Part shown: positions 1 through 64,000 of the stretch, piece after piece
Layout of the letters: each line of letters begins with the position of its first letter
Position numbering within the stretch: position 1 is the first letter of the stretch
Source of the DNA: Bacillota bacterium
GTDB taxonomy: Bacteria; Bacillota; Sulfobacillia; JAJZYS01; JAJYTV01
DNA length: 64,000 bases
NCBI GenBank assembly: GCA_021799275.1
Contig: JAJZAT010000005.1
Span: forward strand, 1-64,000
Direction: 5' to 3'
Notes under the pieces: model-generated
Database searches by the model: none
Told to the model about the DNA's origin: nothing
The model's input: the letters and a program-made list of their open reading frames with translations, nothing else
Program-made: the position numbers and the translations under genes

Positions 1-1
1 T

Positions 2-2086
2 GCACGTCCTCCGTCGCCTTCAGGCCCGAGCCCCTCACCATACCCTGCTCCTCACGCCCGCCTGGCCACCTCGCCGGCCAGACCGTCACCCTGGGATTCG
101 ATTTTCAACAGGCTTCGGGCCATCCTCTTGATTACGCCAGCTGTTCTGGTGACTGGAACAGTTACAACTACCGGTGCAACCGTCCAATGGACATCCCCGG
201 TCGCAATCGCTGGTTCTTGGAACGGGGGGCTTGTAGGATGGCCTTTGTCTGTACCAACCGGCGACAAACCGAGCTCAATTTCGTATCACACGACGCTACA
301 GTACACGAACCCAGTCGTCGCGATCACGTCCGACCCCGTTTACATCCCCAGCGAGCCTCTGCTAGGCGGCGACCCCGCTGTGGCCTTTGGCGTCGCCGAC
401 GCAGACCACAGCCGAATCGTCCTGCTCGACCTGACAACCGGACAGTACAAGGCCATTGGCGACGGAAATATCTATTACCCTGTCGCGGACGCAGTGGTCT
501 ACGACTCCGCTGACAATGAGATCATCGCCCAGGACAGCCACGGCAATCTCTACGCTTTCAGCACGACCACGGGAGCGCTTCTGGCCGAGTACGGCCATGG
601 CACCAGCTGGGAGTCCAGCGGCTATGTCCTCGGGCACGACATGTCCCTCGTGATCTCCGGTGTCGTGGGTGACCACCTGTTCGCCGTAGGCAGCGGAGGG
701 GCCGTGATAGGCGACTTCAACCCTGCAACGCTCGCACCGGCGCACGAAACCTATTCGGGAGAGTACGGCAACGAGATTTCGTCGCTTAGTACCGTTCTCG
801 GTACCGACAATGGCGCAACCGTTTACTTTGACACGACCGACCCGTATGGCACGATCGTCTGGGCTCAGGCGCCTTGTGCCCTGTGGGGAAGTGCCAGTGG
901 CAGTTGTCTTAGCGACCGCGTGACATCCCAGGCTGCGATCGGCACCAGCTACTACACCGACTACATCTCCGTCACACCCGACTTCGGCCCGTATCACTGG
1001 CTTGCCACCTGGACCAATACGGATCCGCAGGGCAACCCGGCCATCGCAGTGTTTGTCCCGCAGCCGTTCGCGGTCGCCGCACATGTTACCTCGGACGTGT
1101 CCTCTGGTGGCACGGTGACCATTGAGGGCATGCCGAGTCCTTCAGGCGCTGTCTGGGCACACGGCAACCCCTACACGCTGTCCAGTGGCTCACCACTCCA
1201 GGCTCAGTTCTGTAGTGATGCGGCCTGCACACAAAAGATCGGTAGCCCTGTCGGCCTCAACTTTACGGCCTACGGGTCCAGTGCAGACGAATGGCAAAGC
1301 ACTTGGATCGCGCCTGTCAACTCGACGAAGTCTGCTGAGACCCTATACGTGGAAGTCAGCGCCGTGAGTTCCACCGATCAGGTGGCAACGTCGCCGACCG
1401 AATCGTTCACCGTTGAACCACAGCAAGTTACTCCTCAGGCCAGTGGCAATCAGGGCACGTTGACGCTCCAGTGCTACGGCACCCAGAGCTGGACACACCC
1501 TCATGGCCCTCTTGCTTGCCAGTTTGGCGACTGGATCTCGGCGATGCTGCAGATTCCCACCCCGGAACCGCCATCTGGTCTTTACGACGCCAAGTTATCC
1601 AATGTAACCCTGTCGGGGAACATCTCCTACTCCCGCGGCTGGCCGAACCTCCCGGGCTACTGGGGTTACAACTCCTCGGACCCGGCGCTCTTCCACTACC
1701 AGACCCTTGTGGCGAACCTGGTACCACAGTCTGGAGCAATCCCAACACAAGCAAGTCTAGCACCGCCGGGCATCATCGAGTCGTGGGCGGGGTTCCCGGC
1801 AAATCAACCGCCAGGGACCGTTTACGACACAAGGAACCTTGCGGCAAACTGGGCTGCTACCGTGACCTACACCTACGAAGTAAAGACGGTCACTTCAGTC
1901 TGTGACGCGCCGCCTCCGACGGGCGTAACAGCCAACTGTGATGTCACCACAGCTCATCCGGGCGTCTGGACCACACGCACCCACTACACCACCAAGACAG
2001 GGAGTTACACAGAAACCGGCACCGCCACCGCAGAAGTGCAAGTCACCGGTAGCGACTGGTACATCATTACGACGCCGTACAACTAA
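2..2086 (+). CDS. secreted beta-propeller-like protein, 5' end outside window
   Basis: The reading frame is open to the left edge, so the true start lies outside the window. The TTG at 128 has no SD and is probably not the start. The visible N-terminus is Pro/Ser-rich, followed by a hydrophobic stretch (around AILLITPAVLVTG) that could be a membrane segment. The body is Gly/Thr/Ser/Tyr-rich. Residues such as RIVLLDLTTGQYKAIGDG and GNLYAFSTTTGALLAEYG resemble quinoprotein or WD-like blades (value, then 'TTG'), which suggests a propeller followed by Ig-like strands. There are few cysteines and no catalytic motif that I recognise. It is probably extracytoplasmic. An SD for the next gene follows its stop by 5 bp, so the two are probably cotranscribed. 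Function unknown. Confidence 0.7.
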   Translation, partial: ARPPSPSGPSPSPYPAPHARLATSPARPSPWDSIFNRLRAILLITPAVLVTGTVTTTGATVQWTSPVAIAGSWNGGLVGWPLSVPTGDKPSSISYHTTLQYTNPVVAITSDPVYIPSEPLLGGDPAVAFGVADADHSRIVLLDLTTGQYKAIGDGNIYYPVADAVVYDSADNEIIAQDSHGNLYAFSTTTGALLAEYGHGTSWESSGYVLGHDMSLVISGVVGDHLFAVGSGGAVIGDFNPATLAPAHETYSGEYGNEISSLSTVLGTDNGATVYFDTTDPYGTIVWAQAPCALWGSASGSCLSDRVTSQAAIGTSYYTDYISVTPDFGPYHWLATWTNTDPQGNPAIAVFVPQPFAVAAHVTSDVSSGGTVTIEGMPSPSGAVWAHGNPYTLSSGSPLQAQFCSDAACTQKIGSPVGLNFTAYGSSADEWQSTWIAPVNSTKSAETLYVEVSAVSSTDQVATSPTESFTVEPQQVTPQASGNQGTLTLQCYGTQSWTHPHGPLACQFGDWISAMLQIPTPEPPSGLYDAKLSNVTLSGNISYSRGWPNLPGYWGYNSSDPALFHYQTLVANLVPQSGAIPTQASLAPPGIIESWAGFPANQPPGTVYDTRNLAANWAATVTYTYEVKTVTSVCDAPPPTGVTANCDVTTAHPGVWTTRTHYTTKTGSYTETGTATAEVQVTGSDWYIITTPYN

Positions 2087-2106
2087 GCACGGAAGGAGGG
2101 GCAGCA

Positions 2107-2454
2107 ATAGCAAAGACGTTACAACCAGGTTGGGTGACGCTTCAGGTTGATGGTAGTGCCGAAGTCCTGACACGGTGCCCGTTGGCAGCCACTGGGTCCT
2201 TTGAAGCGGACCCAGTGGCTTGCACCGACGCAGACCTACGCGCCGCAGGCTACGTCCCCGCAAGCGAGTTGGACGCCCTCCGCGCCGAGGTCGAGGCGCT
2301 TAAGCAGACGCCGAGCGTGGAGGAGTTGGCGCAGGAGGTAGCAGACCAACTGACTGCTACCGCAGACGTTGCGCCGATCAAATTTCTGGTTGCTCAGATC
2401 GCCAAAGAGGCCGTGCGTGTCACTTTGCGGGTGCTGGGGAGGGGCGCGGAGTGA
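2107..2454 (+). CDS. small coiled-coil protein with probable AUA start
   Basis: A 115-residue reading frame with a predicted helical middle (ASELDALRAEVEALK) and an amphipathic C-terminus. The strongest SD in the area, GGAAGGAGGGG at 2091-2101, sits 5 nt before an in-frame ATA at 2107. The first conventional start, GTG at 2134, has only a weak AGG in front of it. The protein would begin (M)AKTLQPGWVTLQVDG. No ATG, GTG or TTG exists in frame between the upstream stop and 2134. The stop overlaps the ATG of the next, broken frame (TGATG). I recognise no family; the short coiled coil suggests an oligomerising or structural role. Confidence 0.55.
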   Translation: MAKTLQPGWVTLQVDGSAEVLTRCPLAATGSFEADPVACTDADLRAAGYVPASELDALRAEVEALKQTPSVEELAQEVADQLTATADVAPIKFLVAQIAKEAVRVTLRVLGRGAE

Positions 2455-2731
2455 TGTCGTTGGACAACATGGTCTTGCGGACTTCGGCACGGTCTTCACC
2501 TTCAGGTTGTACGACGCAAAAAGCCGCGAGTTCGTGCGCAACAGGCACGGGACTAACCGAAAGCGGGTGCTCGTTCCCTCCGTCATAGGCAGCCGCGGCA
2601 TGGTGGAGGAATTGGTCTACGGGTCAGTCATCTAGGACTGGGATCTCTCAGGACTGGAGGTTGGAGATGCGGTCGTGTCGTTGCCGACAGGTGCGCCGTT
2701 CAGGTTCAGATTCAAGGAATATGGGAGGTAG
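2454..2731 (+). pseudogene. broken small gene (frameshift plus in-frame amber stop)
   Basis: An ATG at 2454 overlaps the preceding stop but soon runs into non-protein-like sequence. From about 2480 the +2 frame reads as a plausible protein (FGTVFTFRLYDAKSREF, then RVLVPSVIGSRGMVEELVYG). It is interrupted by TAG at 2633-2635 and continues in the same frame (DWDLSGLEVGDAVVSLPTG, FRFRFKEYG) to TAG at 2729-2731. This looks like one roughly 90-residue protein with a frameshift near its start and a nonsense codon. Sequencing error or amber read-through would give the same picture. The end of the frame carries the SD (GGGAGG) of the next gene. Family not recognised. Confidence 0.45.
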
Positions 2732-2737
2732 AGATCG

Positions 2738-3337
2738 ATGTCCAACGTTGTCACGCGAAAGATGTTAACTTACCTGGCCATCGGTGTGCCGCTGGGGGCC
2801 TTAGTGTCTGCAAGTGGGTCAAAGGACAACTTGTGCGGTATCCGTCGTGATGGGAAATACGTACAAATACCACTGCAGGCTTACGAGTTGTGGCACAAAG
2901 CTCTTGATGGGGTTGACGAGGACGGCCTGCGCGAAACCGCAGCGCAAAACTACGATCTCGAAGACTTCTCCGATAACTTGGCCTGGTTTGTGGAATCTCA
3001 TCTTTTGCTTCCTTGGAGTGGTCAGGAAAGTGACTTTGGCAAGTTCGGGGACATTCGAGTTATCCCTTGCGGCATTGGAGCGGGCAACTCTGTTGACGAT
3101 CCCGCAAGGTTCGCGATTCTGTCCCGGCACGATGCAGTACCTGCCCTATGGGTTGACTTCTTGGCTTATATAATCTGGAGCTTTTGCGACGGGGTAGCCA
3201 CGCTCGACGAGGCATGCTTGGCGGCAGCGAACCACACCCATGTCGCGGCGAGCGAAGTACGACAGCGCGCATTGACGCTACTACCTGCATTGATGCGTAA
3301 TGGCTTGGCGTTCATCGACTTGGCGGTTAGAGCGTGA
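2738..3337 (+). CDS. unknown protein, possibly two PqqD-like winged-helix repeats
   Basis: The ATG start is set by GGGAGGT at 2723-2729, spaced 8 nt. The 199-residue protein has no obvious signal peptide despite a mildly hydrophobic N-terminus. The C-terminal 60 residues (LAYIIWSFCDGVATLDEAC, later ALMRNGLAFID) follow the pattern 'W..DG..T..E....L...GL' of PqqD-like or small winged-helix domains. The first half (VQIPLQAYELWHKALDG, then FVESHLLLPW) shows a looser version of the same pattern, so the protein may be an internal duplication. PqqD-like domains usually bind peptides for modifying enzymes, but no radical SAM or other maturase gene lies nearby. The functional idea is therefore weak. 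Confidence 0.6.
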   Translation: MSNVVTRKMLTYLAIGVPLGALVSASGSKDNLCGIRRDGKYVQIPLQAYELWHKALDGVDEDGLRETAAQNYDLEDFSDNLAWFVESHLLLPWSGQESDFGKFGDIRVIPCGIGAGNSVDDPARFAILSRHDAVPALWVDFLAYIIWSFCDGVATLDEACLAAANHTHVAASEVRQRALTLLPALMRNGLAFIDLAVRA

Positions 3338-3343
3338 AGTTTC

Positions 3344-3538
3344 GTGAAATCGCTTGCGAATGTGTGGGAGTTGCGTGCGGAGAAGCTGCGGCGCTGGCTG
3401 CACAGCATGCTGGATTGGGACCCGTTGAGTAAGACGCGGCTCGAACGAGTGGTCAGTTGGCGAGCTGCGCCGGATTCGATTACGTGGCCGACAAGTTTGG
3501 ACACCATAAAGAAGCTGGCAATGAGACTGGAGATTTGA
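3344..3538 (+). CDS. small basic hypothetical protein
   Basis: A 64-residue frame beginning with GTG 7 bp after the preceding stop, rich in Trp, Arg and Leu (WELRAEKLRRWLHSMLDWDP). The composition resembles a real amphipathic helix, but there is no clear SD and no family match. It could be translationally coupled to the upstream gene or simply be non-coding. Confidence 0.35.
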   Translation: MKSLANVWELRAEKLRRWLHSMLDWDPLSKTRLERVVSWRAAPDSITWPTSLDTIKKLAMRLEI

Positions 3539-3899
3539 AGCATACCCAGAGTCAAGCACCGAAGAATGATATGGCCGACGAGCAAGGTCGGGACACCCAT
3601 TCCTCAGATCCACCAAACGAGCACCCACTAGAACACCCTGAGCATGAGACTCAAAACGAGCACCAAGACCTTGAGGCTGGTGCTGGTCGGCCCCCTCCGC
3701 CGTCTCCCGCTCAATCCCCACCAGAGCGCCAAATCGCCCACCACGACCAGCACCAGAGGGACGTAACACACGTCATCACCTCGGCGCAAGGTTCGCGGCG
3801 GGCGAGCGTCGCAGCGTTGCGCGGGCCGAGCCCATACATGTCGAAACATAGCGCCTCGAGCAACTGCTCGGGGCGCTTCCTTGTGTTCGCATTTCTTGA
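3539..3899. other. gene-poor stretch
   Basis: About 360 bp with no convincing plus-strand gene. A long plus-strand frame crosses it but is low-complexity (His, Pro, Ser, Gln) and runs into the next gene. The only candidate is the short minus-strand two-TM frame listed separately. The stretch ends with the SD (GGAGGT, 3900-3905) of the next gene. Confidence 0.5.
3628..3771 (-). CDS. possible 47-aa two-TM membrane protein
   Basis: A minus-strand GTG at 3771 is preceded by a GAGGTGA SD-like sequence 4-7 nt upstream. The frame encodes two hydrophobic segments (CYVPLVLVVVGDLALWWGL and LKVLVLVLSLMLRVF) joined by a basic GRRRRG loop. This topology suits a small membrane protein, but it stands alone against the direction of the neighbouring genes and has no recognised homologue. 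Confidence 0.3.
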   Translation of the reverse strand: MCYVPLVLVVVGDLALWWGLSGRRRRGPTSTSLKVLVLVLSLMLRVF

Positions 3900-3914
3900 A
3901 GGAGGTATCCCTAC

Positions 3915-4604
3915 ATGGCGGTTGTCGGATCTCAGACCCTCGTGGGGCGACTGCCTGAAGCGAGGCCGGTCGCGTCTCGGAGTGGGCGCTGGCTGAAGCG
4001 CCGCATCTTCATCCAGGAGTTGCGCAAAGCGGCCGGTAAGAGCCTGGTCGTGGCCCTGGCGCTTGTCGAGGTGATTCTGATCGTGACAGTGTTCCTCGCG
4101 CACGCCCAGCCGTGGCTGCAAACTCCGATGGATGTTGTGGCGGCCTTGGGCGTGGTCTCTTTCGCGGGATGGTACCTAGCACGTCTGAGCGCCAAGGAAC
4201 GCCTGAAGGACAAGTGGGACGACGTGCTGGTCCACGGTCCCGTGTCGCTCGACATGCTGTCGCCTAAGCAGTTCCTGACCGTGGCCCGGCGGCTACTAGC
4301 CGAAACGGATTATCCCTGGGTTGCGTCGGCGCGCGTCCTCGGCTTCCATCACCTATTGGTCCAAGACCCCCGCAAGCACCAGATCCTCGTCGACGTGTTG
4401 TGGCGACTGGCACCTGTGGACAGTGAGATGGTCTACAACCTGGCGGCCTTACGCGACGAGCTGCACATGCCTAGGGCGTGGATCGTGACGAATCGCGCCC
4501 TCACCGAGGATGCGGCGATTCTGGCAGAGCGGTTCGGCATTGAGGTCTTTGATCGTGCAGGGCTGGATGATCTGCGCTGGACTCTGCGACCTTCCGATGT
4601 CTAG
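3915..4604 (+). CDS. membrane protein with Mrr/restriction-endonuclease-like C-terminus
   Basis: ATG with a strong SD (GGAGGT, 9 nt spacing); 229 residues. A basic N-terminus leads into two TM helices (about 42-62 and 70-90). The soluble C-terminal half has the outline of the Mrr-type fold found in membrane-anchored Mrr_cat proteins: a core strand HQILVDVLWRLAPVDSEM, then VYNLAALRDELHMPRAWIVTN, then AAILAERFGIEVFDRAGLD. The usual catalytic lysine of the 'QcK' strand is not evident (VLWRL instead), so nuclease activity is doubtful. The next gene overlaps its end by 8 bp, suggesting coupling with the NAGPA protein. Membrane attachment is clear; the role is unknown. Confidence 0.65.
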   Translation: MAVVGSQTLVGRLPEARPVASRSGRWLKRRIFIQELRKAAGKSLVVALALVEVILIVTVFLAHAQPWLQTPMDVVAALGVVSFAGWYLARLSAKERLKDKWDDVLVHGPVSLDMLSPKQFLTVARRLLAETDYPWVASARVLGFHHLLVQDPRKHQILVDVLWRLAPVDSEMVYNLAALRDELHMPRAWIVTNRALTEDAAILAERFGIEVFDRAGLDDLRWTLRPSDV

Positions 4605-5799
4605 CGTCTCCTTGCCGCTCCCTTGGGGAGGTCGCCTGCTCGTTGAGCCATCTCAGGTACGCGAGGTGGTGCCTTCCTCACCACCGCGGATCGTGCTTCG
4701 GGACGGCAGTTTCTATGACGTGGCGATGCCTGCCGCCGAGGTCGGGCGGTTGTTGGCGGCGGCGCGGCCCACAGACGGTGAGCATCGTCGCCCTGCTCGC
4801 CGGACCAGGTCCCGTTTGTGGCGGTTCACTGAAACGGTCGCGGTATCGATGGGCATTGTCGGCCTTCTCGGATACGGGGCACTTCGCTTTGTGCCTGCGG
4901 TTCATCAACTAGCCCTCGAGGAAGTTGTGACGACGGGACACCGACATCTCGCTCTCTTGTTTGCTTCCGAAGACGAGGTACGGCACGCGCTTCAGGTGGC
5001 GGACGGGAACTCGCGGGTGCAAGTTGTGCGGCCGCTCAAGATCAAGCGGTCGAGTACCCAGGTAGCCGCGGCGAAACCGGTGCCGCCTTACACGACAACT
5101 CCGATCTCGGGGTCGACGTGGCAAGGGTGGCTCACAGTGATTCCCGACCCGACCACGGTGCATGTTCTGGTGTCCAATCTGATCGGGCGGTACGGCCAGC
5201 AGGTGAGCGCGATGGGGGAGGATGCCGGAGCAGTCGCCACCATCAATGCCGGCGGCTTTCTCGACATCAACGGCATGGGGAACGGCGGCCAGGCCACTGG
5301 AGCGCTCGTGTCCAACGGTAGATACCTTCAGGGGCCCGATGGCGAACTGGTGATCGGCTTCACCGCGAACGGTACATTGGTCGCTGGACACTTTACCCTT
5401 CAGGTGATGCACCAGATCGGCGTCGAGCAGGCGGTCTCCTGGCGCGGCCCTATCCTGGTAGCGAACGGGGTTGGGCAGATCACGGAAGGTGATGGGGGTT
5501 GGGGCTACGGTCCCAGGACCGTGATCGGACAGCGAGCTGATGGCACAGTGCTCTGGCTCACGATCGACGGCCGCGAATTGGGCAGCATCGGGGCCTCGAT
5601 GCTTGAGGCGCAACAGGTAATGCTGCGCGAGGGCGCGGTGACGGCGGTGGCCCTAGATGGTGGGGCGTCCACCGTTCTCTGGGAAGCGGGCAAGGGGATT
5701 GTCAACGAGCCCTGTTCTCCTTACGGTCAGCGCTACGTTCCCGACGCGTTCGCGGTGATCCCACGCAAGACGGTTGCCATATCGGCAGCTACACGGTGA
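4597..5799 (+). CDS. membrane-anchored phosphodiester glycosidase (NAGPA) domain protein
   Basis: The ATG at 4597 overlaps the upstream stop by 8 bp; 400 residues. The cytosolic N-terminus (about 80 residues) has a small beta-rich stretch, followed by one TM helix (TETVAVSMGIVGLLGYGALRF). The extracytoplasmic C-terminal part, about 190-395, matches the NAGPA/phosphodiester glycosidase pattern: ATINAGGFLDINGMGNGG, then GALVSNGRY, GYGPRTVIGQRADGTVLWLTIDG, and AVALDGGASTVLWEAGKGIVN. Family members cleave sugar-1-phosphodiester or related glycan linkages; 'exopolysaccharide biosynthesis protein' is the common bacterial label. It precedes a DUF2079 membrane protein, so a cell-surface glycan role is likely. 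Type II topology puts the catalytic domain outside the cell. Confidence 0.85.
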   Translation: MSSVSLPLPWGGRLLVEPSQVREVVPSSPPRIVLRDGSFYDVAMPAAEVGRLLAAARPTDGEHRRPARRTRSRLWRFTETVAVSMGIVGLLGYGALRFVPAVHQLALEEVVTTGHRHLALLFASEDEVRHALQVADGNSRVQVVRPLKIKRSSTQVAAAKPVPPYTTTPISGSTWQGWLTVIPDPTTVHVLVSNLIGRYGQQVSAMGEDAGAVATINAGGFLDINGMGNGGQATGALVSNGRYLQGPDGELVIGFTANGTLVAGHFTLQVMHQIGVEQAVSWRGPILVANGVGQITEGDGGWGYGPRTVIGQRADGTVLWLTIDGRELGSIGASMLEAQQVMLREGAVTAVALDGGASTVLWEAGKGIVNEPCSPYGQRYVPDAFAVIPRKTVAISAATR

Positions 5800-5812
5800 G
5801 GTGACGTCCGAA

Positions 5813-7630
5813 GTGAGTCTGTTGCAGGCGCCTGCTCCTGGAATGGCTGTCCCTGGTCGGGATCGGCGAGTCTTGTGGATTACTGCGGCTGCCGTACTCG
5901 CCGGGCTGGCCGCGTTCGCCGCGGCCGCCGCCGTCTTTCTTGGTGGGGGACTTGGTGCCTACGACTTCGGTTTCTACTGGCAGGCCGCTCACCTCATTTC
6001 CATCGGGCACCTGAACCCCGTAATCGGCGCGATCCCCGGCCACACCTACCTTTCGGATGACCTGGAGTTCTACATGTACCCGTTGGCCCTGATCTATCAC
6101 GTCTGGTCCTCTCCATGGCTTCTGATCGTGACACAGGCCGTTGCCTTTGCGGGCGTCGTGGCACTTGCCTTGAGATACGCTGTTGACCGAGGGCTGGATG
6201 GTGCATGGTTTTGGCTCGCCACCGTACTTGTGGTGGCATACCCTCCGGCCAGTGACGCGGTCGGTGGCTTCCACTGGGACATCTTCGCCGGCTTGTTCGG
6301 GCTGGCGATGCTATTGAACCTTCTGCGCGATCGGGTTGTGCTGGCGGTGCTCTTTGGCTTTCTCTCGCTGCTCGTGCGAGAAGATGCCGGCCTTGTGGTT
6401 GCGGCGGTGTCTGTCTTCTATCTGGCTCTCGCGCCGGGATTCGGACGGGCGCAGAAGGCGGCGCTGATGCTTGGCCTGGCCGGCATAGCGAGCTCTGTTC
6501 TGGCAATGGGCTGGCTGATGCCATTGCTGTCGCCAGGGCATTTCGCAGTCATGCAGCACACCATGTTCGGCAACGCGTCCGGCATGGTGGGGAAGGCCAA
6601 GGCGATCCTGTTATCTTTCCTTTGGCCCGCGAAGTGGCTGTACCTGCTGCAACTGCTCCTTCCGCTACTGGTTATGCCCCTGCTCCGGCCGCGTCTCTGG
6701 CCGGCGCTCGCCCTTGCGCTTTCGGTTTCCTGGCTATCACTGGACGTCAACCTGTTCAGTGGTGTCTTTCAGTACCCGTCGGCTTACCTGTCTGTTCTCT
6801 ACCCTGCCACTATTGAAGGTCTCATTGTCGCCCGGCGCTGGTGGAGAGGGCGCGGGCTAAGTATCAGACGAGTACCTTTGCTCCCCGCTATCATGCTGGT
6901 TTGGTTCATCGGTATGCTGGCTTACGGTAATCAGTTGGCCACCGTCGTGTTCTCCGCAGAGCAGATCGGTAACTCGAAGACGCAGGCCCTTGAGCAGGAA
7001 CGTCGGCTGGTGGGGAACGCGTCCTTATTGACCACTGCGAACGACTACGTCTACGTCGGGAACGATCGCACTACCGTGATACCCACCTTCGTCCAGGGAA
7101 GCGCGTTGCCGGGGTTCGTCCGGTTGCTCGGCTCCCGCTATATCGAACTGTCCAACGTCTCTGACGCCAGCACGGCGACGGGCGGAGTGATTCCTTACGT
7201 TCGCCTGGCTGAGCGCGCCGGATACCGCCTGGTGGTGCGCCGCGCTGGAACGACGCTTCTTGTGCGCACGTCGAGATATGTCCGCCCTCGTGTCGTTAAG
7301 TGGGGGCATTTGTCGGTCGACGCACGCCCGCGTCTGGTCGTGCGTCGTTCCGGCTGGACGATTTACGAGGTAAAGTTGCCGCATCTCGCAACGGGATGGT
7401 GGCAGGCCGACCTTCGCCTGAAGGGGCGTGGCGAGGTTTATCTCTGCTCGATGGACGGATCGGACGGAGCCTGCGACATGACCGAGTACGTCGCCGGCGC
7501 CGCCGCCCGGCCCGTCGGCCTTTATGTGCGTCCAGGGCAGCCCAACACGGTCTATCTACTGGAGATGAGCAACACCATGTCCGATGTCCAGGTCACGAAC
7601 GTTTCACTGGTACGCCTGCGGGTGCTTTGA
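5813..7630 (+). CDS. DUF2079 multi-pass membrane protein (GT-C-like)
   Basis: I prefer the GTG at 5813, which has GAGGTGA about 7 nt upstream; a GTG at 5801 is too close to that SD. The roughly 605-residue protein has about 10 TM helices in its first 420 residues. Diagnostic DUF2079 features are YDFGFYWQAAHL near the first outside loop, the HTYLSDDLEFYMYPLALIYHVW segment, GGFHWDIFAGLFGLAML, and the short acidic LVREDAG motif. A soluble C-terminal domain of about 200 residues follows. DUF2079 proteins share topology with GT-C lipid-linked sugar transferases, but no substrate is established. It lies 13 bp downstream of the NAGPA gene, consistent with joint action on an envelope glycan. Confidence 0.85.
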   Translation: MSLLQAPAPGMAVPGRDRRVLWITAAAVLAGLAAFAAAAAVFLGGGLGAYDFGFYWQAAHLISIGHLNPVIGAIPGHTYLSDDLEFYMYPLALIYHVWSSPWLLIVTQAVAFAGVVALALRYAVDRGLDGAWFWLATVLVVAYPPASDAVGGFHWDIFAGLFGLAMLLNLLRDRVVLAVLFGFLSLLVREDAGLVVAAVSVFYLALAPGFGRAQKAALMLGLAGIASSVLAMGWLMPLLSPGHFAVMQHTMFGNASGMVGKAKAILLSFLWPAKWLYLLQLLLPLLVMPLLRPRLWPALALALSVSWLSLDVNLFSGVFQYPSAYLSVLYPATIEGLIVARRWWRGRGLSIRRVPLLPAIMLVWFIGMLAYGNQLATVVFSAEQIGNSKTQALEQERRLVGNASLLTTANDYVYVGNDRTTVIPTFVQGSALPGFVRLLGSRYIELSNVSDASTATGGVIPYVRLAERAGYRLVVRRAGTTLLVRTSRYVRPRVVKWGHLSVDARPRLVVRRSGWTIYEVKLPHLATGWWQADLRLKGRGEVYLCSMDGSDGACDMTEYVAGAAARPVGLYVRPGQPNTVYLLEMSNTMSDVQVTNVSLVRLRVL

Positions 7631-7698
7631 GTCGCGGCCGTCAGAGTCCCACTGAGATCGTGTAGCCTACTCGGAAGTCGTGGGAGGACGGTGAGGCC

Positions 7699-8859
7699 GT
7701 GCGACGCATGCCGATCACAGACAAGGTCATTGGGAAGTACGCAGCAAAGACGATCTACGGGCGCAACCAGCGGATTCCTCTCGTGCGCGAAGGGACGATG
7801 ATCCGCCCCAGCATGCTGGAAACGATGCGCCGTCAGGGAATCACCTGGGTATGGGTCCTGGATTCGTTATTCCCCGACCTCTATGTACGTGAGGCCGTGA
7901 AGAACGAAACGCTCGAGGTAGCCCGCAAGTCCTTGGAGGACACCTTCCAGCTGGTGCAGATGGATCAGCGTCCCTCAGAAAAGCGGGCCGCGGACTTGGT
8001 GGCTTCGGTCCAGGCCATGGTGGAAGACATCATCTCCAATAGGGATGTCGTGGCGAATGTGAGCCACTTGCGGGTCTGGGACAACTACACCTTTGAACAC
8101 TCCGTCCATGTCGCCATCCTTACAGCGATCATAGCGAAACACTTGAAGATGACGCCGGACCAGATGACTCGCATCGGCGTGGGAGCAATCCTGCACGACA
8201 TTGGCAAGCTCATGGTGCCTCAGGAGATTCTGCAGAAACCGGCGACGCTGACTCCGGAAGAGATGGACGTGATTCGGCAGCATCCTGTGCTTGGTTGGGA
8301 CCTGGTCCACGAAGGCTTCAGCAGTATCATGCCGACCTCTTCGATCGTCGTTCGGCAGCACCATGAGCGGCTCGACGGCTCAGGCTATCCTGACGGTCGC
8401 AAAGGGGACGACATCTACCTCTTCTCCCGCATCGTGGCCGCTGCGGATGTATTCGACGCGCTCCGTGCTGAACGAGCCTACAGGCCCGTCTACACACCCA
8501 GGCGCATTCTTCAGACGATCCGCGAAGAGACGGGCCCCAAGCTGGATCCTCGCGCGGTTGAGGCCCTGCTAACGCATGTGGCAATCATCCCTGAAGGCGA
8601 GATCGTGCGGCTTACCAATGGTCTGCTCGGGATGGTGGTAACAACGAACCCGGGCTATGCCCTGCAGCCTGTGGTCCAGGTGGTAGCAGACGATCGGGAC
8701 CAGCCCGTTGAGCGCGAAATGCTGGACTTGAAGGAGACGCCGGTCGAGGTGGATTGCGTGCTCGATGATTGGCCAGAGCTCGTGGAAGAGCGGGTCGCGG
8801 CGCGCATGTCTCGCCACTCGGATGCCGGGTCGACCGAGGCCACGGCGATTGGGGACTAG
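7699..8859 (+). CDS. HD-GYP cyclic-di-GMP phosphodiesterase
   Basis: The GTG start has a GGTGAGG SD; 386 residues, no TM segment. The HD-GYP domain covers about 105-290. HD metal ligands are at 166-167 (HDIGK), a following His lies in RQHP, paired His in RQHH, and the GYP signature in LDGSGYPDG (GYP 229-231). All expected metal ligands appear present, so it should hydrolyse cyclic-di-GMP. The N-terminal 100 residues (RNQRIPLVREGTMI) resemble the DUF3391-like head common in soluble HD-GYP proteins. About 100 residues after the domain form a beta-rich tail. It is the fourth gene in a same-strand run, so regulation of surface glycan or S-layer functions by c-di-GMP is plausible. Confidence 0.92.
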   Translation: MRRMPITDKVIGKYAAKTIYGRNQRIPLVREGTMIRPSMLETMRRQGITWVWVLDSLFPDLYVREAVKNETLEVARKSLEDTFQLVQMDQRPSEKRAADLVASVQAMVEDIISNRDVVANVSHLRVWDNYTFEHSVHVAILTAIIAKHLKMTPDQMTRIGVGAILHDIGKLMVPQEILQKPATLTPEEMDVIRQHPVLGWDLVHEGFSSIMPTSSIVVRQHHERLDGSGYPDGRKGDDIYLFSRIVAAADVFDALRAERAYRPVYTPRRILQTIREETGPKLDPRAVEALLTHVAIIPEGEIVRLTNGLLGMVVTTNPGYALQPVVQVVADDRDQPVEREMLDLKETPVEVDCVLDDWPELVEERVAARMSRHSDAGSTEATAIGD

Positions 8860-8870
8860 GGGGTGCCCGT

Positions 8871-9092
8871 ATGCGGTCCATGGCTGACGAGGCTAAGGCG
8901 CTGATTGAGAACAAACTGCCCGCGCGTAGCTCTCGCGTCGTCAGGGACGTGGTGAGCCTGCTAGCAGAGCATGGGATCGATAGCTCGATTGACTGGCAGA
9001 TCCTACGGTTCCCCGACAAGTCGTCGTTGACTATCGGCTCTGACGGCGTACTGACCGCACATCCGCCAACCAAGATCCGAATCAATAGGTAG
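8871..9092 (+). CDS. small hypothetical protein
   Basis: The ATG at 8871 has AGGGGGTG about 6 nt upstream and starts 11 bp after the HD-GYP stop; 73 residues. Sequence: an acidic/basic amphipathic helix (ADEAKALIENKLPARSSRVV), then VVSLLAEHGIDSSIDWQILRF, then a beta hairpin. I recognise no family. Close spacing suggests cotranscription with the phosphodiesterase gene. Confidence 0.6.
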   Translation: MRSMADEAKALIENKLPARSSRVVRDVVSLLAEHGIDSSIDWQILRFPDKSSLTIGSDGVLTAHPPTKIRINR

Positions 9093-9098
9093 AGCCCC

Positions 9099-9248
9099 GT
9101 GGAAACGCCCACTGACACGGAAGCCAAGGTGCTCGAGTTCGTCTGCCGTATGCGCGAAGAGCCCTTCAGCCCTGCGTGGTCGGCCGCTTATCGCGCCTGC
9201 GAGAGGAAAGGGTGGGTCTGCGAAACGCAGATCGCCTGGCCGTCGTGA
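9099..9248 (+). CDS. 49-aa hypothetical protein
   Basis: GTG at 9099, 6 bp after the preceding stop, with a modest SD-like AGGTAGAG. The frame encodes a balanced sequence (TEAKVLEFVCRMREEPFSP, then AWSAAYRACERKGWVC) with two Cys and a Trp-rich end. It looks like a genuine small helical protein. Its last 61 bp overlap, tail to tail, the 3' end of the sedolisin gene on the other strand. Confidence 0.45.
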   Translation: METPTDTEAKVLEFVCRMREEPFSPAWSAAYRACERKGWVCETQIAWPS

Positions 9249-12200
9249 GCCTGTTCCTTGTACACGCCGGCTTGGGGCTCGATCTCGTGACCGCCTGCAT
9301 CCCAGACCGTGATGCCGGAACCACCCGAGACCAGGAGACCCACCTGATCATCGAAGCCGGTGGCCAGGTTCCCGTAGGTATCCAGGGCTCCCACGACGAC
9401 CACTTGCGCCGGATTCTCACCGAAGCCCCGGCTCCCCACCGACGCCGAGGAGAAGACGTTGAGGCCGAGGGTGTCGGCGGGTCCCGGCTGGATCGTCTGC
9501 GTGAGCACGGCTGGACGCAGGTAGACCGACTCGTCGACAGCCGTGAACTTCACCTGGCCCGACGTGAGGGTGCCGTAGTAGAACTCCGCCTGACCCTGTT
9601 GCAGCGTCAGGGGATAGGTGCCGTCCAGGTTCGGTACGACCGGATCCTTGTTCTGGTCGTAGATCGTGACGCCACTACCCTGCACCGCGAGGGAGATCTG
9701 ATCCGTAGCTCCGCTCACCAAGCTGCCCTGCTGGTCGTAGACCGCCACCCCGACCGCGTTGAGCGCAGCTGGTTGCGGCGCCCCTTGTGCCTTCAGGCTG
9801 AGCGTACTCTGGGGCACGACGCTCAAGGCGATCTCGGCAGGAGCCGTGGCGATCCAGGGTATCAGGTCTGCCGGGGCTGGGGCGGAGACCCACGCGTAGA
9901 ACAAGTCGCCGACGTTGGCATCCGGGATAGAGATCAGCGTCGGCCCTGGACCCGGGACGTCGTAGGTCGCGGAACCTACCGAATCGGGGGTCGCTTGGAT
10001 CCACGTCCTGCCGGAGTCCTGCGAGTAGTAGACGGCGGCGTTGACGGTGGCTACTCCGTCATTCAGGGTGACCCACCAGGACGAGGGCTGATCCCGAATG
10101 ACGTTGCTGTTCGGATCGAGGACCTGCAGCGCGATCGGCACGGCCTGGCTCGGGTCATAGGTGGCCGTTTGCACCGTGGTTCCGTCGGTCGTGTCACCGA
10201 GCGGCGTGACGCTGTAGGTGACGGGGTCTCCCGGCAGGAAGTCGATCAACGCCTGCGCGGGCGCGACCATCGCGGGGTTCGAGGCATCCTGTACGATCAC
10301 CCCGACCGGTCCGGCCGTCGGATCGATGGCGGCGAGAGGTTCGCCCGCCGGCACCACGTACTCGGGATAGCCCCACATGTCCGTGCCGTAGAGTGGCACC
10401 GGATTGACGTTGACCGGGTTCATGGTCACGTAGAGCAGTTGCGCCGAGGGAGATGTCAACGTGACGAGCACGTTGTCGCCGGTCTGCGTGAAGTCGTCGA
10501 GGGACGACGAGCCCACGATGGGCTGCTCAGGCGTCGAGAGCCCTGGAACAAAGATCGCCGCCGGCATCTCAAAGGGGATGCTGCCGCCGCTGAGGTACGT
10601 CTCGAGCGTGCGCACGATCGCACTGATCTCCCCGTTGGCGTACACGGCATTGTCGACCGAGTACTGGTCCACGGAGAGCGGTCCGTTGATCGTGGGCGAC
10701 GCGCCGAGACTGAGGTTCAGAAGCGCGATTCCGGACTCGAGGGCTACGCTGGTGACGAGCGGCCGCGCAAGCCCTGGCACCTCGACCACCAGCTTGTAGA
10801 TACCTGGGTTCGCGTTGATCGTCCCAGTGGTGTCAAGCGTGATCGCGTTCGACTTCCAGGCGACGACCGGCAGCGAGACCTGCACCGCCAAGTCATTGCT
10901 TACGAGGTAGACGGCGCCGGCCACGCTGCCAAAGCCACTGCCGGAGATCTCGGTCATGCTGCCCGCGACGATGGCGTCCGTGAGCGGTACGTTCATTCCC
11001 GGGGTATCCATCCCGATCAGCGGGTCCAAAATACCGCGCCAGGCGTTGGAACCGTCCTCGGCGCTGGGTGTCACCACGCTGATGAAGGGATCCGGGTTCG
11101 TGGCTCCACCTGCCTGCAGGTAATTGACGAGGTCCTGGGCAAGCGCTGCGACGTCCGGCGTGCCGAGACCTGTGACGGGATCCCATCCCGGTCCGGCGTT
11201 CCACTGGCCGTTGGTGCCCGACGTGATGTCATGGAACGGCGAACTCGCCTGACCCGCCACGCTATAGAGGGCTGGAGCGACAAAGCCGAGCCCCGCTCCA
11301 CCGGTCTGCGCTTTCGCCATCTGGTCCATGTCGGCATAGATGCCCGCCCAGCTCGGTGCTCCGAGGCTGGTGCCGAGGAAGCCGTACCACGCGCCCTGGT
11401 AGGCTCCCAGGTAGCCGAAGGCGTTCAGGGAGACGTCAGGCACGCCGCGCATGCCAGGCAGGTAGGGCGCGCTCGGCGTGATCAGGGAGGAGGGGCTGTA
11501 GCTCTCCTGTGCCGAGAGAGCCCAAGGCGGCGCGGAGAACTGGGTCGAGTAACCGCCCGTACTTGCGGTGTAGAACTGGTTGAAGGGGGCCTGGCCCCAC
11601 GCCTTCTCGGCGGCGATCGTACCATCCTGGTTCAAGGCCACCTGCGTGCCGCCGACGCCTAGCATGTAGGGGTCGGACGCAGGGAAGATGACGTTCATGT
11701 CCTGCACGTCACCGTCTCCCGCCGCGGCGAACATCGTGATGCCTTGCGCGGCGATCGAGGCGAAGAGCTCGTCGAGCACCTGGTTCGTCTCCGGCGGGGC
11801 CTCCCACTCTGGGTAACCCCAGCTGGTCGTGATCACGTTCGGTGTGACGAGCCCGGTGCTCGGATCGGACGTTCCCGCCGCGAGCGCCGAGTACACGTCG
11901 TACAACGAAAGCTCGAAGTCCTGAGCTTTCGGGGGCCCGAGGTCGCCGACCGCCACTTCCTGCTGCGCGCCGGGAGCGAAGGCGTGTGACCATTCGACGT
12001 CCACAGAGGTCTCGTCCTGGCCGGTCTGCTGGTCGGCGTAGCCCTGCGGGTCAATAACCTGGAAAGGCGCCTTGTTCACAAACTGGTTTTGGGGAAGTCC
12101 CATTTGCCCGTCGAAGGCAAGTACATCGTTGGGGTCGTACTCGGCCCAGGTTGCCACGGCGATCGTCTCGCCCTGGCCGTCGTAGCCGTTCTGGTAGAGC

Positions 12201-12868
12201 GGAGTGACGTGATACGCCGTCTGCATCTCGAGCGCCGTGTGGTTGAGCGCGTCAAACGACGATCCTTTCACCGCGCCCTCGAGCTTCAGCATGCTGACCG
12301 GCTGCAGCAGGCTGTCGAGGCCTAGGATACCGGTGACCATGCCTTGTAGTGCCGCCGGCACTGAGAGTCCGGCGGACGGCAGGTAACCCTTCTGGCCTTC
12401 GTACGTGTAGTTCTCGAGCTGTGTGCGGAAGGCCGAATCCACCTGCGCCGCGGTGCCTTCGAAGCTCAAGGCCAGGCCGTCCGGCTCTTCACCGATGTAC
12501 ACGAAACCCTGACCCTGCAGGTATTGCTCGACGGCCGCGGCATTGACCTGGCTCGCGCCGTACTGCTCGGCCACCTGCTGGCTTGTCAACTGCAGATGGT
12601 GCTGGGTGTCGGTCTTGGCGGCGCTCATGAGTCCACCAGGGTCCTGGGATGCCAGGCCGACCAGGAAGCGAACCTGCTGATTCCCAGGAACAGCCCCCAC
12701 CGCTGAGGCGAGATGTTTCTGGATCAACGGGCTGAGACTGCCTGGCAGACTGGCGTAGCCGACAGCCGGTGCCGCTGCCGCCACCTGCATTCCCGCCGCG
12801 AGCACGAGAAGTCCACTCGCCACGCCCAGGAGTTTACGAATGACACGCAGAGCCGCTCCCTCCCTCAC
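9188..12868 (-). CDS. secreted sedolisin (S53, kumamolisin-like) protease with Ig-like tail
   Basis: Start chosen at GTG 12868 (AGGA upstream), giving a basic N-terminus and a signal segment (LLGVASGLLVLAAGMQVAAAA); 1226 residues. A pro-kumamolisin activation domain spans about 45-195. The S53 catalytic domain spans about 205-610: Glu286 and Asp290 in DETSVDVE, Asp385 in AAAGDGD, and the nucleophile Ser501 in LGTSLGAPSWAG. A C-terminal calcium-site region contains FHDITSGTNG and GPGWDPVTGLGTPD. Roughly 600 further residues form IPT/Big-like beta domains. Family members are acid-active endopeptidases. The last Ig-like repeat looks cut short (see findings). It lies just downstream of the SLH array, in the same direction. 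Confidence 0.93.
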   Translation of the reverse strand: MREGAALRVIRKLLGVASGLLVLAAGMQVAAAAPAVGYASLPGSLSPLIQKHLASAVGAVPGNQQVRFLVGLASQDPGGLMSAAKTDTQHHLQLTSQQVAEQYGASQVNAAAVEQYLQGQGFVYIGEEPDGLALSFEGTAAQVDSAFRTQLENYTYEGQKGYLPSAGLSVPAALQGMVTGILGLDSLLQPVSMLKLEGAVKGSSFDALNHTALEMQTAYHVTPLYQNGYDGQGETIAVATWAEYDPNDVLAFDGQMGLPQNQFVNKAPFQVIDPQGYADQQTGQDETSVDVEWSHAFAPGAQQEVAVGDLGPPKAQDFELSLYDVYSALAAGTSDPSTGLVTPNVITTSWGYPEWEAPPETNQVLDELFASIAAQGITMFAAAGDGDVQDMNVIFPASDPYMLGVGGTQVALNQDGTIAAEKAWGQAPFNQFYTASTGGYSTQFSAPPWALSAQESYSPSSLITPSAPYLPGMRGVPDVSLNAFGYLGAYQGAWYGFLGTSLGAPSWAGIYADMDQMAKAQTGGAGLGFVAPALYSVAGQASSPFHDITSGTNGQWNAGPGWDPVTGLGTPDVAALAQDLVNYLQAGGATNPDPFISVVTPSAEDGSNAWRGILDPLIGMDTPGMNVPLTDAIVAGSMTEISGSGFGSVAGAVYLVSNDLAVQVSLPVVAWKSNAITLDTTGTINANPGIYKLVVEVPGLARPLVTSVALESGIALLNLSLGASPTINGPLSVDQYSVDNAVYANGEISAIVRTLETYLSGGSIPFEMPAAIFVPGLSTPEQPIVGSSSLDDFTQTGDNVLVTLTSPSAQLLYVTMNPVNVNPVPLYGTDMWGYPEYVVPAGEPLAAIDPTAGPVGVIVQDASNPAMVAPAQALIDFLPGDPVTYSVTPLGDTTDGTTVQTATYDPSQAVPIALQVLDPNSNVIRDQPSSWWVTLNDGVATVNAAVYYSQDSGRTWIQATPDSVGSATYDVPGPGPTLISIPDANVGDLFYAWVSAPAPADLIPWIATAPAEIALSVVPQSTLSLKAQGAPQPAALNAVGVAVYDQQGSLVSGATDQISLAVQGSGVTIYDQNKDPVVPNLDGTYPLTLQQGQAEFYYGTLTSGQVKFTAVDESVYLRPAVLTQTIQPGPADTLGLNVFSSASVGSRGFGENPAQVVVVGALDTYGNLATGFDDQVGLLVSGGSGITVWDAGGHEIEPQAGVYKEQAHDGQAICVSQTHPFLSQAR

Positions 12869-13093
12869 AGAGTCCTGCAACCTGACTCTGTCACGGAAGG
12901 CTATGACGGCTGTGTCACTCGTAGCCGCCGAACGGTGGGACAGCGGCCCGGTCGCCGTCGCAAGAGGGCCGATGTGCTCCGGGTCGTGGGCCATGAAGGG
13001 GAAACAGGGCTATCGACTGTTGTTCGCTACGGGTGTAACCGGTACGGTAGCGGGCGCCCACACACGTACCCAAGCGACAGGTCGCCTACCCGG

Positions 13094-13128
13094 AAAATAC
13101 GGGGCACGCACCTCGCGGTGCGCGCCCC
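13094..13128 (-). terminator. Rho-independent terminator of the first SLH gene
   Basis: A 12-bp stem with one A.C mismatch (13101-13112 / 13117-13128, loop TCGC). On the minus strand it is followed by GTATTTTCC. It lies 22 bp after the stop of the SLH gene ending at 13151. Confidence 0.75.
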
Positions 13129-13150
13129 GATCCGCTCTCGTGCCGGCAGG

Positions 13151-16100
13151 TCAGTTCTGGTAGGTGAGCTGCAGGACCAGCTTGCCGGTGCCGTTGGTTG
13201 GCTTTGGAATCGTCAGTGTGTCGGTGTACGACGTGCTGCCGGTGCCTGCGGTCGTGTAGGTGAACGCGACGGCGCCGTTGGCCAGCGTCAGGTCGAGTGT
13301 GAGTGTCCCGCTGGTGCTACCTAGATATGATGTCGAGCTGGTCGCGGTGTCATCGGTGAGAGTCAAGGTGAATTGCTGCGATGCACCGCTGCCCGAGGTG
13401 ATGGCGTTACCGTAGGTGTCCACCAACTGGATCACACCCTGGTACGTTGTGTTGTTGCTAAGGCCCGAGATGCCTGCGCCGTATGTGGAGCCTTCCACGG
13501 TGGCGAGCGTCCAGGGCCCACCCTGGTACGCCGGAGCCGGGAATGCCACCTCGGGACTCTTCGGCGCTCCACTCGGGGCCTCTAGCGCCAGGTAGGCGGC
13601 GTCGCTCGGCGCCGGTGTTTGCGATGCGCTTGCGGTCACCGCGCTGGAGGCCGTGCTCAATTCGAAGGTGAGGGTCTGCTTCGCGGTGGAGGTCAAGACC
13701 ACCGGCAACGTTGCGGCCCCGTTCGTGAAGTTGAGAGAACCAAGCTGACCTGAGGAGGTCCCTCCAGGTATCACGACGGTCGTGGTCGGGTTCGAACCGG
13801 TGGACGTGGTCGCCGCGATGCCCAAGGCCGTCGGCTCAGAGCCGTTCGGCGACACCGCGAGGCCGCCAACCGTCAGGCTCACGCTCGACGCAAACGATCC
13901 ATTGCCGAGGTTGCCAAAGGCGTCTACGGCATGGATCTGATAGTCGTAAGCGCTGCCCACCACCGTGTTGCCAGACGGCGCAGTCACGCTGGTGATGACC
14001 GCAGGTGCCGCGCTCACGACGTTCGCACTAAGCGTCTGCACGCTCGACGTACCGTTCACCTGGACGCTGAAGCTGGTGTTCGGTTGGGCGTTCACTGGTT
14101 GGATGTAGAGATCCGCGACACCGTTCTGGAACGTCAGGTCGATCGTTCCCGTTCCGGCCGCGTTGAGGTACTCACCACCCGTGATACTCCCGCTGTTGTC
14201 CACGGCGGCGCCCACGGTGGCGTCGTCACCGTTTGGCGACTGTGCCAGCAGGTCGGGACCGCTCGCGGGAGCGGATATCTCGACGGGGAATGTGCCGTTG
14301 AGGTTCTTGCCGTACTGGTCCTGGGATGTCAGCTGGATTTCCTGGACTGAGCCCGCCAGGACATTCGTCTGCAGGCTGGAGGGCGTGAGGGCAGTTGGGG
14401 TCTGCTGGTAGGTGGCGGTAAGGTAGTACGTGTTGGCCGTGGTGTTGACGTACCAGAACGGCTGGGACAACGCGCCCGCCGGGACCGTGTACGTGGTCAC
14501 GTTGGCGTTGTAGGGATTGTCCGGCCGGAAGCTGCCGCCTTGGTTGCCGTCCGACAGCACTGCCGTCGACGCGAGCGATGCGATGGTCGGGTTGCCCTGG
14601 GCGTCCACTGGCTCTAGGTAGACCTCCACCGGGGTGTCGGCCTGGACGCTGATTCCTGAACCACCGCTGCCAACCGGCGTGGATACGTTCGCACCGGATG
14701 TCGAGAAGAAGTCGAACCCGGTGAGATTCCCGGCCATGATCACCATCGGCACGGTCGTGCTTGGCCCGGACCCTATGGAGGCGTCCTGGGCCGTAATCGA
14801 CAGTTGACCCGCCGCCCAGGCCTCCGCGTCGATCGTCGCCTGTCCGCCCGAGAGCTGCACCGTCCACTGGTTTGTGCCGGTCTCAGGGACCGATCCACCT
14901 CTGGCGTAGGTGAGGGCTGTCAGCGACCCTGAGCCTGAGAACGTGAGGGTCACCTTGTCGTTCGTGCCGACGGGATTCTGGTACTGGTCGAGAGCCTTGA
15001 TCGTCAGGCTCACCATATCGCTCGAGGTCGCGACATAGTTGCTGTTCACGTCGTGCCCGGCGGAGTCCGAACCTTGCGCGTAGTCGAGGGGCGTGACCGT
15101 GAGCTGCGTCGCCACGGTGTTCTGCACGGAGATCGTCGGCTCCGGCGAAGGGGACATCGCGGTGCCGTTAACCGTCGCGCTGACATCGATCGTGTAGCTT
15201 TGGCCCACGTAGGGCAGGACGCTGACGGTAGCCACGAACTGACCGTTCGCGTTCGTATAGCCGGATGTCTGGCTGATGGTCACCGGATAGGCATTCGACG
15301 CCGGGCTGGAAAGCGTGACGGGGATGCCGCCCTGATCCACGGGATTGCCGTAGGCGTCGATGACCTGCACCGTCACGGTGGTGCTGGGGTTCTGAGCCCC
15401 CACGAACGCGCTGCCGACGCTGGCCGTAACGCCCGTGACACTGCCTGCCGTCACCTGGAACGAATCGGTTCCGGACGCGGAAAGCAGGTTCGTCGGGCTT
15501 AAGGCCTGCACCGTGTACGAGCCCACGCTGCCGCTGCTGCCGACAACCGTAAGACGGAACGAACCCGTGGACATCGCGGTCGAGTCCAGGTAACCGCCGG
15601 CGGTCGAGCTCTGCTGGTGACCGTCGACGTAGATGTTGGTCGCAAGTCCACCCGAACTGTTCTTGATGCTGATCAGCACCGGAATCGCGTCGGAGACGGG
15701 GTAGCCGTGGGCGTCGATCGCGCCGATGCCGTAGACGATGCCGGATGCTCCTGTGGCCTGGGTGACGCTGGTGGTCGCGGGCGGGTAGAGCGCGATGCCC
15801 GACGGCACCCCGGCGATTACCGCTGTCACCGTGGCGGTGGTGCTGGCGAGGCCCGCGCCGCTCGCCGTCAATGCGATGGCTCCCGTCTCGCCCTGGATGT
15901 CCTGGATCGTCACCGTAGCATACGGAGCGGCGGTGCCGGACTGCCCGTTACCGGAATAGACGAAGCTCTGCGCGGCCGTGCTGCCGCCTGCGAACGTGCC
16001 TGGTCCGGTGATGGTCACGGTGAAGGGATAGACGCCGTACAGCATCGGCTGGCCGCTCTGATCGAGAACCTGGACCTTGACGACAGCCGTTGTGCCGGAG

Positions 16101-17272
16101 ATGTTCGCCGAGATGTACTGCGGGGCCGAGATGGACAGGGTCGCTGCGGCCTGCATGGCGCTTGTCAGCGTCGCGGTGGCCTGGCGGCCCGTGCCTGTGA
16201 TGTTCGCATCGGTGGCGGTTAGCGTCGTTGTCGCCCCCGGCACCGATCCAGCGGTGATCGTGAAGCTGGCCACGCCGTTGACCGCTGTAGCCGTGCCGGG
16301 ATTGATGCCGGACACCGCTCCCCCGCCACTTGCAGCGAGGATGATCTGGTCCGTGTTGTCATTCGCGACGATGTTGCCGTTCTGGTCCAGGATGTCGACG
16401 GTCACCGTGTACTGCGAGTACCCGTTGGCTGCGATCTGCGCCGGCGTGACGATCTTGAGCGACGCTGGCGTTCCGTAGACGGCGATCTGGGCGGTTCCCG
16501 TGACCGCCGCGCCGCTTGCCTGGTAGGTGGCCGTCACCGTGTACGTGCCAGGGCTGCTCGCGACAAACGTACCGCCAGAGATCAGGGCCTGCGACGAGTT
16601 GACCGCGTAGGTCACGGTTGCGCCACTCACGACGGCCCCCTGCGGATTCTTGACGGCGGACGAAAGCTGGACCTGCTGGCCGACGCCGACGTCTGTCGCC
16701 GAGGGCGTAAGGCTCACGCTCCAGGTGCCCTGGGACACCTGGGACGCGGCAAACTTCTGCAGGAAGTGGGGCGTGTCCGCGACCGTGATCGCTTGGCCGG
16801 GTCGGAAGTAGCCGTCGGGATACCCCGAGACGAGCCCCAGCCTGACCGCCTCGTTGATGTAGCCTCTCGCCCAGGATGGAATGCCACCGTTGTCCCTGAA
16901 CGTCGTAGCCTGCGTGGCCAGCGCCTGGGCCGCCGACCCGTCATTCAGGGCAAGCACCTCGATCTTGGCGATCTCCTCCCGGGTCAGAGAGGCGTTCGGC
17001 TCGAATTTGCCCTGGGTTACCCCTGAAATGATGCCGTTCTTGTATGCCGCTTCAATGTAGCCGTAGTACGGGCTGGTGGACGGAACGTCGGCGAAGTCGG
17101 GAACCTGGGGGTAGACAGGCTGGATGCCGGCCGTACGATCGAATTCGTAGATGAATTCCGCCCGGCTCACGGGTTGCGGTGGCCGCGCCGCCGCCCCTGC
17201 GATCGCAGGCGTGGTGGCGAGCATCAGGATCGCGGTCGTCAGGGTCGCGACAACGGCGCGCTTTGTTCGCAT
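13151..17272 (-). CDS. SLH-domain surface protein with Ig/Big-like repeats (paralog 1)
   Basis: The ATG at 17272 has GAGGAGG 11 nt upstream; 1373 residues, the longest of four paralogs. It has a signal peptide (AILMLATTPAIAGAAA). SLH motifs cover about 35-180: FADVPSTSPYYGYIEAAYKN with LTREE, and TFRDNGGIPSWARGYINEAV. These are expected to bind secondary cell-wall polymer. The rest is a chain of Ig-like/Big_1-type domains recognisable by repeated 'V.VLDQSGQPMLYG', 'AIDAHGYPVSDAIPV' and 'VQVIDAYGNPVDQGG' elements. It is an S-layer or S-layer-associated protein, exported and wall-bound. Compared with paralogs 2-4 it carries extra C-terminal beta domains. Confidence 0.9.
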   Translation of the reverse strand: MRTKRAVVATLTTAILMLATTPAIAGAAARPPQPVSRAEFIYEFDRTAGIQPVYPQVPDFADVPSTSPYYGYIEAAYKNGIISGVTQGKFEPNASLTREEIAKIEVLALNDGSAAQALATQATTFRDNGGIPSWARGYINEAVRLGLVSGYPDGYFRPGQAITVADTPHFLQKFAASQVSQGTWSVSLTPSATDVGVGQQVQLSSAVKNPQGAVVSGATVTYAVNSSQALISGGTFVASSPGTYTVTATYQASGAAVTGTAQIAVYGTPASLKIVTPAQIAANGYSQYTVTVDILDQNGNIVANDNTDQIILAASGGGAVSGINPGTATAVNGVASFTITAGSVPGATTTLTATDANITGTGRQATATLTSAMQAAATLSISAPQYISANISGTTAVVKVQVLDQSGQPMLYGVYPFTVTITGPGTFAGGSTAAQSFVYSGNGQSGTAAPYATVTIQDIQGETGAIALTASGAGLASTTATVTAVIAGVPSGIALYPPATTSVTQATGASGIVYGIGAIDAHGYPVSDAIPVLISIKNSSGGLATNIYVDGHQQSSTAGGYLDSTAMSTGSFRLTVVGSSGSVGSYTVQALSPTNLLSASGTDSFQVTAGSVTGVTASVGSAFVGAQNPSTTVTVQVIDAYGNPVDQGGIPVTLSSPASNAYPVTISQTSGYTNANGQFVATVSVLPYVGQSYTIDVSATVNGTAMSPSPEPTISVQNTVATQLTVTPLDYAQGSDSAGHDVNSNYVATSSDMVSLTIKALDQYQNPVGTNDKVTLTFSGSGSLTALTYARGGSVPETGTNQWTVQLSGGQATIDAEAWAAGQLSITAQDASIGSGPSTTVPMVIMAGNLTGFDFFSTSGANVSTPVGSGGSGISVQADTPVEVYLEPVDAQGNPTIASLASTAVLSDGNQGGSFRPDNPYNANVTTYTVPAGALSQPFWYVNTTANTYYLTATYQQTPTALTPSSLQTNVLAGSVQEIQLTSQDQYGKNLNGTFPVEISAPASGPDLLAQSPNGDDATVGAAVDNSGSITGGEYLNAAGTGTIDLTFQNGVADLYIQPVNAQPNTSFSVQVNGTSSVQTLSANVVSAAPAVITSVTAPSGNTVVGSAYDYQIHAVDAFGNLGNGSFASSVSLTVGGLAVSPNGSEPTALGIAATTSTGSNPTTTVVIPGGTSSGQLGSLNFTNGAATLPVVLTSTAKQTLTFELSTASSAVTASASQTPAPSDAAYLALEAPSGAPKSPEVAFPAPAYQGGPWTLATVEGSTYGAGISGLSNNTTYQGVIQLVDTYGNAITSGSGASQQFTLTLTDDTATSSTSYLGSTSGTLTLDLTLANGAVAFTYTTAGTGSTSYTDTLTIPKPTNGTGKLVLQLTYQN

Positions 17273-17382
17273 GGTGTCGTGGGCCTCCTCCTGGAGCCAG
17301 CTTGGTTCCAACTTTTATGTTATGCGCACAGGCGGCTGAAGTTGCCGGAAGCCGAAACCGCAAACGTCTGTCCGTAGCGAGC

Positions 17383-17408
17383 AAAAGGGGGAGGGGTGTC
17401 CCTCCCCC
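17383..17408 (-). terminator. Rho-independent terminator of SLH paralog 2
   Basis: A perfect 9-bp stem (17387-17395 / 17400-17408, loop GTGT), followed on the minus strand by TTTT (17386-17383). It starts 9 bp after the stop of the gene ending at 17418. Confidence 0.85.
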
Positions 17409-17417
17409 TAGCCGGCC

Positions 17418-20294
17418 TCAGTAGGCGGTGATGTGGTACGAGCCTGCGACAGGGTTCTGATAGTAAACTACTTGCCGGGCTTGGCCTGGAGACAGTTGGA
17501 AGCTAGTTATCGGTGCGCCGCCACTGCTAAGACTGAACGTCCCGTCCGAGCCATCACTCAACCGCACCGTTTCCGCCGTCGTAAGTGTTGTCTCATTGCC
17601 ATACTCGTCAACCGGTGCGACAAAGAGCTCTACAGGCGTATTCGCCATCACCGTCTCGTTGTTGGTGGCCGTGTTGTTCCCTGAACTGTCCAGCACCTGA
17701 TAGCCCCAGAATCGCCCTGGGACAACGGTGAAGTTTCCGACGCCGGTGGAACCGCCTGCTATGGACGTATCCGTGGCGGTCAGGCCAACAACGCCAGCCT
17801 GTTCGGCAATGGCGGTAACGGTGACGGTGCCGCCAGTTGCGAGCGTCGTGGACCATTCGTCTGTGCCTATCGGGGTCAACGTGCTACCTGTCGAATACTC
17901 AGGTACGAGGCCCTTGCTTGAAAACTGCAGGTTGACAGTGGAACTGGGTTCATTAGTCACGGGGTTGCCGTACTGGTCCACCGCCGCAATGGTAATCTGC
18001 ACCGTGTCGCTTGCCTCTGCAGTCGTCGTGCTATGCGCAACCGCGTAGCTGCCCGAAGAGTCGCCGCCCTGGTAAGTGTCCTTGAAAGAGACGGAGAGGT
18101 TCCCGGCAACCGTGTTCTCCACGGTGAAGCTCGCAGATTGCGTTGCGAAGCCAGCCCCACTAACTTGGACCGCGTAAGTGTTCCCCACGTAGACCGGGGC
18201 GGTGGCCTTGATGCTCGCTATTCCGCCCACGGTAGTCGCGCTAGTTGCGCTCAGAGTGATTCCGGGGGACGAGTTGGTGGGTGCGTTGGCAAAGTCCACT
18301 ACTGTGCCCGTAACCGGAACGACGTTTCCGTACAGATCCTCCAAAGTGGCACTGACGGTCGCCGTTGGATCGGAAAGCGGAACGTACTGTGGTGCCGTCA
18401 CGCTCACTCTGGCGACTGGTCCCGGCGTCTCGATGAAGGTCGCCACCGTGGCAGCGGCCAGCTTGCCGTTTGGATCCGTAACGGAAACGGTGTAGGTTCC
18501 AGCGTCAGCGGTAGTCCCGGTATCCGTTATTGTAAAGTGGCCATTCGTAGCGGCGTTGTCGTCAAGAACACCACTATTACTCTGCGTATATCCGTCAATC
18601 TTGATGTTGTTTGCGACACTCCCGTTTTTATCCACCTGGATCTGCAGCACCTGGTTCGATCCTACGGGATATCCGTGAGCGTCAACAACTGCTACGCCGA
18701 AAGTCAATCCGGTGGCCGCGGCAGACTCGGAGAAAGAGGCGTTGGCGGGGGGAGCCACCTGGATCGTGGTCGCAGGGCCTGCCACCACAGCATCTAGCGT
18801 CGCCGTAGCGGGTTTGAGTCCGGTCGCGTTCACAGTGAACGTGACGGTGCCAGTCTTACCTTGCACAGCCTGGATGGGAACACTGACGCTCGCGGGCGAT
18901 GCCGGATTGCCGGTCCCTGTATACAGGTACCCTTCTTGCCCGGTCGAGCCATTGGCAAAAGTGGCAGCACCGGCCAACGAAACAGAGAGGGGCACAGAGC
19001 CGAAGAGCATCGGTTCCGATGCCTGGTCGAGCACCTGAATCTTGACCGCCGTCTCGTTGCCCGAATTCGCAGCCAGATAGCCGGGGGCCGATATGCCAAG
19101 TGACGTCGGCTGTTCAGCTACCGACGTAAGCGTTAGCTGTGCGGGTGTCGGGTTGGATAGCAGCGTGCCGCCGGATGAGTACATCGCTGCATCCAGAGTG
19201 TCCGTCTGGCCAGGCACTAGGCCTGCCTGAACAGTGAATTTCGCAACGCCCTGTTGGATAGCTGCTGCCGTGCCCTCCTGCAAAGCCTGGACAGAGTTGA
19301 GCGGAACGGCCGGCACACTGGGCGTGACGATCGATGTTGCGCCGCCGTGCGCTCCATAGTACAAGACGACATTGCCTGTTGCGTTTCCGACTATGTTACC
19401 ATTCTGATCGACAAGTTCTGCCGTGATGTTCTGTTGCGAGGCGCCGTCGGCAACGATGGGACCGCTCGGGACCAACCTGATTGCCACTGGGAGTCCGTAG
19501 ACCGTGACAGAAACAAGTCCGCTAACTGTGCCACTAGTAGCCTTCACCGTGTACACGCCGGGGCTGGAGGCAATGAACTGATTACCGCTGAGGATCACGT
19601 CGGAGCTGTTCGTGGAGTAGGTGATGGGGGCTCCAGTGATGACCGTCCCGGAAGCATCTTCTACGGTGGCCGAGATCTGCACCATTTGGCCGACTGCGGC
19701 CGACGGGCTGGATGCCGTCACGGTGATGCTGGCCGGAACCGACCCGCTCGTCGGTGCTCCATGGTTGAGCACCGCGACGAACTGCCTGATGAAAGCGGCT
19801 TCATCGGCCGAAGTGATGTCCGAGCCTGGGTCGAAGGTGCCGTTCGTGTAGCCTTTGACCAAGCCGAGTTTAACTGCCTCAAGCACATAGCCGCGGGCCC
19901 AAGTAGGAATCTGAGCATTATCTTTGAAGTTGGAACGCTGGCCCATAAGCGCTTGAGCCTGCGACGTGTCACCCAGGGCGGTGACCTCTATCTTTGCCAT
20001 CTGCGCCCGGGTGAGAAGGTCCGTCGGGCCAAATTTTCCATTACCTAACCCTTCGATGTAGCCTTTCTGATACGCCGCCTCGATGTAGCCGTAATACGGC
20101 GAAGACGCGGAAATATCCGTGAAGTCGGACTGAGCAGGAGACACAGGCGCAAGTCCAATGGCCCGATCCAAGTCATACACGAACTGCTGACGGGTCACGT
20201 GTACCGGCCCAGCTGCGAAAGCCCCAGCGCTTGTGCAGCCTATCGTCGCCAGGGTTATCAGGGCCGCAATCGCGATCCTTTGAGCCCTCCGCAT
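17418..20294 (-). CDS. SLH-domain surface protein with Ig/Big-like repeats (paralog 2)
   Basis: The ATG at 20294 has a strong AAGGAGGG SD at 5-6 nt; 958 residues. Signal peptide IAIAALITLATIGCTSAGAFAA; a Cys is present, but the context favours ordinary cleavage after AFA. SLH motifs cover about 30-175: FTDISASSPYYGYIEAAYQK with LTRAQ, and NFKDNAQIPTWARGYVLEAV. Ig-like domains follow, with the paralog hallmarks 'LVDQNGNIVGNATGNV', 'VLDQASEPMLFG' and 'VVDAHGYPVGSNQ'. Probably an S-layer component or wall-anchored accessory protein. Base composition is visibly lower in GC than in paralogs 1 and 4, suggesting a different history or expression level. Confidence 0.9.
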   Translation of the reverse strand: MRRAQRIAIAALITLATIGCTSAGAFAAGPVHVTRQQFVYDLDRAIGLAPVSPAQSDFTDISASSPYYGYIEAAYQKGYIEGLGNGKFGPTDLLTRAQMAKIEVTALGDTSQAQALMGQRSNFKDNAQIPTWARGYVLEAVKLGLVKGYTNGTFDPGSDITSADEAAFIRQFVAVLNHGAPTSGSVPASITVTASSPSAAVGQMVQISATVEDASGTVITGAPITYSTNSSDVILSGNQFIASSPGVYTVKATSGTVSGLVSVTVYGLPVAIRLVPSGPIVADGASQQNITAELVDQNGNIVGNATGNVVLYYGAHGGATSIVTPSVPAVPLNSVQALQEGTAAAIQQGVAKFTVQAGLVPGQTDTLDAAMYSSGGTLLSNPTPAQLTLTSVAEQPTSLGISAPGYLAANSGNETAVKIQVLDQASEPMLFGSVPLSVSLAGAATFANGSTGQEGYLYTGTGNPASPASVSVPIQAVQGKTGTVTFTVNATGLKPATATLDAVVAGPATTIQVAPPANASFSESAAATGLTFGVAVVDAHGYPVGSNQVLQIQVDKNGSVANNIKIDGYTQSNSGVLDDNAATNGHFTITDTGTTADAGTYTVSVTDPNGKLAAATVATFIETPGPVARVSVTAPQYVPLSDPTATVSATLEDLYGNVVPVTGTVVDFANAPTNSSPGITLSATSATTVGGIASIKATAPVYVGNTYAVQVSGAGFATQSASFTVENTVAGNLSVSFKDTYQGGDSSGSYAVAHSTTTAEASDTVQITIAAVDQYGNPVTNEPSSTVNLQFSSKGLVPEYSTGSTLTPIGTDEWSTTLATGGTVTVTAIAEQAGVVGLTATDTSIAGGSTGVGNFTVVPGRFWGYQVLDSSGNNTATNNETVMANTPVELFVAPVDEYGNETTLTTAETVRLSDGSDGTFSLSSGGAPITSFQLSPGQARQVVYYQNPVAGSYHITAY

Positions 20295-20412
20295 GTTCGC
20301 CCTCCTTGTCACCCGCTAAAACTCTCGTTTTCCTGCCCCTCTTTGCCGCATGTGATCCCCCATTGGAAGGAACACCTGTGGATTGTCGCCGTGACGCATC
20401 GTCGTTGAACGG

Positions 20413-20450
20413 AACGGGGGGAGGAGAGCCTCGATGACCCCCCTCCCGTT
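20413..20450 (-). terminator. imperfect hairpin after SLH paralog 3
   Basis: G-rich (20413-20424) and C-rich (20438-20450) arms pair over about 11 bp with one mismatch and one wobble, 13 bp after the stop of the gene ending at 20463. There is no T-tract on the minus strand, so termination is only likely, not clear. Confidence 0.4.
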
Positions 20451-20462
20451 CACCCAAATCCC

Positions 20463-23400
20463 TTACCAAGCCACCTGGAACGTTAATACCGAGTTGCCGC
20501 CCACTTGCAGGGCCAGGGTATCGGTGCCGGATCCAGAGGCTGGTGCAGTGAAGGTGTTGCCATTCACGTTGCCTGAGGTTGTAAGGTCGACCACGGAGCC
20601 GCTCACACTGGTGGAGAAAGCGATGGTGCCACCGTTCTGGACCACCAGAGCACCGTTGCTGTTCTGGCCGATGCCCGCCGTGTAGCCCACCCAGTAAGGT
20701 GCCGTAAGGTCGACTCCCGTTTGGGCCGTACCAGTTACGTAGTACAGGGAGACACCGCCAGAACCAGGGGAAACCGGAACACCTTGGGTTGCGCCCAAAT
20801 TGGCGCCTTGGGCGCTTCCCACCCTGAATTGGCCGCCAGCCTGGGAACTCTGCGGCACAACGAGGAAGTTGGTTGTTGGGATCGCTACGTTATCCGCTAC
20901 GTCGACGGCTTTGAGAACGAAGGACGCTGGGCTGTTGGCCGCCACGGACTCACTGCTGGCGACATTGCCGGAACTGTCAAATACCGCGAACCCAGCCACC
21001 TGTCCCGGCTGCACGCCAATAGTTGAACTTCCCGAAGCCGCCGGTACAACCGACTCGTCGGTCGCCTGAAGAGTGACTGTTCCAACCGCACCAGCCACCG
21101 CGGCCAGAACCGCTTGGCCACCAAAGAGTGTCACGGTGTATGTCCCGTTTGTGTTCGCGGTCACGTTGCCAAGGCCGCCGCCGCCGAGCACAGCTGTACT
21201 CCAGTTTGTTAGCGTGCCGGTACCACCGGTCCCCAAGACAACCTTGTCGGCCGTTTGGACAGTGTTGCCATACTGGTCCGTGGCCCTGATGATGACCTTT
21301 ACCTGATCCCCGGACTGAACCATCGCGGGGTTTTGGTAGTACGGCCCGGACGTATTGTCCGCCATGGAGACCGACACACTCGTTGCCGTAGTGCTTTCGA
21401 GCGTGAACGAGGCGGGAGTCGTCGTGTAGCTCTGTCCGTCCAGCGTGGCACTTGCGGTTACAGGGTAACTGGTGCCAACGTAAGCGGGCACCGTAAAGGT
21501 GGCTTGCGCCTGCCCGGAACTGTTGGTGGTGACGGTTTGGGTGGCTGGACTGATGCCGCTCGCAGTAGACGTGAAGGTTATGGGTACGCCGGCAAGCGCA
21601 ACCGCATTTCCGTATGCGTCAGTCACTTGGGCGGTATAGGTCGCGATCGGCTGTGCGGCACTGATGAACTGGGGCGCAGTGATCCGGATGATCTTGGCGG
21701 CACCAGCGGTCTCGGTAAAGCTCACGACCGCCGACGGCGCCAGCGCTCCGTCAGGGTCTGTGGCTTGAACGGTGTACGTCCCGGCGTCTGCACCTGCACC
21801 GTTGTCGGTCAGGGTGAAGTGGCCGTTCGTAACTGCACTCGGGTCGGTGGCGCCGCTGGTCGCAGACTGTGGGAACCCGTCCACGTGAATGTTCGTCGCG
21901 ATTTGCCCTGAACTGTTTTTGACCGTGATCACAACCGAGTGCGCGCTTTCCACTGGGTAGCCGTGACTGTCTACAATCGCAACACCAAACTGCAACCCGA
22001 CGCCGCCACTGTCAGCGCTGAATGATGCGGTTGAAGGTGCGGTAACTTGGATTGCACTGGGCGCACCAGCGATCACAGCCGTTACCGTTGCTGAACCAGA
22101 CGTAAGGCCAGTGGCGGAGGCCGTCACAGATATGGTACCGGTGGACCCCTGGACGTCCTGAATGGTCACCGGCGTCCCGTTGGAGTTCGCCCCTGTGCCG
22201 CTGTACACATAACTCTCGGGGGTTGTGCCGCCACCAGGGAAGGTGGCCGGACCCGAAATGCTGATCGTGAAGGCGTACGTACCGTAGATGATTGGCTGCC
22301 CGCTCTGGTCCAGCACCTTGACCATCAGAGTCTGGGTCGTCCCAGCCGCATTCACGGCTAAGTAGGGCGAGACCGGCGTTACAGACAGCGAACTGGCGGT
22401 CTGCGCCGCCGTGCTAACCGTGGTGGTAGCCGTCATGGTACCTGATGTGGCGGTGAGTGTGGCAGATGCTCCTGGCAGGCTCCCGCCTACTACGGTGAAC
22501 GACGCCACACCGTTGACCGCAGCCACAGTGGCACCAGAACTTGCCACCGATCCAGACATTACACCGACCGCGGAGGAGTTGTTTGTTTGAAGCGTAATCA
22601 TCCCACTGTCATTGCCAACGACATTGCCGTTGGCGTCCACGAAGCTCACTGTGACGCTCGATGCCGCACTACCGTTGGCGACGATACTCTTCGGTGCACT
22701 GATCTTAAGACCTACGGCTGACCCGTACACTTGAATGGACGCTGTACCAGTTGAACCATCAGCCGTTGCTTCAATTGTGTACAGACCAGGTTGGGAAGCA
22801 ACAAATGAACTGCCAGAAACAATAGCACTGCTTGCATTGGCGCTGGTTACGGCGAAGGTCACCGGGACATCGACGGCCGCACCCGAAGAGTTTGTGACAA
22901 GCGCCACAAGGGTGACGAACTGGCCGGGGCTGACCAATGCAGGCGTTGCCGTAACCTTGATCGAGTAGGCCCCACTGCCGGAGCCTTCCATCGCAGTCGC
23001 CAGCTGCCCCAGAAGGTGCTGCTCTTGTGAGCTTGTGAGCTCTGCGTTTGGTTGGAAAGTTCCGTTGGGAAATCCCTTAAGGAGCCCGAGTGCGTTCGCC
23101 TCAGCGACGTATCCCACCAGTACGGTCGGTATGGTCGCGTTGTCGCTGAAGTTGGTCTTGGTAATCTGCTGTGCTTCGGCACCTTTGCCGAAGGCTATCA
23201 CTTCGTACTTCGCGGCTTCAGCACGCGTTAACGGCAGCGTCGGACCAAAGGTTCCATTTGAGAACCCGTTGGTTATGCCGGCCTGCGCAGCAGCCTCGAT
23301 GTAGCCATAGTACGCGTTGGACGCAGGCACATCACTGAACGTGGGCTTCGTGGGATAGACGGGTTTGATCCCAAGTTGCATGTCGAGCCTGTACACGAAG

Positions 23401-23510
23401 TCTGCCCTGGTCTCGTAGGCGGACGTCCCGGACGCCAACGCCGTTCCCGCAGACCCTGCCACCAGCAGGGCCATAGTCAGGGCGCCCAGCGCAGCCCGTA
23501 ACCCTTTCAC
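20463..23510 (-). CDS. SLH-domain surface protein with Ig/Big-like repeats (paralog 3)
   Basis: GTG start at 23510 with a GAGGGGG SD; 1015 residues. Signal peptide ALTMALLVAGSAGTALA. SLH motifs cover about 32-175: FSDVPASNAYYGYIEAAAQA with LTRAE, and NFSDNATIPTVLVGYVAEAN. The TRAE-type motif is the one associated with binding of pyruvylated wall polymer. At least six Ig-like units follow, including 'VKVLDQSGQPIIYGTYAF' and 'IVDSHGYPVESAHSVVI'. It ends in a compact beta domain (TDTLALQVGGNSVLTFQVAW). Most similar in layout to paralog 4. GC is lower than in neighbouring housekeeping genes. Confidence 0.9.
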   Translation of the reverse strand: MKGLRAALGALTMALLVAGSAGTALASGTSAYETRADFVYRLDMQLGIKPVYPTKPTFSDVPASNAYYGYIEAAAQAGITNGFSNGTFGPTLPLTRAEAAKYEVIAFGKGAEAQQITKTNFSDNATIPTVLVGYVAEANALGLLKGFPNGTFQPNAELTSSQEQHLLGQLATAMEGSGSGAYSIKVTATPALVSPGQFVTLVALVTNSSGAAVDVPVTFAVTSANASSAIVSGSSFVASQPGLYTIEATADGSTGTASIQVYGSAVGLKISAPKSIVANGSAASSVTVSFVDANGNVVGNDSGMITLQTNNSSAVGVMSGSVASSGATVAAVNGVASFTVVGGSLPGASATLTATSGTMTATTTVSTAAQTASSLSVTPVSPYLAVNAAGTTQTLMVKVLDQSGQPIIYGTYAFTISISGPATFPGGGTTPESYVYSGTGANSNGTPVTIQDVQGSTGTISVTASATGLTSGSATVTAVIAGAPSAIQVTAPSTASFSADSGGVGLQFGVAIVDSHGYPVESAHSVVITVKNSSGQIATNIHVDGFPQSATSGATDPSAVTNGHFTLTDNGAGADAGTYTVQATDPDGALAPSAVVSFTETAGAAKIIRITAPQFISAAQPIATYTAQVTDAYGNAVALAGVPITFTSTASGISPATQTVTTNSSGQAQATFTVPAYVGTSYPVTASATLDGQSYTTTPASFTLESTTATSVSVSMADNTSGPYYQNPAMVQSGDQVKVIIRATDQYGNTVQTADKVVLGTGGTGTLTNWSTAVLGGGGLGNVTANTNGTYTVTLFGGQAVLAAVAGAVGTVTLQATDESVVPAASGSSTIGVQPGQVAGFAVFDSSGNVASSESVAANSPASFVLKAVDVADNVAIPTTNFLVVPQSSQAGGQFRVGSAQGANLGATQGVPVSPGSGGVSLYYVTGTAQTGVDLTAPYWVGYTAGIGQNSNGALVVQNGGTIAFSTSVSGSVVDLTTSGNVNGNTFTAPASGSGTDTLALQVGGNSVLTFQVAW

Positions 23511-23662
23511 GGCTCACATCCCCCTCGTTTCACCTGACCGGTACTTTACTGAGGCACCAAAGGGGTAAACCTCGGTAGAGTTCCCTTTCGACCTACCGCG
23601 CTGGATACCTTTCTCACCGCGGCAAGGTAAGGCTGGTCGGCAAGTTCAGATGCAGCACGCTT

Positions 23663-23695
23663 AAAAAGAGAGGAGCCCCGGTCACCCGGGGCTCC
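23663..23695 (-). terminator. strong Rho-independent terminator of SLH paralog 4
   Basis: A perfect 10-bp GC stem (23672-23681 / 23686-23695, loop TCAC), followed on the minus strand by CTCTTTTTAAG. It is placed 12 bp after the stop of the gene ending at 23708. This is the cleanest terminator in the window and fits a highly expressed gene. Confidence 0.92.
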
Positions 23696-23707
23696 AGAGG
23701 TTGTTGC

Positions 23708-26620
23708 CTAGTTGACTGTCAGCGTACCGGTGCCCGTGCTGGCCGGCACGAAGTAGATCGTCACCGCAGTGGAACCCTGCGGGAAGTCGTACGTCGTGAC
23801 GCTGGTGCCACTGGCACTGCCGATACGGAAGTCGCCGCTGAAGCCGGTGCTCGGGTTGGTGACCGAGAGGTTGACAACGTTACTCGACGTGGTGCCGGTC
23901 GCCACCGTCGGGTTGCCCTCGGCGTCAATCGGCTCGAGCGTCAGGGCCACAGGCGTGTTGGCCGTGAACGACATCGAGCTGCCGTCCACCTCACTCCCAG
24001 AGGCGTTGAACAGGCCGTAGCCAGCCACCGGGCCAGGCGTGACCGCCATCGTGGCGTTCGCTGTCGGCTGCGATGCAACCGAGGCGTCCGTCGCCGTAAT
24101 GGTGACGGTGCCACTGGTGTACGCCTTAAGCGTCAGAGTGTAAGCGCCGGTCGTGGAGTTGAAGTCCGAGGCGGGGATGGAGCTTGGAGCAGTTCCACCG
24201 CTGGTGGTCTCCAGGGTGCCAGTGCCGCCATAGGACAGGTCGATCGTGTCTCCGGTGAGGATCGGATCGTTGTACTGGTCCTTTGCGTAGACCGTGACGC
24301 TGACCGTGTCACCGGCCTGGGCAATGCCCTGGCTCTGGTAGTAGTTGCTGCTGCTGTTGGTGTCCATCACCGACGCAGTCACCTGCGTCGCCACAGCGCT
24401 TTCCACCGTGAAGCTGGTCGGGTAGGTGGCGTTGCTGATGGACGAGGCGGTGGCGTTGACGGTGTAGGCCTTGCCGGCATAGGTCGGCACGCTAGCCGTC
24501 ACGGTTGCAAGGCCATCGCTGTTGGTGTCAACCGTAGTGGCCGACAGCGACACATTGCTCGAGGAAACTCCCGCCGGCAACGTGCCGAACGAGAACGTGA
24601 CCGGTACGCCGGCGTCGGCGACGCTGTTGCCATCGCCGTCGATGACCTGTGCGGAGATGGTCACGGTCGGGTTGGCAGCAGACACGTAGGTGGCGCTGGA
24701 GACGCTGAGCGCGCTCGCGCTACCAGTGGTCTGCGTCAAGGTGCTTGTCGTAGCCGCCGTAAGTCCGAGGCTGCCTGCGTCAGAGACTGCCACCGTGTAG
24801 GTGCCAGCGTCTGCGCTGTTGGTGGCCGTGTCCGTCACCGTGAAGGTGAAGCCACCGACTGGACTTGTGACAGTGGCTCCAGAGGAGCTGTAGGAGACGG
24901 TCAGCGGAGTACCGTTGCTGTCCGCGGCGGCTACGCTGAACGTACCAGACGGCGTGGTGCCGCTGCCACCGTCGACAACGTTGCCACTGCCGTCGGTGAT
25001 CGCGATCAGCACGGATTCCTGGGAGGTCAGGTTGACCGGATAACCGTGCGAGTCGGCAAACGACACCGTGTAGGAGCCGGAAGCCGAGTTCTGCGCGAAG
25101 GACGTCGAGGTCGGCGCTGCGAGCTCGATGGCAGCCGGGCTGCCTGAGATCTCAGCGGTGATCATGCCAGTCCCGGACTTGAGGTTCGTGCCAGACGCCG
25201 TGACAGTGATGGCGCCGGTGACGCCCTGCTCGCCCGCGATGGTCACAAGGCCATCCGAGTTAGCCGGAGTGTTCACGCTGGGGATACCAGCAGACGTGGT
25301 GTAGCTGGCACCACTGAACGCGTAGCTACCCGTGGTGTCGCTCGTACCGTTGATGGTTGCGGGCCCACTGAGGCTGACCGAGAACGGGTAAGTTCCGAAC
25401 AGCATGGGCTGACCAGACTGGTCAAGAACCTCAACGTTTACAGAGGCGGTCTCGGTGCTACCGTTCACGGACATGTACTGCGTCGACGGCGATACGCTGA
25501 GCGACGTAGCAACCTGAGCCGTGTCGGATACCGAAGCCGTGGTGTCGTAGCTGGTACCGATGGTGCTGTTGTTGGTGGTGGCGGTCAGCGTCGCGGTGGC
25601 GCCAGGAACGACGCCGCTCTGCAGCACGAACGTGCCAACACCGTTCACCACAGTCGTTGTGTCGGTGGCCTTGAAGTCGCTGTTGGCGGCGTTGCTGGAA
25701 TTGGCAACATCAGCCGCAAACGCGTTGCTGGTGGCCAGAGTGACCGAGTCGGTGCTGTCGTTCGCCACGACGTTGCCGTTGGCGTCGACGATGCTCACCG
25801 TAACGTTGGTCTGCGAAGCGCCGTTCGCCACGACAGACGTCGGCGCGGAGATCTTGAGGCCGGCCGGGTCACCGTAGACGCCGATCGTCACCGTAGCGGT
25901 GTTGCCAGCGGCGTCGGTGCCGGTCACGGTGTAGTTGCCCGCCGCCGAGGCGACGAACGAGCTACCGGAGATCAGCGCGCTCGACGCGTTGGCGCCGGTC
26001 ACGGTGTAGCTGACCGAACCGACCGCTGTCGAGGACAGCGTGACGATCTGGCCGATCCCGACGTCGGTCGAGGAGGCCGTCACCTTGAAGCCAGCCGCGG
26101 CCTGGACGGCCTTGAGCTGCGCGATCAGGTGGGTCTCCTGCGCGGTCGTCAGGTAAGCCTCAGGGCCGAAGGCGCCGCTCGTGAAGCCGAGCATCAGCTT
26201 CAGCGAGTTGGCCTCGGCGACGAAGCCCACGAGGGCCGTCGGGATGGAGGCGTTGTCGGTGAAGGTCGTCGAGGTCTCGGTCGGGGTGTAGTTGCCACCC
26301 TCGTAAGCCTCGACCAGGATCTTGGCAGCCTCAGCGCGGGTAATCGGCATGGTCGGTCCGAAGAGACCCTTGGCGATACCGTTGATGAAGCCCTTCTGAT
26401 ACGCGGCCTCGATGTAGCCGTAGTCCGCGTTGGACGCCGGCACATCCGTGAAGTCGGGCGTCGACGGCGTGACCGGCTGGATGCCCAGCGACTGGTCAAG
26501 CTGCACAATGAAGTCAGCGCGTGTTTCGTTCGTCACGCTGGCTGCACTGGCCGCGCCCATCGTCCCGAGGACCATGGCGGCCGTAGCTACGACCGACAAG
26601 ATGGTCCGGAACTTGTGCAT
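23708..26620 (-). CDS. probable main S-layer protein: SLH plus Ig-like repeats (paralog 4)
   Basis: The ATG at 26620 has a near-perfect AAGGAGGAG SD; 970 residues. Signal peptide LSVVATAAMVLGTMGAASAAS. SLH motifs cover about 30-175: FTDVPASNADYGYIEAAYQK with ITRAE, and TFTDNASIPTALVGFVAEAN. The Ala/Thr/Ser/Val-rich body of Ig-like units includes 'VEVLDQSGQPMLFGTYPF', 'FADSHGYPVNLTSQE' and 'VIDGDGNSVADAGVPVTF'. The strongest SD, strongest terminator, long untranslated leader and very biased Gly/Ala/Thr/Ser composition make it the best candidate for the bulk S-layer protein. Predicted exported and anchored to the wall. No csaB-type wall pyruvyl transferase gene is in the window. Confidence 0.9.
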   Translation of the reverse strand: MHKFRTILSVVATAAMVLGTMGAASAASVTNETRADFIVQLDQSLGIQPVTPSTPDFTDVPASNADYGYIEAAYQKGFINGIAKGLFGPTMPITRAEAAKILVEAYEGGNYTPTETSTTFTDNASIPTALVGFVAEANSLKLMLGFTSGAFGPEAYLTTAQETHLIAQLKAVQAAAGFKVTASSTDVGIGQIVTLSSTAVGSVSYTVTGANASSALISGSSFVASAAGNYTVTGTDAAGNTATVTIGVYGDPAGLKISAPTSVVANGASQTNVTVSIVDANGNVVANDSTDSVTLATSNAFAADVANSSNAANSDFKATDTTTVVNGVGTFVLQSGVVPGATATLTATTNNSTIGTSYDTTASVSDTAQVATSLSVSPSTQYMSVNGSTETASVNVEVLDQSGQPMLFGTYPFSVSLSGPATINGTSDTTGSYAFSGASYTTSAGIPSVNTPANSDGLVTIAGEQGVTGAITVTASGTNLKSGTGMITAEISGSPAAIELAAPTSTSFAQNSASGSYTVSFADSHGYPVNLTSQESVLIAITDGSGNVVDGGSGTTPSGTFSVAAADSNGTPLTVSYSSSGATVTSPVGGFTFTVTDTATNSADAGTYTVAVSDAGSLGLTAATTSTLTQTTGSASALSVSSATYVSAANPTVTISAQVIDGDGNSVADAGVPVTFSFGTLPAGVSSSNVSLSATTVDTNSDGLATVTASVPTYAGKAYTVNATASSISNATYPTSFTVESAVATQVTASVMDTNSSSNYYQSQGIAQAGDTVSVTVYAKDQYNDPILTGDTIDLSYGGTGTLETTSGGTAPSSIPASDFNSTTGAYTLTLKAYTSGTVTITATDASVASQPTANATMAVTPGPVAGYGLFNASGSEVDGSSMSFTANTPVALTLEPIDAEGNPTVATGTTSSNVVNLSVTNPSTGFSGDFRIGSASGTSVTTYDFPQGSTAVTIYFVPASTGTGTLTVN

Positions 26621-27157
26621 GCATTCTCCTCCTTCTGCTCAGGATACTTAGGGAACAAAGAAGTGCCCGGGACATCTCTCAGGCCCCGCGGCATCCCCCC
26701 TTTCCCTGCGTGATGTTTCTTCCGCCTGCGCAACCCCGACTGGTATAACTTCGCAACGAAGCTCCCGGTTTCTGGGGACAGGCGGTACCTGGGGTCACAA
26801 GTAATTACGTGCGCACGAGGCGCCGAAACCCAGACCTGCCCTCGAGGAACTCGATGGACCGGGTCTGGCTGTTACAGGCGCTCCATGGACAACAGCGGGA
26901 CTTCGCCGCGTTGGCCAGGAGTTCCTGCCGAGGCGCTCCTCTGGCGCCCCTGCAAGATTCCAGCCCGCGTGGCTTGCTTGACCACGCCATCCCCATAGAC
27001 GCCGCTCGTGCCAAGTTCTTTCGCCCCAAGCGCGAATTTGCACAAACGGCACGTCCAAGGTCCGCTGGCTCAGCAGGTCGGTCCTTGACCCCCTGCCACC
27101 CCAGGCCACCTCGGACAATCTATGGCAGGGCCCGGGACGTGATGATTGTAAGGCAAG
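26621..27157. other. intergenic stretch: long leader of the S-layer gene
   Basis: About 540 bp without a convincing gene. Two overlapping frames, one on each strand, are Arg/Pro/Ser-rich with no SD and look like chance frames. The half nearest 26620 contains a small inverted repeat (CTTCG-CAA-CGAAG, 26750-26762) beside an AT-rich TTATAC-like -10 on the minus strand (about 26744-26749). A promoter there would give a leader of about 120 nt, a length common for S-layer mRNAs. Confidence 0.4.
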
Positions 27158-27186
27158 AGGCGCCCGGGGCCTAGCCCCGAACGCCT
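27158..27186 (-). terminator. hairpin terminator after pyrG
   Basis: A two-part stem: 5 bp (AGGCG/CGCCT) and 6 bp (CGGGGC/GCCCCG) separated by a 2x2 internal loop, loop CTA. It lies 28 bp after the pyrG stop and is followed on the minus strand by CTTGCCTT, a weak T-tract. Confidence 0.6.
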
Positions 27187-27213
27187 CCTGCAGGTAGCTT
27201 TAATGAGAACTTA

Positions 27214-28827
27214 TCAGGACCGGCCTTCCCTGTGGCGCAGCGCGGCGCCGACGAAGGCCCGGAACAAAGGGTGCGGCCGATTCGGCCTCGAGCGAAGCTC
27301 GGGGTGGAACTGCGTGCCGAGGAAGAACGGGTGGTCTCTCAGTTCCATCATCTCGACGAGATTGCCGTCCGGGCTCTGCCCCGACGCGATGAATCCCACC
27401 GCGTCGAGTCCCTCGCGGTAGGCGTTGTTCACCTCGAAGCGGTGGCGATGGCGCTCGTAGACGAGTTCCTCACCGTAGGCCGCGGCGGCCAGGGTGTCCG
27501 GGGTGATCTTGCAAGGGTAGGCGCCAAGGCGCATCGTGCCGCCCTTCTGCTCCACGTCCGCCTGGTCCGCCATCAGGTCGATGACGGGGTCTGGCGTGTC
27601 GACGTCGATCTCCGTCGTGTTGGCGTGCCGAAGACCCATGGCGTCCCTCGCCACCTCGATCACCGCCACCTGCATGCCGAGGCAGAGGCCGAAATACGGC
27701 ACCTTCTCCTCGCGCGCGTAGCGCACGGCCCGGATCTTGCCCTCGACGCCGCGGGCGCCGAAGCCCCCCGGCACGAGGACGCCGTCCGCCTCCGCCAGAA
27801 GCGTCGCCGCCTCCAGGTCCTCGAGGCGCTCGGAGTCGATCCAGTCGATCTCCACCTGCGCCCCGTGGGCGATGCCCGCGTGGTGCAGGGCCTCCGCCAC
27901 GGAGAGATAGGCGTCGTGCAGGGCCACATACTTCCCGACCATCGCGATGCGCACGCGCCGCGAAGCCTGCTCCCGCCGCTCCACCATCGAGCGCCAGTCC
28001 CTGAGATCCGGCTGGCGCTCTGGGAGACCGAGCTTCTCGCAGACGATGCGGCCGAGTCCCGCTTCCTCCAGGATGAGCGGCGCCGCGTAGATCGTCCCGG
28101 GAGCGTCCGGATTCGGCACGACGGCTTCGCGCTCGACGTCGCAGAAGAGCGCGATCTTGTCGAGGAGATCCTTGGCGAGGGGCTTCTGGGACCTCGCCAC
28201 GATGATGTCGGGCGTGATGCCGATCGACCGGAGCTCCTTGACGGAGTGCTGGGTCGGCTTCGTCTTCGCCTCGCCCGACGCCTCGAGGTAGGGCACCAGG
28301 GTCACATGGATGTAGAGCGCGTCCTGGCGCTCGACGTCGTACTTGAGCTGCCGGATCGCCTCGAGGAACGGCAGGGACTCGATGTCGCCCACCGTGCCGC
28401 CGATCTCGCAGATCAGGATCTCGGCCCCCGAGGCCTCCTGCGCCCGCTTGATCCAGTCCTTGATCTCATTCGTGACATGCGGGATGACCTGCACCGTGCC
28501 GCCGAGGTAGTCGCCGCGGCGCTCCTTCTCGATCACCCGGCCGTAGATCTTGCCTGTGGTCGCGTTCGAGAGCTTGCCGAGAGAGACGTCCATGAAACGT
28601 TCATAGTGTCCGAGGTCGAGGTCCGTCTCGGCACCGTCGTCGGTGACGAAGACCTCGCCGTGCTGGAGCGGGCTCATCGTACCGGGATCCACATTTAAAT
28701 AAGGATCAAGCTTCTGCGCCGTGACACTGAAACCCCTGGCCTTCAGGAGCCGGCCGAGCGACGCGGCGGTGATCCCCTTGCCGAGGCCTGAGACGACGCC
28801 ACCGGTAATGAAGATGAACTTGGCCAC
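27214..28827 (-). CDS. pyrG: CTP synthase
   Basis: Converts UTP to CTP using ATP and glutamine, in the cytosol. The GTG at 28827 is set by GGAGGG 8 nt upstream and gives the canonical N-terminus [17 protein letters not shown]; 537 residues, the usual length. The synthase domain (1-265) contains [41 protein letters not shown] and MDVSLGK-type segments. The glutamine amidotransferase domain (about 290-537) has the oxyanion and nucleophile elbow [10 protein letters not shown] and the closing His/Glu in FHPE. It lies downstream of rpoE as in Bacillus but has its own promoter and hairpin leader (separate entries). Confidence 0.98.
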
Positions 28828-28845
28828 GCGAGATTCCCTCCGCTT

Positions 28846-28891
28846 CCCCAAAGCCCTTGGGGCAATAAAAAGAGCGGGCCGCCAGGGCCCG
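28846..28891 (-). promoter_or_regulatory. pyrG leader with terminator-like hairpin
   Basis: On the minus strand, a GC hairpin (28891-28886 / 28880-28875, 5-nt loop) is followed by CTCTTTTTATT, a typical intrinsic terminator. It can end rpoE transcripts and also lies at the very start of the predicted pyrG transcript, which would begin 5'-GGGCCC at about 28890. A second hairpin (CCCCAA / TTGGGG, 28862-28846) precedes the SD. In Bacillus subtilis, pyrG begins 5'-GGGC and is controlled by CTP-dependent G slippage and antitermination. The same start motif here suggests related control, but the hairpin geometry differs. Confidence 0.6.
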
Positions 28892-28897
28892 TAGAGC

Positions 28898-28927
28898 ATT
28901 CTACGGAGCCCAGGCGGCCGGCGTCAA
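28898..28927 (-). promoter_or_regulatory. sigma-A promoter for pyrG
   Basis: Minus-strand TTGACG (28927-28922), 18-bp spacer, TAGAAT (28903-28898). The -35 box overlaps the rpoE stop codon. The expected start falls at the GGG at 28890-28888. The -10 lies inside a 7-bp inverted repeat (CCGTAGA / TCTACGG). Confidence 0.75.
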
Positions 28928-29262
28928 TCCCATTCCTCCGTGGCGTCGCTGCCGTCGCTGTCGGCGTCATCGTCCGCCACCTGCTTCGCTCGATGCACCG
29001 CGACTGCCTTGCCCGCCCGTGAGGGCTTCGGCTTCGGCACCCACTCCTTGAGGGCCCACGCCCCGTGCTGCGCCGGCAAAAAGCGGTTGTCGAGACTGAT
29101 CTCCGTCTGCAGCGCGGCGAGCTGCTGCGCGTCTTCGGGATCCCCACCGACAGCCCGAAGGGTGTCCGTGAGGAGCTGCCTGGCGGTGATCGGCGCGCCG
29201 CTCTGGCGCAAGAGATCGGCGGCGACGTCGAGTGGTTCGAGATTCCCGACCGCCTTTTCCAT
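28924..29262 (-). CDS. rpoE: RNA polymerase delta subunit
   Basis: The ATG at 29262 has GAGGAGG 7 nt upstream; an ATG two codons earlier is too close to that SD. 112 residues. The N-terminal HARE-HTH domain (about 8-75: PLDVAADLLRQSGAPITARQLL, then ISLDNRFLPAQHGAWALKEW) is followed by a basic linker and a short acidic tail (ADDDADSDGSDATEEWD). This is the Firmicutes RpoE layout, although the tail is shorter than in Bacillus. The protein binds core polymerase, weakens non-specific nucleic-acid binding and affects promoter selectivity. Its position before pyrG matches the Bacillus order and supports the identification. Confidence 0.9.
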   Translation of the reverse strand: MEKAVGNLEPLDVAADLLRQSGAPITARQLLTDTLRAVGGDPEDAQQLAALQTEISLDNRFLPAQHGAWALKEWVPKPKPSRAGKAVAVHRAKQVADDDADSDGSDATEEWD

Positions 29263-29552
29263 CGCCATTCCTCCTCGTGCCAAGAAGGCGCTTGGCAACT
29301 TCCCATCCATGTTATCGCCCGGAACCACGGGAGGCAAGAAAAAACCTCCTGCTCGCAGGCAAAGCCCGCACCGCGAACCGTCCACGCGCTTCGCCGCGAG
29401 TGCTGCTCATCCTGATCTGCCCGTCGGCACGTCCTGCGTACGTAGGAGACACATCCTTCTTCAGAGCCGGTTGGCGGTCCAGGCATCCGCCATCCGCCTA
29501 CGCAGGTACATAGGGCAAGCAGCAACTTGCGGACGTCCAGGGGCTGCCAAAT

Positions 29553-29576
29553 CTTTGTGAAAACTTTAACACAAAG
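29553..29576. promoter_or_regulatory. operator-like palindrome in AT-rich island
   Basis: A perfect 7-bp inverted repeat CTTTGTG / CACAAAG separated by 10 bp (AAAACTTTAA) in otherwise GC-rich DNA, between divergent rpoE and the 75-aa gene. It resembles the half-sites of Rex (TTGTG-N8-CACAA) but is 2 bp wider; Crp-type sites are an alternative. A TAGACT hexamer at 29592-29597 could be the -10 of a rightward promoter whose -35 region the palindrome would cover. Confidence 0.55.
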
Positions 29577-29783
29577 TTCGCAAAGATGCGCTAGACTGGG
29601 TTCGGCGGCAAGGAGGACCCCTGGGCGACCAAGTGAGGCACCGCCGAGGCCCGCCAAGTTCGCCAATGCACAAGCGGCATGCGTTCGGAGATCTCAGTAG
29701 ACCTCGAAGCTGTCAAGATGCCGCACGGTCTTAGTGATCTGCCGCACTGGATAGGTCCAGTCGGCAGAGGGGAGGGAATGTGT

Positions 29784-30011
29784 ATGGTACACACAGAGCT
29801 TAGGGGACCGGTGGGTGCCCTCGAGTGGACCCGCAGGCTCCGCGTCGGCGAGGCCTGGACCGTGAACGGCGGCTTCCTGGCCGCCGGGCCGAAGGTCCTG
29901 CCGGCGATTCCGAAGGAGAGCCGGTCGGTCGAGCGGCAAGTCCGCCGCGACGACGGCGAGGGCTTCAGCATCGGCAGGCAGATCAGCCTGATGTGGCACC
30001 GGCCCTGCTGA
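29784..30011 (+). CDS. small hypothetical protein
   Basis: The ATG at 29784 is preceded by GGGGAGGG at 8 nt, so a longer upstream frame is unlikely to be used; 75 residues. The sequence (TELRGPVGALEWTRRLRVGEAWTVNGG, written here in part) suggests a small beta-rich fold with a basic C-terminal half and one final Cys. No family recognised. It lies downstream of a palindrome and possible promoter and is followed by a strong hairpin, so it appears to be a single-gene transcript. Confidence 0.55.
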   Translation: MVHTELRGPVGALEWTRRLRVGEAWTVNGGFLAAGPKVLPAIPKESRSVERQVRRDDGEGFSIGRQISLMWHRPC

Positions 30012-30036
30012 AAGGGGCCAAATACCGGATCGAAGA

Positions 30037-30076
30037 GAAGAGCGCGGCCCACCCGATGAAGGGGGCCGCGCTCTTC
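30037..30076. terminator. bidirectional hairpin between convergent genes
   Basis: A perfect 14-bp stem (30037-30050 / 30063-30076) with a 12-nt loop, between the 75-aa gene (+) and argS (-). T-tracts are short on both sides (CTCTTCTCTTC on the minus strand), but its length and convergent position support termination in both directions. Confidence 0.7.
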
Positions 30077-30129
30077 CATCCATATCGTGCGTAAGGACCG
30101 TCGTCCCTGAGGAGGTCCTCCCCGTCCGC

Positions 30130-31773
30130 CTACATGCGCTCGGGCGCCGAGACGCCGAGCAGCCAGAGCAGCTGACCGATCGCCGCCTGCGTCGCCTGGG
30201 CGAGTCTCAGGCGCGAAGCGGAGAGGCTCTCCTCGACGCCGAGCACGCGGTTGCGGTTGTAGAAGGCGTGGAACGCCTGCGCGAGTTCCATCGCGAGCCG
30301 CGTCAGGCGATGGGGCTCGCGGTGCTCCGCCGCGTCGCGGATCTCCTCGGGGAGCTGGCCGAGACGGCGCAGCAGATCCTCCGCCTCAGGCGACGTGAGG
30401 AGGCCGTAGTCGGGCTCCGCCGTGACCTCTCCCGCCTGGCGCAGGATCGACGCGATGCGCGCGTGCGCGTACTGCACGTAGTAGACGGGGTTCTCGGAAG
30501 ACTCCTCCTTGGCGAGCGCGAGGTCGAAGTCGAGCGGCGTGTCGTGCGAGCGCATCAGGAAGAGGAAGCGCGCCGCGTCGGTGCCGACGTCGTCCAACAG
30601 CTCGTCGATCGTCAGGATCTCCCCGGCCCTCTTCGACATGGACTGCACTTCGCCGTGGCGCAGGAAGCGCACCCATTGCACGAGCAGCACCTCGAAACTC
30701 CCGGGGTCGTGGCCGAGCGCCTCCATCGCGGCGCGCATGCGCGCGACGTAGCCGTGGTGGTCCGGGCCCAGGAGGTCGATGGCGCGGTCGTAGCCGCGGC
30801 TGTACTTGGACTCGTGGTAGCCGATGTCCGGCGCGAAGTAGGTGAACTCGCCGTCGGACTTCCTGAGCACCCGGTCCTTGTCGTCGCCGAACCCGGTCGT
30901 CTTGAGCCAGAGCGCCCCCTCGGCCTCGTAGGTGTGGCCGCCCAGCCTTCCCACCACTTCCTCGGTGCCGCCGCGGTCGCGGAAAGCCTTCTCCGAGAAG
31001 AAGTTGTCGAAGTGGACGCCGTAGCGCTCGAGGGTGCGCAGGCGCATCTGCTCCATCTGGCGCAGCGCCCAGGCCCGGACCATCTCCACCCGCCGCTCTT
31101 CAGGGAGGCTCTCGAAGTCCCCGGGCTCCTCGGCCTTGAAGCCCTTCGCGAGATCGATGACGTAGTCGCCGTGGTAGCCGTCCTCGGGAATCTCGAAGGG
31201 CCGTCCCAGAAGTTCCTCGCGCCTGGCCAGGATCGAGCGGGCCAGCATCTCCACCTGCCGGCCGGCGTCGTTGACGTAGAACTCCGTCAGGACGTCGTGG
31301 CCGGCGAGACGCAAGAGCCGCCCGAGCGTGTCGCCGACGGCGGCGGCGCGGGCGGAGACGACGTTGAGGGGTCCCGTCGGGTTCGCCGAGACGAACTCGA
31401 GCAGGATGCGCTCGCCGCCCTCGCAATCGGTCGCGAGGAAGGCTTTCGCGTCCCGGAGCAGCGCCTCGATCACCTTTGGGTAGAAGGACCGCGAGAGCCG
31501 GAAGTTGAGAAAGCCCGGTCCCGCGATCTCGGCCCCCGTGAAGTCCTCCCCGAGCTCAAGGTGGTGGAGGATCCGCTCCGCCACCTGGCGCGGCGCCATG
31601 TGCAGGGGCCTCGCGGCCTGGAGCGCGATGTTCGCGGCGTAGTCGCCCATCTTCGGGTCCTTCGGCCGCTCGATGGCGAAGGCGGGGGCGGGGGCTGTCC
31701 AGCCGGCCTCGGCCGCAGCCATCCTGTACGCTTCCTCGACCGCCAGCCTGAGCTCCTTAGAGAACGTCGCCAT
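30130..31773 (-). CDS. argS: arginyl-tRNA synthetase
   Basis: Charges tRNA-Arg with arginine. The ATG at 31773 is chosen from homology of the N-terminus; the GGGAGGG SD lies directly against it and a TTG at 31791 is possible. It overlaps the 3' end of speB. About 547 residues: an N-terminal Add-1 domain, then the active site EFVSANPTGPL, the KMSKS-loop equivalent MSKRAG, and a C-terminal DALR anticodon-binding domain (NPVYYVQYAHARIAS). The HIGH motif, usually H-[LV]-G-[HN], reads NVVS here. Since the rest of the enzyme is intact, this is probably a lineage variant rather than inactivation. Its location in a polyamine operon that consumes arginine is notable. Confidence 0.95.
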   Translation of the reverse strand: MATFSKELRLAVEEAYRMAAAEAGWTAPAPAFAIERPKDPKMGDYAANIALQAARPLHMAPRQVAERILHHLELGEDFTGAEIAGPGFLNFRLSRSFYPKVIEALLRDAKAFLATDCEGGERILLEFVSANPTGPLNVVSARAAAVGDTLGRLLRLAGHDVLTEFYVNDAGRQVEMLARSILARREELLGRPFEIPEDGYHGDYVIDLAKGFKAEEPGDFESLPEERRVEMVRAWALRQMEQMRLRTLERYGVHFDNFFSEKAFRDRGGTEEVVGRLGGHTYEAEGALWLKTTGFGDDKDRVLRKSDGEFTYFAPDIGYHESKYSRGYDRAIDLLGPDHHGYVARMRAAMEALGHDPGSFEVLLVQWVRFLRHGEVQSMSKRAGEILTIDELLDDVGTDAARFLFLMRSHDTPLDFDLALAKEESSENPVYYVQYAHARIASILRQAGEVTAEPDYGLLTSPEAEDLLRRLGQLPEEIRDAAEHREPHRLTRLAMELAQAFHAFYNRNRVLGVEESLSASRLRLAQATQAAIGQLLWLLGVSAPERM

Positions 31774-32617
31774 CCCTCCCGCTTTGCGCAATCAGGATCT
31801 CCCTGAGGCACTTGGCCGCGAGAAGCGCCGTGATGCCGGCGGGGTCGCGGCTTGGCAAGACCTCGACGATGTCGGCGCCGATCAGCTTCCTGCCGCCGAA
31901 GAGGCGCACGGCCTCGAGCAGTTCCCGCGAGGTCCAGCCGCCCGGCTCGGGCGTGCCTGTGCCCGGGGCAAAGGCCGGGTCCGCCACGTCGATGTCGATC
32001 GTGAGATAGATCGGAAGCTCCCCGATCTGCTCGAGCGCGTCGCGTGCCGCCCCGGGACTCCACTGCTCGCGCAGGAAGCTGGCGCGGCCGAGTTCCTCCT
32101 CGCAACCGGAGCGGATGCCGAACTGGAAGACGCGCCCCGGGCCGACGAGTTCCTGGCCGTGGTAGATCACGGAGGCGTGGCTCAGGCTCTCGCCCACGTA
32201 CGCGTCGCGCAGGTCCGCGTGGGCGTCGAGCTGCACGATGGCGAACTCGCCCTGGCGATGGAGGGCCCTCAGGGCGCCCAAGGTCACGAGATGCTCGCCG
32301 CCGAGCAGGAAGGGGATGCGTCCCTTCGCCGCGATCTCGTAGACTGCCGCCTCGGTGCGGCGGAGCATTGAACCTGGGTTCCCGAACGACAGCTCGAGAT
32401 CGCCAAGGTCCTCGAGGTAGCCCTCGGGCACCGAGCGGCCAAAGGCCGGCGAGTAGTCCTCGAGACCGTGCGTCGCGCCGCGGATCGCGAGCGGCCCCTC
32501 GCGCGAGCCGGGATTGAAGGAGGACGTGCCGTCGAAGGGGACGCCGAGGAGCGAGAAGCGCGGCGATGCGGGCTCGCCCTGCGCCCAGAGCGGGCGTCCC
32601 GGATGGATGAACTCCAT
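31757..32617 (-). CDS. speB: agmatinase (ureohydrolase family)
   Basis: Hydrolyses agmatine to putrescine and urea. The ATG at 32617 shares one base with the speE stop (TGATG), indicating translational coupling; a GTG one codon earlier is also possible. 286 residues, typical of the family. Binuclear manganese ligands are visible: the His in GGEHLVT, the cluster DAHADLRD, and SIDVD-type YLTIDIDVADPAFAPGTGTP; family segment VPFDGTSSFNPGSREGP. Between the synthases of its product (spermidine synthase, upstream) and argS, and with the arginine decarboxylase in the same operon, agmatinase is far more likely than arginase. Confidence 0.93.
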   Translation of the reverse strand: MEFIHPGRPLWAQGEPASPRFSLLGVPFDGTSSFNPGSREGPLAIRGATHGLEDYSPAFGRSVPEGYLEDLGDLELSFGNPGSMLRRTEAAVYEIAAKGRIPFLLGGEHLVTLGALRALHRQGEFAIVQLDAHADLRDAYVGESLSHASVIYHGQELVGPGRVFQFGIRSGCEEELGRASFLREQWSPGAARDALEQIGELPIYLTIDIDVADPAFAPGTGTPEPGGWTSRELLEAVRLFGGRKLIGADIVEVLPSRDPAGITALLAAKCLREILIAQSGRDGDVL

Positions 32618-33459
32618 CACTCCACCAGGGCCTTGGCGAAGGGCGGCAAGGCGAACGCCGCCTTGTGCATCTCGGCGGTGTAGTACCGCGTCGCGAGGCG
32701 CTCGGCCCTCGCCTTGTCGACGTCCTGCGGCAGCTCATGGTCCGCGCCGGCCGTGAAGCTCCAAAAGCCCGACGGATACGTCGGGAGCGGCGCCAGGTAG
32801 AGCTGGCAGGCGCTGAAGTTCGCCTTGACGCTCTGCGCCACGCGCCGCACCACGTCGCCGTTCACGAACGGAGATTCGGACTGCGCGCAGACGATGCCGC
32901 CCGGGCGCAGGGCCCGCTTGCAGGCGGCGTAGAACTCGGGGCTGTAGAGCCCCACGGCCGGCCCGACGGGGTCCGTCGAGTCGATCAGGATGACGTCGAA
33001 CGCGCCTTCGTGATCCTGCACGAGCTTGATGCCATCCTCGTGCAGCACCTCGACGCGCGGGTCCGAGAGGCCCACGGCGACGCTCGGCAGGTACTCCCTG
33101 GCGACGGCCGTGACACGGGGGTCGATCTCGCAAAGCACGGCGCGCTCCACCTCGGGGTGCTTCACCACCTCGCGGATGGTGCCGCCGTCGCCGCCGCCGA
33201 TCACCAGGACGTCCTTCGGACTCTCGTGGCTCATCAGCGGAAAGTGGGCCAGCATCTCGTGGTAGACGAACTCGTCCTTCTCCGTCACCTGGAACGTGCC
33301 ATCGAGCATCATGACGCGGCCGAAGGCGTACGTGTCGACCACCAGGATCTCCTGGAAGCGCGAGACCTCGCGGTGCAGGACGGTGTCGGCCCTCAGGCCG
33401 AGCCGCATGTTGCCAAGCTGCAGCTCCTCGAGCCACAGCTCCATCGGTGGGCGCGACAT
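32617..33459 (-). CDS. speE: spermidine synthase
   Basis: Transfers aminopropyl from decarboxylated S-adenosylmethionine to putrescine. The ATG at 33459 lies 2 bp after the start of the pdaD stop region (TGAGATG), consistent with coupling. 280 residues: an N-terminal beta domain (WLEELQLGNMRLGLRADTVL) and a Rossmann-like domain with VLVIGGGDGGTIREV, the acidic CEIDPRVTAVAREYLP, and the catalytic loop LIDSTDPVGPA. The signature is complete. No S-adenosylmethionine decarboxylase gene is in the window, so it must be elsewhere. Confidence 0.96.
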   Translation of the reverse strand: MSRPPMELWLEELQLGNMRLGLRADTVLHREVSRFQEILVVDTYAFGRVMMLDGTFQVTEKDEFVYHEMLAHFPLMSHESPKDVLVIGGGDGGTIREVVKHPEVERAVLCEIDPRVTAVAREYLPSVAVGLSDPRVEVLHEDGIKLVQDHEGAFDVILIDSTDPVGPAVGLYSPEFYAACKRALRPGGIVCAQSESPFVNGDVVRRVAQSVKANFSACQLYLAPLPTYPSGFWSFTAGADHELPQDVDKARAERLATRYYTAEMHKAAFALPPFAKALVE

Positions 33460-33460
33460 C

Positions 33461-33922
33461 TCAGTACCAGAGGGCGGCGGCCGCGAAGGCGCAGCCGATC
33501 CGCTGGACGCGATGGGCCGAAGAGCGAATCTTCATCTCTTTAAGCGTGCGGCCGCGCTCGACGAAGGCGGCCTCGAGCATCCGCCGGATCTCCGCTTCGG
33601 CGTCCTCGGCCGAGCAGCGCCCGGAGAACTCCATGATCACGCCGCACTGGTCGTCGTCGCCAATCCCGACCCCGATCGCCGCGGCGATCAGCTCGCCGGT
33701 CTGCTCGCTCTCGATCGCGCCGTAGGCGGTCGGGAGGAGGCTGCCCTGCGGCATGTCGAGCTTCTCCGTCTCGACGGCGCCAGGCGGAAGGATCGAGGAG
33801 ACGCGCAGAAGGTTCATGTTTCCGATCCCGGCGGCAAGGAGCGCGTTGTCGAACGCGTTGAGGCGCGTCGGGCCCTCCGCCGCAGCCGCCACGAGGGTGT
33901 ACTTGGATGGAGTCTCGAGCAA
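33461..33922 (-). CDS. pdaD: pyruvoyl-dependent arginine decarboxylase
   Basis: Decarboxylates arginine to agmatine, the first step of the polyamine route encoded here. TTG start at 33922 with GAAAGGGG about 10 nt upstream; 153 residues, the normal proenzyme size. The self-cleavage site is visible in LLRVSSILPPGA: cleavage between Ser42 and Ser43 would turn Ser43 into the pyruvoyl group. Other family segments are the N-terminal KYTLVAAAAEG, GIGNMNLLR and GVIMEFSG. It is first in pdaD-speE-speB-argS. The extended -10 promoter upstream gives a short leader, with no riboswitch visible. Confidence 0.93.
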   Translation of the reverse strand: MLETPSKYTLVAAAAEGPTRLNAFDNALLAAGIGNMNLLRVSSILPPGAVETEKLDMPQGSLLPTAYGAIESEQTGELIAAAIGVGIGDDDQCGVIMEFSGRCSAEDAEAEIRRMLEAAFVERGRTLKEMKIRSSAHRVQRIGCAFAAAALWY

Positions 33923-33957
33923 GGGCGGGTGACCCCTTTCGGCAAAAGTCGCGATGC

Positions 33958-33966
33958 ATTATAGCA
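33958..33966 (-). promoter_or_regulatory. extended -10 promoter of the polyamine operon
   Basis: Minus-strand TGCTATAAT: a perfect TATAAT (33963-33958) with the TGn extension. No good -35 is visible, as is usual for extended -10 promoters. Transcription would start near 33951, about 29 nt before the pdaD TTG. Confidence 0.75.
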
Positions 33967-34186
33967 CGGATGGTCCAAGCTTGCGGAATAGCGGATCCTT
34001 GGGTCGCCCTCGGGCTTCCTGCACGCGGATCCATCCCTAGGTTCCGCCCCTCGGCAAGGGGGCCGCGCGCCATAGGTTTTGCTCGATCGCGGCCATCTCA
34101 AGCGGCCGCCGCCCTTGCCGGTGTCCAGACACACTTGGGGCGGCGCTCGCCTATCCTGCCGTGTGACCCGGGCAGGAGGCGATGGG

Positions 34187-35194
34187 GTGGCAGATCCGGA
34201 AAGCGAGCCGCTCGAGGAGGTTCGGCTGCCGGCCGGGCGTGCAGCCCTGCGCACCTTCGGCGCGGTCGCCCTGGCCGCTCTCGGAGCCGTTGCGCTTCTT
34301 CTTCACTACAGGCTCCTGCCGAACCTCTCGATCGCCATTCCCGCCCTCCTGCTCGGAGGCGTCGCGGTGAGCCTGCCGGGCGGGGCGGCGCTGCGCGAGA
34401 GCGGCCGGCGCAGCTATGGCTTCTGGCTGCAGGCGGGGGCGGTGCTGCTCGGCCCCTCGATCGACCCGGCCGCCTTGTCGGCCATGGGCCTCCAGGGTCT
34501 CCTGCTGGTCGGTCTCAAGATCGCCCTCGCGTATGTGGGCGCCCGCCTCGTGCTGCGACGCTTCCTGCCACCCCTGACGGCGCGCCTTCTCGGCATCGGC
34601 AACTCGGTCTGCGGCGTCAGCGCCATCCTGCTCGCGAAGACCCGCCTCGGCGCCACGGACGCCGAGGCGACGCCGGCCGTCGGCGCCATCCTCTCCGTCG
34701 GCACGCTCGCGGTCTTCCTGGCGCCGCTCGTGGCGTTCGGCCTTCAGCCTGCTCCCTACGTCGCGGGCGCCGTCTGCGGGCTCGCGGTCGACAATACCGC
34801 CGAGGCGATCGCCGCGGGCTCCGCCTTCGGTCCCATCGGGCTGCAGATGGCGTCGATGTTCAAGCTGACGCGCAACGCCCTGCTCGGCCTCGTGGTCGCG
34901 CTCTCGGGACGGGAGGCGAGGAGCCTTGGGGAACTCATCCGCGACTTCCCGCCCTTCGTCGCCCTCTACGCCTTGCTCGCGGGCCTGCGCCTCCTTGGCC
35001 TGCTCGGACCCGGACTCGCCGCATGGTCGGGCGACCTCAGCCAGGTCGCCTTCGCGCTCGCGTTCGTCGGCGTCGGCGCGATGCTGCGCCAGGAAGTCTC
35101 CGGCGGCAGCCTGCGCGACCTCCTGCTCGGCTCGGGCTACCTCGTCGTCACCATGGCCGTCAACGCCGGACTCGTGCTTCTGGTCGGCCCCTGA
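34187..35194 (+). CDS. YeiH/UPF0324 family membrane protein
   Basis: The GTG at 34187 is set by GGAGG 7 nt upstream; 335 residues with about 10 TM helices. Family-typical segments: PNLSIAIPALLLGG, GAVLLGPSIDPAAL, the hallmark GNSVCGVSAILLAKTRLGA, AGAVCGLAVDNTAEAIAAG and FKLTRNALLGLVVAL. UPF0324 proteins are predicted inner-membrane transporters, sometimes linked to sulfur compounds, but without a firm substrate. It is divergent from pdaD and probably transcribed alone or with the next small membrane gene. Confidence 0.87.
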   Translation: MADPESEPLEEVRLPAGRAALRTFGAVALAALGAVALLLHYRLLPNLSIAIPALLLGGVAVSLPGGAALRESGRRSYGFWLQAGAVLLGPSIDPAALSAMGLQGLLLVGLKIALAYVGARLVLRRFLPPLTARLLGIGNSVCGVSAILLAKTRLGATDAEATPAVGAILSVGTLAVFLAPLVAFGLQPAPYVAGAVCGLAVDNTAEAIAAGSAFGPIGLQMASMFKLTRNALLGLVVALSGREARSLGELIRDFPPFVALYALLAGLRLLGLLGPGLAAWSGDLSQVAFALAFVGVGAMLRQEVSGGSLRDLLLGSGYLVVTMAVNAGLVLLVGP

Positions 35195-35286
35195 ACCAGA
35201 AGCGCTGCGCATCCGGCCGTGTCGCGCGCCGCTCTTGTATTGGCCCGTCCCATCGTGCACGCTGCAAGGGTGCAGGAGGGATCGCC

Positions 35287-35622
35287 ATTCAAACCGTCCT
35301 CATCGCCGCGGTCGTCTACCTGGTGCTTCACGTCGTCACCTCCCGGATCTTCGCGCGCCACATGCCGGAACGCATGATCACGCATCGTAGCCTCGTCGGC
35401 AGCGACACCACCTTGCCGAAGCGCTGGGGCCTCTGGATCGGCGCGATCGGCTCGCTCTTGCTAAGTCTCGTCAGCCTCGCGTCGCAGGGGTTCGGCGACA
35501 CGGCGCGCGCCCCGTCGACCGCTCTGCTGGTGCAGGGCATCCTATACTTGGCCGTTCTCTACATGTACGCGCTCAACGTCGGCAAGAAACGCCGCGAGGA
35601 CCGGGACAAGCGCAGGGCCTGA
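35287..35622 (+). CDS. small membrane protein with apparent AUU start
   Basis: The frame has no ATG, GTG or TTG in position to include its first TM helix (QTVLIAAVVYLVLHVVTSRIF). However, an excellent SD, AGGAGGG at 35274-35280, lies exactly 6 nt before an in-frame ATT at 35287. That start gives 111 residues with two or three TM segments (first helix, GLWIGAIGSLLLSLVSLAS, LLVQGILYLAVLYMYAL) and a basic C-terminus (KKRREDRDKRRA). The next conventional start, a GTG inside helix 1, would leave a truncated membrane segment. No family recognised; the C-terminal half is well formed as a membrane hairpin. Confidence 0.6.
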   Translation: MQTVLIAAVVYLVLHVVTSRIFARHMPERMITHRSLVGSDTTLPKRWGLWIGAIGSLLLSLVSLASQGFGDTARAPSTALLVQGILYLAVLYMYALNVGKKRREDRDKRRA

Positions 35623-35674
35623 CCGCCAATTGCCTGGCTACAAGTCCAAGACAGCCTGATCGCCCGCTCCATGA

Positions 35675-35717
35675 AGCCGCCCCCTGGACCGACCACCATC
35701 GGTCCACGGGGGCGGCT
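35675..35717 (+). terminator. long hairpin, probable terminator
   Basis: An 18-bp stem with a single bulged G (35675-35692 / 35699-35717), loop CCACCA, 52 bp after the preceding stop. There is no T-tract on either side. It probably separates the small membrane-protein gene from the aminotransferase-like gene. Confidence 0.65.
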
Positions 35718-35831
35718 CTGGATCTATGCGGAATTTGGGCCCCGTGCTGGAATGGAGTCAATCGACGACATACCGTGGATTGGCCACATCATCGCCGCGA
35801 AGGGAACCTGGCATCCGGAGGAGGCCGCACC

Positions 35832-37280
35832 ATGGATCTGCCACGAGCGGAAGTGCGCGATTCCGCGGGGTTCAAGGAGGACATGGCGGAAGCACTCGAG
35901 CGCTTCACCGCCACATCTCCCGACTATGCCGATACCAACCTGCTCGACGTGCTGCGACAGAGGGACTACGCCCGACTGGATGAGCTTGGCCACACCTATC
36001 TCGACTACACGGGCGGCAGCCTCTACGCGGAGTCCCAGGTGCAGGAGCACCTCGACCTCCTGCTGCACAGCGTCTTCGGCAACCCCCACTCGTCAAATCC
36101 GACGTCCTCCGCGGCGACCCACCTGGCGGAACGCGCCCGGGAAGACACCTTGCGCTTCTTTCACGCGGACCCGCGGGAGTACGCGGTCATCTTCACCCAG
36201 AACGCCAGCGGGGCGCTCAAGATCGTGGCCGAGTCGTACCCGTTCGGCCCAGGCTCGCGCCTGCTCCTGAGCGCGGACAACCACAATTCCGTCAACGGTC
36301 TCAGGGAATTCGCGGCAGCGAAAGGCGCCGAGGTCCGCTACATCCCGCTTGCCACCGACATGCGCCTCGACGGGGAGAGCCTCGCGGCCGAACTCGCCGC
36401 CGGGGCAGGCAGCGCGCCGAGTCTCCTCGCCTATCCGGCGCAGTCGAACTTCAGCGGTGTCCAACACGACCTCGGCTGGATCGCGAAAGCGCAGGAACGG
36501 GGCTTCGATGTCCTGATCGACGCGGCCGCCTTCGCGCCGACGAACGAGCTTCGCCTGGACCAGGTGCACCCGGACTTCATCGACATCTCCTTCTACAAGA
36601 TGTTCGGCTACCCGACCGGCGTCGGCTGTCTCTTGGCCCGCTACGACGCCATGAAGAAGCTGGTGCGGCCGTGGTACGCGGGCGGCACGGTCGCGTTCGC
36701 GTCGGTTTCGGCCTTCTCGGGCCGCGGGACCGCGCATCGCCTCTTCGACGCACCCTTCGCCTTCGAGGACGGCACGATCGACTACCTGGCGCTGCCGGCG
36801 GTCTCGATCGGCCTCCGCCACCTCGGTGGCGTCGGAGTTCAGACAATCCACAGGCGCGCCATGCTGCTCACGGGCTGGCTCGTGCAGTCCCTCGGGGACC
36901 TCCGTCATCCAAACGGCAGTCCCGTCTGCGAGCTCTATGGACCGAACAGTCTTGAGGCACGCGGTGCCACCCTGCTGCTCAACGTGCGCGATCCCGAAGG
37001 CCGTCTCGTCGATTACGGTGCCGTCCAGCGGTCTGCGGACGCGCAAAACATTTCGGTGCGCAGCGGCTGCCATTGCAACCCAGGTGCCAGGGAGGCGGCC
37101 CTGCATATGGATCCTCTACTTCTGAAAGAGAGCTTCACGCATCCGACGCGATCAAGCGCTGAGTTTCTGGAGTCCGTGCACGACCGAATGGATGGAGGGG
37201 TGCGCGTGTCCTTAGGAATTGTCAGCAATTTTGCCGATGTCTACCGTTTTGTAGATTTTGTTCGGCATTTCTCAATGTAG
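35832..37280 (+). CDS. MOCOS-like class V aminotransferase / cysteine desulfurase-fold protein
   Basis: The ATG at 35832 has GGAGGAGG at 8 nt; about 482 residues. PLP-enzyme fold type I. The N-terminal segment YLDYTGGSLYAESQV and the lysine loop DISFYKMFGYPTGVGCLL (PLP Lys256) are hallmarks of the molybdenum-cofactor sulfurase N-terminal domain subgroup. SGCHCNPGAREAAL near the C-terminus holds the candidate persulfide cysteines. Family members take sulfur from cysteine or act as related lyases. No MOSC domain or molybdopterin gene is adjacent, so the acceptor is unknown. The last 20 residues are encoded by AT-rich DNA unlike the rest. Confidence 0.85.
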   Translation: MDLPRAEVRDSAGFKEDMAEALERFTATSPDYADTNLLDVLRQRDYARLDELGHTYLDYTGGSLYAESQVQEHLDLLLHSVFGNPHSSNPTSSAATHLAERAREDTLRFFHADPREYAVIFTQNASGALKIVAESYPFGPGSRLLLSADNHNSVNGLREFAAAKGAEVRYIPLATDMRLDGESLAAELAAGAGSAPSLLAYPAQSNFSGVQHDLGWIAKAQERGFDVLIDAAAFAPTNELRLDQVHPDFIDISFYKMFGYPTGVGCLLARYDAMKKLVRPWYAGGTVAFASVSAFSGRGTAHRLFDAPFAFEDGTIDYLALPAVSIGLRHLGGVGVQTIHRRAMLLTGWLVQSLGDLRHPNGSPVCELYGPNSLEARGATLLLNVRDPEGRLVDYGAVQRSADAQNISVRSGCHCNPGAREAALHMDPLLLKESFTHPTRSSAEFLESVHDRMDGGVRVSLGIVSNFADVYRFVDFVRHFSM

Positions 37281-37330
37281 GTCTTTACTGAAACATAGCG
37301 AATCTTGCATTTGTGGAAGGATGGGTAAAT

Positions 37331-38044
37331 GTGCGTCCATTGATCGGAATTACGTGCGGGTACGATGCGGACGAGCACCAGTTCCGGCTCAATTCCCCGT
37401 ATCAGCTGGCGGTCGAGGCCGCCGGCGGTCTGCCTGTGCTGATCGGCGTGAGCGCCGAACTCGCTCCGGAGCTCCTCAATCGCCTGGACGGAATCCTCTT
37501 CACCGGCGGCGCCGACCTCGATCCTGCCCTCTACGGTGCCGAACCCGCGGTCGGCCTCGGCGGCGTGAGCCCGAAGCGGGACGCCTTCGAGATCGCCCTC
37601 GTGCGTGAAGCGTACAGGGTCGGCCTGCCCACCCTCGGCATCTGCAGAGGCTGCCAGCTCCTGGCGGCGGCCGGCGGCGGCACGCTGTACCAGGACCTGC
37701 CGAGCGAGCGGCCCGGCAGCATCAAGCACTTCCAGTCCTCGCCGCGCAACCACCGGAGCCACGCCGCGGCGGTGGTGGCGGGCACGAGGCTTGCCGACGT
37801 CCTCGGGCAGCACGAGGTGCGGGTCAACTCCTTCCATCATCAAGCCGTGCATGATCTGCCCACCGGCACCATGCTCGCGGCCACCGCCCCGGACGGCGTC
37901 GTGGAAGCGTTCGAGGATCCGCGCCACCCGCACTGGCTGGCCATCCAGTGGCACCCGGAGGGATTCTGGCGCGAAGATCCCGCGGCGTTTGCCCTGTTCC
38001 ACTCCCTGGTCGAGGCATCCGCGCGCAGGGCCGTGTCCGCATAG
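37331..38044 (+). CDS. gamma-glutamyl-GABA hydrolase-like (peptidase C26)
   Basis: The GTG at 37331 follows GGAAGGA at 8-9 nt; 237 residues. Class-I glutamine-amidotransferase fold: nucleophile Cys105 in TLGICRGCQLLAAAGGG, the His/Glu pair in IQWHPEGFW, and DGILFTGGADLDPALY with RDAFEIALVREA, which is typical of PuuD/C26 enzymes. These cleave gamma-glutamyl amides such as gamma-glutamyl-GABA in putrescine catabolism. The polyamine operon 4 kb away makes that attractive, but no other puu gene is present, so the substrate is open. An oligopeptide-type transporter follows 165 bp downstream. Confidence 0.87.
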   Translation: MRPLIGITCGYDADEHQFRLNSPYQLAVEAAGGLPVLIGVSAELAPELLNRLDGILFTGGADLDPALYGAEPAVGLGGVSPKRDAFEIALVREAYRVGLPTLGICRGCQLLAAAGGGTLYQDLPSERPGSIKHFQSSPRNHRSHAAAVVAGTRLADVLGQHEVRVNSFHHQAVHDLPTGTMLAATAPDGVVEAFEDPRHPHWLAIQWHPEGFWREDPAAFALFHSLVEASARRAVSA

Positions 38045-38208
38045 CAGGGTCCGGCAGGGGCCACCGCCCATTGCCGTTCATCCCGTGACGACAGACGTGG
38101 GACAAGCCTCCGCACCGACCCGGCTGGGCGTGCCGTAGGCGAGGGGGGTGACGCGACAAGATCCTTGGGGTCCACCGCACACGCAAACGGGTCTAAGGAG
38201 GCTATCGG

Positions 38209-39762
38209 ATGGAGATTCGCAAGCTGCTCAGCGGAATGGTCGGCGCCGCCGCCCTTCTGCTCTCGACCACGGTCGGCACGCCGGTACAGGCCGCGGCCCC
38301 CTCCGCCAACATCACCATCGCGGTGAGCGGCGACGCGGTATGTCTTCTGCCGTACAACACGAACGACAACCTGTCGTTCGGCGTGGAGTCCAACATCTAT
38401 CAGGGCCTCGTCGGCTACAACGGCAAGATGCAGCTCGTCGGGGAACTCGCGAAAAGCTGGAAGGTGGCCCCGAACGCCTCCTCGATCACGTTCTACCTGA
38501 ACCCGGCCGCGAAGTTCTCCGACGGCACCCCGGTGACCGCCCTGGCCGTGAAGCAGAGCTTCACCTGGCTCCTCAACCCGGCGAACCACCTGGTGCGCAC
38601 CGCGCTCTACTCGGTCATCAGCAAGATCAACGTGCTGAACAAGGAGACCGTGCAGTTCGTCCTGAGCAAGCCGTTCGGCGCCATCCTGCCGACGTTCGCC
38701 CACCCGGCGGGCGCCGTCATCGAGCCCAAGGTGCTGTCGAAGGGCGTCAACTACCTCTGCGCCAACCCGATCGGCGGCACGGGCCCGTTCGTGTTCAAGG
38801 ACTGGGTCCAGGGCGACCACATCACCCTCGTCCGCAACACGCACTTCTGGAACAAGGCGGGCGCCGCCAAGGTGGCGTCGATCACCTACAAGCCGGTCGC
38901 TGACGCCAGCGCGCGCATCGCCGGTCTCGAGACCGGCCAGTTCCAGGCGATCTACCCGGTGCCGAACGAACTCGTGCAATCCCTCAAGGGCCAGCCGGGC
39001 ATCAACGTCCAGATCGCTTCGAGCAACGCGGCCTGGTACGTCGCCATGAACACGCAGTTCGGTCCGTTCAAGAACGTCCTGGTGCGCCAGGCGCTCAACT
39101 ACGCCGTCGACAAGGGCACCTTCATCAAGGTGGTCTGGGGCGGCTACGGCTCCGTCCTGCACTCGCCGGTCCCGCCGGCTGACGCCTACGCGATCAACGC
39201 CGGCAACTACCCCTACAACCCCACGAAGGCGAAGCAGCTGCTGGCCAAGGCCGGTTACCCGCACGGCTTCACCTCGGTGCTCTGGGTCGGCAACAGCACG
39301 GAATCGATCTACGCCGCGACCTTCATCCAGCAGCAGCTGGCGCAGATCGGCGTCCACATCAAGGTGGAGCCGATGGACAACGCGTCGCTGAGCTCCTCCA
39401 TCTTCACACCGAACGCCAAGCAGAACCTACGCATGAACTTCAGCGGCTGGTCGGCCTCCACGGGTGACGCGGACTGGGCGCTCCGTCCGCTGCTCGCCAC
39501 GAGCTCCTGGCCGCCCTCTCTCTACAACCTGGCGTTCTTCGGCAACAAGACGTTCGACTCGTACCTTGAGCAGGGCCTGAACAGCGGCGCACCGAAGGTG
39601 CGCGCCGCCGCCTACGCCGCAGCCCAGAAGCTCGCCTGGCAGCAGGCGCCCTGGATCTACCTCGGCGTCTCGGACAACATCTGGGCGACCCGCTCCAACG
39701 TCAAGGGCATCGTCGTGCGCGAGGACGAAGTGCCGATCGTCTACGGCGCGTACGTGCAGTAG
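38209..39762 (+). CDS. family 5 peptide-type ABC solute-binding protein
   Basis: The ATG has a strong AAGGAGG SD; 517 residues. Signal peptide (LLSGMVGAAALLLSTTVGTPVQA) with cleavage after AQA-like VQA. No lipobox, so it would be released or held by another contact, unusual for a Gram-positive binding protein. SBP_bac_5 features: an ESNIYQGLVGYNGKMQLVGELA start, FSDGTPVTALAVKQSF, GTGPFVFKDWVQGDHITLVRN and VRQALNYAVDKG. The nearest described types are DppA/GsiB-like dipeptide or glutathione binders. It is followed by two permease genes of the same system. Confidence 0.92.
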   Translation: MEIRKLLSGMVGAAALLLSTTVGTPVQAAAPSANITIAVSGDAVCLLPYNTNDNLSFGVESNIYQGLVGYNGKMQLVGELAKSWKVAPNASSITFYLNPAAKFSDGTPVTALAVKQSFTWLLNPANHLVRTALYSVISKINVLNKETVQFVLSKPFGAILPTFAHPAGAVIEPKVLSKGVNYLCANPIGGTGPFVFKDWVQGDHITLVRNTHFWNKAGAAKVASITYKPVADASARIAGLETGQFQAIYPVPNELVQSLKGQPGINVQIASSNAAWYVAMNTQFGPFKNVLVRQALNYAVDKGTFIKVVWGGYGSVLHSPVPPADAYAINAGNYPYNPTKAKQLLAKAGYPHGFTSVLWVGNSTESIYAATFIQQQLAQIGVHIKVEPMDNASLSSSIFTPNAKQNLRMNFSGWSASTGDADWALRPLLATSSWPPSLYNLAFFGNKTFDSYLEQGLNSGAPKVRAAAYAAAQKLAWQQAPWIYLGVSDNIWATRSNVKGIVVREDEVPIVYGAYVQ

Positions 39763-39831
39763 ACCACCCGGTCGCCAGGGCAAGGGGCGCGCCATGCGTG
39801 CGCCCCTCCTTCCCCTAAGGAGTGACAGGTC

Positions 39832-40752
39832 TTGGCTGCCTACTTCCTGCGCCGGGTGCTGCAGATCATCCCCACGATCTTCGGCGTCTCCGTCCTGGCG
39901 TTTCTCTTTGTACACGCCATCCCCGGCAATCCTGCGATCTTCCTGGCCGGACCCAACGCCAGCACCGCGACCATCCACGCCCTGACGGTGCAGTTCGGCC
40001 TCGACAAGCCGCTCGCCGTGCAGTACTGGTACTTCCTCATCAACGCCGTGCACGGCGACTTCGGCAAGTCCCTGGGCGACGGGCAGCCGGTGCTGAGGAT
40101 CATCGGCTACCACTTCATGCCCACCGTGGAACTTGCCTTCTTCGGTCTGGGCCTCGCCGTCGTGATCGGCATCCTCGCCGGCATCGCGTCGGCGGTGCGC
40201 CGCAACACGTCGCTCGACTATACCGTCATGACTCTATCCATGATGGGCGTCTCGTTCCCGGCCTTCTGGCTTGCCATGATGCTGATCGCCCTTTTCGCCG
40301 TACACTTCCACCTGCTCCCGTCGGGCGGCGACCAGGGCTGGAAGTCTTTCATCCTGCCCGTGATCTCGCTCGGCACGTCGGGCGCCGCCAGCATCGCGCG
40401 CTTCACCCGCCAGAGCATGGTCACGACGCTCACCTCGGACTACGTGCGCACCGGGCGCGCCAAGGGCCTGCGCGAGTCCATCCTGATCTTCAAGCATGCG
40501 TTCAAGAATGCACTCGGACCCATCATCACGATCATCGGCATCCAGTTCGGCTTCCTGCTCGGCGGTGCGGTCGTCGTGGAGGTTGTTTACGCATGGCCAG
40601 GTCTAGGGAACCTCTTGATCACATCCGTCGAGATGCGCAACTACCCGGTCATCCAGACACTGCTGCTCCTCTTCGCGCTCGAATTCATCCTGGCGAGCCT
40701 CCTGGTCGACGTCGCCTACGCGCTCGTCAACCCGAGGGTGCGCTATGACTAG
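39832..40752 (+). CDS. peptide-type ABC transporter permease (DppB/GsiC-like)
   Basis: TTG start at 39832 with AAGGAGTGA about 9 nt upstream; 306 residues and six TM helices. N-terminal YFLRRVLQIIPTIFGVSVLAF and the EAA loop region (SIARFTRQSMVTTLTSDYVRTGRAKGL, with 'ARAKGL'-type contact) mark a binding-protein-dependent transport permease of the DppB class. It overlaps the next permease gene by 8 bp. Together they form the membrane channel for the preceding binding protein. Confidence 0.95.
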   Translation: MAAYFLRRVLQIIPTIFGVSVLAFLFVHAIPGNPAIFLAGPNASTATIHALTVQFGLDKPLAVQYWYFLINAVHGDFGKSLGDGQPVLRIIGYHFMPTVELAFFGLGLAVVIGILAGIASAVRRNTSLDYTVMTLSMMGVSFPAFWLAMMLIALFAVHFHLLPSGGDQGWKSFILPVISLGTSGAASIARFTRQSMVTTLTSDYVRTGRAKGLRESILIFKHAFKNALGPIITIIGIQFGFLLGGAVVVEVVYAWPGLGNLLITSVEMRNYPVIQTLLLLFALEFILASLLVDVAYALVNPRVRYD

Positions 40753-41620
40753 CCCACAGCCGGCCCCGCCGCAGCTCGAGCGCCGCCAGGCGCTCGTCGA
40801 CGTCCGCCTCTTCATGCAGCGCCGCTCCGCGGTCGTCGGCGCCGTGATCATGATCGTGATGCTCCTCGTGGTCCTGTTCGGGCCCCTGATCGCGCCCTAT
40901 TCGCCGAGCATACCGGACTACGCGCACATTCTCGCGCCGCCCTCGCTCAAACACCTCATGGGCACCGACGAGTTCGGGCGCGACATCCTGAGCCGCATCC
41001 TCTGGGGCGCCCGCCTGTCGCTCGCCGTCGGCTTCATCGGGGCGTTCGCCTCCGCCATCCTGGGCACGCCGATCGGTCTCGCCACCGCCTACTACGGCGG
41101 CTGGTTCGACGACATCGTGATGCGCATCGTCGATATCATCCTGTCGTTCCCCGGCATCCTGCTGGCCATCGGCGTGATCGCGATCCTGGGGCCGGGTCTC
41201 CAGAATGTGATCATCACCATCATCGTGTTCGGCGTGCCGATGTTCGCGCGCATCGTGCGCGGCAGCGCCATCAGCATCAAGGACCTCGAGTACATCGAAG
41301 CCGCCAGGGCCGGCGGCGCGACGAACTCGCGCATCCTCTACCAGCACATGCTGCGCAACCTCGTCGGACCGATCACGGTGCAGCTCACGCTGCAGATGGC
41401 GAACGCCATCCTGGTCGCGTCGTCTCTCGGCTTTCTCGGCTTCGGCGCCCAGCCGCCGACGCCGGAATGGGGCGCGATGCTCGCGGAGGGCCGCATGTTC
41501 CTGACGATCGCCCCTTGGGTGGACATCTTCCCCGGCGTGTGCATCTTCCTGGCGGTTCTCGGCTTCAACATGGTCGGTGACGGTCTGAACGACATGCTCG
41601 ACCCCAGACTGAGGCGATAG
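40745..41620 (+). CDS. peptide-type ABC transporter permease (DppC/GsiD-like)
   Basis: The ATG at 40745 overlaps the upstream stop by 8 bp; 291 residues. The first TM lies after an N-terminal cytosolic segment typical of DppC (RSAVVGAVIMIVMLLVVLFGPLIAPY), then the HLMGTDEFGRDILSRILWGARLSL signature (shown in part) and the EAA loop IEAARAGGATNSRILYQHMLRN. It pairs with the preceding permease. No ATPase genes follow; a MocR regulator gene comes next, so the nucleotide-binding subunits must be supplied from elsewhere or be shared. Confidence 0.95.
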   Translation: MTSPQPAPPQLERRQALVDVRLFMQRRSAVVGAVIMIVMLLVVLFGPLIAPYSPSIPDYAHILAPPSLKHLMGTDEFGRDILSRILWGARLSLAVGFIGAFASAILGTPIGLATAYYGGWFDDIVMRIVDIILSFPGILLAIGVIAILGPGLQNVIITIIVFGVPMFARIVRGSAISIKDLEYIEAARAGGATNSRILYQHMLRNLVGPITVQLTLQMANAILVASSLGFLGFGAQPPTPEWGAMLAEGRMFLTIAPWVDIFPGVCIFLAVLGFNMVGDGLNDMLDPRLRR

Positions 41621-41722
41621 CCGAAGGCTTCGCCCCATCCCGCCCGGAAGGAATCGGGCGGCGGACGGCAAAGCAGGAGCCTCAGCCGGACCTTCGCCTC
41701 TCCCGCATAGCGAGGTGCGATC

Positions 41723-43195
41723 ATGCAAGACGACCAGGAGGACCGCGGCGTGCATCCGGCGCAGGCTGGCGGTCCCCCCATCTACGTTCAGATCTACGAG
41801 CAGATGAGGACAGCCATCGAACAGGGCGAGTTCCGCATCGGCGAGCGCATGCCGTCGGAGCGAGAGATCCAACGCCGCTTCCACGTCAGTCGCATGACGG
41901 CCCAGAGTGCCTACCGCAAGCTCGAGGACATGGGCTACGTGCTGCGCCACGCCACCCAGGGCACCTTCGTCGCGGCGCGGCCGCAATGGCCGTCCGCCGT
42001 GCGCAAGGAGGCCCGCTTCACCCCCTCCAAGAGCTGGCGCCAACTCGGCGGCCACTTCCTCGAGGACTTGATGGAGTCCGGCGCGCACGCCTACCGCTTC
42101 GACTTCGAGGTCGGCAGGCCGGACATGGACCTCTTCCCGAACGCCTCGATGCAGCTCCTGCTCGAGGACCTTTTGACGCGCAAGCCGTCGGAAGTGCTGA
42201 TGTACTCGGCCACGGCCGGCCTGCCGGCCCTGCGCGAGGCGATCGCGCGGCGTCTGCTGCCGCAGCGCGGCATGGACCGTCTCGGCGTCGAGCATGTGCT
42301 CGTCACCACCGGCGCCATGCAGGCGATCGACCTGATCGCCAAGCTGTTCCTCGAGCCCGAAGATCTGGTGGTGGTCGAGCGGCCCACCTTCCCCGGCGCC
42401 ATCCAGCGCTTCAGGGCGCAAGGCGCGCGCTTCGCCGAGGTACCCGTGGACGACGACGGCCTGGATGTGGAGCGGCTGGAGCACATCCTGCGCGATCTCC
42501 ACCCGCGTCTCGTCTACCTCCAGCCCTGCGCGCAGAACCCGACGGGCGCGACACTCTCGGCAGATCGACGCCAGGCCCTGCTGGCCCTCGCCCGGGACTA
42601 CAACGTGCCCATCGTCGAGGACGACGCCGGCGGCTTCTTCGCCGGCGGCGCGGGAGCGCGGTCGCTGCAGAGCGAGGACCAGGACGGCCTGGTGCTGCAC
42701 GTCGGCACGTTCTCGAAGCTGATCGCCCCTGGCCTGCGGGTTGGCTACATCGTCGCGCCCGCGAACATCGTGCGGCTGCTCACCTCGGTGAAGCAGATGA
42801 CGGACCTGCACACCGGTCCCATCCCGCAGCTCCTGCTCGAAGGCTGGCTGATGGCGAGCGACGTCGGCGAGCATGTCGCCTTCGCGCGCCGGGTCTATGC
42901 CGAGAGGCTTCGGGCGGCGCTCGCCGAGCTCGAGGGCGGACCCTTGCAGCCCGTCCTGCGCCCGCGGTCCGGCATGTACATCTTCTGCCGCATCCAGTCC
43001 GGGCTGCCGGCGATCACCCTGCAGCAGCGCAGCGCCGAGCATGGTGTCGTCTTCGCGCCAGGCGACGAGTTCTCCCCGGGCGGGGAGCTCGGCGACCATT
43101 TGCGCCTCTGCGTGAGCGGACTTTCGGTCGCGAGCATCCGGGTAGGGCTGCAGCGCCTGCGGCAGCTGCTGCGAGAGATCACGCCCGAGGCCTGA
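41723..43195 (+). CDS. MocR-type transcriptional regulator (GntR HTH plus aminotransferase domain)
   Basis: The ATG has GAGGTG 6 nt upstream; 490 residues. The N-terminal GntR winged helix (about 18-85: PIYVQIYEQMRTAIEQGEF, RMPSEREIQRRFHVSRMTAQ) is fused to a class I aminotransferase-like domain (about 120-490) with PLP Lys332 in GTFSKLIAPGLRVGY and substrate-binding NPTGATLS. MocR proteins sense PLP or amino compounds and regulate vitamin B6 or amine metabolism, often on neighbouring genes. Here the transporter and the aminotransferase/amidase genes upstream are candidate targets. A 7-bp hairpin (41640-41661) lies between it and the permease gene. Confidence 0.93.
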   Translation: MQDDQEDRGVHPAQAGGPPIYVQIYEQMRTAIEQGEFRIGERMPSEREIQRRFHVSRMTAQSAYRKLEDMGYVLRHATQGTFVAARPQWPSAVRKEARFTPSKSWRQLGGHFLEDLMESGAHAYRFDFEVGRPDMDLFPNASMQLLLEDLLTRKPSEVLMYSATAGLPALREAIARRLLPQRGMDRLGVEHVLVTTGAMQAIDLIAKLFLEPEDLVVVERPTFPGAIQRFRAQGARFAEVPVDDDGLDVERLEHILRDLHPRLVYLQPCAQNPTGATLSADRRQALLALARDYNVPIVEDDAGGFFAGGAGARSLQSEDQDGLVLHVGTFSKLIAPGLRVGYIVAPANIVRLLTSVKQMTDLHTGPIPQLLLEGWLMASDVGEHVAFARRVYAERLRAALAELEGGPLQPVLRPRSGMYIFCRIQSGLPAITLQQRSAEHGVVFAPGDEFSPGGELGDHLRLCVSGLSVASIRVGLQRLRQLLREITPEA

Positions 43196-43219
43196 CGGGA
43201 GCCCTGCGCAGCGTGGGGC

Positions 43220-43267
43220 TTGACGTCACGTCTGTGCTGCCCTACTATTCAGTTACACTTAGTAAGT
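43220..43267 (+). promoter_or_regulatory. padR promoter and operator palindrome
   Basis: TTGACG (43220-43225), a 17-bp spacer, TACTAT (43243-43248); start expected near 43255. An 11-bp perfect palindrome ACTTA-G-TAAGT (43257-43267) sits at the start point, a natural position for autorepression by the PadR protein encoded downstream. PadR sites are often ATGT-N8-ACAT, so the match is by position, not by consensus. Confidence 0.6.
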
Positions 43268-43290
43268 TCGATATACTATGGAGGTAGGAC

Positions 43291-43614
43291 ATGGCCCGGC
43301 AAGAGACCGGCCGCTTCTCAGGCGCGCTCTTCCTCGTGCTCTCGAGCCTCGCCGGCGGCCCGAAGCACGGCTACGCCATGATCGAGGACATCCGGGCCTT
43401 CAGCGGCACCGAGCTCGAGCCCGGCACGCTCTATGGCGCCATCGCCCGGCTCGAGCAGCGCGGCCTGATCGAGCCGCTGCCGATGGAGGAGCGCCGCCGT
43501 CCCTACCGCATCACCCCGTCCGGGGTGGAGGCCCTGCGGGCGCAGGTGGCGACGATGGCGCAGGTGGTGGAGGCCGGTCAGGGGCGCCTGCGGCTCCTCG
43601 GGGGACCGAGGTGA
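43291..43614 (+). CDS. PadR family transcriptional regulator
   Basis: The ATG has GGAGGT 6 nt upstream; 107 residues, a short (subfamily 2-like) PadR. The winged helix is clear: LFLVLSSLAGGPKHGYAMIED, then ELEPGTLYGAIARLEQRGLIE, and RRPYRITPSGVEALRAQV. PadR repressors usually control the adjacent membrane or transport gene. The stop overlaps the ATG of the next gene (TGATG). Confidence 0.93.
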   Translation: MARQETGRFSGALFLVLSSLAGGPKHGYAMIEDIRAFSGTELEPGTLYGAIARLEQRGLIEPLPMEERRRPYRITPSGVEALRAQVATMAQVVEAGQGRLRLLGGPR

Positions 43615-44468
43615 TGGCCAGATGGATCCTGCGCCTCTACCCAAGCTCCTGGCGCCGGCGCTATGGCGACGAGATGGCGGCGCTGCTCGAGGATCGTCCC
43701 GCCACCTTCGTCACCTGCCTCGACCTCTTCATCGGCGCGCTCGACGCGCGTCTCAACTACGTCCCGCCCGAAAGGACGGTGGCGATGGCCGAGCGGCTCA
43801 AGGCCGACATCGTCGTCCGCTTCTGCGCCTTCGTGCTCTTCGGTCTCGGCTGGCTTCTCATTGCCCGCTTCAACGACCCCTCCGCCACCTTCGTTCCGGC
43901 GGCGGCCGCGCATCCAGGACTTGCGATCCTGCTGGACCTCTTTCGGCTGGCCGGCATCCTGGCGGCGATCGGCATCGCGGTCGGGGGGCTGCCGCTCGTC
44001 GCCCTCGCCGTACAGCGCGCGAAGCGGCGACGCGAGGGCGGGACGCTGCGCCTGTTCGCCTGGGCTGGCGGCAGCGCCCTTGGGTTCCTGCTGGCGACGC
44101 TCGCTGTCGCGGTGGGCCATCCTCCTCTCCCCTACGTCCTCGCCTACCTCGCCCTGTCGCTCATCCTGCTCATCCTGGGCAGTGCCGCCGTCTCGATGCT
44201 GGTGCTGCGGGCGGACCTCAAGGAGCGCGAGCTCCGCCATGCGCACCTGCCAGCCGTCCTTGTGGCCTACGGCATGCTGAGCTCGCTGCTCGCCGCCATC
44301 GCGCTCGGCGCCCTCGTGGCCGTGACGGGACCGGGGCTCTTCACGAGCCAGGACGTCGGACCTCTCATGTTCAGCCTAGGCGTCCTGCTCCTCGGCTTTG
44401 GCACCTTGGTCGCGTTGCTTGGCGGACACCGCGTCTCGCTGACGCCCGCGGGTGGCGGCCCGGCATAG
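43614..44468 (+). CDS. multi-pass membrane protein paired with PadR
   Basis: The ATG at 43614 is translationally coupled to padR by TGATG; 284 residues. The N-terminus ARWILRLYPSSWRRRYGDEMAALLED is a conserved opening of membrane proteins found next to PadR regulators. Six or so TM helices follow (for example VVRFCAFVLFGLGWLLIAR, LALSLILLILGSAAVSMLVL). No transport motif is visible. The context suggests the gene controlled by PadR, perhaps an envelope stress or permease-type component. Confidence 0.8.
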   Translation: MARWILRLYPSSWRRRYGDEMAALLEDRPATFVTCLDLFIGALDARLNYVPPERTVAMAERLKADIVVRFCAFVLFGLGWLLIARFNDPSATFVPAAAAHPGLAILLDLFRLAGILAAIGIAVGGLPLVALAVQRAKRRREGGTLRLFAWAGGSALGFLLATLAVAVGHPPLPYVLAYLALSLILLILGSAAVSMLVLRADLKERELRHAHLPAVLVAYGMLSSLLAAIALGALVAVTGPGLFTSQDVGPLMFSLGVLLLGFGTLVALLGGHRVSLTPAGGGPA

Positions 44469-44491
44469 CGGACGCGCCGCGAAGAGCGTCA

Positions 44492-44522
44492 AGCGGGCCG
44501 GGCGAAAGGCGCCCGGCCCGCT
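44492..44522. terminator. bidirectional hairpin between convergent genes
   Basis: A perfect 13-bp GC stem (44492-44504 / 44510-44522), loop AAAGG, between the PadR-linked membrane gene (+) and the BNR lipoprotein gene (-). No long T-tract; the position supports termination from both sides. Confidence 0.75.
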
Positions 44523-44548
44523 GCGTATCATGCCTCGGAGGCTCCAGC

Positions 44549-46633
44549 CTAGCGCCAGGAGGTAGGGATGGCGGGCCAGACCTCCTTGAGCGTGCGGCCG
44601 CCGTCGCTGGTCTGCCAAAGGCCGCCGTTCGCCGTGAAGAACGCCTGATCGGACGACAGGGCGGCGATCGACTGGAGGTAGAAGCGCTTCGCCCTGAAGC
44701 CTTGCCAGCTGCGCCCACCGTTCGTGCTGCGCAGGACGTCGGAATCCGTGGAACTCGCGTCGGTCGGGTTGCAGAGCAGCCAGATCGTTCCCTGCGCGAC
44801 GGAAGCGGAGCAAAAGCTGAGGGACTTCGGCAGCTGCGTCAGCTGGAAGGCTCGCCCGCCCTTTAGGCTGATCGCGAGAACAGGCCCGCAGGTAGCGTCG
44901 GACGTACCCGTCACCGCGAGGGTCCGCCCATCGTACGCCACCTGCTGCGGATCGAGCGGAAGGCTTGCGACGCCCTGCCAGGAAGCGCCGCCATCGGCCG
45001 TGACGTAGACCTTGGCGTCCTGCGGGCCACTGATCGTGCAGCCGCTGCCCCCCGCGACCAGCACGCCCGTCTTGTGACTCGCCATGGCGAAGGGATCGGC
45101 CGACTGCACGCTGACAGGCAGGATTGCCGTCTTGGCCGGTGCCGTGCCCTCCTGCACCGTGATGGAGACGCTCCTGCCATCCTGGGTGAAATGCGGCTCG
45201 ACGCTGAGGCCCGGCATGTAGGACGGGTTTCCCTGCGCGTCCGGCGGCGCCGGCTGGAAGCTGGCTCCCCCGTCGGTGCTGAAGAGCGTGCCCGCGTTTG
45301 CGGAAAGCGCCAGATCCATGGGCCCCATGGCGGTCACCTGCTGGTACGCGATCGAGCGCGCAGAAGAAAGGACCTGACTCTGGGCGCCGCCGTCGTCCGT
45401 GCGCCAGACCACGCCCGCGAAGAGGCCGGCCACGCCCATCGCGACCGACGGCGTGGGGACGGTCAGGTGATTCGCGCCACGCGGCATCTGCGTGAAGGTG
45501 AGGCCGCCGTCGTGACTCACGAGCGCCGCTCCGCCACAGGGGGCGCTCTGTCCCATGACGCAAGCCCCGACCGATGCCCAGATCGCGTCACCCGCGGTGT
45601 AGAGGGCGGAGATCGGCCCTTCCTTCTGGACCTCATAGACCTGCCGCCATGTGCTGCCGCCATCGCTCGACCGCCAGAGCGTCGCGAAGCCGCCGAACTT
45701 CGGCGACTGCCCTCCGCCCGCGTAGGCAACCGACGGGCCCTGGAACGCGACGGCATCGAAGCCGGCGCTCTGACAGCTCCCCGGGACCTCGGTCCAGGTC
45801 GCGCCGCCGTCGGTGGTGCGCCAGATGCCGGAACACTGCGGTCCCATACCTGTGGCGAGTCCCGTGCCGGGGCTCGAGAACGCGATGCCGCCAGTGGGCT
45901 GGCCGCCCGGGAGCGGCACGAGGCTCCAGCTGCGCCCGCCGTCGGTGGTGCGCAAGATTCCTTGCAGGCCCATCACCGTCTCACGTGGGTCCGGCACCGC
46001 GAACCCGAGCTCGGGCGTAACGAAGTCGAACCTGAGCCACTGCCAAGAGGTGAGGCCGTCCGGGTTGAAAGAGGAAGGGAGCTGCGGCCGCACGGCGCTC
46101 CAGTGGATGCCGTCCCTGCTCGTCAGCAGGAGAGGCGCGGCGGTGCTCGAGGTGCTGCTCACCGTGACGCCGCTCGCAATCCAGGTGGAGCCCGTCTGGC
46201 TGCGCCCGACCCAGAAGAGGTCCGCGCTTTTGTCTTGCCAGACCTCCTGCCAGCGCTGTCCGCCATCGGTCGTGAGGAACACCTGGCCGGGCACCTGGGT
46301 ACGCAGGCCGCCGCTGTCGAGGGCGATCATGAACCCGCCCGTGACGGCGACGCCGAAACTCGGCGTCGCGAGCGACACGTCGAGCACGCCGGACGGCAGT
46401 CCGCCGGAGGGTGGCGGTGTCGCCTGGACCGTCATCGGGGCGAGGCTGAGTCCCTTGAAGGCGGCGGAGGGTTTCGCCGGCGGCATCGTGATCCGCTGCC
46501 CCCTGGGCTTCGCCGCAGTCTGCCGGCCCGATGCCGGCTTGACGGCAGGCCTGCCGCCCGCAGAGGTGTTTAGGCCGCACCCGCCCAGGAGCACCACCAA
46601 GAGTAGCAGCGCAAGCTCGCCTCGCAGTCGCAC
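44549..46633 (-). CDS. BNR/Asp-box repeat lipoprotein (beta-propeller)
   Basis: GTG start with GGGGGGA 7 nt upstream; 694 residues. The signal peptide ends in a lipobox (LLLLVVLLGGC, Cys18), so it is membrane-anchored outside. Repeated Asp-box motifs run through the protein: TTDGGQRW, TTDGGRSW, TTDGGATW, SSDGGSTW, TADGGASW, STNGGRSW and TSDGGRT. These are the turns of a sialidase/VPS10-type multi-bladed propeller. No sialidase catalytic residues are recognised, so a binding or scaffold role is more likely. Confidence 0.85.
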   Translation of the reverse strand: MRLRGELALLLLVVLLGGCGLNTSAGGRPAVKPASGRQTAAKPRGQRITMPPAKPSAAFKGLSLAPMTVQATPPPSGGLPSGVLDVSLATPSFGVAVTGGFMIALDSGGLRTQVPGQVFLTTDGGQRWQEVWQDKSADLFWVGRSQTGSTWIASGVTVSSTSSTAAPLLLTSRDGIHWSAVRPQLPSSFNPDGLTSWQWLRFDFVTPELGFAVPDPRETVMGLQGILRTTDGGRSWSLVPLPGGQPTGGIAFSSPGTGLATGMGPQCSGIWRTTDGGATWTEVPGSCQSAGFDAVAFQGPSVAYAGGGQSPKFGGFATLWRSSDGGSTWRQVYEVQKEGPISALYTAGDAIWASVGACVMGQSAPCGGAALVSHDGGLTFTQMPRGANHLTVPTPSVAMGVAGLFAGVVWRTDDGGAQSQVLSSARSIAYQQVTAMGPMDLALSANAGTLFSTDGGASFQPAPPDAQGNPSYMPGLSVEPHFTQDGRSVSITVQEGTAPAKTAILPVSVQSADPFAMASHKTGVLVAGGSGCTISGPQDAKVYVTADGGASWQGVASLPLDPQQVAYDGRTLAVTGTSDATCGPVLAISLKGGRAFQLTQLPKSLSFCSASVAQGTIWLLCNPTDASSTDSDVLRSTNGGRSWQGFRAKRFYLQSIAALSSDQAFFTANGGLWQTSDGGRTLKEVWPAIPTSWR

Positions 46634-47000
46634 CGGACATCCCCCCGCTTGCAGAATAGATCAGGGAGGGTCGCTGCACATCACCCACCGTGGTCCAGGG
46701 ATGGCAGGGAGCGGCCGGGCGGAGCGCCGCCCGGCCGCCGTCACTGTGCCCCGCGGGTCCTGAAGCCCACCAGCCTAGGCGAGTACGCCTCAGGGCAGGG
46801 CGTTCAGCCGCGATCCATGGAACAGAACCTTTCGCTCAGGAGGGCCATCAGGATGGCCACGACGATCACAAGGAGGGACCTTGCCCCGAGGAGACGGCGG
46901 AGCATCGCGTCTCCTCGTCGCGGCATCTCTGCCACCCTACGGATGCATTAAGTTCCGCTGACTTGGTCGACGACCGGAGCTGCTGTCAACGGGCGGGCCG
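46634..47000. other. intergenic region with terminator hairpin
   Basis: About 370 bp. The clear element is a perfect 12-bp stem (46711-46722 / 46727-46738, loop AGCG), probably ending the regulator-kinase transcript or isolating the lipoprotein gene. A short plus-strand Arg-rich frame near 46820 has no SD and is not supported. Confidence 0.55.
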
Positions 47001-48311
47001 CTACGACAGGGCGCGCGGCAGGCGCACCGTCACCTGCAGCCCGCCGTCGGCGCGCGCCTGGGCTTCGATGCTTCCCTTGTGGGCCAGCGCCACGGCCCGC
47101 GCGATCGCAAGACCCAACCCTGCGCCGCGCGCGGAGCCGGTGCGATCCGTCGCCGCGCGCCGGAACGGCTCGAAGAGATCCGCGACCGCATCTGCCGCGA
47201 CGATCGGGCCGGTGTTCGTCACGGTGAGGAGCATCGTCGTCTCCTGCGCCTGCAGTCGCACCTGGACCCAGCCGCCTGGCACGTTGTGCCTTACGGCGTT
47301 CTCCATGAGGTTCGCGGCGAGTCGCCCGAGGAGCACGCGATCGCCGAGCACCTCGCCCGACTCCAGCTCCTCCTTGACCGTGATGTCGCCTGCCGCCGCC
47401 TCGGTCCCGATGGCCTCCACCTCCTCGCGCACGACGGCCGCCACCTCGACCTTCTCCGCCGCGCTGATGCCCTGTTCGCTCTTCGCGAGCTCCAGAAGGC
47501 CTTCGATGAGCCGGCGGCTGCGCTGGTTGAGCTGCCAGAGGCGATCCGCCATCTCCCGCAAGGTTGCGGCGTCGGCATCACGGTCCGACAGCCCCACCTC
47601 GAGCAAGGTCTTCTGCACCGCGAGCGGCGTGCGCAGTTCGTGCGATGCGTTCGCGAGGAAGCGGCGCTCCGCCGCGAGAGCCTGATCGATGCGGTCGAGG
47701 AAGGCGTCAAAGGTGTCGGCCAGATCCTTGATCTCGTCGCGCGGCCCGGTGAGGGCGAAGCGCCCGCCTGGTGCTTCGGTGGAGAGGCGCCGGGCGGTGC
47801 TCGTCATGATCTGCAGCGGCCTGAGAATCCTTCCCGCCACGAGCCATCCGGCCAGGAGCGCGAGGACCGTCACCAGCAGAAGCGCCACACCGCCCAGGAT
47901 CAGCAGTGCGTGCCGGTCCATGGTCTGCTGGAACTGCGCCACTGTGCGAAGTGCACCCCTGATCTGCGATGCGTTGCGGATCGCGGCGGGTGCGCTCGAT
48001 GTCCCTGATGCCCTGCCTACCGTCACGAGGTGCTGAAGTGCTCCGCCGCCGATCTTGATCTTCGGAAACAGCGGCAACCCAGGCGTCGTCTTGAGGATGC
48101 CGCCCGAGCGCACATTCATCGAGATCTCCACGGTCCCTTGCGAAGACACGAGGCCATACGTCACGGCGAGCATCAGGATGCCCGCCAGCAGCACAAGGCC
48201 ACCATAGAGCAGCGCAAGGCGCAGGCGGATCGACGGGCGGATGCCACGGGCCGCCTTGGGACCCGTCCGCCTCCGAGCGAACCACGCCCTCAGCCTTCGC
48301 ACGGCACTCAC
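47001..48311 (-). CDS. two-component sensor histidine kinase
   Basis: GTG start overlapping the response regulator stop (GTGA); 436 residues. TM helices at about 31-53 and 136-160 flank an extracytoplasmic loop of about 80 residues, followed by HAMP. The H-box FLANASHELRTPLAV has His224; then the N-box NLMENAVRHN, the G1-like DLFEPFRR and the G2 GAGLGLAIA. A complete EnvZ/BaeS-type kinase. It probably senses an envelope signal and phosphorylates the regulator encoded just upstream. Its divergent neighbour is a MacB-type export operon. Confidence 0.96.
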   Translation of the reverse strand: MSAVRRLRAWFARRRTGPKAARGIRPSIRLRLALLYGGLVLLAGILMLAVTYGLVSSQGTVEISMNVRSGGILKTTPGLPLFPKIKIGGGALQHLVTVGRASGTSSAPAAIRNASQIRGALRTVAQFQQTMDRHALLILGGVALLLVTVLALLAGWLVAGRILRPLQIMTSTARRLSTEAPGGRFALTGPRDEIKDLADTFDAFLDRIDQALAAERRFLANASHELRTPLAVQKTLLEVGLSDRDADAATLREMADRLWQLNQRSRRLIEGLLELAKSEQGISAAEKVEVAAVVREEVEAIGTEAAAGDITVKEELESGEVLGDRVLLGRLAANLMENAVRHNVPGGWVQVRLQAQETTMLLTVTNTGPIVAADAVADLFEPFRRAATDRTGSARGAGLGLAIARAVALAHKGSIEAQARADGGLQVTVRLPRALS

Positions 48312-48970
48312 TCCCGGTCGAAGCGGTAGCCGACGCCGGTGACGGTCGCAATCGGGGACGGCTCACCAAGCTTGCGCCGCAGGCGCATCACGGTCACCCG
48401 CACCGTGTTGGTGAAGGGGTCGACATGCTCGTCCCAGACCCGCTCGAGGAGCTCTTCCGCGCTCACGACGCCGCCGTCCGCGCGCAGCAGGATCTCGAGA
48501 ACCGCAAATTCGTTGCGTGTCAGATGCAGCGGCTCGTCGCCGCGCCACGCCTGGCGGCGCAGGGGATCAAGGCGGACGTCGCCGCATTCGAGCATTGGCC
48601 TGCGGCCGGTGCCGGTGCGCCGCGTCAGAGTCCAGACGCGCGCAACGAGTTCGCGAAAGGCAAACGGCTTCACCAGGTAGTCGTCCGCGCCCAGCGAGAG
48701 TCCTGCCACACGGTCGTCGACCGCCGCGGCGGCGGTCAGCATCAGGACGCGCGTCGTCGGCAGGTCGCGGACGACATCCTGGCAGATGAGGTCGCCATGG
48801 CGGCCCGGCAGGTCCCGGTCCAGGACGACGACGTCGTAGCGCGACGCCGCCAGGCGCTCGGTGGCGTCGTCGCCGTCGAGCGCGATGTCGACAGCCATGC
48901 CCTCGCGGCGAAGGCCCGCGGCCACGGCTTGCGCCAGGAGTTCCTCGTCCTCGACGACCAGTACGCGCAT
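48308..48970 (-). CDS. OmpR-family response regulator
   Basis: The ATG at 48970 has GGGAAGGGA 5-6 nt upstream; an ATG six codons earlier lacks such an SD. 220 residues. The receiver domain has phospho-acceptor Asp51 (VVVLDRDLPG), an acidic pocket VVEDEE and Lys101 (LVKPF). The winged-helix effector ends with NTVRVTVMRLRRKLG and TVTGVGYRF. It lies upstream of and overlaps the kinase gene. A TAACA-N6-TAACA box 59-77 bp upstream of its start suggests autoregulation. Confidence 0.96.
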   Translation of the reverse strand: MRVLVVEDEELLAQAVAAGLRREGMAVDIALDGDDATERLAASRYDVVVLDRDLPGRHGDLICQDVVRDLPTTRVLMLTAAAAVDDRVAGLSLGADDYLVKPFAFRELVARVWTLTRRTGTGRRPMLECGDVRLDPLRRQAWRGDEPLHLTRNEFAVLEILLRADGGVVSAEELLERVWDEHVDPFTNTVRVTVMRLRRKLGEPSPIATVTGVGYRFDRE

Positions 48971-49028
48971 GCGATCCCTTCCCGCCATTCTTGTCGAAGC
49001 ACGCCCGCGACCAGCATGACCCTCTCGT

Positions 49029-49215
49029 CATAACACCGGCGTAACAGCCCGAGGCGCACCCGGGACGTGGGCCTGGGAATTTCGGGTCGCGGTCCGGGAC
49101 GCTGTTGCCGCCATGATAGCACCCGTGTCGACACCCCGAGATGGCCCCCGCCCGCCGCATAACACCGGCATAACAGCCAGGGGCCTTGGCGATCTCTGCC
49201 GTTACGCCCCTGTTA
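49029..49215. promoter_or_regulatory. three TAACA direct-repeat boxes (likely response-regulator sites)
   Basis: Box a (49029-49047) and box b (49158-49176) are the same 19-mer with one difference: TAACA repeated at 11-bp spacing with CCGGCG/CCGGCA between. Box c (49201-49215, opposite orientation) is TAACA-GGGGCG-TAAC. Direct repeats at 11 bp fit OmpR-type dimers. They lie between the divergent regulator/kinase genes and the export operon. A TGCTATCAT extended -10 on the minus strand (49121-49113) may belong to the regulator promoter. Confidence 0.7.
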
Positions 49216-49276
49216 GAGCCGGGGTGGTACGGTCACGCTGCCGCCACGAGACATGGCGGCGAAGGAGGCCATCGAC

Positions 49277-49939
49277 ATGGCAGCATTCCCGCGCAGCTTC
49301 ACAAGACCTCTCGTGGTCGGCATCCTTGCGGCAGCCGTCGCGGCCCTGGCCGCGGCCTGCGGCCAGTCGCCATCCGGGGGCAACCCGGCCGCGAGCTCCG
49401 GCACCGGCTCGTCGGTCGCCAGCCGGGCGGTTGCGTACGCATCGTGCATGCGGGCACACGGCCTACCGAAGTTCCCCGACCCGACCCCGGGCGGCCATGG
49501 ACAAGGACCGGTCCTGGGCTTTTCGATCAACGGCCAGTCCGAATCGTTCAACCTGGCGGGCACCGGCATCGATCCAATCTCCTCACAGTTCGCCGCCGCG
49601 CAGAAGGCGTGCATCGGCAAGATGGGCATGCCCGGTGGAGGGCCCGGGAACGCGGGTCCGACCAGCCCGCAGATGAAGCAGGCGGGTCTCGCATTCGCCG
49701 CCTGCATGCGCAGCCACGGCTTCCCCACCTTCCCTGACCCGACGTTCGGCGCTGCGCCGAGTCCGCCGAAGAGCCCAGGCGGAGGGGGCGGCTTCGGGTT
49801 CGCCATCGCGTCGAACGGCGGCGGCTCCATGTTCTTCCGGGTCAAGGGCATCGATCCCAAGTCGGCGCAGTACCAGTCCGCGTTCAACGCGTGCCAGCCC
49901 AAGCTGCAGCTGGGTCAGGGCGGGAAGGCGGGTCAATAG
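49277..49939 (+). CDS. lipoprotein with duplicated Cys-containing repeat
   Basis: The ATG at 49277 has GAAGGAGG 8 nt upstream; 220 residues. Signal peptide with lipobox LAAAC. The mature protein contains two copies of one unit: ASCMRAHGLPKFPDP ... GIDPISSQFAAAQKAC, and AACMRSHGFPTFPDP ... GIDPKSAQYQSAFNAC. Each unit carries two Cys that could form a disulfide. This 'CMR.HG..FPDP' family is seen in Gram-positive lipoproteins without known function. First gene of an export operon; its stop overlaps the next start (TAGTG). Probably an accessory or substrate-binding factor of the exporter. Confidence 0.82.
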   Translation: MAAFPRSFTRPLVVGILAAAVAALAAACGQSPSGGNPAASSGTGSSVASRAVAYASCMRAHGLPKFPDPTPGGHGQGPVLGFSINGQSESFNLAGTGIDPISSQFAAAQKACIGKMGMPGGGPGNAGPTSPQMKQAGLAFAACMRSHGFPTFPDPTFGAAPSPPKSPGGGGGFGFAIASNGGGSMFFRVKGIDPKSAQYQSAFNACQPKLQLGQGGKAGQ

Positions 49940-52014
49940 TGGGCGGCAGCGCGCCCCGCGTCGATGGACCTGTCCCGCGGCGTCCGAGACTCCGCTTCGC
50001 GCTCGTGGCGGCCGCCGCCGTCCTACTGGTCGGAAGCGGGATCGCGGCCGCACGGCTGGCCGGCGGGGGCACCCGTCCGCCAGCCGCGACCGGCCAGGAC
50101 CTTGGCATCGCCGTCGCCCGGGTCGGCCAGGGTACCTTGTCGGCACAGCAGCAGGTGTCGGGCACGGTCGGGTACCAGGGCAGCTACACGATCGAGGACC
50201 AGCTGCCCGGCGTGTACACAGACCTGCCGGTAGCCGGGCAGGTCATCCGCAGCGGCGAAGCGCTCTACAGCGTCGGCACAGGCTCCAGCGCCACGGAAGC
50301 GGCCCTGCTCTCGGCCGAGGCGCAGTTCGCGGCCGATCAGGCGAGCCTGCAGGAAGCCCTGAACCCGACGGCGGCGTCGAGGCCCGCGCTCGAGGCCGAC
50401 GAGCAGCGTGTCGCCGCCGACCAGCAGAACATCGCGAACACCCCCGAGGAGATCGCGCTGCAGCAGGCCAGGATCACAGCCGACCAGCAGAAGATCGCCA
50501 CAGACCAGCAGAACATCAAGCATCTCAGCGTGACCTCGCCGGTCGCGGGCACCATTTCGTCGGTCGCTGTCAGTTCGGGCCAACAGGTAGGGATGGGCGC
50601 AACCCTCTTCCAGGTGGTGCAGCCGGACAGCATCGAGGTCCAGACGAGCGTGCCCGAGATCGACCTGCCGAACATCTACGTCGGCGAGGGCGTGCAGGTC
50701 TGGACGCAGGATCAGGGCACGATGAACGCGGCCGTCAGCGCCATCGGCGTCACGTCGAACGGGTCGAATCGGCAGGGTGCGCTCTTCCCGGTGACGTTGA
50801 CGGTCGAGAACCCGCCATCGGGCATGCGCGCGGGCATGCAGGCCACGGTGAACTTCACCCAGGCCTACCTGACGGAAGCAGGCATCGTCGCATTCGCCGA
50901 CACGCGGACGGTGACGGCCCAGGTCTCAGGCATGGTGACAGGTGTCGCGGCGCAGGCGGGGCAGTCGGTGCAGGCCGGGCAGAGCCTCATCACGCTCTCG
51001 AACCCAGGGTTCGAGACCCAGCTCACGCAGGACGAGACTGCGCTCACCTCCGACGAGGCCCAGCTCGCGACGCTCCAGGCGCAGGTCACGTCGTCAAAGG
51101 CGCAGCTCAGCTCGGACCAGGCGAGTCTCGACGCGCTCCAGCATCCCACGCCGCCAAGTTCGGACCAGGTGGCGGCCCTCAGGGCCCGCGTCGCGGCCGA
51201 TGAGGCATCGGTGCAGCAGGCGCAGGCGAACCTCGCGCAGGGTGACACCCCTGTCGTGCTGTTCTACGGCCAGATCCCTGCCTACCGCGACCTGAAGCAG
51301 GGTGAGAGCGGCCCCGACGTGCGCGAGCTGAACGCGGCACTGGCCGCGGATGGGTATCTCCCGCCGGTGCAGGTGGGAAGCACGTTCGGTCCCGCCACCA
51401 CCGCCGCGGTGCGACGGCTGCAGGCGCACCTCGGAGGACCCGAGACCGGTGTCCTGACCCTGGGCGCGGTCGTCTTCCTGCCGACGGCGGTCCGCGTCAC
51501 GACCGTGACGCCGACGCTTGGCGCGGCGGCCGGCAGTGGCCAGGCGGTACTGGGCGCCAGCTCCGACACGCCCCAGGTGGTGGCGCAGATCGACCCGAGC
51601 CTACAGTCCGACGTGAAGACGGGACAGGCGGTGACGATCACCCTGCCGGACCAGAGCACGGTGCGCGGCAAGGTGACGTCGGTGGGCGAGGCCGCGACGA
51701 CAGGGGGCTCGTCCCAGAGCCCCTCGATCCAGGTGGACATCACGCCGTCCCATCCCGCGGCGCTCAGCCTGCTCGACGGCGCTTCCGTCAGTGTGGCCGT
51801 CACGACGGCCAGCGTCCAGGACGCGCTCTACGTGCCGGTCACTGCCCTTCTCGCGGAGCGCGGCGGCAAGTATGACATCGAGCTCGTGCAGCCGAACGGA
51901 AAGCGCCGCTTCGTGCCGGTCAGGCTCGGCATGTTCGACGACGCGGACGGTCTCGTCCAGGTATCGGGGCAGGGCATCGTGCCCGGCGAGGAAGTCGTGG
52001 TGGCGGGGTCATGA
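49939..52014 (+). CDS. HlyD/MFP-family adaptor with internal peptidoglycan-binding domain
   Basis: GTG at 49939, overlapping the upstream stop; GGAAGGCGGG serves as SD. 691 residues. An N-terminal TM anchor (ALVAAAAVLLVGSGIAAARL) is followed by two lipoyl/barrel-sandwich halves (LSVTSPVAGTISSVAVSSGQ and VTAQVSGMVTGVAAQAGQSV) and two coiled-coil hairpins rich in Ala, Asp and Gln. A PG_binding_1-like domain (about 455-510: GESGPDVRELNAALAADGYL, FGPATTAAVRRLQAHL) is inserted. The C-terminal beta-barrel ends EEVVVAGS. It links the ABC permease to the wall. The stop overlaps the ABC gene (ATGA). Confidence 0.9.
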   Translation: MGGSAPRVDGPVPRRPRLRFALVAAAAVLLVGSGIAAARLAGGGTRPPAATGQDLGIAVARVGQGTLSAQQQVSGTVGYQGSYTIEDQLPGVYTDLPVAGQVIRSGEALYSVGTGSSATEAALLSAEAQFAADQASLQEALNPTAASRPALEADEQRVAADQQNIANTPEEIALQQARITADQQKIATDQQNIKHLSVTSPVAGTISSVAVSSGQQVGMGATLFQVVQPDSIEVQTSVPEIDLPNIYVGEGVQVWTQDQGTMNAAVSAIGVTSNGSNRQGALFPVTLTVENPPSGMRAGMQATVNFTQAYLTEAGIVAFADTRTVTAQVSGMVTGVAAQAGQSVQAGQSLITLSNPGFETQLTQDETALTSDEAQLATLQAQVTSSKAQLSSDQASLDALQHPTPPSSDQVAALRARVAADEASVQQAQANLAQGDTPVVLFYGQIPAYRDLKQGESGPDVRELNAALAADGYLPPVQVGSTFGPATTAAVRRLQAHLGGPETGVLTLGAVVFLPTAVRVTTVTPTLGAAAGSGQAVLGASSDTPQVVAQIDPSLQSDVKTGQAVTITLPDQSTVRGKVTSVGEAATTGGSSQSPSIQVDITPSHPAALSLLDGASVSVAVTTASVQDALYVPVTALLAERGGKYDIELVQPNGKRRFVPVRLGMFDDADGLVQVSGQGIVPGEEVVVAGS

Positions 52015-53963
52015 GCCTCGAGACGCCCAGGGGCGGCACTCCGCTGGTCCTCGAACTCGCGAGCGTCGACAAGACCTATCCGGGCGACCCACCGGTCCAC
52101 GCCCTGCGGGACGTGAACCTCCAGGTGCGTCAGGGCGAGTGCCTGGCGGTCGTCGGGGCTTCCGGCTCCGGGAAGTCGACCCTTCTCAGCGTCATGGGCA
52201 CGCTCGATCGCCAGTCGGCGGGTGTCGTGCGCCTCGCGGGGCTCGACACGTCCGCACTCAGCGACGAACAGCTTGCCGCGCTCAGAGCCCGGAGCATCGG
52301 CTTCGTCTTCCAGCAGTTCTTCCTGCTCGACAACGCGACCGCCCTCGAGAACGTCGAGAACGGCCTTCTCTACACCGGAGTGTCCAAGGAGGAGCGGACA
52401 AGGCGCGCCATGGCCGCTCTGGAGCGCGTCGGACTCGCGCATCGCCAGCGGTTCCTGCCCGTACACATGTCCGGCGGCGAGCGCCAGCGCGTGGCCATCG
52501 CGCGCGCCCTGATCGCGGATCCCGCCCTTGTCCTGGCCGACGAGCCGACGGGCAATCTCGACACCGCCTCGGGGCAGGACATCGTCGACCTGTTGCTCGA
52601 TCTGAACCGCCAAGGCACGACGGTCATCGTGGTGACCCACGATCCGACCATCGCCGCACGCCTGCCGCAGCGCATCGATGTGCGGGACGGGCAGATCGTC
52701 GCGGACAGCGCCGCCCAGGGCGGGCGGGTGCCAGGCGGCCACAGGCCTACACTGCCGCCGCCTGAACGCGAGCTGGCCAGGACCTCCAGACTGCGAACCG
52801 CGGATCTCGCCCGCGTGGCGGCCTTCGGCTTGCGCACGCGTCGCCTGCGCACCGCCCTCTCAGCCCTCGGCATCGCGATCGGCGTCGCCGCGGTGGTGGC
52901 GGTGCTCGGCCTTTCGGCCTCGTCGCAGGCCCGCCTTCTCCAGGAGATCGACCGCCTTGGCACCAACCTCCTGACGGTCTCTCCGGGGTCCGGCATGTTC
53001 GGCGACATGACCGAGCTGCCCAAGACCGCGCCGGGCATGATCGCCCGCATCGCCGGCGTCGAGCACGTGGCCGACATTGGCAGCACAGATGCCGAGGTCT
53101 TCCGCTCGCCCCTCATCCCCAGTTACGAGTCCGGGGGCCTCACCGTCTACGCCACGAGCCTGGACCTTCTCTCCGCCGTCGGCACCAAGGTGGCCATGGG
53201 CCGCTTCCTGAGCGCCGCCACCGCCAGGGAACCGGTGACGGTCCTGGGCGCCGAGGCGGCGACCCAGCTCGGCATTGACCGCCTCTATCCCGGCGAGCGC
53301 ATTTGGCTCGGAGGCCAGTGGTTCTACATCGCAGGCATCCTAAAACCCGCCGCGCTCACGCCGGAGATTGACAGCTCCGTGCTGGTGGGCTTCCCGGCGG
53401 CGGAGCGGTACCTCGGCTTCGACGGCCACCCGACCAACATCTATGTGCGCACGCAGCAGGACTCCGTGCAGTCCGTCTACCAGCTCCTTGCCGAGCAGGC
53501 GTACCCGGAGAGTCCCTCGTCGGTGAGCGTCAGCCAGCCGTCTCAGGCGCTCACCGCCCGCGCCGCGGCCAAGAACACCTTCACGGACCTCTTCGTCGGT
53601 CTGGGGGCGGTCGCGCTCTTCGTCGGCGGAGTCGGGGTCGCGAACATCATGGTGATCTCGGTGCTGGAGAGGCGCCGCGAGATCGGTCTCCGGCGCGCCC
53701 TCGGCGCCACCCGCCGTCTCATCCGCAGCCAGTTCCTCGGTGAAGCCATCCTGCTCTCCGTGAGCGGAGGCGTCGTGGGCAGCGGCGGCGGTGCCCTGGC
53801 GACACTCATCTACGCGTGGTCCCAACACTGGCTTGTCGTCGTGCCGCTCATCGCCTGGACCGGCGGCCTCGCCGCGGCCCTGGCCATCGGCGCCGTCGCG
53901 GGCTACCTGCCGGCGCGAGGCGCTGCCAACCTCTCCCCGACCGAGGCTCTGCGGGCCCTCTGA
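52011..53963 (+). CDS. MacB-type ABC transporter, fused ATPase and permease
   Basis: ATG at 52011 in a 4-bp ATGA overlap; 650 residues. The ATPase domain comes first (about 10-230): Walker A GASGSGKST (49-57), Q-loop FQQFFLLD, signature MSGGERQRVAIARAL, Walker B LVLADEPTG, H-loop VTHD. The permease follows with four TM helices: one at about 285-305 (LSALGIAIGVAAVVAVLGL), a large extracytoplasmic MacB_PCD domain, then three near the C-terminus, with the ERRREIGLRRALGATRRLI coupling region. MacB systems use mechanotransmission to move lipoproteins, peptides or drugs from the outer leaflet. Works with the preceding adaptor and lipoprotein. Confidence 0.95.
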   Translation: MSLETPRGGTPLVLELASVDKTYPGDPPVHALRDVNLQVRQGECLAVVGASGSGKSTLLSVMGTLDRQSAGVVRLAGLDTSALSDEQLAALRARSIGFVFQQFFLLDNATALENVENGLLYTGVSKEERTRRAMAALERVGLAHRQRFLPVHMSGGERQRVAIARALIADPALVLADEPTGNLDTASGQDIVDLLLDLNRQGTTVIVVTHDPTIAARLPQRIDVRDGQIVADSAAQGGRVPGGHRPTLPPPERELARTSRLRTADLARVAAFGLRTRRLRTALSALGIAIGVAAVVAVLGLSASSQARLLQEIDRLGTNLLTVSPGSGMFGDMTELPKTAPGMIARIAGVEHVADIGSTDAEVFRSPLIPSYESGGLTVYATSLDLLSAVGTKVAMGRFLSAATAREPVTVLGAEAATQLGIDRLYPGERIWLGGQWFYIAGILKPAALTPEIDSSVLVGFPAAERYLGFDGHPTNIYVRTQQDSVQSVYQLLAEQAYPESPSSVSVSQPSQALTARAAAKNTFTDLFVGLGAVALFVGGVGVANIMVISVLERRREIGLRRALGATRRLIRSQFLGEAILLSVSGGVVGSGGGALATLIYAWSQHWLVVVPLIAWTGGLAAALAIGAVAGYLPARGAANLSPTEALRAL

Positions 53964-54059
53964 CCGGCGTTGCCTTGCATTTATCCCTCTGCCCCTTGTC
54001 TTGGGCGACAGCGTTTGACAGGATAGACGCAATGTCCTGGACCAAGAGGAGCTGAGAGG

Positions 54060-56207
54060 ATGGACAAGCGTCCGGCGCGGTACCGCCTGGGCCTGTTCAC
54101 CTGGATCTTCATCGGCTTCTTCCTGGGCAGTCTCGTGTCGCTTGTCCTGATCGGGCTCGTGGTCCTGCGCAGCGCCGACGCCTCCTCGCTCGATGTCGCG
54201 AGATCCGAGATGACACGCGCGGTGGAGCTAGCTGCCCGTGGTGTGAACGGGCCGCAGTCCCAGGCGGCCTTCGCTCGGGATACCGCGCCGTATCGGCGCG
54301 GTCTCGTACTGTACGAGCCAGGCCCCCTCACCTTCACGCTGGTCGACTTCTCCGGCCACATCGACTACACGACGCCAACCGGTCTCGATGGCGAGCCAAT
54401 CTCCCAGGCTTCTCTCCGGGATTTCCGCTCCGCCCCGCGCGGCAGCACGGTGCTGTACCTGCCGCTGCGCCGTAGCGCCTATCTCATCGCCTGGCGCCGC
54501 ACCCAGAACGGCTACCTCTCTGCCCTGGTGCCCGAGACGCCCCTGCTCTCGGCCATGTTCACGAACCTCGTGCACGACGTCGCCTTCGCCATGATCGCCG
54601 TGGTGGCCGTGGCCCTCGGCACGGCGCTCATCGTCGGCCTGCTCCTTAGCCGCAGCACGAAACGCCTGCTCTCGGTGCGCGACGCGGAGTCCGCAGATGA
54701 GCTGAGGCAGCGCAGCCACACGCGGGAGGTGGCGGAGATCGCCGGCCTCTGGGGCGACGTGCTGCGCCGCGAGCGCCTGAACGCCGAGCAGATCCGGCGG
54801 GCCTTCGCCTGGCGCAACCGCCTGACCGGCTGGCTCGCGGCCGCCTCCGCCCACGCCGACCTGGACCTCCCGTCGCTGGCGCAGCGCGTCGTGGACCAGC
54901 TGCCGTTCCCGATCGCGCAGCTTTCCGTGGCCGACCCGACCCGCAACGTATCCTATCCGCTCGCCATGCGCGGCTACGGCAGCATGACCGCCCGGGACCT
55001 CACGCTGCCGCTCGACCCGCCCGCGGGTCTCGTCTCGAACGCCTACTACGAACGGCGCACGGTCCGCATCGCGCAGGACCCCGAGATGGCGCGCCCTGGC
55101 ATGCGTGAGGAGCTGGGCGCGCAAGCGGCCGTGGCCGTGCCCCTGATCGCCGACGGCGAGGTGCGAGGGGTGCTGACGGCCGCCGTCAGGGACGTGAAGG
55201 ATCTGCCACCGGAGGCGGTGCAGAGCCTCGAGCAGGTGGGACCCCTCCTCGGAGCGATGATCGCCAGCCAGGACGCCGTGGACCGCCTGCGCCGGCAGGA
55301 GCGCCTCTTCCGCTGGGTGCAGGACATGAACCCGATCCTCCTGATGGGGCGGACCGACGCCGGGCGCTGGTGGCCACCCGTCGAGCGCGCCCTGCAGCAG
55401 ATCGTGGGGGCCCGCGCCGCCGTCATCCTCGTCCGCCAAGGCGGGGAGTGGCGGGTGGCGGGCTCGTATGGTCCGGGGTTGCCGCTGCTCTTCGCCGGCA
55501 CGCCGATCGACGAGTGGATCCGCGAGATCGGCCGGAACCCCGGGCGCTTCCTGGGCTGGCGCGAGGAGGGGGCCCTCTGCATCGGCGGCGTCGGGACGGG
55601 CGACGTCCCGTACAGCGTCCTCCTGGTGCTCGCCGCCCAGGACGGGGATCGCATGCTGCTGCTGCGCACCCTGTTCGACTACCTCGCGCTCGCGAACCAG
55701 ACGGCGATGCGCCGCGACGAGATCGAGCGGCTCGCCCGGACCGATCCCCTGACAGGAGTCCTCAACCGGCGCGCGCTCGAAGAGCAGTTCGAGGCCAGCA
55801 CCGAGAAGGAGCCGGCAGAAGGCGAAGGGCTTCTCTTCGTCCTGCTCGACCTCGACAACTTCAAGGACCTCAACGACCGCGAAGGGCACGACGCCGGGGA
55901 CCTCGCACTGCGCCAGTTCGGGCGACACCTGCGCGAGCGCCTGCGCGGGCAGGACGCGGTCGGCCGCATCGGCGGCGATGAATTCGTGCTGCTGCTGCAG
56001 GACACCGAAACGCTCTCGCCCCATCGCCTGGACGATCTCTTCACGGCCCCTGCCGCCGCGGGCCTCGTGGCCTCCTACGGCACGGCCCTGGTCCCGGGCG
56101 AAGCCCACACGTTCGCCGAGGCCTACCGCCTCGCGGACCGGCGCATGTACGCAATGAAGCGAGGTCGCCGCGCGGAGGCGGAGGAGCCCCGGGACCCCTC
56201 GCTCTGA
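54060..56207 (+). CDS. membrane-bound diguanylate cyclase (GGDEF)
   Basis: ATG with AGGAG about 8 nt upstream; 715 residues. Two TM helices (about 13-37 and 170-197) flank an extracytoplasmic sensor of about 130 residues; a HAMP-like linker and one or two GAF-like regions follow (NVSYPLAMRGYG; QAAVAVPLIADGEVRGVL). The C-terminal GGDEF domain has DPLTGVLNRRAL, LLDLDNFKDLND and the intact active site RIGGDEF. An RxxD inhibitory site (RGQD) stands five residues before GGDEF, so product feedback is likely. Makes cyclic-di-GMP. A separate transcript, with a terminator behind it. Confidence 0.95.
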   Translation: MDKRPARYRLGLFTWIFIGFFLGSLVSLVLIGLVVLRSADASSLDVARSEMTRAVELAARGVNGPQSQAAFARDTAPYRRGLVLYEPGPLTFTLVDFSGHIDYTTPTGLDGEPISQASLRDFRSAPRGSTVLYLPLRRSAYLIAWRRTQNGYLSALVPETPLLSAMFTNLVHDVAFAMIAVVAVALGTALIVGLLLSRSTKRLLSVRDAESADELRQRSHTREVAEIAGLWGDVLRRERLNAEQIRRAFAWRNRLTGWLAAASAHADLDLPSLAQRVVDQLPFPIAQLSVADPTRNVSYPLAMRGYGSMTARDLTLPLDPPAGLVSNAYYERRTVRIAQDPEMARPGMREELGAQAAVAVPLIADGEVRGVLTAAVRDVKDLPPEAVQSLEQVGPLLGAMIASQDAVDRLRRQERLFRWVQDMNPILLMGRTDAGRWWPPVERALQQIVGARAAVILVRQGGEWRVAGSYGPGLPLLFAGTPIDEWIREIGRNPGRFLGWREEGALCIGGVGTGDVPYSVLLVLAAQDGDRMLLLRTLFDYLALANQTAMRRDEIERLARTDPLTGVLNRRALEEQFEASTEKEPAEGEGLLFVLLDLDNFKDLNDREGHDAGDLALRQFGRHLRERLRGQDAVGRIGGDEFVLLLQDTETLSPHRLDDLFTAPAAAGLVASYGTALVPGEAHTFAEAYRLADRRMYAMKRGRRAEAEEPRDPSL

Positions 56208-56220
56208 CCTCTCTCCCCCC

Positions 56221-56247
56221 GACCCGCCGTCCGCGGCGGGTCGGTTT
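56221..56247 (+). terminator. Rho-independent terminator of the GGDEF gene
   Basis: An 8-bp stem GACCCGCC / GGCGGGTC (56221-56228 / 56235-56242), 6-nt loop, followed by GGTTTCGT. It starts 13 bp after the stop. Confidence 0.75.
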
Positions 56248-56323
56248 CGTATTCCGGTTTCCCCCGCCCCCTTCTGGTAGACTCGTGCCACAGGACTCCT
56301 GGCTACTGGGGGGAGCGCTCAAG

Positions 56324-57748
56324 ATGAAGAGCGGCCGCAGGTCAAGGCGTCACCTCGGCATCCTGGCGGCGAGCCTCGGGCTGCTCCTCGCGGGGTGCGG
56401 ACAGGCTATGGCATCGTCGCATGAGGCACCGCGGGCGGCCGCCGCCCGTCCGAAGGCGACGCGGCAGGTGGCCGCCAAGGCGCCGGTGCCCTGGGCCACC
56501 TATGGCGGGGGCCCACGCCGCTGGGGCAGCTACCCGGAGGCCCGGGTGCGGGGCCTGCGTCCCGCCTGGACCACTCCGCCGCTCGACGGCGCCCTTTACG
56601 CGCAGCCGCTCTGGCAGGGAGGCCTCGCCTACATCGCCACCGAGAACGACACCGTCTACGCCGTCAGCCTGCGGACGGGACGCACGGTCTGGCGGCGCCA
56701 CCTCGGCACGCCGGTGCCGCTCAAGGACCTCCCCTGCGGTGACATCGGCCCCCTCGGCATCACCGGAACGCCCGTCCTGGCCGGGGGCCGCATCTACGTC
56801 GCCGCGGAGCTGGAGCCCATCCAGCAGCGGCTCTTCGCCCTGAACGCCAAGACAGGTGAGGTGCTGGGGAGCTGGAGCCTCGACCTTCCCGGCACCATCG
56901 CGTACGCCCAGCAGCAGCGCGGGGCGCTTACCTATCTCGATGGCACGGTCTACGTGCCGCTCGGCGGCCTCTACGGGGACTGCGGCCCCTACGTCGGGCA
57001 GGTGGTGGCCGTTCACCCCGGCCGGGCCACCATCGCCTACCGCGTGCCCACGGCGCGGGAGGGCGCGATCTGGGCGCCCGCGGGCATCTCGCTCGCCGCG
57101 AACGGCGACCTCTACGCCGCCACCGGCAACAGCGCCTCGACCGCCGCCTGGGACGGTGGCGACAGCGTGCTGCGCCTCTCGCCTGCCCTGAAACTTCTCG
57201 GCTATTTCACGCCGCGGGCGTTCCCGTACCTGAACCAGTCGGACCTGGACCTCGGCTCGACGGCGCCGCTGCCGCTGCCGGGAGGATTCATCTTCCAGGT
57301 CGGCAAGGAGGGCGTAGGCTACCTCCTCAGGGCCGGGAGCCTCGGCGGCATCGGCCACCCCGTCGCGAGCGGGGCGGTCTGCAGCGGGGCGTACGGCGCC
57401 GACGCCTATGGCGGGCACCTCATCTTCGTGCCGTGCACGAACGGCCTCGTGGCCTTGCGTCCCGGCAGCCGAGGCTTCAGCCAGGCCTGGTCCCGGGACG
57501 GCTGGGACGCTGGTCCCCCGGCGGTGGGCGGTGGCGCGGTCCTGAGCGTCGACGAGTCCGGGGCTCGGCTCGACGTGTTCTCGGCCGCCACGGGGCAGCC
57601 GCTCGCCTCGGCCCCGCTCGGCGCCGTGCCGCACTTCGACGCGCCCGCCCTGGCACCCGGCCTTGTGCTGGTCGACGCGGGCAACCGGGTCAAGGCGTTC
57701 TCGCTCACCGGTGCGGCTGCCGCAGGGCGGCAGAGGACGGTGCGGTAG
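56324..57748 (+). CDS. PQQ-like beta-propeller lipoprotein
   Basis: The ATG at 56324 has GGGGGGAG about 8 nt upstream; 474 residues. Signal peptide with lipobox LLLAGC. The mature protein shows quinoprotein-type blades: YIATENDTVYAVSLRTGRTVW, IYVAAELEPIQQRLFALNAKTGEV, VYVPLGGLYGDCGPYVGQVV and DVFSAATGQPL. PQQ ligands are not recognisable, so it may simply be a propeller scaffold, as BamB-like proteins are. Outer face of the membrane. The C-terminus is Ala/Gly/Arg-rich. Confidence 0.85.
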   Translation: MKSGRRSRRHLGILAASLGLLLAGCGQAMASSHEAPRAAAARPKATRQVAAKAPVPWATYGGGPRRWGSYPEARVRGLRPAWTTPPLDGALYAQPLWQGGLAYIATENDTVYAVSLRTGRTVWRRHLGTPVPLKDLPCGDIGPLGITGTPVLAGGRIYVAAELEPIQQRLFALNAKTGEVLGSWSLDLPGTIAYAQQQRGALTYLDGTVYVPLGGLYGDCGPYVGQVVAVHPGRATIAYRVPTAREGAIWAPAGISLAANGDLYAATGNSASTAAWDGGDSVLRLSPALKLLGYFTPRAFPYLNQSDLDLGSTAPLPLPGGFIFQVGKEGVGYLLRAGSLGGIGHPVASGAVCSGAYGADAYGGHLIFVPCTNGLVALRPGSRGFSQAWSRDGWDAGPPAVGGGAVLSVDESGARLDVFSAATGQPLASAPLGAVPHFDAPALAPGLVLVDAGNRVKAFSLTGAAAAGRQRTVR

Positions 57749-57758
57749 CTGTCCCTGC

Positions 57759-58445
57759 CTAGCCTGGAGGGGCGCCTGGTCCCGCCAAGGTGGCCGTAAG
57801 CTCCTCGATCTCCCGCTGGCGCTCCGTCGCCTCGCGGGACAGGCGCGCGACATCGCCCGCGAGACACAGGCGCTCGCGCTCGGCCGCCCTCGCCCGCTCG
57901 AGCTCGCTCTTCACTTCCACCGGGCGCAGATCCGCGAGATAGCGGTTGAAGAGGGAGAGCACCTCCAGCACCGCGACCGCCTCGCCCACCGTGAAGAGCC
58001 CTTCTTCCTGGCGGGTGTGCGCGGCGGCGGCGTCCACAGGGTCGCCCTCCACAGTGCTGAGGCAGGCCTCCGCATACAGAACGAGGCTCCGCTCCGTCGG
58101 GGTGTCGACTCCGTAGCGGGCAAAGGCCTCGCGAAACCTCCGGTCGTCCGTCTCCCGCATAGCGTTCGCGGTGACGTCCCGCAGCCGCTCCTCCGCGAGG
58201 TGCAGCCTCTGGGCGACGCCCTGCCGGAGCCCCTTGATACTCGCGTTCCCTCCCGGCACCTCAATGCCGTAGAGGTCCGCGAAGCGGCGAAAGCCATCCG
58301 CTAGTCCGTACCGTCGCATGCAGCCGATGAGCGAGAGTCTGCCGGTAAGCTCGATGACGTCGGCGATCCTCGCCGTCAGATCCGGGCCAGCCTCCCTGGC
58401 GGAGGACGTCCAGCGCGTGCGGGCCGGCGCCGGTTGGCCATCCAT
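57759..58445 (-). CDS. hypothetical helical protein with C-terminal coiled coil
   Basis: The ATG at 58445 is chosen because GGGAGG lies 10 nt upstream; an ATG six codons earlier has an SD too close. 228 residues, no TM or signal. Predicted all-alpha: ARIADVIELTGRLSLIGCMRR and GLRQGVAQRLHLAEERLRDV, and a C-terminal coiled coil (ELERARAAERERLCLAGDVA, LSREATERQREIEELTATL). No family recognised. Convergent with the propeller lipoprotein gene, only 10 bp apart; no terminator between them. Confidence 0.6.
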   Translation of the reverse strand: MDGQPAPARTRWTSSAREAGPDLTARIADVIELTGRLSLIGCMRRYGLADGFRRFADLYGIEVPGGNASIKGLRQGVAQRLHLAEERLRDVTANAMRETDDRRFREAFARYGVDTPTERSLVLYAEACLSTVEGDPVDAAAAHTRQEEGLFTVGEAVAVLEVLSLFNRYLADLRPVEVKSELERARAAERERLCLAGDVARLSREATERQREIEELTATLAGPGAPPG

Positions 58446-58537
58446 GTCTGCGTCGCCTCCCATGCTCCCGCATGGAAATTCGACAAGAATCCCCCTTTTC
58501 CCGCCATGTCGTTCCCGAATGTTCCAGTGAAGGGAAT

Positions 58538-58809
58538 CTAACGTTCCGGCAATCGCCCAGACAGTACCTTCCCGAGCGGCCTCAGCGCCACGCCGGCCGT
58601 TTCGAGGGCCGCCCGCACCCGCATGGCGAGGCGGGCGGCACCCGGGGTGTCGCCGTGCAGGCAGATCGTCTCCACCCGCAGGGGGACCCACTCGCCGCCT
58701 ACGCTCTCCCCTTTGTCAGCTGCGCACGCATCGCTGCCCGTGACCGGCCGGCGCGGGGTGCTGGCGAGTTCTCTTCAGGACCGTCCACACGGTAGACGCT
58801 CCCGCGATC
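58538..58809 (-). pseudogene. pxpA: remnant of 5-oxoprolinase subunit A (LamB/YcsF family)
   Basis: On the minus strand the end reads GEWVPLRVETICLHGDTPGA then ARLAMRVRAALETAGV, stopping at TAG 58540-58538. This matches the C-terminus of PxpA/YcsF proteins (GEW... T-[IV]-C-[LV]-HGD ... L...G). Further upstream DRGSVYRVDG (from 58809) resembles the family's ADRGY..DGSLVPR region, but in another frame and with lost sequence between. The N-terminal 60% is absent. No pxpB or pxpC is nearby. A decayed gene; the 80-aa membrane gene overlaps its upstream edge. Confidence 0.7.
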
Positions 58810-59017
58810 TTGACCTCAGCCGCGCGAACACCGCCAAGGTCAGCAGGGCGCAGCCCACGGCTGCGAGCACGAGCCCGCCGACGAAGGTGCTACCCCAGGT
58901 AGCCACGTCGTTGTCCCACTGGCCCATCGACCACCGGGCAAACCACATCAGGTAGAGACCGACGACCAGGAGGAAGAGCGGAAGCTCCACCGTCCAATGA
59001 TGAAGGGTCTTCGCCAC
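58775..59017 (-). CDS. small two-TM membrane protein
   Basis: GTG start with GAGGGGTGA just upstream; 80 residues. Two TM helices (VELPLFLLVVGLYLMWFARW and STFVGGLVLAAVGCALLTLAVF) and a basic C-terminus. The last dozen residues run into the pxpA remnant, so the original C-terminus may have been altered. No family recognised. Confidence 0.6.
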   Translation of the reverse strand: MAKTLHHWTVELPLFLLVVGLYLMWFARWSMGQWDNDVATWGSTFVGGLVLAAVGCALLTLAVFARLRSRSRERLPCGRS

Positions 59018-59057
59018 CGCTCACCCCTCTCGGCCCAGCCGATCCTCCTGCAAAGCA

Positions 59058-60758
59058 TTAGAGCCCTTCGATGACCGTCCCCGCGCCCCAGTCGAGCGAG
59101 CGCAGCATGCGCTGGCTGCGCCTTCTCTCACGCAAGGCGTCCTCCCGGTAGAGGCCGCTCGGGCTGAAGACGCCCGAGAGCGCCGCGAGGCCCCCGCGCT
59201 CGAGCGCCTCGCGCACCCGCTCCTCCTGCTTCGCGGGGATCACGAGGCAGGTCCCGCCCAGCACCTCGATCACCTCCTGGCGCACCGCCTTGAGGGCGAG
59301 CGCCGCGTCGGCGTCCTCCTTCGAGCGGCAGACCAGCATCGCCGCCTCGACGAAGCGGTAGCGGCCGACGCGCCCGAGCCACTCCTCGATGCGGAAGCGC
59401 ACCGCCTGCGGCAACCCCGTGCGGCTGCCCCGCTCGAGTTCCCCCAGGATCTCGTCGGGCTTGATTCCGGCCTCGATGGCGTGATGCAGGCTTTCCTGCG
59501 AGATCTCGTAGGTGCAGACGACGTCCACCTTCGTCGGCCGCGCCACCGTCTCGAGCCAGGCGAGACGCGTCGGGTGGAGGTCCGGCGGCACCAGGATGTC
59601 GCCCTGGGGCAGAATGGACCACTGTCCGTCGAGTTCGGGCTCCGGGACCTCCCTACCGTAGAGCACCGCACCAGCGGGCAGGAGGTGCAAGGCCGGCTCG
59701 CCGCCCACGGTGCCGGCCTCGAGCGCGCCGATCTGGGCGAGCGAGCGCAGGAGCGACGCCACCTCGTAGGGCTCGCGGGCGCCGAAGAGGCCTGTGCGGG
59801 GCTTATGCACGATCTCGACCAGCCTCTTCGCCAGGAGCCAGTTGTCCGGCCCCATCAGCTTCTGCCAGTAGCTCGGGAGAAGCGTGCGCTCGTGCAGGTC
59901 CCAAACGGCCATCGCCGCCCGGCGGGTGATCTCCGCGACCGGCCTCCGCCCCAGGCGCCGCCGCCAGTCCCGCACGGCGTGGATCTCACCGTCGCGCGCC
60001 TCGAGCAGACCGAAGCCGAAGCCGAGCCAGAGCAAAAGGCCAATATCCGGTTCCGCCTCGGCGGCCCAAGGGCCGAAGCGGGTCGAGCCCGACCAGTTGG
60101 CGAGGATGGCCTGCCACGCGGGCGAGATGCTTTCGAGCCGGCGAGGACTCAGCAGGCGGCGCAGGCGTTCGCCGTCCCGGCGGTAGATCGCCCCGGCCTG
60201 CGTGATGCCGGCAGGCTTTCTCCCCGCCTCGCCCACGATCCGCACAAGGTCGTGGAGCCACTCCGCGCCGAGCGCAGCCCTGTCGGTGGGTGGCTCGTCC
60301 ACGGTGTAGATGAGGTGGCGGCCTGCCGCAGCGGCCTCCTCTGCCGGTATGAGCGCGGCCGACCAGCGCGCGGTTTCCTCCGCCATGTGGTAGCCGGGCT
60401 CCGTCGCCCAGTAATCCCGCGTCCCGAGCGAGTGGAGAAGGCCGCGGCCGCGGAGTTCCTCGCAGAGTTCGCGGACTTGCCGCGTGCGCTCCGCGCGTAC
60501 TTCGAGCTGGTCGATGGCGCGCCCGGGCAGCATGCCGAGGCCATGCCACGCGATGTCCAGGAGGAGGTCCCGCGCCCGCGGCGAGCACGCGCGAAGAGCC
60601 TTCTCGACGCCGTCCTGCGAGGAGAGCTCGCGCACGACCTTCTCGCGCAGGGCCTGCGGCGCGAGGCCCTGGACGTCGATGCCGACCTCCTTTGCGATGC
60701 GACGCAGGTCCGAGATCTTCGTCGACATGCTCCGCTCGAGGAGCGGCAGCTCAGACAT
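59058..60758 (-). CDS. helicase-associated (Helicase_C_3) protein, XPB partner
   Basis: ATG at 60758 with GGAGG about 8 nt upstream, overlapping the XPB stop by 8 bp; 566 residues, no TM. Begins with a SAP/Rho-N-like helix pair (STKISDLRRIAKEVGIDVQG). The C-terminal third resembles the helicase-conserved-C domain 3 family: DGQWSILPQGDILVPPDLHP, VCTYEISQESLHHAIEAGI, VRFRIEEWLGRVGRYRF and LVIPAKQEERVREAL. In bacteria this family is found next to XPB-like helicases. It probably acts with that helicase in DNA repair; archaeal XPB has the nuclease partner Bax1, but Bax1 nuclease motifs are not evident. Confidence 0.82.
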   Translation of the reverse strand: MSELPLLERSMSTKISDLRRIAKEVGIDVQGLAPQALREKVVRELSSQDGVEKALRACSPRARDLLLDIAWHGLGMLPGRAIDQLEVRAERTRQVRELCEELRGRGLLHSLGTRDYWATEPGYHMAEETARWSAALIPAEEAAAAGRHLIYTVDEPPTDRAALGAEWLHDLVRIVGEAGRKPAGITQAGAIYRRDGERLRRLLSPRRLESISPAWQAILANWSGSTRFGPWAAEAEPDIGLLLWLGFGFGLLEARDGEIHAVRDWRRRLGRRPVAEITRRAAMAVWDLHERTLLPSYWQKLMGPDNWLLAKRLVEIVHKPRTGLFGAREPYEVASLLRSLAQIGALEAGTVGGEPALHLLPAGAVLYGREVPEPELDGQWSILPQGDILVPPDLHPTRLAWLETVARPTKVDVVCTYEISQESLHHAIEAGIKPDEILGELERGSRTGLPQAVRFRIEEWLGRVGRYRFVEAAMLVCRSKEDADAALALKAVRQEVIEVLGGTCLVIPAKQEERVREALERGGLAALSGVFSPSGLYREDALRERRRSQRMLRSLDWGAGTVIEGL

Positions 60759-62481
60759 CCTGGGAGCCTCCCCTGAGGCGGCGGCGCGCGTCTGCCAAGG
60801 GAATCACGATGCCCTCGTCCCGGGAGGCGTCGTCGCCGTAGCGCACGATGCGGTAGCGGTAGCCCTGTTCTGTCAGGAAGCGCTGGCGCTGGATCGAGAA
60901 CTGCTGCTCGCGCGTGTCGCTCGAGACGAGGGCGTAGAAGTGGGCGGGCCTGCCGTCCTCCTTGGGCCGCAGGATGCGACCGAGCCGCTGCGCCTCCTCC
61001 TGGCGCGAGCCGAACGTCCCCGACACCTCGATCGCGACGCTGGCCTCGGGGAGGTCCAGGGAGAAGTTCGCGACGTTCGAGACCACGAGGACCGGCTCCT
61101 TGCCGCTGCGGAAGTCCCGCAGCAGTCGCTCGCGGTCCGCGAGCAGCGTCTGGCCGGTCACGAGAGGGGCGGAAAGCGCCTGCGCAAGGGCGTCGAGCTG
61201 CGTCAGGAAGCGGCCGATCACGAGCACCCGGTCGCCGTTCCCGAGGTGCTCCTGCACGATCTCCTGGACGGCGGGGATCTTCGCCGGGTTCTCGGCGGCC
61301 AGGCGGAACTGCTCGTGCTCCTCCGCCTCGGCGTAGCGCTGGCGCGCGCCGGGGGACATCTCGAGCCGCACCTCGGTGCAGGACGCCTTGGCGATCCAGC
61401 CCTGCCCCTCGAGCTCCTTCCAGGGCGCGTCGTACTTCTTCGGCCCGATCAGGCTGAAGACGTCGCCCTCGCGCCCGTCCTCGCGCAGGAGCGTGGCGGT
61501 GAGGCCGAGCCGTCTGCGGGCCTGGATCTCCGCGGTCATACGGAAGACGGGCGCCGGCAAGAGGTGCACCTCGTCGTAAACGATAAGGCCCCAGTCCTGG
61601 GCATCCAGGAGCGAGCGGTGCTCCTTGCGGCCGAGGATGTGGTAGGTGGCGACCGTGACCGGCCGCACCTCCTTGTGCACCCCCGTGTACTCCCCGACCT
61701 CCTCCGCTCCGAGCGACGTCTTGTCGAGGAGCTCGTCGATCCACTGGTGCACCGCGAGGGTGGAAGTGCAGAGGATCAATGTGGCGGCCTGCACCTTGGC
61801 CATCACGCCGAGGCCGACGAGCGTCTTGCCAGCGCCGCAGGGCAGCACGACGACGCCGCTGCCGCCGGAGGCCTGCCCGCCCGCCCAAAAGGCGTCGACG
61901 GCCTGCTGCTGGTAGCGGCGGAGCCCAAGCTCCTTGCCGCCCACGGTGCGTTCGCGCAGCGACAGCTCCAGCGGCTGGCCCTGGGCGTGGCCCGCAAGAT
62001 CACGGACGGGCCAGCCGATGCGCAGGAGCGCCTGCTTCAAATGGCCGCGCTGCCCCTCGGCCACCTTGACGCCATCGGGACCCAGGAGTTCGAGCAGCGG
62101 CGAGACCTTGGGGTGACCGCGCACCTCGCGCAGCAAGAGGGGGTCATCCGCCCAAAGCACGATGCCGTCGCCCGAGGGCCGAAGCTCCAGCCGCCCGTAG
62201 CGGGCCATGGCGCTCCAGATCTCGGAGCGCACGTTCTGCGGCAGCTCGTACCTGCCGAAGCGCTCAAGCCCCGCTACCACCTCTTCCGCCTTGAGGCCGC
62301 TCTCGGCGGCGTTCCAGAGGGAGAGATGCGTGATGCGATAGGTGTGGACATGCTCGGGGCTCGCCTCGAGCTCCGCGAAGCGCGCGAGGAAGTCCCGGGC
62401 AGCCTCGAACTGCGGGTGATCGGCCTCGAGCAGGACGGAATGGTCGCTCTGGATGACAAGAGGCTTTTCGGAGTCGTACAA
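60751..62481 (-). CDS. XPB/ERCC3-type DNA helicase
   Basis: TTG at 62481, with GGAGG 8 nt upstream, gives the usual start (EKPLVIQSDHSVLLEADHP); 576 residues. An N-terminal damage-recognition-like domain is followed by helicase core 1 with Walker A LPCGAGKT (213-220) and DEVH (303-306). Next come the XPB-specific TATLLREDG (RED motif) and core 2 with QRLGRILRPK. It unwinds DNA 3' to 5' in an ATP-dependent way, and bacterial members are linked to nucleotide excision repair. Forms an operon with the Helicase_C_3 partner. Confidence 0.95.
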   Translation of the reverse strand: MYDSEKPLVIQSDHSVLLEADHPQFEAARDFLARFAELEASPEHVHTYRITHLSLWNAAESGLKAEEVVAGLERFGRYELPQNVRSEIWSAMARYGRLELRPSGDGIVLWADDPLLLREVRGHPKVSPLLELLGPDGVKVAEGQRGHLKQALLRIGWPVRDLAGHAQGQPLELSLRERTVGGKELGLRRYQQQAVDAFWAGGQASGGSGVVVLPCGAGKTLVGLGVMAKVQAATLILCTSTLAVHQWIDELLDKTSLGAEEVGEYTGVHKEVRPVTVATYHILGRKEHRSLLDAQDWGLIVYDEVHLLPAPVFRMTAEIQARRRLGLTATLLREDGREGDVFSLIGPKKYDAPWKELEGQGWIAKASCTEVRLEMSPGARQRYAEAEEHEQFRLAAENPAKIPAVQEIVQEHLGNGDRVLVIGRFLTQLDALAQALSAPLVTGQTLLADRERLLRDFRSGKEPVLVVSNVANFSLDLPEASVAIEVSGTFGSRQEEAQRLGRILRPKEDGRPAHFYALVSSDTREQQFSIQRQRFLTEQGYRYRIVRYGDDASRDEGIVIPLADARRRLRGGSQDV

Positions 62482-62638
62482 GGAATGCGCCTCCGCTGCA
62501 TTGTACCCTTCCTCTATTTGCGCAAGACGGCGCAGTTCCCTGCGTGGCCCGTCCCAAGGGCTCCCCGGTGGCGGCAGGAATTGCCTTCGGGCTATGCTAT
62601 CCTCTCGGCAGGAACGAACCACAATGGAGGGACTCGTC

Positions 62639-63586
62639 GTGCGCTACCTCGTGCCTTCCGGCACCAGCCTTCGCCTGCCCGTGATCGGCCAGGGTACCTG
62701 GGGCTTCGGCGACAACCCCGCCCGCCACAAGCAGGAGGTCGAGGCCCTGCGGAGGGGCTTCGAGCTCGGTATGACGCTTGTGGACACGGCGGAGCTCTAC
62801 GGCGCCGGCGAAAGCGAACGGGTGGTCGGCGACGCCATCGCCGACTGCCGCGATGCCATCTTCCTGATCACCAAGATCTGGCCGAGCCACGCGAAACCGG
62901 ACGCCATGCGCCGGGCGCTTGAAGGGTCCCTGCGCCGCATGCGCACGGACCACGTCGACGCCTGCCTCCTGCACTGGCCGACGAAGTCCCAGCCGGTCTC
63001 GCGGATCGCGCAGGGGCTGCGGGCCCTGCAGGAGTCCGGCCTGACCCGCGAGGTGGGCGTGAGCAACTTCCCGACCGCCATGGCCGAGCAGACCTTGGCG
63101 GCCCTCGGCATGCGCGAAGGCGACAGGCGGGGCGGCGTCTTCTTCCACGAGCTCCCCTACAGCCTCGAGGAGCGGCGGGTCGAGCTCACGTTGTTGCCGC
63201 AGACGCAGGAGGCAGGGGGCGTACTGCTCGCCTACAGCCCGCTCGGACACGGGCGCCTGCTGCGCCATGAGGGACCAGGCTTCGACGCGCTGCGGCAGGT
63301 GGCGGGCCGCCACCACATCACGCCGGCGCAGGCGGCGCTCGCGTTTCTCGCGGCGGAGGACGCGGTCGTCGTGCTCGCCAAGGCATCAAGCGCCGTACAT
63401 GTGACCGAGAACGCCGAGAGCGGCGACGTCGTCCTCGATGGCGAGGACCTCGGCCGCCTGCGCGCCGCCTTCCGCCGCGGTCCAAAGGACATCGGCATCA
63501 GCCTGCCGCCGTCTCAGTCATTCTTCTCCTTGGCCTATGGCGGTATCAGCTTCATGCAGTCCCTGCGCGGGCGCAATCGCGCGTAG
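62639..63586 (+). CDS. aldo/keto reductase
   Basis: The GTG at 62639 has GGAGGG 7 nt upstream; the ATG at 62624 lies before that SD and is less likely. 315 residues of TIM-barrel AKR: IGQGTWGFG start, the tetrad residues Asp and Tyr in LVDTAELYGAGESE, Lys in LITKIWP, His in DACLLHWP, then VGVSNF and the NADPH-binding end (VVLAKASSAVHVTENAES). Reduces carbonyls with NAD(P)H; substrate not predictable. The C-terminal 30 residues after the barrel are an extension. Divergent from the XPB operon. Confidence 0.93.
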   Translation: MRYLVPSGTSLRLPVIGQGTWGFGDNPARHKQEVEALRRGFELGMTLVDTAELYGAGESERVVGDAIADCRDAIFLITKIWPSHAKPDAMRRALEGSLRRMRTDHVDACLLHWPTKSQPVSRIAQGLRALQESGLTREVGVSNFPTAMAEQTLAALGMREGDRRGGVFFHELPYSLEERRVELTLLPQTQEAGGVLLAYSPLGHGRLLRHEGPGFDALRQVAGRHHITPAQAALAFLAAEDAVVVLAKASSAVHVTENAESGDVVLDGEDLGRLRAAFRRGPKDIGISLPPSQSFFSLAYGGISFMQSLRGRNRA

Positions 63587-63612
63587 GCCCGCCAGCGGAG
63601 CTTTGCGGGCCT
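63585..63612 (+). terminator. hairpin terminator of the aldo/keto reductase gene
   Basis: An 8-bp stem AGGCCCGC / GCGGGCCT (63585-63592 / 63605-63612) starting within the stop codon, with a 12-nt loop. The T-tract is poor (GCCTGCTTG). Confidence 0.6.
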
Positions 63613-63654
63613 GCCTGCTTGAACGCCGCTGCACTTCACACCGGCGCTTAGGCG

Positions 63655-64000
63655 CTATGTAGACGCTTGTTCCTGTTCTTCGGGCGGCACAAGTTCCGAT
63701 AGCGTAATCAACTCTTCCGCAGTCATGTTAGCCAGCGACGCAATGCGTTGCTCCGCGGTCTTGTGTACCGCGAAGCCTTCTCGCCTGCCAATAACCCTAA
63801 TGATCACAGTGTCTTTGTCATCCACCGAATATATGAGTCGTATCCGCTTGCCGGCCCTGATGCTGTAAAACCCGAACAGGTCGATGCCCGCCTTGTTCCC
63901 AAGGGGTTCCCCGTATCCGCAGGCATCGACCTTCAGTTTTTCGATGGCCTTCTTAACCTCTAACAGGACGGACCCATCGAGAGCCAGGTAGTCCGCAGCC
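63655..64000 (-). CDS. RelE/ParE-superfamily toxin-like protein, 5' end outside window
   Basis: The minus-strand frame is open to the right edge and ends at TAG 63657-63655; about 114 residues visible. It reads DYLALDGSVLLEVKKAIEKL, then YGEPLGNKAGIDLFGFYSI, RAGKRIRLIYSVDDKDTVII and RVIGRREGFAVHKTA. The order 'K...KL ... GEPL ... L.GFY.IR.GK.IR..Y.V ... V.I..IG.R' is that of RelE-type mRNA interferases. A C-terminal extension (AEQRIASLANMTAEELITL) follows. The antitoxin, if present, is beyond the window. Codon use is more AT-rich than in neighbours, suggesting transfer. Confidence 0.8.
   Translation of the reverse strand, partial: AADYLALDGSVLLEVKKAIEKLKVDACGYGEPLGNKAGIDLFGFYSIRAGKRIRLIYSVDDKDTVIIRVIGRREGFAVHKTAEQRIASLANMTAEELITLSELVPPEEQEQAST

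Follow-up and report, generated by a model that had tools for sequence, protein, structure and literature searches.

Why an uncultured, deep-branching Bacillota bacterium should carry four large surface-protein genes side by side, and what each of them might contribute, is the question raised by the array at positions 13151-26620 of the window (the whole stretch of 64,000 nucleotides analysed here, belonging to genome G000). The open reading frame list gives four full-length SLH/Ig paralogs, S1-S4, all on the minus strand and transcribed in the order S4, S3, S2, S1 (Table 1). The first-pass annotation had described four tandem same-strand genes of 958-1373 codons and had read them as a multi-gene locus of S-layer type, probably with separate transcripts, expandable, and possibly providing alternative coats. 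The open reading frames, together with the RBS-supported starts adopted for S1 and S2, agree with the description of the genes, and four paralogs at a single pyrG-linked site do make up such a multi-gene locus; the other proposals stood in part or not at all, as set out below. We consider it moderately probable (about 0.6) that this is an old, ordered, pyrG-linked locus of SLH-anchored Ig-domain S-layer proteins, in which S4 is the main component, with S3, S2 and S1 in accessory or conditional roles.

Table 1. Features of the array and its flanks in the window (G008 is a MAG, YF1.bin87, from another genus of the same family)
Feature	Position	Strand	Description
pyrG (CTP synthase)	27214..28899	-	upstream of the array; syntenic anchor
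S4 leader hairpin	26647..26709	-	about 60 nt, just 5' of the S4 ribosome-binding site
S4	23708..26620	-	970 aa; pyrG-proximal lead paralog; signal peptide, SLH anchor, Ig-like string; GC 0.643
Intrinsic terminator 3' of S4	23672..23695	-	10-bp stem, TCTCTTTTT tail; kept in G008
S3	20463..23510	-	1015 aa; SLH/Ig paralog; GC 0.601
GC-rich imperfect hairpin 3' of S3	20411..20462	-	no U tract
S2	17418..20294	-	958 aa; SLH/Ig paralog; RBS-supported start 20294, longest ORF reaches 20312; GC 0.591
Intrinsic terminator 3' of S2	17387..17408	-	TTTT tail
S1	13151..17272	-	1373 aa; SLH/Ig paralog; RBS-supported start 17272, longest ORF reaches 17311; GC 0.649
Intrinsic terminator 3' of S1	13100..13129	-	13-bp stem, TATTTT tail
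Secreted pro-kumamolisin-type (S53) protease	9188..12994	-	Ig-like tail; downstream of S1, same strand

The common architecture proposed earlier, i.e. signal peptide, SLH motifs and Ig-like units, is borne out. Each protein begins with a hydrophobic segment with an Ala-x-Ala-like end, read by eye as a signal peptide, and each has a Pfam SLH match (E-values from 1.5e-16 to 3e-26), while the Ig-like families Big_1, Invasin_D3 and GH2_C5 are matched across the set, the Invasin_D3 match being absent from S4. The four are alignable along their length with pairwise identities of 34.9-43.2% and blastp bit scores of 365-555, a paralogy far above chance, and S1 has about 400 additional C-terminal residues. 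The internal landmarks DQSGQPML.G, D.HGYPV and DAYGN.V can be seen in the alignment, with some substitutions in single members. All mature proteins are free of cysteine and acidic (pI 4.05-4.28), with a combined S, T, G, A and V content of 56-63%; mature S4 has a mass of 93 kDa and a pI of 4.05. A composition of this kind is usual in S-layer proteins.

The usual SLH anchor consists of three motifs forming a pseudo-trimer. Pfam finds two motifs in each of S1-S3 and one passing in S4, and the first motif is represented by its second half alone, seen in the S4 model as a lone TRADF helix accompanied by two helix pairs. In this AlphaFold2 model (mean pLDDT 72, pTM 0.35, nine sequences in the input), the N-terminal helical block is followed by beta-sandwich domains to the C-terminal end. 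A fold search with the model returned SbsB and Sap among the matches, ranked amid many unrelated multi-Ig proteins and with low TM-scores. Since the matches extend to multi-Ig proteins of every kind, the whole-protein fold match was dropped as a specific identity, and the matches of the predicted structure support the architecture type only. Each protein would be secreted and bound to the wall through its N-terminal SLH block, with a pyruvylated wall polymer as the ligand that we infer, and the rod of Ig-like domains would be exposed outward. The genome has one CsaB-like pyruvyl transferase gene, which speaks for the preferred reading, but its score of 188 bits lies below the curated cut-off of 213 (the relatives are similar), and this low score counts against the reading, as does the incomplete first SLH motif.

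The first-pass annotation had listed three clear terminators and one imperfect hairpin, and this is what we observe: the hairpins after S4, S2 and S1 are perfect or near-perfect and U-tailed, and the one after S3 is U-less. The placement of the terminators suggests mostly separate transcripts, as was proposed, with the exception of the S3/S2 junction. At this junction G008 has a similar hairpin with a weak tail (three U among the first eight bases). As the hairpin between them has no U tract in the window and a weak one in G008, S3 and S2 may be transcribed together. A scan for sigma-70-like promoters gave sites no more numerous than in shuffled sequence, and transcript structure therefore stays a matter of inference.

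The leader hairpin of S4 occurs in one copy each in G000, G008, G007 and G012, always ahead of the pyrG-linked lead gene. Over 61 genomes, a covariance model found two weak matches only beyond these four copies; as it was trained on the same four, their own scores hold by construction, and the scarcity elsewhere is the informative part. An Rfam search of the leader gave no family above chance, and a known riboswitch was rejected on this ground. In a MAFFT alignment of the four sequences no two-sided change was counted; by eye, a stem pairing GGGAA/TTCCC reads GCGAA/TTCGC in G012, and we claim no covariation from it.

The history of the array was followed in 15 species of the order, four of which, including G000, have the site 3' of pyrG assembled and such genes there. 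In all four (G000, G008, G007 and G012) pyrG lies upstream of the array or of the homologous gene(s); further upstream of pyrG in the window are argS and then a spermidine synthase gene. In G008, pyrG is followed by S4', S3' and S2', arranged as in the window, and these 1:1 orthologs are 46% (S4), 67% (S3) and 65% (S2) identical to their counterparts. This MAG is the one other source of the orthologous array, and its contig stops at the position where the S1 ortholog would come next. In G008, where the linkage could be tested, the genes thus sit together and are not scattered singly over the genome. The tree joins each of S2 and S3 to its ortholog with support of 100/100; the S4/G8a clade is not firmly supported at full length and better supported on the SLH part. 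Because the paralogs (about 35-43% identical) differ far more from one another than the S2 and S3 orthologs do (65-67%), the duplications are, judged by these identities, older than the split of the window's genus from that of G008, and the array is ancient.

The lower GC of S2 and S3, noted earlier and confirmed here (Table 1), recurs in G008, where their orthologs have 0.617-0.618 versus 0.660 for the S4 ortholog. A recent horizontal origin of these two genes was ruled out, since the orthologs are likewise GC-poor relative to S4, and the low GC reads as a lasting property of S2 and S3, not as a mark of recent transfer.

Gene number at the pyrG site does vary among relatives, and to this extent the idea of an expandable cassette stands: a single such gene lies 3' of pyrG in G012, from another family; two, for proteins of 1190 and 640 aa that each have an S4-type anchor, in G007; at least three in G008; and four in the window. 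In the 640-aa protein of G007 the anchor is of S4 type (67%) and the outer part is a different one, which speaks for rearrangement over longer times. These two observations might also be taken to indicate that one S-layer gene was recently amplified in tandem in this lineage and that the cassette is in active flux. However, expansion that is recent or ongoing does not fit the ordered 1:1 cross-genus orthologs of S2, S3 and S4, and for S2 and S3 it is contradicted by the identities given above, so that we regard such an amplification as very improbable.

None of the four proteins was matched in the DNA examined beside pyrG in G010 and G011. Elsewhere the site itself is often missing: pyrG is absent from 7 of the 15 assemblies of the order, and two more contigs (G001 and G003) end inside it, at about codon 343. 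Among five MAGs of the window's genus, pyrG is missing in three and cut at the contig end in two, which leaves the copy number of the array unreadable there. As the CTP synthase family is present in 14 of 14 control genomes, yet pyrG is missing or broken here, the absence of the array from such assemblies most likely reflects missing assembly. It seems that the region near the S-layer locus breaks metagenome assemblies.

Among the paralogs, S4 alone has a leader hairpin, and its codon usage is the best of the four. Ranked among local genes by codon usage relative to ribosomal protein genes, S4 reaches the 68th percentile and S1 the 40th, and S2 and S3 are at the 8th-9th. The conservation profiles also differ: S4 and its G008 ortholog are 65-75% identical over residues 1-300 and 26-52% over the remainder, while S2 and S3 are 52-85% identical to theirs throughout and evenly conserved. 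It would appear that the outer part of S4 diversified and its anchor stayed fixed. S4, which has a leader hairpin and a terminator to itself, most likely serves as the main lattice protein, and S3, S2 and S1 would most likely be accessory or condition-dependent coat proteins. We group S3 with S2 because of their similar codon usage, their even conservation and the U-less hairpin between them.

One might expect a dominant lattice protein to lead the local genes in codon usage. The codon usage of S4 is just moderately good, and other genes, e.g. that at 38209-39762, rank higher, which speaks against S4 as the main protein. The same observation would suit a different arrangement, in which all four are SLH-anchored accessory proteins (adhesins or S-layer-associated proteins) and the role of the true S-layer protein falls to another SLH protein or is not filled at all. 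Many SLH-anchored proteins are indeed encoded besides the array, as the 3.1-Mb genome of G000 contains 30 SLH-like matching stretches, some of them in a second tandem pair located on the array's own contig. On the other hand, the S-layer-like size and composition of S1-S4, which have no enzymatic domains, the conserved genomic position and the dedicated leader make a purely accessory role unlikely. It is also possible, as a tentative variant, that the locus encodes a fixed multi-component S-layer, in which a lead protein that has an RNA leader and diversifies its outer surface is combined with two or three slower-evolving paralogs as the constant second component.

The suggestion of alternative coats implies that the lattice is built at any moment from only one of S1-S4, depending on growth phase or condition, as is the case for Sap and EA1 of Bacillus anthracis. 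The assembly domains of Sap are Ig-like. Both B. anthracis proteins resemble those of the array in having a signal peptide, an SLH anchor and a long assembly region, with similar anchors and divergent assembly domains (the SLH parts of Sap and EA1 are 74% similar and the assembly domains 22% identical; PMC8056022). They differ in that there are two genes with three SLH motifs and a demonstrated growth-phase switch, whereas the array comprises four pyrG-linked genes with an incomplete first motif. The terminators after S4, S2 and S1, the presence of full-length paralogs that are alike in their anchors and diverge in their outer parts, and the precedent of the mutually exclusive Sap and EA1 (PMC8056022) are all compatible with alternation. 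However, exact DNA matches between paralogs reach 17 bp at most, blastn otherwise yields short stretches of 67-84% identity, and neither an invertible promoter nor a flanking inverted repeat pair was found across the array region. DNA-level switching is therefore not supported, gene conversion between the paralogs was ruled out for want of long identical DNA, and transcriptional switching in the Sap/EA1 style is possible by analogy. As S2 and S3 are conserved from end to end and poorly codon-adapted, a fixed minor role fits them as well or better. We found no positive evidence for alternative coats and consider them rather doubtful.

Multi-gene S-layer loci are already well known, and the present locus belongs to that kind. 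In Clostridioides difficile, the slpA locus contains 11 paralogs and a processing protease, and its main protein is highly variable (PMC5270738). Like the array, this slpA/cwp locus has a main S-layer gene amid paralogs and a surface protease, Cwp84. The anchor is CWB2 there and SLH here, Cwp84 is a cysteine protease and the neighbour of the array an S53 protease, and strain-level cassette exchange is documented for slpA/cwp, whereas the array is known from a cross-genus comparison. Viridibacillus arvi JG-B58, with several S-layer proteins in one bacterium, offers a precedent for a composite coat: the genes for Slp1-Slp3 are all expressed and two layers are superimposed (PMC4902306). Anchoring domains are partly missing there, unlike in the array, and the genes are not known to form an ordered orthologous array. 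Thin walls and outer protein layers have also been described in deep-branching Bacillota (PMC11448272).

A comparable arrangement exists in G035, which we take to be Symbiobacterium thermophilum. Two tandem secreted Ig-like proteins, with one SLH match each, are encoded on the same strand about 3-4 kb 3' of pyrG. They are 41% identical to each other but 25-32% identical to S1-S4, and two other ORFs intervene after pyrG.

What is new in the present locus is its age, its fixed order, the linkage to pyrG and the fact that the lead gene diversifies while its followers stay conserved. It keeps apart two things that are often lumped together, namely slow change in gene number and divergence focused on the outer part of one member. 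With pyrG as a syntenic marker, S-layer loci can be located in this uncultured order. Should S4 prove to be the main coat protein, a comparison of its outer regions across populations could show whether the change results from pressures on the surface, such as phages.

Downstream of the array, the S53 protease has a counterpart of interest in G009 (L075, 437-2851). The protein encoded there is 804 aa long and has two SLH motifs, and a stretch of its second half is similar (30% identity) to the protease part of the 9188-12994 protein. It is possibly a wall-anchored sedolisin. Because an SLH protein carries a stretch similar to the protease, an association of the S53 protease with the coat is plausible but unproven.

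Three further observations concern the surroundings. The gene at 38209-39762 (plus strand) encodes a predicted secreted protein of 517 aa; its codon adaptation is the best among the local genes examined and exceeds the ribosomal protein gene mean. Just beyond the window (G000 C35:64717-65409 and 68884-69405, L076) lies the second tandem SLH pair, whose members are 50% mutually identical, are separated by a predicted lipoprotein gene and show good resemblance to S1-S4 in the SLH part only. In G008, a 1.2-kb gap between the S4 and S3 genes (L065, about 6490-7670) contains, as read by eye, a transposase-like remnant and a repeated S4 C-terminal coding end, which suggests a local rearrangement of S4 in that genome.
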